DNA of 17,188 nt. It comes from an uncultured Bacilli bacterium. Its GTDB lineage: Bacteria > Bacillota_I > Bacilli_A > RF39 > UBA660. The notes beneath the pieces are model-generated. The model was not told where the DNA came from. It ran no database searches and saw nothing but the letters and a program-made list of their open reading frames with translations. Both the position numbers and the translations under genes were made by a program. The DNA is taken from NCBI GenBank assembly GCA_947625005.1, contig CANQNA010000012.1, positions 1 through 17,188 of the forward strand. The letters run 5' to 3'. Shown here one piece after another: positions 1 through 17,188 of the stretch (positions within the stretch are counted from its first letter, which is position 1; each line of letters begins with the position of its first letter).

Positions 1-315
1 ATCAATAAATACAGGTATTCCCCCTTCATAGACTATAGGATTAACTGTTGCACTAAATGTCATATCACTGCAAAAAACTTTATCTCCTAATTTTACTCCA
101 GCAAGTTTTACTGCTAAATGCAATGCTGCTGTTCCTGATGATAATGCCACTGCATATTTAGTTCCAACTTTTTTAGCAATTTTTTTCTCTATTTCATTAA
201 TGTTTTCACCTACAGTTGACATCCAGTTTGTATCATAGGCTTCTTTAACCCATTTCATTTCTTCTCCATGCATTGTTGGTGATGATAACCATACTTTATT
301 TTTAAAAGGTTCCAT
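1..315 (-). CDS. DegT/DnrJ/EryC1-family nucleotide-sugar aminotransferase (N-terminal part, cut by window edge)
   Basis: The first 105 codons of a PLP-dependent sugar aminotransferase are visible; the gene runs off the left edge. The reading starts MEPFKNKVWLSSPTMHGEE and contains the fold-type I features SSGTAALHLAVKLAG and SDMTFSATVNP, followed by GGIPVFID, all typical of the DegT/PglE/ArnB family N-terminus. The ATG at 315-313 is preceded by GGAGAAG six or so bases upstream, which fixes the start. Family knowledge: such enzymes transfer an amino group from glutamate to a UDP-4-keto-6-deoxy sugar, the product of a PglF/WbpM-type dehydratase. A remnant of exactly such a dehydratase lies directly upstream, and a longer copy lies at 6172-8050, so a UDP-4-amino-4,6-dideoxy-HexNAc is the likely product. 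It appears to be transcribed now from the promoter at 526-554. The catalytic lysine lies beyond the window. Confidence 0.88.
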   Translation of the reverse strand, partial: MEPFKNKVWLSSPTMHGEEMKWVKEAYDTNWMSTVGENINEIEKKIAKKVGTKYAVALSSGTAALHLAVKLAGVKLGDKVFCSDMTFSATVNPIVYEGGIPVFID

Positions 316-327
316 ATTCTTCTCCGG

Positions 328-521
328 TTCTATTATTTTTAATTGTTTATATTAATTTTGTTTCTTTATATGTTGGCACAACCGCCTTCATTACTTTTTT
401 TATTAGTAATTCTTTATATATTTATTACAAATATCTCTCCGTTTTTTTTTGCATAAGACATTAATTGTAATACAAGAGATACTGCTTCTGGTATTGTCAT
501 AAAAAATCTTGTTATATCTTT
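328..521 (-). pseudogene. Remnant of the 3' end of a PglF-type dehydratase gene (second copy)
   Basis: This gene-free stretch is a decayed duplicate of the end of the dehydratase gene at 6172-8050. Bases 328 to about 403 match 6162 to about 6237, and 426 to 521 match about 6523 to 6617, with only scattered differences; roughly 285 bases between the two blocks are missing. Recognisable residues survive in pieces, for example [17 protein letters not shown] and [10 protein letters not shown], but the frame is broken and no start exists. The match continues past the dehydratase stop codon for about ten bases (AATAATAGAA) and then diverges: here into the Shine-Dalgarno site of the aminotransferase, and at 6161 into a sugar transferase remnant. 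I read it as a scar of recombination or insertion at this locus, not a functional gene. Confidence 0.85.
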
Positions 522-525
522 ATTT

Positions 526-554
526 ATTATACAATATTTTAAGTTTTTTGACAA
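526..554 (-). promoter_or_regulatory. Sigma-A type promoter upstream of the aminotransferase gene
   Basis: On the minus strand the sequence reads TTGTCA (549-554), a spacer of exactly 17 bases, then a perfect TATAAT (526-531). A transcript would start near 519, run through the dehydratase remnant as an untranslated leader of about 200 bases, and reach the aminotransferase start at 315. The promoter sits just beyond the end of the homologous remnant. The stretch 555-627 between it and the cytidylyltransferase stop shows no convincing gene or terminator. Inferred from sequence only. Confidence 0.7.
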
Positions 555-627
555 TATTTTTTAGGGCTTATATAAAGAATAATGAAAAATAAATATCAAC
601 TATTTAAAAAATGTATAGATTTTTATA

Positions 628-1410
628 TTATAATTTTATAATATCGTTTATTGTTTTATTTTTAGCCCATTCCAAAGCATTTTCATAGTCTTCATTTGTA
701 TCAAATTCAATCCATCCATTACAAAAGTGTATTGCCTTTACTTCTTCTCCAGACTCTATTATTGCATTTAACAAATCTGTCATATATGCTTTACTAACTA
801 TTTTACCAGATTGTTGCCATGGCTTGTTTTCAAAATTTTTGTGTGCTTCTTCCATTGTTTTTACAATAAAAGATAAACCTTTTTTAGAAAATTTTAATAG
901 ACCAATATACCTTGCACTAATTTCTTCAATTGGTGAATTTTCTAAACCTAATTCTACAATATTATTATTTGAATCGATTTTTAAACTTTCAGTGTCAAAA
1001 TCTATTCTTCCATATCTTTTTTTCCAATACTCTTTCCAGTTGTCATCTACTGCACAATTAAAATCTCCTTTGGCTAAAATCATTTCTTTTAATAATTCTG
1101 GTTCAAATAAAATATCTGAATAACTTACTATAATATCATCATCAAATTCATCTTTAGCTTTTAGAAGAGTTTCAACCATATTAGTTGTTGCAAATTCTTC
1201 ATTTGTATAATATTTTACACCATCATAGTTAATTTTGTCTCCTGCATATCCTTTTACAATAATAATATTGTTTATACCACAAGTTTTATACATCTCGATT
1301 TGTCTTTCAATTATAGTTTTTCCCATAAAATTTAACATTCCTTTTGGTAAATTTTCAGTATATTTTTTTAATCTGTTCCCTTGACCAGCTGCTAAAATAA
1401 TTGCTTTCAT
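628..1410 (-). CDS. LicC-like nucleotidyltransferase, probable CTP:glutamine-phosphate cytidylyltransferase (Cj1416-like)
   Basis: A 260-residue sugar-phosphate-type nucleotidyltransferase. The N-terminus MKAIILAAGQGNRLKKYTE is the GxGxR nucleotide loop, followed by the LPKGML lysine segment; the metal/substrate segment IIVSYSDILFEPE and a late WIEFDTNEDYENA match the LicC/NTP_transferase family. The start is the ATG at 1410-1408: GGAGG at 1419-1423 precedes it by eight bases, while the ATG five codons upstream has no site of its own. Only one base separates it from the stop of the amidotransferase gene, whose last codons supply the ribosome site, so translation is probably coupled. Taken alone it could be a phosphocholine or other sugar cytidylyltransferase. 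Behind a PEP-synthase-like kinase and a class I amidotransferase, in the same order as C. jejuni Cj1418-Cj1417-Cj1416, the best assignment is CTP + L-glutamine phosphate to CDP-L-glutamine + PPi. This function is inferred from context. Confidence 0.82.
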   Translation of the reverse strand: MKAIILAAGQGNRLKKYTENLPKGMLNFMGKTIIERQIEMYKTCGINNIIIVKGYAGDKINYDGVKYYTNEEFATTNMVETLLKAKDEFDDDIIVSYSDILFEPELLKEMILAKGDFNCAVDDNWKEYWKKRYGRIDFDTESLKIDSNNNIVELGLENSPIEEISARYIGLLKFSKKGLSFIVKTMEEAHKNFENKPWQQSGKIVSKAYMTDLLNAIIESGEEVKAIHFCNGWIEFDTNEDYENALEWAKNKTINDIIKL

Positions 1411-1411
1411 T

Positions 1412-2017
1412 CTATTTTCCTCCAAATAATTTTTTTATTAAATTTATATCTTCTATTCTAAATTCATTTTCTCTTTCAGGATGCCACATAGTACCAATTA
1501 TGGGTAAACTTTTATGTCTTATTTTTTCTATAACACCATCTTCTGCTTGCATAATTACTTCCAGTGAATCATTATTTAGCTTTTTACAAGCTTGAGTATG
1601 AAAACTATTAACTTCTATTTCATTTTCTTTACCTTTTATCTTATGTCTTATAGCTACATGTCCTGGCACATTATTTAAATCATTTTTAAAATAATCTAAA
1701 ATTGATTGCATTCCTCTACAAAAGCCATATAATGGTATTTTTTGGTCAATAGCATATTCTATCAGTAGATAATCCACTTCATCTCTTTCTATGGCATTTC
1801 CACCATATTTAACTAAGCTGTTTCCACCAGTTAAAATAATTCCATTAGGCTTTATATTTTTTAATATTTCTTTTACTATTTCGACATTATTAGGTATAGG
1901 GATTGGTAAATAACCACATTTTTGTATAAACTCTGGAATTCTTTGATCTGCACAATCTCTTCTTTCATTATACTTATCTACCATTTCAACTCTTTGAGTA
2001 TATATAACTATATTCAT
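1412..2017 (-). CDS. Class I glutamine amidotransferase-like hydrolase, probable gamma-glutamyl-CDP-amidate hydrolase (Cj1417-like)
   Basis: A 201-residue single-domain class I amidotransferase (peptidase C26 / gamma-glutamyl hydrolase type). The nucleophile elbow is LYGFCRGMQSI with Cys100, and the HPE pair is in GTMWHPERE (His179, Glu181); ILTGG near residue 62 is the usual oxyanion-side loop. There is no synthetase domain, so it is not a fused amidotransferase. The ATG at 2017 has GAGGTG about eight bases upstream; the gene starts 14 bases after the kinase gene and its last codons carry the ribosome site of the next gene. In C. jejuni the homologous Cj1417 hydrolyses CDP-L-glutamine to cytidine diphosphoramidate plus glutamate; the same order and neighbours here support that role. 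A generic gamma-glutamyl-GABA-like hydrolase is the alternative if context is ignored. Confidence 0.84.
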   Translation of the reverse strand: MNIVIYTQRVEMVDKYNERRDCADQRIPEFIQKCGYLPIPIPNNVEIVKEILKNIKPNGIILTGGNSLVKYGGNAIERDEVDYLLIEYAIDQKIPLYGFCRGMQSILDYFKNDLNNVPGHVAIRHKIKGKENEIEVNSFHTQACKKLNNDSLEVIMQAEDGVIEKIRHKSLPIIGTMWHPERENEFRIEDINLIKKLFGGK

Positions 2018-2031
2018 ATATTAGCACCTCA

Positions 2032-4824
2032 TTATTTTTCTCTTATAATTTTTTCATTTTTACAATCTATAGTAATAACTTCTGAATTTATAACATAGTC
2101 AAATAATTTAGCTCCACTACCAATAGCTGCTGGAATTTTAAATTCTGCACATCTTATAGCCATGTGAGAAGCAGCACCACCATATTTTGTTACTAATCCA
2201 CATATTCCTTTTGAAAAAATCCAATCATACCCTGGATCTGCTTTTTCTATTACAACAATTTTTCCTTCTATAGAACTTTCTACTATGTCATCATCTAAAA
2301 CTATCACATTATTTGTAACTCTACTTTCTGTAATAAAATTTGGTCTTGAATCTATTAATTCTATACAATCAAAATCTGTTTTGGAAGATATTACTTCAGG
2401 CAAAATTAAGCTTGAATTAATTTTATAATTATATTTTCTCTGATTTATAACTAAGTTCCAGAATTTTTTCATTTGTTCTACATCAGAATAAAACTCTAAT
2501 GCATATATTTCTGAAACCTCTAAATATGATAAATCCTTTGTTTCAAAGCCCAAGCTATTTCCAATTTGCTTAATTAGTTCTATAGCATAGCTTAAAGTTT
2601 TTGTGAAAATAAATTTAAAATACTCCCTTTGTTCAATAGATTGTTTTATAAAATAAATTACATCTTTTCCACATAAATTTTTTATCTTTGCTTTTTCTAA
2701 TGCTTTGTTTATAGCGTCACATAATACTTTGTCTATATTTTTGTTATTATTGCATTTTTCAATTTTTTGATTTGATTTTTCACCTTGTGCAATTAAATTA
2801 TCAATTTGGTCATATCTAGGGCTTCTAATATTATATGTACCTGCTCTTAAATGACCATACTTTGATTTAAATTGTTCGATTTTTAGATTGCCTTTTTGAA
2901 CATCATGATATTCTTTATCATATTCAACTGCTATTGTGTGAATGCTTGACATAAATTGATTAAACTCGTTAGAAGTAATATATCCTTCATTGACAAGCGA
3001 CTTACAAATTGACTTAGCAATAAAAGCGCATCTGGCATGTCTTGAAAATTGTGGTGTTCCAAATTTTTCAATTGAATCTAATAAAATATGAATAGATTTA
3101 GCTATTAATTTATAATCATTACTGCCTTTAATATTATTTTGTATATCAAGTCTTATTACTTCTAGTTTTCTTAAATCTTCTATATCATCATTTAAATATT
3201 TTGGATAATTATTAATATTTTCTATTGTAATATGTTTTAAAGCTTCTTCTAATTCTGAAATTTCTTCATTACTAAATCCATCATTTCTTAGTTCTTTCAT
3301 TCTTTTATGCATTGAAAAATCATAGCAATTATGTGATATTTCAAATTCTATTTTATCATGAGCAGACAAGTCATTTTTTAATTTTTTTAAATAACTATTT
3401 TTTAACTTATTAGCAAGGCTATTTGAAATACTAGCCGGCATCAATGCTTCAAATGATCTTTCTAAGTTAATATATGGTTTATTACCAAAGCGAAACATTA
3501 ATTCATGTGGAATTGAACGATAACCTAATGGAACAAGCCCACTATTCCAAGCAATTTTAGTTATTATTTCTCGGTACAGAGAATAGTCTAAATTTTTAGG
3601 ATTATCTCCTATTATTTCTGCTGGATTCCAAAAAGCCATATCTGAATAATAAGCCATTTTTTCTTTTAATAATTTATTGTATTGTAAAATTGCAATTTTT
3701 TTTGCCTCTTCTATTTTATCAATATCATTTTTTCTACCAAATTTATAAGCTGCTGCTAGTGGTCTAACTTGAAAAATAACAATACTTGATTCTGTAACTG
3801 CAAATTCAATATCGAGTAAAATCCCTTTAAAAATATTTTCAATTTCATTAACAGCATCCATTAATTTTTTCCATTTTTTTGGTATATTGTTTTTATTTAT
3901 TGTATAAGAAATCCAAGCTGATTTTCCTCCAGCTCCTGAAGTAACAGAATCTGTACTTCCACTAACATCATAGTTTATAACATAATATGGTCTGTTTTTT
4001 TGAATATCTCGTGTAAATATAACTCCTGACATTAATACATTATTTGTTTGTGTCTGAATTAATATTTGCTCATCTTTTTCAGCATCATCTCCATATGATT
4101 TTATAACTTTATTAATGGCATTCTTTATATCATTTAAATTTGAAGAATTTACATTAAGCACACTTGTAAAATGACCTGCATTAGATTCTTGAAAAGCATC
4201 TTCTCTTTTAGATGAACTTCTTACAACAATCTTTTTACCTTTAAATTTCGTTTTTATATTATTTAATACGTTATCTAGATTGTTTTTTAAATCATTATAT
4301 GTAATAACAAAAATATCTTCTATAACAGATTTTTTCACCAATTCTTTTAAAGCCAACAATGTATTAGCTTTTGTTGATATAAGATTATTATTAATATAAC
4401 TATTTTCTACTTCTTTTTTATTTAAAGTATCTAATATCTTTTGTGGAGATAATCTGTCATAATAATCAATCTTTACAGCATGTCCACCTATTGATTCTAT
4501 ATATTTTTTTGCAGACATAACTCCCCATTCATTTCCATGATATAATGTAATTTCAGCATCTGGATATTTTTCATGAATTTTCTTTAAATTATCTGTTGGA
4601 TCGAAAGTCAATTGTGGTATAACTTTATCTATAAATTTTATACTTTCAATAACACTTCTACGTTCTTTTTCATTTGATACATGAACGCCATATAAAGCAT
4701 CAGATGCTTCATCACTAACTAGTCCGAAAATACTTATATCAGAATATTTACTAGCTTTTTTTAAAGCTACTATATGACCATAATGTATTAAATCAACCAT
4801 TCCGAAACTATATGATATTTTCAT
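2032..4824 (-). CDS. Fusion protein: N-terminal HxGH nucleotidyltransferase-like domain + PEP-synthase-like L-glutamine kinase (Cj1418-like)
   Basis: A 930-residue multidomain enzyme. Residues 1-140 form a cytidylyltransferase-like Rossmann domain with HYGH at 14-17 and a possible RLSPQKI (124-130) in place of the usual RTxGISTT. Residues about 160-365 are the ATP-grasp domain of the PPDK/PEP synthase class, with VRSSSKREDA at 201-210, the NAGHFTSVLNV segment and IFQVRPLA near 350-357. A long helical region follows. The C-terminal phosphohistidine swivel domain (about 840-925) has YGGAASHMAIR with the probable phospho-acceptor His887. In C. jejuni the PEP-synthase-like Cj1418 is a glutamine kinase (ATP + Gln to glutamine phosphate + AMP + Pi) that starts phosphoramidate synthesis, and the next two genes here match its partners. 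The ATG at 4824 has AGGAG about 11 bases upstream. The nucleotidyltransferase domain is the odd part. The kinase assignment rests on domain class plus gene order. Confidence 0.8.
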   Translation of the reverse strand: MKISYSFGMVDLIHYGHIVALKKASKYSDISIFGLVSDEASDALYGVHVSNEKERRSVIESIKFIDKVIPQLTFDPTDNLKKIHEKYPDAEITLYHGNEWGVMSAKKYIESIGGHAVKIDYYDRLSPQKILDTLNKKEVENSYINNNLISTKANTLLALKELVKKSVIEDIFVITYNDLKNNLDNVLNNIKTKFKGKKIVVRSSSKREDAFQESNAGHFTSVLNVNSSNLNDIKNAINKVIKSYGDDAEKDEQILIQTQTNNVLMSGVIFTRDIQKNRPYYVINYDVSGSTDSVTSGAGGKSAWISYTINKNNIPKKWKKLMDAVNEIENIFKGILLDIEFAVTESSIVIFQVRPLAAAYKFGRKNDIDKIEEAKKIAILQYNKLLKEKMAYYSDMAFWNPAEIIGDNPKNLDYSLYREIITKIAWNSGLVPLGYRSIPHELMFRFGNKPYINLERSFEALMPASISNSLANKLKNSYLKKLKNDLSAHDKIEFEISHNCYDFSMHKRMKELRNDGFSNEEISELEEALKHITIENINNYPKYLNDDIEDLRKLEVIRLDIQNNIKGSNDYKLIAKSIHILLDSIEKFGTPQFSRHARCAFIAKSICKSLVNEGYITSNEFNQFMSSIHTIAVEYDKEYHDVQKGNLKIEQFKSKYGHLRAGTYNIRSPRYDQIDNLIAQGEKSNQKIEKCNNNKNIDKVLCDAINKALEKAKIKNLCGKDVIYFIKQSIEQREYFKFIFTKTLSYAIELIKQIGNSLGFETKDLSYLEVSEIYALEFYSDVEQMKKFWNLVINQRKYNYKINSSLILPEVISSKTDFDCIELIDSRPNFITESRVTNNVIVLDDDIVESSIEGKIVVIEKADPGYDWIFSKGICGLVTKYGGAASHMAIRCAEFKIPAAIGSGAKLFDYVINSEVITIDCKNEKIIREK

Positions 4825-4883
4825 TTTTGATTTTTCTCCTTTTTTTATTTCTTACATAAAAATACATATTTCACATTTTTTAT

Positions 4884-6035
4884 TTATGCTATAATATTAT
4901 CTATATATTTTCTTGCGTTTCCATCACTTTCAATAAATTCTTCTTTAAATTTTTTTGTTTTTATCTTTTCTAATTCAAAATTGCAATTTATTATTTTTTC
5001 TAATAATTCATCTTCTTTTTTGCAAATACCATTTGGTAACTCTTTTTCTAAATCAATATAAAGTCCTCTTTTTTCTTCAAATTCATCATAATCATAAGCA
5101 TAACTGTATATTGGTCTTTCTAATATTGAATAGTCAAGCATTATACTTGAATAATCTGAAATTAATATATCAGATATCTTCAATAGTTCATTTAAATTTG
5201 GATAATCTGAAACATTTGTTATGAAATCATCTGTTTTTATTCCTAATATTTTGCTTATTTCGTAATGTGCTCTAAATAAAATTATATATTTATTAGATAA
5301 TTTTTCTCTCCATTTTTCTATATCAATTGGTGGTGCTATAAAACATCCATCTTTATCTCTATTAAATTCTCTAAAAGTTGGTGCATACATAATTACTTTT
5401 TTGTCTTTTGGAATATTTAATTTTTCTCTTATTTTTATTATTTCTTCTTCAGTCGTTGAAAAAAGTTCATCATCTCTAGGATATCCTACTAAAACAACTT
5501 TTTCTTTTGGTATGTTACATACTCTAGGCATATTTTCTAAATCATATTTATTTTGGGCATACACTATATCGCATTTTGAAGTCTTAAATTTAAATGCATT
5601 TATATTTGCATCATTACCCATTTTTTTTAGGCTTCCATGCCATGTATTAATATATATTGTGTTTTTGTTTTTGAATTTTAATCCTCTCTCAATTGATGAA
5701 TTTGTTATCCAATATTTAGCTTTTAATGCGATGATAAAATAATGTAGTGTATCTGTTTTTATTTTTTCAGCTCCTTCTACCTCAAATTCATCTGGATTAT
5801 GGAAAGCCCAATATATTTTATATTTTTTATACTTTTCTTGTGTTTTCATATATTCAAAAATTACTCTTGTGCTATCATCATACTTTTTGCCTCCAAAAGA
5901 ATTCATTAAAATAATATCATCTTCTACTTTTACAAATATTCTTAATATACTAAGAAATAAATTAAAGCAAAAAGAATATACTTTATATATAAAAGTATTT
6001 GTTTTTAGAATATTTTTTATTTTATTTTTTATCAT
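4884..6035 (-). CDS. CDP-glycerol:glycerophosphotransferase family protein (TagB/TagF-like)
   Basis: A 383-residue member of the CDP-glycerol glycerophosphotransferase family (GT-B fold). Signatures are INTWHGSLKKMG (His133), IMYAPTFR near 215-222, FRAHYE (His257) and LLKISDILISDYSSIMLDY around 284-302. The N-terminal 35 residues are hydrophobic and basic, fitting membrane association at the cytoplasmic face. The family attacks the beta-phosphate of a CDP-alcohol, releases CMP and leaves a phosphodiester on a glycan or lipid-linked acceptor. The ATG at 6035 overlaps the TGA of an upstream sugar transferase remnant (ATGA), and AAGGG lies about ten bases upstream. It precedes the phosphoramidate genes by 59 bases and probably shares their transcript. 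The donor might be CDP-glycerol, or, more speculatively, cytidine diphosphoramidate. The family is clear; the donor and acceptor are not. Confidence 0.88.
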   Translation of the reverse strand: MIKNKIKNILKTNTFIYKVYSFCFNLFLSILRIFVKVEDDIILMNSFGGKKYDDSTRVIFEYMKTQEKYKKYKIYWAFHNPDEFEVEGAEKIKTDTLHYFIIALKAKYWITNSSIERGLKFKNKNTIYINTWHGSLKKMGNDANINAFKFKTSKCDIVYAQNKYDLENMPRVCNIPKEKVVLVGYPRDDELFSTTEEEIIKIREKLNIPKDKKVIMYAPTFREFNRDKDGCFIAPPIDIEKWREKLSNKYIILFRAHYEISKILGIKTDDFITNVSDYPNLNELLKISDILISDYSSIMLDYSILERPIYSYAYDYDEFEEKRGLYIDLEKELPNGICKKEDELLEKIINCNFELEKIKTKKFKEEFIESDGNARKYIDNIIA

Positions 6036-6163
6036 TTTATTTTTTCCCTTTCTATATCCAAATTTTGCAATATATTTCCTTTTTCAACTAATATATCTTC
6101 TTTATGCAAAACTTTTTTTACTGTTTTACAAACTATTTTTACATCATTTATAAAGGTACAATT
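6032..6163 (-). pseudogene. C-terminal remnant of a bacterial sugar transferase (PglC/WcaJ type)
   Basis: An open stretch of 43 codons ending in TGA reads, in the frame overlapping the next gene's ATG, FINDVKIVCKTVKKVLHKED and onward. This resembles the very C-terminus of polyprenyl-phosphate sugar-1-phosphate transferases, where a segment like LDIKIIFKTIKKVLxREG is typical. No start or catalytic domain is present: the reading is cut by TAG just upstream, at the join with the dehydratase stop region. It looks like the tail of a gene that once preceded the phosphotransferase gene. Recognition is from memory of the family's C-terminal pattern, over a short stretch, so moderate confidence. Confidence 0.55.
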
Positions 6164-6171
6164 CTATTATT

Positions 6172-6702
6172 TTAATTGTTTATATTAATTTTTGCTTCTT
6201 TATATGTTGGCACAACTGCCTTCATTACTTCTTTTATTCCTTCTTTTTGCTCATTTTTGCACTCATGTATAATAATGTCATTTAATTTTTCTAATTTTTC
6301 TTCTATATCTTTCATTTCAATATCTGATGGTGGTGCTATGTAAATTTTATCATGTTTGGTCTCAGTTAATCCTTCTTCTTCCATTAATAATTCTTCATAC
6401 AATTTTTCTCCTGGTCTAAGCCCAGTTACTTTTATTTGTATATCTACATTTGGTTCTAAACCTGATAATTTGATTAATTTTTCTGCCATTTCATAAATCT
6501 TAACTGGTTTTCCCATGTCTAATACAAATATCTCTCCGCCTTTTGCATATGTTATAGCTTGTAATACAAGAGATACTGCTTCTGGTATTGTCATAAAGAA
6601 CCTTGTAATCTCTTTATGAGTAACTGTTACTGGTCCACCACTTGCAATTTGTTTTTTAAATAGTGGTATAACAGATCCATTACTTCCGAAGTACATTGCC
6701 AA
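6172..6702 (-). pseudogene. pglF: PglF/WbpM-type UDP-GlcNAc 4,6-dehydratase, C-terminal piece after a frameshift
   Basis: This frame holds the last ~171 residues of the dehydratase that begins at 8050. The expected family sequence [16 protein letters not shown] is interrupted: the upstream frame reads RFGNVLRK then stops, while this frame picks up at [14 protein letters not shown]. The cause is one extra base (G at 6688 on the plus strand, C in the gene). The piece continues with [30 protein letters not shown] and a lysine-rich tail ending in NINN, all normal for the family. The only nearby in-frame start, TTG at 6702, has no ribosome site, so this part is unlikely to be made on its own. Its 3' end is duplicated at 328-521. 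A sequencing or assembly error is an alternative to a true mutation. Confidence 0.85.
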
Positions 6703-8050
6703 ATCTTACTGCTGCATATTCAGTTTTGCTTACCTTATCTTTTGCTTGTATTATCATTTCACATAGACGTTTTGTTGCTCCCATAATGTTAGTTGGATTA
6801 ACTGCCTTATCTGTTGAAATTAAGATAAATCTTTTCACATTGTATTTGTCAGCACAATTTACTACATTATAAGTTCCAAATACATTATTTTTAATTGCTT
6901 CTAATGGGCTGGTCTCCATTAAAGGTACATGCTTATGAGCTGCTGCATGAAATACTAAATATGGATTAAATTCTTCAAATATTTCATTTAATCTATTTTT
7001 ATCTCTTATGCTTGCAACAATAGCTTCTATTTTTAATTTTGGATAATTAAATTTTAACTCTTGCTCTATATCATATAAGTTATTTTCATAAATGTCAACT
7101 ATTATTAATCTTTCTGGTTTAAATTTTGCAATTTGCCTGCATAGTTCTGACCCAATAGAACCTCCTCCACCAGTAATTAATACAACTTTATTTTCAATTA
7201 GTTTTCTTATGTTTTTGTTATCTAATTTTATTGGTTCTCTTCCTAATAAATCTTCTATTTCTACATTTCTAAAGCTATCCATAAGTGATTTATTTTTTAC
7301 TAATTCTTTTATTCCTGGTAATATTCTTACTTTACATCCTGTTTCTTGACAAATTTCAAGTATTTTTCTTCTTTCTTCATTTGATATATTTGATATTGCA
7401 AAAAAGATAAATTCAACATTATTTTCTTTGCATATTCTTGGTATATCATATCTTGTTCCTAATATTTTATTTCCTGATATTGCATAATCTAATTTATTTG
7501 GGTTGTCATCTATTAGTCCTACTACATTATATATATCTTTCATACTGACTTTTAAATTTCCCAATAATATTTTTGTTGCTTCTCCTGCTCCTATGATTAG
7601 TATATTTTTCTTATTAGAATCTTCTTTTTTATTTTTTTTGTCATATATTTCTGTTAAAAACATTCTAATTATAACTCTATATCCTATTATAGATATAACT
7701 ATTAAAAGTCCAGCAATTAAATTAGTTCTTGCACTTACTATTGGTATTTTTGGTATTGTTAGATAAATAAATGTCATTACCATACAAGCAATTGAACATG
7801 CAAGCACATATATTAAATAGTCATTTCCATTTTCATATCTTGTTATATTTTTATAAGTTTTAAAAAATTCTAATGTTGCACCATATATAATAATTGCAAT
7901 AAAAATTGTGTTAATAATCATTTTATTTGTTTGTGTTGTTATAATAATATGGTTTCCTATAATACTTTCAGCAATATAATATGCTAGAATTATTACTATA
8001 ACATCCATAATTCTTAAGTATACATTTCTATGTTTTTTTATGAATTTCAC
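6680..8050 (-). pseudogene. pglF: PglF/WbpM-type UDP-GlcNAc 4,6-dehydratase, N-terminal piece up to the frameshift
   Basis: The long membrane form of the nucleotide-sugar 4,6-dehydratase. Counting from an upstream in-frame ATG at 8074, there are about four transmembrane segments in residues 20-140, a first nucleotide-binding domain starting NILIIGAGEATK (157-168), the Rossmann loop TGGGGSIGSELC (301-312) and the active-site region STDKAVNPTNIMGATK (420-435), with Met in place of the usual Tyr as in PglF/WbpM. Restoring the frame at 6688 gives about 625 residues, the normal family size. I prefer the GTG start at 8050 (VKFIKKHRN) because AAAGGGGA lies about eight bases upstream, while the ATG at 8074 has no ribosome site. 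It would convert UDP-GlcNAc to the 4-keto-6-deoxy sugar for the aminotransferase at the left edge. As written the product is truncated in the C-terminal domain and probably inactive. Confidence 0.87.
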
Positions 8051-8106
8051 TAGTATTTCCCCTTTTATGTTCATTTATGTGTACTATTTATACAAACACC
8101 ACATTT

Positions 8107-8135
8107 ATTGTAACATTATTATACATTTTTTTCAA
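8107..8135 (-). promoter_or_regulatory. Sigma-A promoter of the dehydratase/phosphoramidate operon
   Basis: On the minus strand TTGAAA (8130-8135), a 17-base spacer and TACAAT (8107-8112) form a near-consensus promoter, with TG one base before the -10 box (extended -10). An A/T-rich stretch lies upstream. Transcription would begin near 8100, leaving a leader of about 50 bases before the GTG at 8050. No other promoter is evident until 554, so this probably serves genes down to 628. Confidence 0.7.
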
Positions 8136-8226
8136 TGCTTTTTTAGTTTTTTTTGAAATATTATGTAACAATGTTCTTATAGTAATTGTTTTATTTTTTT
8201 GATTTAAGTTTTTTTGTATATCTAAT

Positions 8227-8286
8227 AAAAAAACTACACTATAAATATTAAACTTTTTTATTTAATATTTATGGTGCAGTTTTTTA
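8227..8286 (-). terminator. Rho-independent terminator of the LPYTG protein gene
   Basis: A long imperfect inverted repeat: the arm around 8228-8252 (AAAAACTACACTATAAATATT) pairs with the arm around 8262-8286, with two non-Watson-Crick positions and a short A/T loop. Read on the minus strand, the descending arm ends in a run of seven T. It lies just after the stop of the 8310-8819 gene and before the next promoter. The A/T-rich ends make it partly bidirectional, but no plus-strand gene needs it. Confidence 0.8.
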
Positions 8287-8309
8287 TAAAAATCCCATTA
8301 ACTTATTAT

Positions 8310-8819
8310 TTATTTGATTATTTTTTTTGCTATTACTGCTAATCCAACTATTGCTAATATTGAACTACCAATAGCTATTACGTTTACATTGTTTCCTGTG
8401 TATGGTAATGTTCCTGATTCACTAACACTTTCAACTAATTTTCCATCTTTATAAACTTCGATTCCATCAGCTGAAAAGTTTAATGTTACTCCTGCAATAC
8501 TTGCTGCATCATTTGCTAATGTTCTTAATTGTGCTTTTACATCAGTTGGTAATGATTTGTAATCAGTTGTACCATTTTCTTGCATAATTTTATCAGCTTG
8601 GTTTGCTAAAGCTAATATTTCGTTGCATTTTTCATCAGATAATGGATAGTCACTTAAATATCTTACCATTCTTAATTTATCTGATTCTTTCATTCCATAT
8701 TTGCTTCCTATTGCATATATTTCATCTGGTAAATTATTTGATGTTGCTGCGTTTACAGCTGTCATTACGACCATTGTTAGCATAATAAATAATAATGCTA
8801 TTGTTAATAATTTTTTCAT
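8310..8819 (-). CDS. Small secreted surface protein with LPYTG sortase-type anchor
   Basis: A 169-residue protein with a classic signal peptide (MKKLL, then a hydrophobic core to about residue 20, likely cleavage after AVNA at 21-24). A soluble helical region of about 110 residues follows, and a C-terminal sorting signal: LPYTG at 138-142, a hydrophobic stretch (about 146-163) and the tail KKIIK. The middle contains YGMKESDKLRMVRYLSDYPLSDE, then an EVYKDGKLVES strand region; I recall similar small proteins in Clostridia but know no function. Start ATG at 8819 with GGGAGG eight bases upstream. It has its own promoter and terminator, so it is a separate unit lying between two polysaccharide operons. 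It may be covalently attached to peptidoglycan by a sortase encoded elsewhere, or simply retained in the membrane. Confidence 0.85.
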   Translation of the reverse strand: MKKLLTIALLFIMLTMVVMTAVNAATSNNLPDEIYAIGSKYGMKESDKLRMVRYLSDYPLSDEKCNEILALANQADKIMQENGTTDYKSLPTDVKAQLRTLANDAASIAGVTLNFSADGIEVYKDGKLVESVSESGTLPYTGNNVNVIAIGSSILAIVGLAVIAKKIIK

Positions 8820-8851
8820 TTTTATTTCCTCCCTTGTATAAAACTGATTGT

Positions 8852-8880
8852 ATTATATCATTTTATTTTTTTATATGCAA
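8852..8880 (-). promoter_or_regulatory. Sigma-A promoter of the LPYTG protein gene
   Basis: Minus-strand TTGCAT (8875-8880), 17-base spacer, TATAAT (8852-8857), with TGA directly before the -10 box (extended -10). The start site would be near 8845, giving a short leader that contains the GGGAGG ribosome site. A second, weaker candidate lies upstream: TTGACA (8959-8964), 17 bases, TAAAAT (8936-8941). I see no convincing hairpin terminator for the preceding operon in 8881-8985, so read-through is possible. Confidence 0.72.
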
Positions 8881-8985
8881 GAGTTTTTTTGTTTTTTATA
8901 ATAAAAAATGCTTATTTTCTTTATATTAATCTTACATTTTAATTTTAAAATTCACCCATGTCAATATTAATTATATTATAATATA

Positions 8986-9390
8986 CTAATTAGATAATTC
9001 TTTTTTTATTGCAGATGAGCATATTCCCGGTGTTCTTTTTAATCTAACCACTTCTTTTCCTTTTTTTCTACACCAATCTTCAACTATAGTAAAACGCCCT
9101 CCTATATGATCTTCGCCAAGTGCTAAAATATCAAAATCTATTTTTTCTAGAGTTTCTGGATCAACACTATTATATACACACACTTCATCTACTATTTTTA
9201 AAGCTTCTAATATTTCAACACGTTCCTCCGTTGAATATAATACTTTTGCATCTGGTTTATATTTCAAAATATAATCTCCATTTTGAACAGCAACAATTAA
9301 ATAATCCGCATGTTCCTTACATTGTTTAAACAATCTTAAATGTCCTATATGAAAATAATCATATACTCCAAAAGTTAAAATTTTCTTCAT
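8986..9390 (-). CDS. tagD: TagD-like glycerol-3-phosphate cytidylyltransferase
   Basis: A 134-residue cytidylyltransferase, the usual length of TagD-type enzymes. It has the HxGH motif as HIGH at 14-17, the YSTEERVEILEALKIVDEV helix region (52-70) and RTPGICSSAIKK near 119-130, the counterpart of RTxGISTTxI. The reaction is CTP + glycerol 3-phosphate (or a close alcohol phosphate) to the CDP-alcohol + PPi, supplying donor for CDP-glycerol-type transferases; two such transferases occur in the window. ATG at 9390 with GGAG about eight bases upstream; last gene of the upstream operon, 40 bases after the HAD gene. The substitution of Cys and Ser in the ISTT motif and the adjoining phosphatase leave room for a substrate other than sn-glycerol 3-phosphate. 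Confidence 0.85.
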   Translation of the reverse strand: MKKILTFGVYDYFHIGHLRLFKQCKEHADYLIVAVQNGDYILKYKPDAKVLYSTEERVEILEALKIVDEVCVYNSVDPETLEKIDFDILALGEDHIGGRFTIVEDWCRKKGKEVVRLKRTPGICSSAIKKELSN

Positions 9391-9430
9391 TTTATTACTC
9401 CTTTTTTTACTTTTTATTTTTTTACTTTTT

Positions 9431-10033
9431 CTATAATAGTTTATTTAAAAAATTAGCACATTTTTTATCATCATAAAATGCATAATCAATGTTTTTTAGT
9501 AACGAAGGTGCAATATCTCTTACTCCACCAAATCCAATTGCAATATCAGATAATTTCGCCATTCCTGTATCATTATCTCCATCGCCGATAACTACTGTTG
9601 GTAAAACAAATTGTTTAATAATTAATTCTTTATCTAGTACACTCACTACTTGAGAAATATAATCATTTTTTACTTGTGCTTTTGAGCAATAAACATGGTC
9701 TTTCATTCCAAGATTATCCATTAATTTACTAATCCACACATCAAGATTTCCTGTTATAACATAGCATCGCTCTTTATTTCTGATTATAAAATCTACTATA
9801 TACTTATTTAAAGGTATATTTGCAACCATTTCATTTACTTCTGAAACACTTACATTACTTAAAATTTTAACTCGCTTTAAAAAACTAGTTCTGAATGGAA
9901 TTTTTCCTTGCATAGTTGTCTCAGTAAGTTCTCTCATTTTTTCTAATTTACCAATTTTTTCTGAAATAGTTGGTAAAATTTCTTTTTTTGTTATTGTTGA
10001 ATCTAAATCAAATAAAAAAATATAATTCGACAA
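9431..10033 (-). CDS. SerB-like HAD-superfamily phosphatase
   Basis: A 200-residue HAD subclass I hydrolase. Motif I is FLFDLDSTIT (Asp9 nucleophile, Asp11), motif II is VITGN (Thr94), motif III includes a lysine near 140, and motif IV is VVIGDGDNDTG (Asp151, Asp155), as in phosphoserine phosphatase. The start is a TTG at 10033-10031 (residues MSNYIFLFD): GGAGGG at 10040-10045 sits six bases before it, a strong site that decides an unusual start codon. It lies between a glycerophosphotransferase and a TagD-like enzyme in the same operon, so it probably dephosphorylates a small precursor phosphate in making the alcohol moiety of the glycan. The substrate cannot be told from sequence; phosphoserine phosphatase itself is less likely here. 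Confidence 0.82.
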   Translation of the reverse strand: MSNYIFLFDLDSTITKKEILPTISEKIGKLEKMRELTETTMQGKIPFRTSFLKRVKILSNVSVSEVNEMVANIPLNKYIVDFIIRNKERCYVITGNLDVWISKLMDNLGMKDHVYCSKAQVKNDYISQVVSVLDKELIIKQFVLPTVVIGDGDNDTGMAKLSDIAIGFGGVRDIAPSLLKNIDYAFYDDKKCANFLNKLL

Positions 10034-10089
10034 AAAAATCCCTCCTACTATTATGCTATTATGAAATAATTCTAATATATTAATGTAAT

Positions 10090-11298
10090 TTAGTCCATAG
10101 AAATTCCTAATAATTTTGCTAATCTTTCTGAAGCATTTCCATCATGATATTCATATATATAATTTCTTAACTTTTCTCTACTTTCTTTATATTTATCATT
10201 TTCTTCTATAACATCAGATATAAAATTCACTAAATCTTGTAAATTATATATTTCATGTCCTGCGATTAATTTATGAATATCATCAACTACAAAACCAATT
10301 TTGTAGTCATTCATATCATCTAATACATAACCTATAGGACGATCTAATTGAAGATATTCATATGCTGCTCCTGAATAATCACTAATAAGTGCATCTGTAC
10401 ATTTTATCAATTTATAGTTATCTATACCAAGTTTCTTTACACTATCTCCAGTTAATACTTTTATATTTGACATATCACAAATACCTAAATTTGATAAATC
10501 TTGTTTAGGATGAATTTTTATAATTAAAAAAGCATCAATTTCTTTGAGTTTTTCATTAAAATCTTTATATTCATCTAATGTATTAAATAATGGTATACCT
10601 AATCTTTGTTCTTTTAAACTATCATTACGATTAAATGCCATCCCCTTTCTAAAAGTAGGCATCCATAAAATTATTTTTTTATATTTTTTATCTGTGATTT
10701 TCAAAAATTCTGATTTATCATCAATATAAAATGTATCTTGAGCAGGAAAACCTATATATACAAATCTCTTATCTTTTGCATCTAACGACCATTGATTTGC
10801 TTGAATAGGTGCATAATTTTTTGATTGAACTAGAATATAATCAACACTATCTGGAATAAATATTTTTCCTTTAGCATTTTTTAGTCCTCCTGCACCATGT
10901 GAGCAATATACTACTTTCTGGTCAGCTCTTAACTTGCTTACACTTTCGCAATCATATGTAAAATATTTTGCTGTACAAATGTGATAAGCTTTTTTTATGC
11001 TTGGTCCAAGTAATGGAACAGTACTGACATTGATTGGAAGGTTACTTTTTACTTTTTTTCGTACTAACCATACAATTTTATATTTTTTATTATATCCATG
11101 TTCTATTAAGTAATTATAAAATGCGCCCCCATTACAATCAAAATCATTGTGACTTTCTATTAAAATTTTATCTTTCAGTGGTCTACTTTTTGTAAATAAA
11201 TATATAATTTTTTCATATATTATTTCAATCTTATACTTCCATAAAACTTGAAATGCTCTTTTTAAACCATTTGTTTTTAAATATTCTAATTTATTCAT
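10090..11298 (-). CDS. CDP-glycerol:polyglycerophosphate transferase family protein
   Basis: A 402-residue protein of the glycerophosphotransferase family, from a different subgroup than the one at 4884-6035. Family marks are VVYCSHGAGGLKNAKG (His134), ILWMPTFRKG (210-218), IIKIHPKQD (His263) and DALISDYSGAAYEYLQLDRP (302 onward). There is no multi-pass membrane domain; it acts at the cytoplasmic membrane on a lipid-linked glycan. The first 40 residues are basic and partly hydrophobic. The ATG at 11298 has AAAGGAAA about nine bases upstream and follows the flippase stop by 26 bases. With the downstream TagD-like enzyme it probably adds glycerol phosphate or a related group to the repeat unit. 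Donor and acceptor remain unproven. Confidence 0.86.
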   Translation of the reverse strand: MNKLEYLKTNGLKRAFQVLWKYKIEIIYEKIIYLFTKSRPLKDKILIESHNDFDCNGGAFYNYLIEHGYNKKYKIVWLVRKKVKSNLPINVSTVPLLGPSIKKAYHICTAKYFTYDCESVSKLRADQKVVYCSHGAGGLKNAKGKIFIPDSVDYILVQSKNYAPIQANQWSLDAKDKRFVYIGFPAQDTFYIDDKSEFLKITDKKYKKIILWMPTFRKGMAFNRNDSLKEQRLGIPLFNTLDEYKDFNEKLKEIDAFLIIKIHPKQDLSNLGICDMSNIKVLTGDSVKKLGIDNYKLIKCTDALISDYSGAAYEYLQLDRPIGYVLDDMNDYKIGFVVDDIHKLIAGHEIYNLQDLVNFISDVIEENDKYKESREKLRNYIYEYHDGNASERLAKLLGISMD

Positions 11299-11324
11299 AT
11301 ATTAATTTCCTTTACAATCTTAAT

Positions 11325-12770
11325 TTATTTTTTTAAAGTTTTTATAGTAGTAATTATATAATTTCTTTTTATAAACATAAACAAAACTATACCTATGATT
11401 ATTGCATATCTAATTAATAAAAATTCATATATTATAGACATAATAACCATCATTACTAAAACAAATAGTCCAACTATTGTCATTAATTTTATATCATAAA
11501 TATTTTTCAATTCAGAAAATTTTTCTTTTACTATTTTTCTATAAAAGATATAATGAAAGAAAGATAAACAAATATAACAAATTAAAGTTGTATATCCAGC
11601 TGCATAATATCCAAATATTTTAATTCCAAAATAATTTAAAATTAAATTTAAAATTGCACTAATACTTGTTGCTATTGCAATTAATCCTGTTTTTTCATAA
11701 TAATATTCAATTGTACTAAACATAGAGTATATAAATATAAAATAAACAGATGCAGTAATAGGTGGTATAACATAAATAGAATCCATGTACTCTTTTCCAG
11801 CAAAGATATTAATAATCTCTGGTGCAAATGCCATTATTACAACAGATAATATTGCAATCAATATTGTAATAGGATTTATTTTGTTTTTTATTTTTTCAGG
11901 ATGATCATCATTAATTGTTTTATAAATATAAGGCGTTAAAGAATTATTTATTGCTACAACTAATATCATCATTACATTAGAAATTGTATTAGATATACTA
12001 TAATATGCAGTTTGAATTTTTCCCACCATTTTACCAATCATTAGTCTATCAGACTGATTTAATATATAATTTGATAAATAATGTGGTATTAGAGGTAAAT
12101 TAAATTTTAATGCATATTTCCAATATTTTTTATCATATATCTTTTTTCCTTTAACAAAAATAATAATAAATATTACGCCTGCAAATAGTAGTTTTGCAAA
12201 TACATCTGAAAAAATGCGTGCTTCAACTTTATAAGATGTATTAAATATAGTTAAAACACTTAATCCTACACAAAGAGCGTTCATACATATTGATATTATA
12301 ATTATTTTTTTATAATTATAATCAAATCTTTCCTTTGCACACCAAAATTCAAATGCAGGCATCACTAGTAGTTCAATAAAAATTGCTCCCATTAAAATAG
12401 GAGAAAGTTCAAATACCTTAGTCCAAAAATCAATATTAATCAAATATACAACACCAAAAATTAGTGTAATGCAAGTTGTTAGAGAAAGTTGCGATGATGT
12501 GAAACCATCAGTATCATCTTTATATAAAAGTAAGCCTTTTGTATATCCACTCAAAAAGATATTTAAAGAAGTAAAAATTATTAGTATATTAAACCATGAT
12601 TGAAAAATAGCAAATGTTCCATATTGTTCTTCTGTTAAGATTCTTGTAAAAATTGGAGTAGATAAAAGTGCAATACCTTTATTAATAAAATTACATATTG
12701 TGTACCATAAAGCTGCTTTAACTGGCTTAGACATATCGTTATATTTACTAATAATTTTTTTGATATACAT
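11325..12770 (-). CDS. wzx: Wzx-type oligosaccharide flippase
   Basis: A 481-residue polytopic membrane protein of the polysaccharide_synt/MATE-like flippase family. It opens with an amphipathic start and the characteristic segment FINKGIALLSTPIFTRILT followed by EEQYGTFAIF, then about 12-14 transmembrane helices with basic loops, including FNLPLIPHYLSNYILNQSDR and the MIGKMVG element in the middle. Such proteins move undecaprenyl-diphosphate-linked repeat units across the membrane. ATG at 12770 with GAAGGGA about nine bases upstream; it directly follows the polymerase gene (41-base gap), the usual Wzx/Wzy pairing. Length is normal for the family. Confidence 0.9.
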   Translation of the reverse strand: MYIKKIISKYNDMSKPVKAALWYTICNFINKGIALLSTPIFTRILTEEQYGTFAIFQSWFNILIIFTSLNIFLSGYTKGLLLYKDDTDGFTSSQLSLTTCITLIFGVVYLINIDFWTKVFELSPILMGAIFIELLVMPAFEFWCAKERFDYNYKKIIIISICMNALCVGLSVLTIFNTSYKVEARIFSDVFAKLLFAGVIFIIIFVKGKKIYDKKYWKYALKFNLPLIPHYLSNYILNQSDRLMIGKMVGKIQTAYYSISNTISNVMMILVVAINNSLTPYIYKTINDDHPEKIKNKINPITILIAILSVVIMAFAPEIINIFAGKEYMDSIYVIPPITASVYFIFIYSMFSTIEYYYEKTGLIAIATSISAILNLILNYFGIKIFGYYAAGYTTLICYICLSFFHYIFYRKIVKEKFSELKNIYDIKLMTIVGLFVLVMMVIMSIIYEFLLIRYAIIIGIVLFMFIKRNYIITTIKTLKK

Positions 12771-12811
12771 TCTTGTATCCCTTCTTAAAATAGTAATTTA
12801 TTTAAACATTT

Positions 12812-14512
12812 TTAATGAAATTTCTTTTCATCTTTTAATTTATAATAATGCTCTTTATCTCTATATTTAAATGCTTTTGCAGGATGTCCTCCAGCTATTG
12901 CACATTCTGGTATATCATTGCAAACTACACTTCCAGCTTGAATTATTGCTCCTTCTCCAATTGTTACGCCTCCAAGAATTATAACATTATTTCCTAACCA
13001 AACATTATCTCCAATTGTTACATCTTTATTTATAAATGTATTATCATATGGAATTTCATTACCTTCGTAATTATGAAATGATGTTATTATCTGACATCCA
13101 GGACCGGAATGAAAGTTATCCCCTATGCTAATAGTTCCTTGACCAGACATTGACATTCCATTAAAGCAAACATTATTTCCTAAATAAGTTTTGTCAGTTA
13201 CATAGCTTTTTCCTCCAACATATATTCTTCCTTTATATGAAGCAGATTTTTTCTTTATTTTATATGGATAATATATATTTGCAAATTTTAATTTCATTTT
13301 ACTAATCAGACCCATATTTATATTTTTCTCTCCTTTTTTTATATCTTTAATTATATTTGGTAAAGCATAAATCATTGATAAACAAATGTACATATAACAA
13401 TATAATGAAGTACTTTCAAAAATCATTATTGCAGAAAAGATAATTATAATAACATTTATAAGCACTTTATATTTTTCACTCAAAATTTTTTTAGTGTTTT
13501 TACAAAAAGTAAAAATCATAAGCCAAAATGTTATAGCACCAACTAGCCCTCCATCTAAAAAATTTTGTAAAATTTGATTATGTGCATAATTAAATCCATC
13601 TACATTAGTCCATTTATTCCAAAAAACATTTAATAAAACTCCTTCTATACCATATCCAAATATTATTTTATTTTTTATTTTAGACAAAGCATCAACCCAA
13701 ACAAAACTACGCCCAGAAAAGTCTAAAAAATAAATTGCATTATTAAATTTTATATTATTAATAACTGATATACAAACTATTGTTACACTAGCAATTATTC
13801 CAATAGTAATATATATATTAGTACTATATTTTAAAAAATTATATTTCTTAACTTTATATAAAAATGCAAACATACATAAAATAATACATGTAATTTTTGC
13901 TGATGATGCATCGGTTGTTATCATAGTAAATAGAGCCAATATAACAATTAATATTGTTCGTTTTTTCTTTTCATGAAACATCATCCAATAAATTATAGCA
14001 CTAAAAATTGATAAAGCACCTAATTGTGCAATCATCTGAACATGTCCTAAGAAGGTTATATGATATTGTTGTAAAAAAAATTTACGTAATATTAGCTGAT
14101 TCAATATAAACAATACCATAAATACATTATTTATAATATTTAAAAAATCTTTAGGATCTTTTTTTAAATTATATATAGTAAAAAGACATATTGAAGGATA
14201 TGTAATTAATTTTTGATATCCATTAATTGAAAATCCTCTTAGTATAAATGTTATTAAAATAGTCACGATAAAATAATTAGCAATAATTATATTTTCTTTT
14301 TTTAAAATTTCTTCTTTTTTTAAGAAAAAAAAGAAAAATTGTATCCATATAATTATTGTAGAAATCCATACACAACATGTAAATATATTTTTATATACTA
14401 AACTAAATTCTGCATATCCCCTTGGAAATAAAAAGGAGATAATGATAAAATAATTAATAAATTTGCTTATCGAAAATTGTAATTTATGATTAATAGTTTC
14501 TATACTATTCAT
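12812..14512 (-). CDS. wzy: Wzy/O-antigen-ligase-like polymerase fused to a hexapeptide acetyltransferase
   Basis: A 566-residue open frame with two parts. Residues 1-390 are a polytopic membrane protein with about 10-12 helices and the Wzy_C/O-antigen ligase pattern: FSGRSFVWVDAL, then IIFGYGIEGV and YAHNQILQNFLDGGLVGAIT. Residues about 400-566 are a left-handed beta-helix acetyltransferase with GNNV/IGDN hexapeptide turns, the insert ITSFHNYEG with a likely catalytic His, IGDNVWLGNNVIILGGV and the end signature AGGHPAKAFKY. The polymerase would join repeat units outside the membrane; the acetyltransferase would act on a sugar inside the cell. At the joint, an ATG (13313-13315) is preceded by AGGAGAG (13328-13334), so the acetyltransferase may also be made separately. 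The ATG at 14512 overlaps the previous stop, with AAGGAAA ten bases upstream. Neighbours are a sugar transferase and Wzx. Confidence 0.85.
   Translation of the reverse strand: MNSIETINHKLQFSISKFINYFIIISFLFPRGYAEFSLVYKNIFTCCVWISTIIIWIQFFFFFLKKEEILKKENIIIANYFIVTILITFILRGFSINGYQKLITYPSICLFTIYNLKKDPKDFLNIINNVFMVLFILNQLILRKFFLQQYHITFLGHVQMIAQLGALSIFSAIIYWMMFHEKKKRTILIVILALFTMITTDASSAKITCIILCMFAFLYKVKKYNFLKYSTNIYITIGIIASVTIVCISVINNIKFNNAIYFLDFSGRSFVWVDALSKIKNKIIFGYGIEGVLLNVFWNKWTNVDGFNYAHNQILQNFLDGGLVGAITFWLMIFTFCKNTKKILSEKYKVLINVIIIIFSAIMIFESTSLYCYMYICLSMIYALPNIIKDIKKGEKNINMGLISKMKLKFANIYYPYKIKKKSASYKGRIYVGGKSYVTDKTYLGNNVCFNGMSMSGQGTISIGDNFHSGPGCQIITSFHNYEGNEIPYDNTFINKDVTIGDNVWLGNNVIILGGVTIGEGAIIQAGSVVCNDIPECAIAGGHPAKAFKYRDKEHYYKLKDEKKFH
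13313..13334 (-). promoter_or_regulatory. Possible internal ribosome site and start for the acetyltransferase domain
   Basis: Inside the polymerase-acetyltransferase frame, AGGAGAG (13328-13334) precedes an in-frame ATG (13313-13315) by 12 bases. Translation from here would give a 167-residue acetyltransferase starting MGLISKMKLKF, a usual size for that family. The spacing is longer than ideal, and the site also encodes KKGEK, so it may be a leftover from when the two genes were separate. Confidence 0.45.
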
Positions 14513-15215
14513 GCTTAAATTTTCCTTTCAAATTATTTATTTTATCTTGTCCTATTATATTTATAAGTTTTCGTTTTAACCTATTCCCATATTTTGTCCA
14601 TGATGCACTATAATGATGAATAGAAATTGTTTCATCGCATAATAAATTAGTTGATATTCCAGGAGATAAAGGATCAAAATATTTAGGAGGATATACAACA
14701 CAATTATTAATTTTCTGAACTTTATCAACAGAACTGAATCCTACTCTTTTTAAAGCAATAGAGTTTAAATATGGACAAGCTATTGATTCTTTTTTCATAA
14801 TATCAAAAGAAAGATTTTCATACTCACCTAACATTTCTTTTACAACATAATTATTTTTAATTGCACCAAACCCCAATCCCGTATTATATAATTTTTCAAC
14901 TTGTTGAGTTCCAATAAAAAAATCATTCTTTAATAGAAAATCTAAATTTTTCAAAAGTTCTACATCTGTATCTAGATATATTCCTCCATTATCATAAATA
15001 ATTTTTAATCTAGCATAATCTGATACAAAAGCCCATGCTTTATTTTTATATGCTTCCTTTACAAAATCGCAACAATTTATGTCGAAATTAGTTTCATTCC
15101 ATCTTATAATTTCATAATCTGGACATTGCTTTTTCCATGATTTTATACATTTTTTAACATCCTTCGGTAATTTTTTTCCTCCAAACCAACAATAATGTAT
15201 CTTTTTATCTATCAT
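14505..15215 (-). CDS. OCH1/TcdA-catalytic-like glycosyltransferase with DXD motif
   Basis: A 236-residue sugar transferase of the DXD-containing capsule/OCH1 group (GT32-like). It begins IDKKIHYCWFGGKKLP, the standard IPKxIHxxWFG opening, then CIKSWKKQCPDYEIIRWNE, WAFVSDYARLKIIYDNGG and the metal-binding DTD in IYLDTDVELLKN. The chosen start is the ATG at 15215-15213, because GGAGG (15221-15225) lies five bases before it; an ATG four codons earlier overlaps that site. The start lies inside the end of the acyltransferase gene (11-base overlap), and its own stop overlaps the polymerase start, both signs of translational coupling. It probably adds one sugar of the repeat unit on the cytoplasmic side. 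Donor sugar unknown. Confidence 0.88.
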   Translation of the reverse strand: MIDKKIHYCWFGGKKLPKDVKKCIKSWKKQCPDYEIIRWNETNFDINCCDFVKEAYKNKAWAFVSDYARLKIIYDNGGIYLDTDVELLKNLDFLLKNDFFIGTQQVEKLYNTGLGFGAIKNNYVVKEMLGEYENLSFDIMKKESIACPYLNSIALKRVGFSSVDKVQKINNCVVYPPKYFDPLSPGISTNLLCDETISIHHYSASWTKYGNRLKRKLINIIGQDKINNLKGKFKHE

Positions 15216-15756
15216 TCTTTCCTCCACAATTTATATTTTTTATTTTTCTTGCGGGCACACCTCCCCAGATTTCATTATCTGGTACATTAGTATTAACAAC
15301 GGCACCAGCTGCAATAATAGAATTATTTCCAATCTTAGTTCCTTTTAAAATAATTACATTAGCACCACACCAAACATTATTTCCAATTGTAATTTGTTTA
15401 ATATCATAATTATCCTTTGAAGCTTTATTATTAAGAATAGTATGATTATGATCAATAATTGTAACATTGTTAGCAAACATACAATCATTTCCAATAGTAA
15501 TTGAGTCCATTGCTGTAATACAACAATTATGATTGAAAAAGCAATTGTCACCTATATTTATTTTGGAATTTTCCAAAATTTTAATATATACTGGACCATC
15601 TATCATTAAAAATTTTCCTATATTACACTTAGAATTTTTACCAACTTTTAAGTCAAATTTTCCTGAAAAAGAATTTTTTAAATTCATTTTTAATTTTTTA
15701 CCAAAAAAAATTTTATATTTTATAAAATAATATGTACATTTTATTATTTTTTTCAA
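15205..15756 (-). CDS. Hexapeptide-repeat (WbbJ/maltose-acetyltransferase-like) acyltransferase
   Basis: A 183-residue left-handed beta-helix acyltransferase. After a basic, partly hydrophobic N-terminus it shows stacked hexapeptide turns (VGKNSKCNIGKF, INIGDNCFFNHN, ITIGNDCMFANN), the conserved loop IIDHNHTI with a probable catalytic His, ITIGNNVWCGANVIILKG and the closing WGGVPARKIK. Such enzymes O- or N-acetylate sugars in surface glycans. The start is uncertain: the frame opens with TTG at 15756-15754 and only a weak AGAAAG upstream, while the next ATG (MNLKNSF, 23 codons later) has no ribosome site. A six-G run (minus strand, 15775-15780) lies 18 bases upstream. Its end overlaps the glycosyltransferase gene. 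The window therefore has two acetyltransferase domains, perhaps for different positions of the repeat. Confidence 0.86.
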   Translation of the reverse strand: MKKIIKCTYYFIKYKIFFGKKLKMNLKNSFSGKFDLKVGKNSKCNIGKFLMIDGPVYIKILENSKINIGDNCFFNHNCCITAMDSITIGNDCMFANNVTIIDHNHTILNNKASKDNYDIKQITIGNNVWCGANVIILKGTKIGNNSIIAAGAVVNTNVPDNEIWGGVPARKIKNINCGGKNDR

Positions 15757-15795
15757 CTTTCTATATATAAAAATCCCCCCATTTTACTAAATAAC

Positions 15796-16863
15796 TTATA
15801 ATTTATTGTATATATCATTATAATTAGCTATAAAAATTTCATAACTAAATTTTTCGTCAAATGTTTTTTTAGCATTTTTTTCTAAAGTATTTCTTATCTC
15901 TGTATTATATATCAATCTATTTATTTTTTCAGCAAGATCACTAACATTATCTTTTTCAAATAATAATCCATTATATTCATCTTTAACAATTTCATTGTTT
16001 CCATCTATATTAGAAGCAATAATTGTTTTGCCCATTGAAAAAGTTTCAATAGGAGTTAATGGAAAGCCTTCCCATCTAGAAGCTAAAACAATAAAATCCA
16101 TTTGGGATATTAATTCCATTACATCATTTCTATATCCTAAAAATTTTACATTGTCTTGTATTTCTAATTTTTGTGACAAAGATTCTAATTCTTGCATTAA
16201 TTCTCCATCACCTATCACAATTGCAAAAATATTTTTATTTTTGTTAATTATTTTTGACATAGCAGAAATAAATATATCAATTCCTTTTTGTTCAGTAAGT
16301 CTTCCAATTGTACCAATTAAAATTTTATTACTTTCATTTTTTAAAAAATCATCTTTAGGTCTATCTATCTCTTTTTGTTTTTCTATAGAATTATATATAA
16401 CTTTTATTCTTTCTTCTTTAATTTTATAAAATTTAACTAAATTATTTTTTACTGCATCTCCAACAGCAACAATTTCAGAACCTCTTAATGAAAACCTTAA
16501 TAATTTCTTTTTATTATAAAAAATATTATGTGCTGTATAAATTCTTTTAATTTTTTTGTTAAATATATTTAAAATTTTACTATAAAAAGCGGCCATTCTA
16601 TGATGCGAATGAATTATAGTTATTTTTTCTTTTTTTATTATTTTATTTAACATAAAAAAAGTTCTTATTAAAGTAATTGGTTTTTTACTATTTATATCTG
16701 GTATACAATAATGTTTTATACCTATTTTAGATAATTCGTCTTCATAAATTCCTCCTGTCGATGCAATAACCATTTCAATATTATTGCAATCTTTACATAT
16801 TTGATAAACGACTTTTTCTGCTCCACCTTGTCCCATTGTTCTTGAAATATGTAAAATTTTCAT
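15796..16863 (-). CDS. GT4-family glycosyltransferase
   Basis: A 355-residue GT-B glycosyltransferase of the GT4 class. The N-terminal domain opens with MKILHISRTMGQGGAEKVVY; the C-terminal nucleotide-sugar domain starts around ILIGTIGRLTEQKGIDIFI (Arg188, Lys193) and carries the EX7E motif in WEGFPLTPIETFSMG (Glu265 and Glu273). Retaining enzymes of this class transfer a hexose or HexNAc from an NDP-sugar to a lipid-linked acceptor in the cytoplasm. ATG at 16863 overlaps by one base the stop of the epimerase gene (TAATG); GAGGAG nine bases upstream is inside that gene. Given the adjacent UDP-GlcNAc 2-epimerase, UDP-ManNAc is a plausible donor, but this is inference. Confidence 0.9.
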   Translation of the reverse strand: MKILHISRTMGQGGAEKVVYQICKDCNNIEMVIASTGGIYEDELSKIGIKHYCIPDINSKKPITLIRTFFMLNKIIKKEKITIIHSHHRMAAFYSKILNIFNKKIKRIYTAHNIFYNKKKLLRFSLRGSEIVAVGDAVKNNLVKFYKIKEERIKVIYNSIEKQKEIDRPKDDFLKNESNKILIGTIGRLTEQKGIDIFISAMSKIINKNKNIFAIVIGDGELMQELESLSQKLEIQDNVKFLGYRNDVMELISQMDFIVLASRWEGFPLTPIETFSMGKTIIASNIDGNNEIVKDEYNGLLFEKDNVSDLAEKINRLIYNTEIRNTLEKNAKKTFDEKFSYEIFIANYNDIYNKL

Positions 16864-17188
16864 TATATATTCTCCTCTAATATATCTGCTATTCTTTTAC
16901 ATGCAAATCCATCACCATATGGATTGCTTGCTTTACTCATTTTTTCATATTCTTCTTTATTTTCCAATAATAATTTAAAATTGTTATATATTGTTTCTTC
17001 ATCTGTGCCTACTAATCTAAGGGTTCCTGCTTTTATTCCTTCTGGTCTTTCAGTAGTATCTCTCATAACCAATACTGGCTTTCCTAATGAAGGAGCTTCT
17101 TCCTGAATTCCACCTGAATCTGTTAAAATCATAAAACTATTATTTAAAAAATTATGAAAATCAATTACTTCAAGCGGTTCTATAATCC
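16863..17188 (-). CDS. mnaA: UDP-N-acetylglucosamine 2-epimerase (C-terminal part, cut by window edge)
   Basis: The last 108 codons of a non-hydrolysing UDP-GlcNAc 2-epimerase are visible; the frame continues off the right edge. The segment IIEPLEVIDFHNFL, followed by MILTDSGGIQEEAPSLGKP and RDTTERPEGIKAGTLRLVG, is the conserved substrate-binding end of WecB/MnaA enzymes, which interconvert UDP-GlcNAc and UDP-ManNAc. The apparent internal ATG at 17132 is not the start, because homology runs upstream of it without a break. It is the first visible gene of the large operon and its end carries the ribosome site of the GT4 gene. Confidence 0.92.
   Translation of the reverse strand, partial: IIEPLEVIDFHNFLNNSFMILTDSGGIQEEAPSLGKPVLVMRDTTERPEGIKAGTLRLVGTDEETIYNNFKLLLENKEEYEKMSKASNPYGDGFACKRIADILEENI

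Follow-up and report, generated by a model that had tools for sequence, protein, structure and literature searches.

Three adjacent genes at one end of the 17,188-nucleotide stretch analysed here, the whole of which is called the window, probably (at a rough probability of 0.6, judged from sequence) form an operon that would make a CDP-activated phosphoramidate, the P–N group of which a transferase would place on a phosphate-containing surface glycan, in a variant of the CDP-amidate pathway that does without MpnD. MpnD, the Cj1415 family, is a CDP-amidate 3′-kinase belonging to the APS-kinase family. In the proposed route, the LicC-like enzyme would use CTP to form CDP-L-glutamine, from which the hydrolase would remove glutamate to yield cytidine diphosphoramidate. 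The group might then be transferred by a CDP-dependent phosphotransferase, for which the TagF-like neighbour or a similar enzyme is the likeliest candidate. Co-occurrence suggests that a cytidylyltransferase-fold domain fused to the kinase probably serves a step replacing or bypassing the MpnD 3′-phosphate.

A cassette in a surface glycan locus

The initial annotation had proposed adjacent kinase, hydrolase and nucleotidyltransferase genes; these gene calls stand, and the three lie in one operon. The assigned features, all on the minus strand, are as follows.

1..315, minus: start of a DegT-family aminotransferase gene, LegC-type best match (DegT_DnrJ_EryC1; TIGR04181 109 bits for the fragment, cut-off 420)
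628..1425, minus: MpnC/Cj1416-like nucleotidyltransferase, LicC fold family (265 aa from TTG; alternative start ATG 1410)
1412..2017, minus: MpnB/Cj1417-like hydrolase, class I amidotransferase fold, 201 aa (NF045546 best model; triad)
2032..4824, minus: MpnA/Cj1418-like glutamine kinase with fused N-terminal cytidylyltransferase-fold domain, 930 aa (NF004508, Pfam domains, AlphaFold2)
4405..4824, minus: N-terminal domain of the kinase, residues 1–140, HIGH-superfamily cytidylyltransferase fold (Foldseek, column counts)
4884..6035, minus: TagF/TarF-like CDP-alcohol phosphotransferase (Glyphos_transf 305 bits; TarF model 216 bits, cut-off 550)
6172..8074, minus: CapD-type nucleotide-sugar dehydratase in two overlapping frames, 6172-6702 and 6680-8074
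8310..8819, minus: small secreted-looking protein with terminal LPYTG sorting-type signal (Gram_pos_anchor 17.5 bits, cut-off 20)
8986..9390, minus: TagD-like cytidylyltransferase with RTPGICSS motif (TIGR01518 71 bits, cut-off 165; CTP_transf_like)
9431..10033, minus: SerB-like HAD phosphatase/phosphotransferase (TIGR00338 78 bits, cut-off 144; HAD-IB subfamily 66, cut-off 45)
10090..11298, minus: second TagF-like CDP-alcohol phosphotransferase (Glyphos_transf 128 bits)
11325..12770, minus: Wzx-type flippase (Polysacc_synt)
12812..14512, minus: Wzy/O-antigen-ligase-like protein fused to hexapeptide acetyltransferase (Wzy_C and Hexapep)
14505-15227, minus: glycosyltransferase with DXD motif (Pfam)
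15205-15756, minus: hexapeptide acetyltransferase (Pfam)
15796-16863, minus: GT4 glycosyltransferase (Pfam)
16863..17186, minus: end of a UDP-GlcNAc 2-epimerase gene, WecB type (Epimerase_2)

Within the cassette, the intergenic gaps are 14 nt between kinase and hydrolase and 1 nt between hydrolase and nucleotidyltransferase when the latter is counted from the ATG at 1410, which is immediately preceded by GGAGG. Promoter and terminator scans gave results at or below chance. In all 46 rows that include a hydrolase, those of the window and 45 loci, this gene and any nucleotidyltransferase share the kinase strand, and the order kinase–hydrolase–nucleotidyltransferase is directly adjacent, by the gap limits used, in 24 of the 41 rows holding all three; the arrangement thus exceeds chance. 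The catalytic features first read from the window are likewise borne out. The ATP-grasp and phosphohistidine swivel parts of the kinase correspond to PPDK_N and PEP-utilizers domains, with His887 invariant across 64 aligned rows; the class I amidotransferase triad of the hydrolase (Cys100, His179, Glu181) is present in 46/46 rows of its BLAST cluster, one of which is the window; and the LicC-like GxGxR signature extends to AAGxGxR plus PK, conserved in 40 of 41 rows, the remaining row being gapped there.

The TagF/TarF-like gene at 4884..6035, a candidate donor-using transferase, lies 59 nt upstream of the kinase. Scanned apart, the CapD-type pieces cover Polysacc_synt_2 model positions 173-291 (6172-6702) and 1-172 (6680-8074). 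The proposal of a phosphoramidate-bearing surface polymer remains the best reading of a cassette that sits among glycan genes; the O-methyl form via MpnD is not supported. Neither MpnD (APS-kinase family) nor a methyltransferase was found among the 17 window genes scanned, and the kinase carries an extra domain, so that O-methyl phosphoramidate formation via 3′-phospho-CDP-amidate is not to be inferred. The label of a Bacillota, Gram-positive-type locus is plausible, but the sorting-signal match falls below its cut-off, and the nearest kinases by tree path belong to two MAGs, one of Lachnospiraceae and one of Synergistota, and to Anaerovibrio, the last presumably a diderm Negativicute.

The kinase and its fused domain

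The window kinase matches NF004508 (PRK05849), which we take to be the model covering Cj1418, with 770 bits over residues 145-927 (cut-off 501), against at most 56 bits for PEP synthase models. This cut-off is also passed by 8/8 further kinases scanned. Kinases from genomes without the cassette nucleotidyltransferase (L041, 744 bits; L059, 730) reach it too; a PRK05849 match is therefore no proof of a CDP-amidate pathway. The Pfam domains of the window kinase are PPDK_N, PEP-utilizers and CTP_transf_like, and its AlphaFold2 model has a mean pLDDT of 86.

Residues 1–140 constitute a separate cytidylyltransferase-fold domain that was absent from the initial annotation. Foldseek matches of its predicted structure include 5x3d, the Fom1 cytidylyltransferase with HEP-CMP (TMt 0.81), and 2b7l (TMt 0.83). 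An HxGH motif is conserved (H14 in 113/115 rows, G16 and H17 in 114/115), with asparagine in place of H14 in two of 12 more diverse members; column counts also reveal a conserved ER motif. The closing motif is [YF]Yxx[LM]S, and in 10 of the 12 the next residue is P or R. Measured against RTxGISTTxI, which we take to be the TagD-type closing motif, the domain lacks this signature, and it reaches 34 bits with TIGR01518 (cut-off 165). Assignment as a plain TagD was rejected because the closing motif differs and the domain hardly ever stands alone: a search that detects lengths of ~79-252 aa with shared words only gave five matches of 97-178 aa among 23 candidates, on contigs of 595-7,245 bases. 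Decay was not retained as an explanation either, D11, G16, H17, E54, R55, Q71, P76 and N79 each being present in at least 114 of 115 rows; the domain could nevertheless be non-catalytic despite these conserved residues.

The hydrolase and the nucleotidyltransferase

The best NCBIfam model for the window hydrolase is NF045546, gamma-glutamyl-CDP-amidate hydrolase, at 121 bits (curated cut-off 250), the next model, PuuD, reaching 45. NF045546 is also the best model for all ten other hydrolases scanned, from eight cassette loci (L072, L078, the L019 domain, L059, L015, L077, L016 and L001) and two database proteins (P0244 and P0148), with none of the 11 reaching the cut-off (best 139 bits) and sub-cut-off matches occurring in 14/14 control genomes as well. 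A C-terminal extension of 225-228 aa is found on the kinase in 25 of the 79 typed loci; it is a hydrolase domain in all four read, and NF045546 is the best model for the one scanned (L019). This placement ties the kinase and hydrolase steps together. In a search with a Vibrio hydrolase, some of the matches listed carry the source name N5-(cytidine 5′-diphosphoramidyl)-L-glutamine hydrolase; the name Campylobacter is absent among the 120 matches listed out of 2,517, and the plasmid matches include no Campylobacter record.

The best solved relative of the nucleotidyltransferase is LicC (1jyk). With profile A4, built on cassette copies, the cassette enzyme of each of 7/7 fused-type genomes searched scores 361-399 bits and any other protein listed at most 108; by this test the cassette enzyme forms a group of its own, apart from phosphocholine cytidylyltransferases. 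Among 25 of 41 families listed, no curated model is named CTP:phosphoglutamine cytidylyltransferase.

Distribution of fused and unfused kinases

Loci were collected by a genome scan with two exact peptides, which yielded the best 80 of 197 that encode a relative, so distant relatives are under-sampled. Kinase types were assigned on 79 loci and the window; L050, in which a longer opposite-strand frame hid the kinase, was dropped. L057 and L065, with kinases in pieces, were assigned to the fused type manually; neither they nor L058 and L062, whose alignments are partial, entered the tree, which has 76 rows. Among these best 80 of 197 loci, record titles place the fused kinase in ten phylum-level groups, in one group as a broken copy only. 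Both partners nearly always accompany it: the hydrolase is present in 26/27 unbroken fused-type rows, the exception being the 3.1 kb contig L058, and the nucleotidyltransferase is missing from the L058 and L006 loci, the L006 genome having one elsewhere (399 bits).

The two kinase types differ with respect to APS kinase, which occurs anywhere in the genome in 6/28 fused-type as against 10/12 unfused-clade cases (Fisher p 0.0004); in the other 22 fused-type genomes there was no match at E 1e-10. Excluded from this test were L060 and L061, unfused kinases that fall in the other clade of the tree and whose genomes each encode an APS kinase (12/14 when included), and the genome search left out the unfused-clade rows L066 and L074. 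An APS-kinase gene lies in the fetched flanks of 5/14 unfused cassette loci. It is also found in the flanks of the fused-type L055 and L057, and none was found for the unfused L079 and L070. The contrast tracks the division of the tree into its two main clades, so that few independent events lie behind it, and most genomes compared are MAGs. L016 and L077 share LicD, AlgX-like, hydrolase and nucleotidyltransferase genes, the former having a fused kinase and the latter an unfused kinase plus APS kinase.

LicD- or TagF-cluster genes occur in the fetched flanks of 13/29 fused-type rows (window included, either strand), though such genes are common in glycan loci; LicD-cluster genes flank five fused-type cassettes. 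Neighbour clusters were defined by BLAST, with one to three members of each scanned. A further cluster of ~600 aa proteins occurs in L020, L030, L069 and L075; the two scanned are LIC12162-family transferases, resembling the Campylobacter MeOPN transferase in size only.

Alternative readings

Homologous enzymes might act on another carboxamide or amine, a different P–N compound being CDP-activated. This is rather unlikely: the window kinase is 35% identical to an unfused-clade kinase and its hydrolase, like the others scanned, reaches at best about half of the NF045546 cut-off, but the hydrolase and nucleotidyltransferase signature residues are identical in the fused and unfused clades, and L077 has close relatives of both window partners beside an unfused-clade kinase. 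Slightly less probable still is that phosphoglutamine is transferred from CDP-glutamine and the hydrolase serves salvage. Such a route would resemble the CDP-amino-acid donor proposed for C. difficile type A glycan synthesis (PMC10714395); it is at odds with a hydrolase as constant as the kinase and often joined to its C terminus. That the cassette makes a small phosphoramidate molecule or metabolite and does not decorate a glycan appears improbable, since the window cassette sits amid glycosyltransferase, flippase and polymerase genes, although derived kinase–hydrolase proteins without any cassette nucleotidyltransferase adjoin genes for RNase Y, RecA, ProC and a recombinase (7 to 9 loci, counted by BLAST cluster). 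That ordinary teichoic-acid or phosphocholine genes (PEP-synthase-like, LicC, generic gamma-glutamyl hydrolase) without P–N chemistry are present is very unlikely, for despite the LicC structure and the TagD and TagF genes, the model and profile scores given above lead to rejection of the PEP synthase, PuuD and LicC assignments, the three proteins not grouping with these families by the tests applied.

Comparison with known systems

Fom1 of fosfomycin synthesis is a PEP mutase fused to a cytidylyltransferase, which makes a P–C bond and cytidylylates a phosphonate. Like the window kinase, it combines a phosphorus-bond-forming enzyme with a cytidylyltransferase domain, and 5x3d is the best fold match to the N-terminal domain; it differs in that the window product would contain P–N and a separate LicC-like nucleotidyltransferase is also present. 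LicC and LicD act in phosphocholine decoration, and the LicC-fold nucleotidyltransferase is common to both systems, the cassette copy forming its own group.

The three genes had been matched to Cj1418-1417-1416. The mpnA-B-C order is shared with C. jejuni mpnA-D (Cj1418-1415) and the sizes match, the families being assigned through models and solved structures; a one-to-one correspondence breaks down at the extra kinase domain, the lack of MpnD and methyltransferase genes in the window, and a hydrolase far under the NF045546 cut-off. Kinase (minus its N-terminal domain), hydrolase and nucleotidyltransferase measure ~785/201/265 aa, against 779/200/253 aa in C. jejuni HS1, where mpn genes accompany tagF and tagD in a locus for a teichoic-acid-like capsule with MeOPN, and where, unlike in the window, mpnA is separate (779 aa) and mpnD and two methyltransferases are present (PMC7901785). 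MeOPN was seen in 9/13 Campylobacter strains with cj1416-1418 orthologues (PMC3907429); cassette genes are therefore not equal to product.

In C. difficile type A flagellin glycan synthesis (CD0241-CD0244), a CDP-amino acid is the proposed donor and LicC-like and TagF-like enzymes take part; SerB/ThrH-like and TagF-like proteins are common to the window, whereas the genes described for that system include no glutamine kinase or hydrolase (PMC10714395). The corresponding CDP-threonine gene set, a cluster with SerB/ThrH-like, LicC-like, methyltransferase and TagF-like members, is incomplete in the window, where HAD and TagF genes are present, the neighbouring cytidylyltransferase is TagD-like and not LicC-like, and no methyltransferase was found.

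Significance

A review of 2022 described the glutamine kinase as C. jejuni-specific (PMC9561416), and according to one of 2019 the modification had until then been identified in Campylobacter only (PMC6429109). By sequence relationship, the gene family is far broader than Campylobacter. Phosphoramide groups have been reported in Shewanella and Xanthomonas LPS, so glycan-borne P–N groups are already known beyond Campylobacter; no characterised Gram-positive example was found in literature searched by titles and abstract starts, mostly of non-subscription papers, two of the listings covering 15 of 441 and 20 of 163 papers. A tentative view, held at somewhat less than even odds, is that a second, MpnD-independent phosphoramidate-glycan route is widespread (Bacillota, Synergistota, Melainabacteria, Bacteroidota), with a bifunctional kinase–cytidylyltransferase-fold fusion bearing a new active-site motif as the P–N counterpart of the PEP mutase–cytidylyltransferase fusion. 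The proposal is testable, since relatives of the cassette are found in isolates with names: Selenomonas caprae, Anaerovibrio sp. JC8 and Halanaerobium polyolivorans Z-7514. Many C. jejuni phages recognise MeOPN, as stated in the 2022 review (PMC9561416). If the MpnD-independent reading is true, P–N bond formation would be a common surface-glycan chemistry of gut anaerobes, achieved without the Campylobacter 3′-phospho donor, and would be of interest for phage adsorption and host contact.

Gene content of the locus

The window is one contig of 17,188 bases, probably of metagenomic origin. All 17 genes chosen in the window read on the minus strand, and the domain scan describes a surface-glycan locus with the following gene order:

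Minus strand: WecB end, GT4, acetyltransferase, DXD glycosyltransferase
Minus strand: Wzy-like protein and acetyltransferase, Wzx
8986–11298, minus strand: TagF-like transferase, SerB-like HAD protein and TagD-like cytidylyltransferase, adjoining one another
8310–8819, minus strand: small protein whose start is signal-like and whose end is an LPYTG sorting-type sequence, under the Pfam cut-off
6172–8074, minus strand: CapD-type gene in two overlapping reading frames
4884–6035, minus strand: another TagF-like protein
2032–4824, minus strand: kinase
1412–2017, minus strand: hydrolase
628–1425, minus strand: nucleotidyltransferase
Minus strand: DegT start

Each CapD frame carries one half of the model, the split being a frameshift or an assembly error. 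The SerB-like, TagD-like and TagF-like set is reminiscent of a teichoic-acid set or of genes for the type A glycan of C. difficile. The LPYTG protein lies inside the glycan operon.

The three cassette enzymes

The consecutive kinase, hydrolase and nucleotidyltransferase genes, which the initial annotation had likened to the phosphoramidate genes Cj1418, Cj1417 and Cj1416 of C. jejuni, constitute a real cassette. Residues 145–927 of the kinase score 770 bits against the NCBIfam equivalog PRK05849/NF004508 (cut-off 501), versus 56 bits for the best PEP synthase model. Unfused relatives, i.e., kinases devoid of the N-terminal domain of the window protein, score higher still when both partners are present (891–968 bits). 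Since relatives without a nucleotidyltransferase also pass the cut-off (730–744 bits), a pass indicates membership of the family but not the pathway. NF045546, the gamma-glutamyl-CDP-amidate hydrolase model, ranks first for the hydrolase at 121 bits (runner-up 45), below its cut-off of 250. The same holds for all ten other hydrolases or hydrolase domains scanned, of which eight belong to cassette loci and two are database proteins (65–139 bits, none reaching the cut-off). Because generic class I amidotransferases match NF045546 in 14 of 14 control genomes, in none over the cut-off, only rank and margin carry weight here; in L013, a far Halanaerobium copy, the margin over the other proteins of the same genome is small (59.5 versus 56 bits). 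The nearest solved relative of the nucleotidyltransferase is LicC. A profile of 20 cassette nucleotidyltransferases yields 361–399 bits on the cassette copy in seven of seven fused-type genomes and at most 108 bits on any other protein among the matches listed for the 42 genomes searched. By this sequence comparison, the enzyme is a group of its own.

A cytidylyltransferase-fold domain fused to the kinase

Residues 1–140 of the window kinase (the N-domain) have a HIGH-superfamily cytidylyltransferase fold. In a structure model of mean pLDDT 86, this domain matches S. aureus glycerol-3-phosphate cytidylyltransferase (2b7l, TMt 0.83) and the HEP-CMP-bound cytidylyltransferase domain of Fom1 (5x3d, TMt 0.81); the best match of the kinase part is rifampin phosphotransferase (5fbs, TMt 0.39). 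The HxGH motif is nearly invariant among 115 relatives. Where TagD-type enzymes have RTxGISTTxI, and the window's own TagD-like protein RTPGICSS, the N-domain closes with [YF]Yxx[LM]S, followed by P or R in most relatives. Its active site is unreadable from the model because residues 123–146, comprising most of the closing motif, have a pLDDT below 50. The domain may form another CDP donor, transfer CMP from CDP-amidate to a phosphate acceptor, or bind the intermediate.

Types and distribution of related kinases

From the best 80 of 197 loci encoding a relative, 79 with a callable kinase were typed together with the window. The kinase is fused in 27 (window included), 26 of which have the hydrolase and 25 the nucleotidyltransferase, and fused but broken in two. 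It is unfused with both partners in 14 loci, accompanied by the hydrolase but no nucleotidyltransferase in four, and without either partner in eight. In the remaining 25, it bears a C-terminal extension of 225–228 aa, with no nucleotidyltransferase in the flanks; four extensions were read as hydrolase, and one was scanned. Judged by record titles, the fused form is spread over Bacillota, Synergistota, Bacteroidota, Melainabacteria, Pseudomonadota, Thermodesulfobacteriota, Euryarchaeota, Marinimicrobia and Gottesmanbacteria, with a broken copy in Treponema; many of these records are MAGs, possibly with mixed bins. Relatives of the unfused kinase are found on 14 plasmid records (including NZ_AP024168.1, NZ_CP106737.1 and NC_016588.1) from Vibrio alfacsensis, Roseovarius, Azospirillum, Agrobacterium vitis and other hosts; 11 of these records also contain a match to the window hydrolase.

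A kinase tree of 76 rows (quick method, midpoint root) separates an unfused clade (n = 14) from a group of 62 comprising every fused row of the tree and the unfused L060 and L061. Kinases without a nucleotidyltransferase nest within this group, except L066 and L074. The N-domain, judged as part of the kinase, and the nucleotidyltransferase seem to have been lost together, since a profile search of 35 genomes of nucleotidyltransferase-less forms found no cassette nucleotidyltransferase above 101 bits. Such genomes harbor the kinases with C-terminal hydrolase (25 loci, e.g., L017, L019, L021 and L023) as well as kinases alone (L039, L041, L048, L049, L052 and L056). In seven to nine loci, nucleotidyltransferase-less kinases adjoin RNase Y, RecA, ProC and recombinase genes (BLAST clusters). 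Outside glycan metabolism, these kinases and kinase-hydrolases might set phosphoramidate free from glutamine.

Occurrence of MpnD relatives

Cj1415 (MpnD) belongs to the APS-kinase family, and PF01583 was searched over 42 genomes; six of 14 controls match. A member is present in six of 28 fused-type genomes (L015, L020, L030, L051, L055 and L057), in ten of 12 genomes of the unfused clade and in both L060 and L061. The difference between 6/28 and 10/12 (Fisher p = 0.0004) is confounded by kinship, sulphate assimilation and incomplete genomes. L016 and L077 have LicD, AlgX-like, hydrolase and nucleotidyltransferase genes in common (54 and 60% identity to the window hydrolase, 70 and 72% to its nucleotidyltransferase), but in L016 the kinase is fused, whereas in L077 it is unfused and an APS kinase comes after it. 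This single pair, the best evidence on the point, suggests from sequence that a fused kinase on the one hand and an unfused kinase with an APS kinase on the other can replace each other as modules. One Lachnospiraceae MAG (G010) holds two unfused cassettes, L089 on contig 15 and L090 on contig 19, each with its own APS-kinase relative.

A predicted variant of the Campylobacter pathway

As inferred from the enzyme families, glutamine would be phosphorylated to N-phosphoglutamine, which would be converted to CDP-glutamine and then to CDP-amidate. Neighboring genes suggest that the amidate group would finally be transferred to a glycan. LicD (L002, L005, L007, L010 and L016) or TagF clusters (L001, L004, L013, L015, L018, L024, L065 and the window) flank 13 of 29 fused-type rows. 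A cluster of the sulfotransferase family (L005, L013 and L015; one of its members was scanned) also recurs near the cassette, as does a weakly AlgX-like one (L001, L006, L016 and L077; the L001 member scanned, 24 bits, below the cut-off of 26.5). Both may take part in the transfer or a finishing step.

The kind of pathway is already known from Campylobacter. According to published reports, O-methyl phosphoramidate (MeOPN) in C. jejuni requires four genes, cj1415–1418 (PMC3907429), MpnD is a protein of 170 aa, and strain HS1 provides a precedent, its mpn genes accompanying tagF and tagD for a capsule that resembles teichoic acid and whose MeOPN gives 31P NMR signals at 14.2–14.85 ppm (PMC7901785). 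The genes by themselves are no proof of the product: MeOPN was seen in nine of 13 Campylobacter strains with cj1416–1418 orthologues (PMC3907429). The proposed likeness to the C. jejuni pathway extends to the three enzyme families; the fusion of the N-domain to the kinase and the absence of MpnD from the 17 scanned genes depart from it. Within the literature searched, the apparent novelties are the breadth, the fused architecture, the distinct motif of the fused domain and the missing MpnD. The cassette is real and probably encodes a variant of a Campylobacter-kind pathway, with predicted chemistry.
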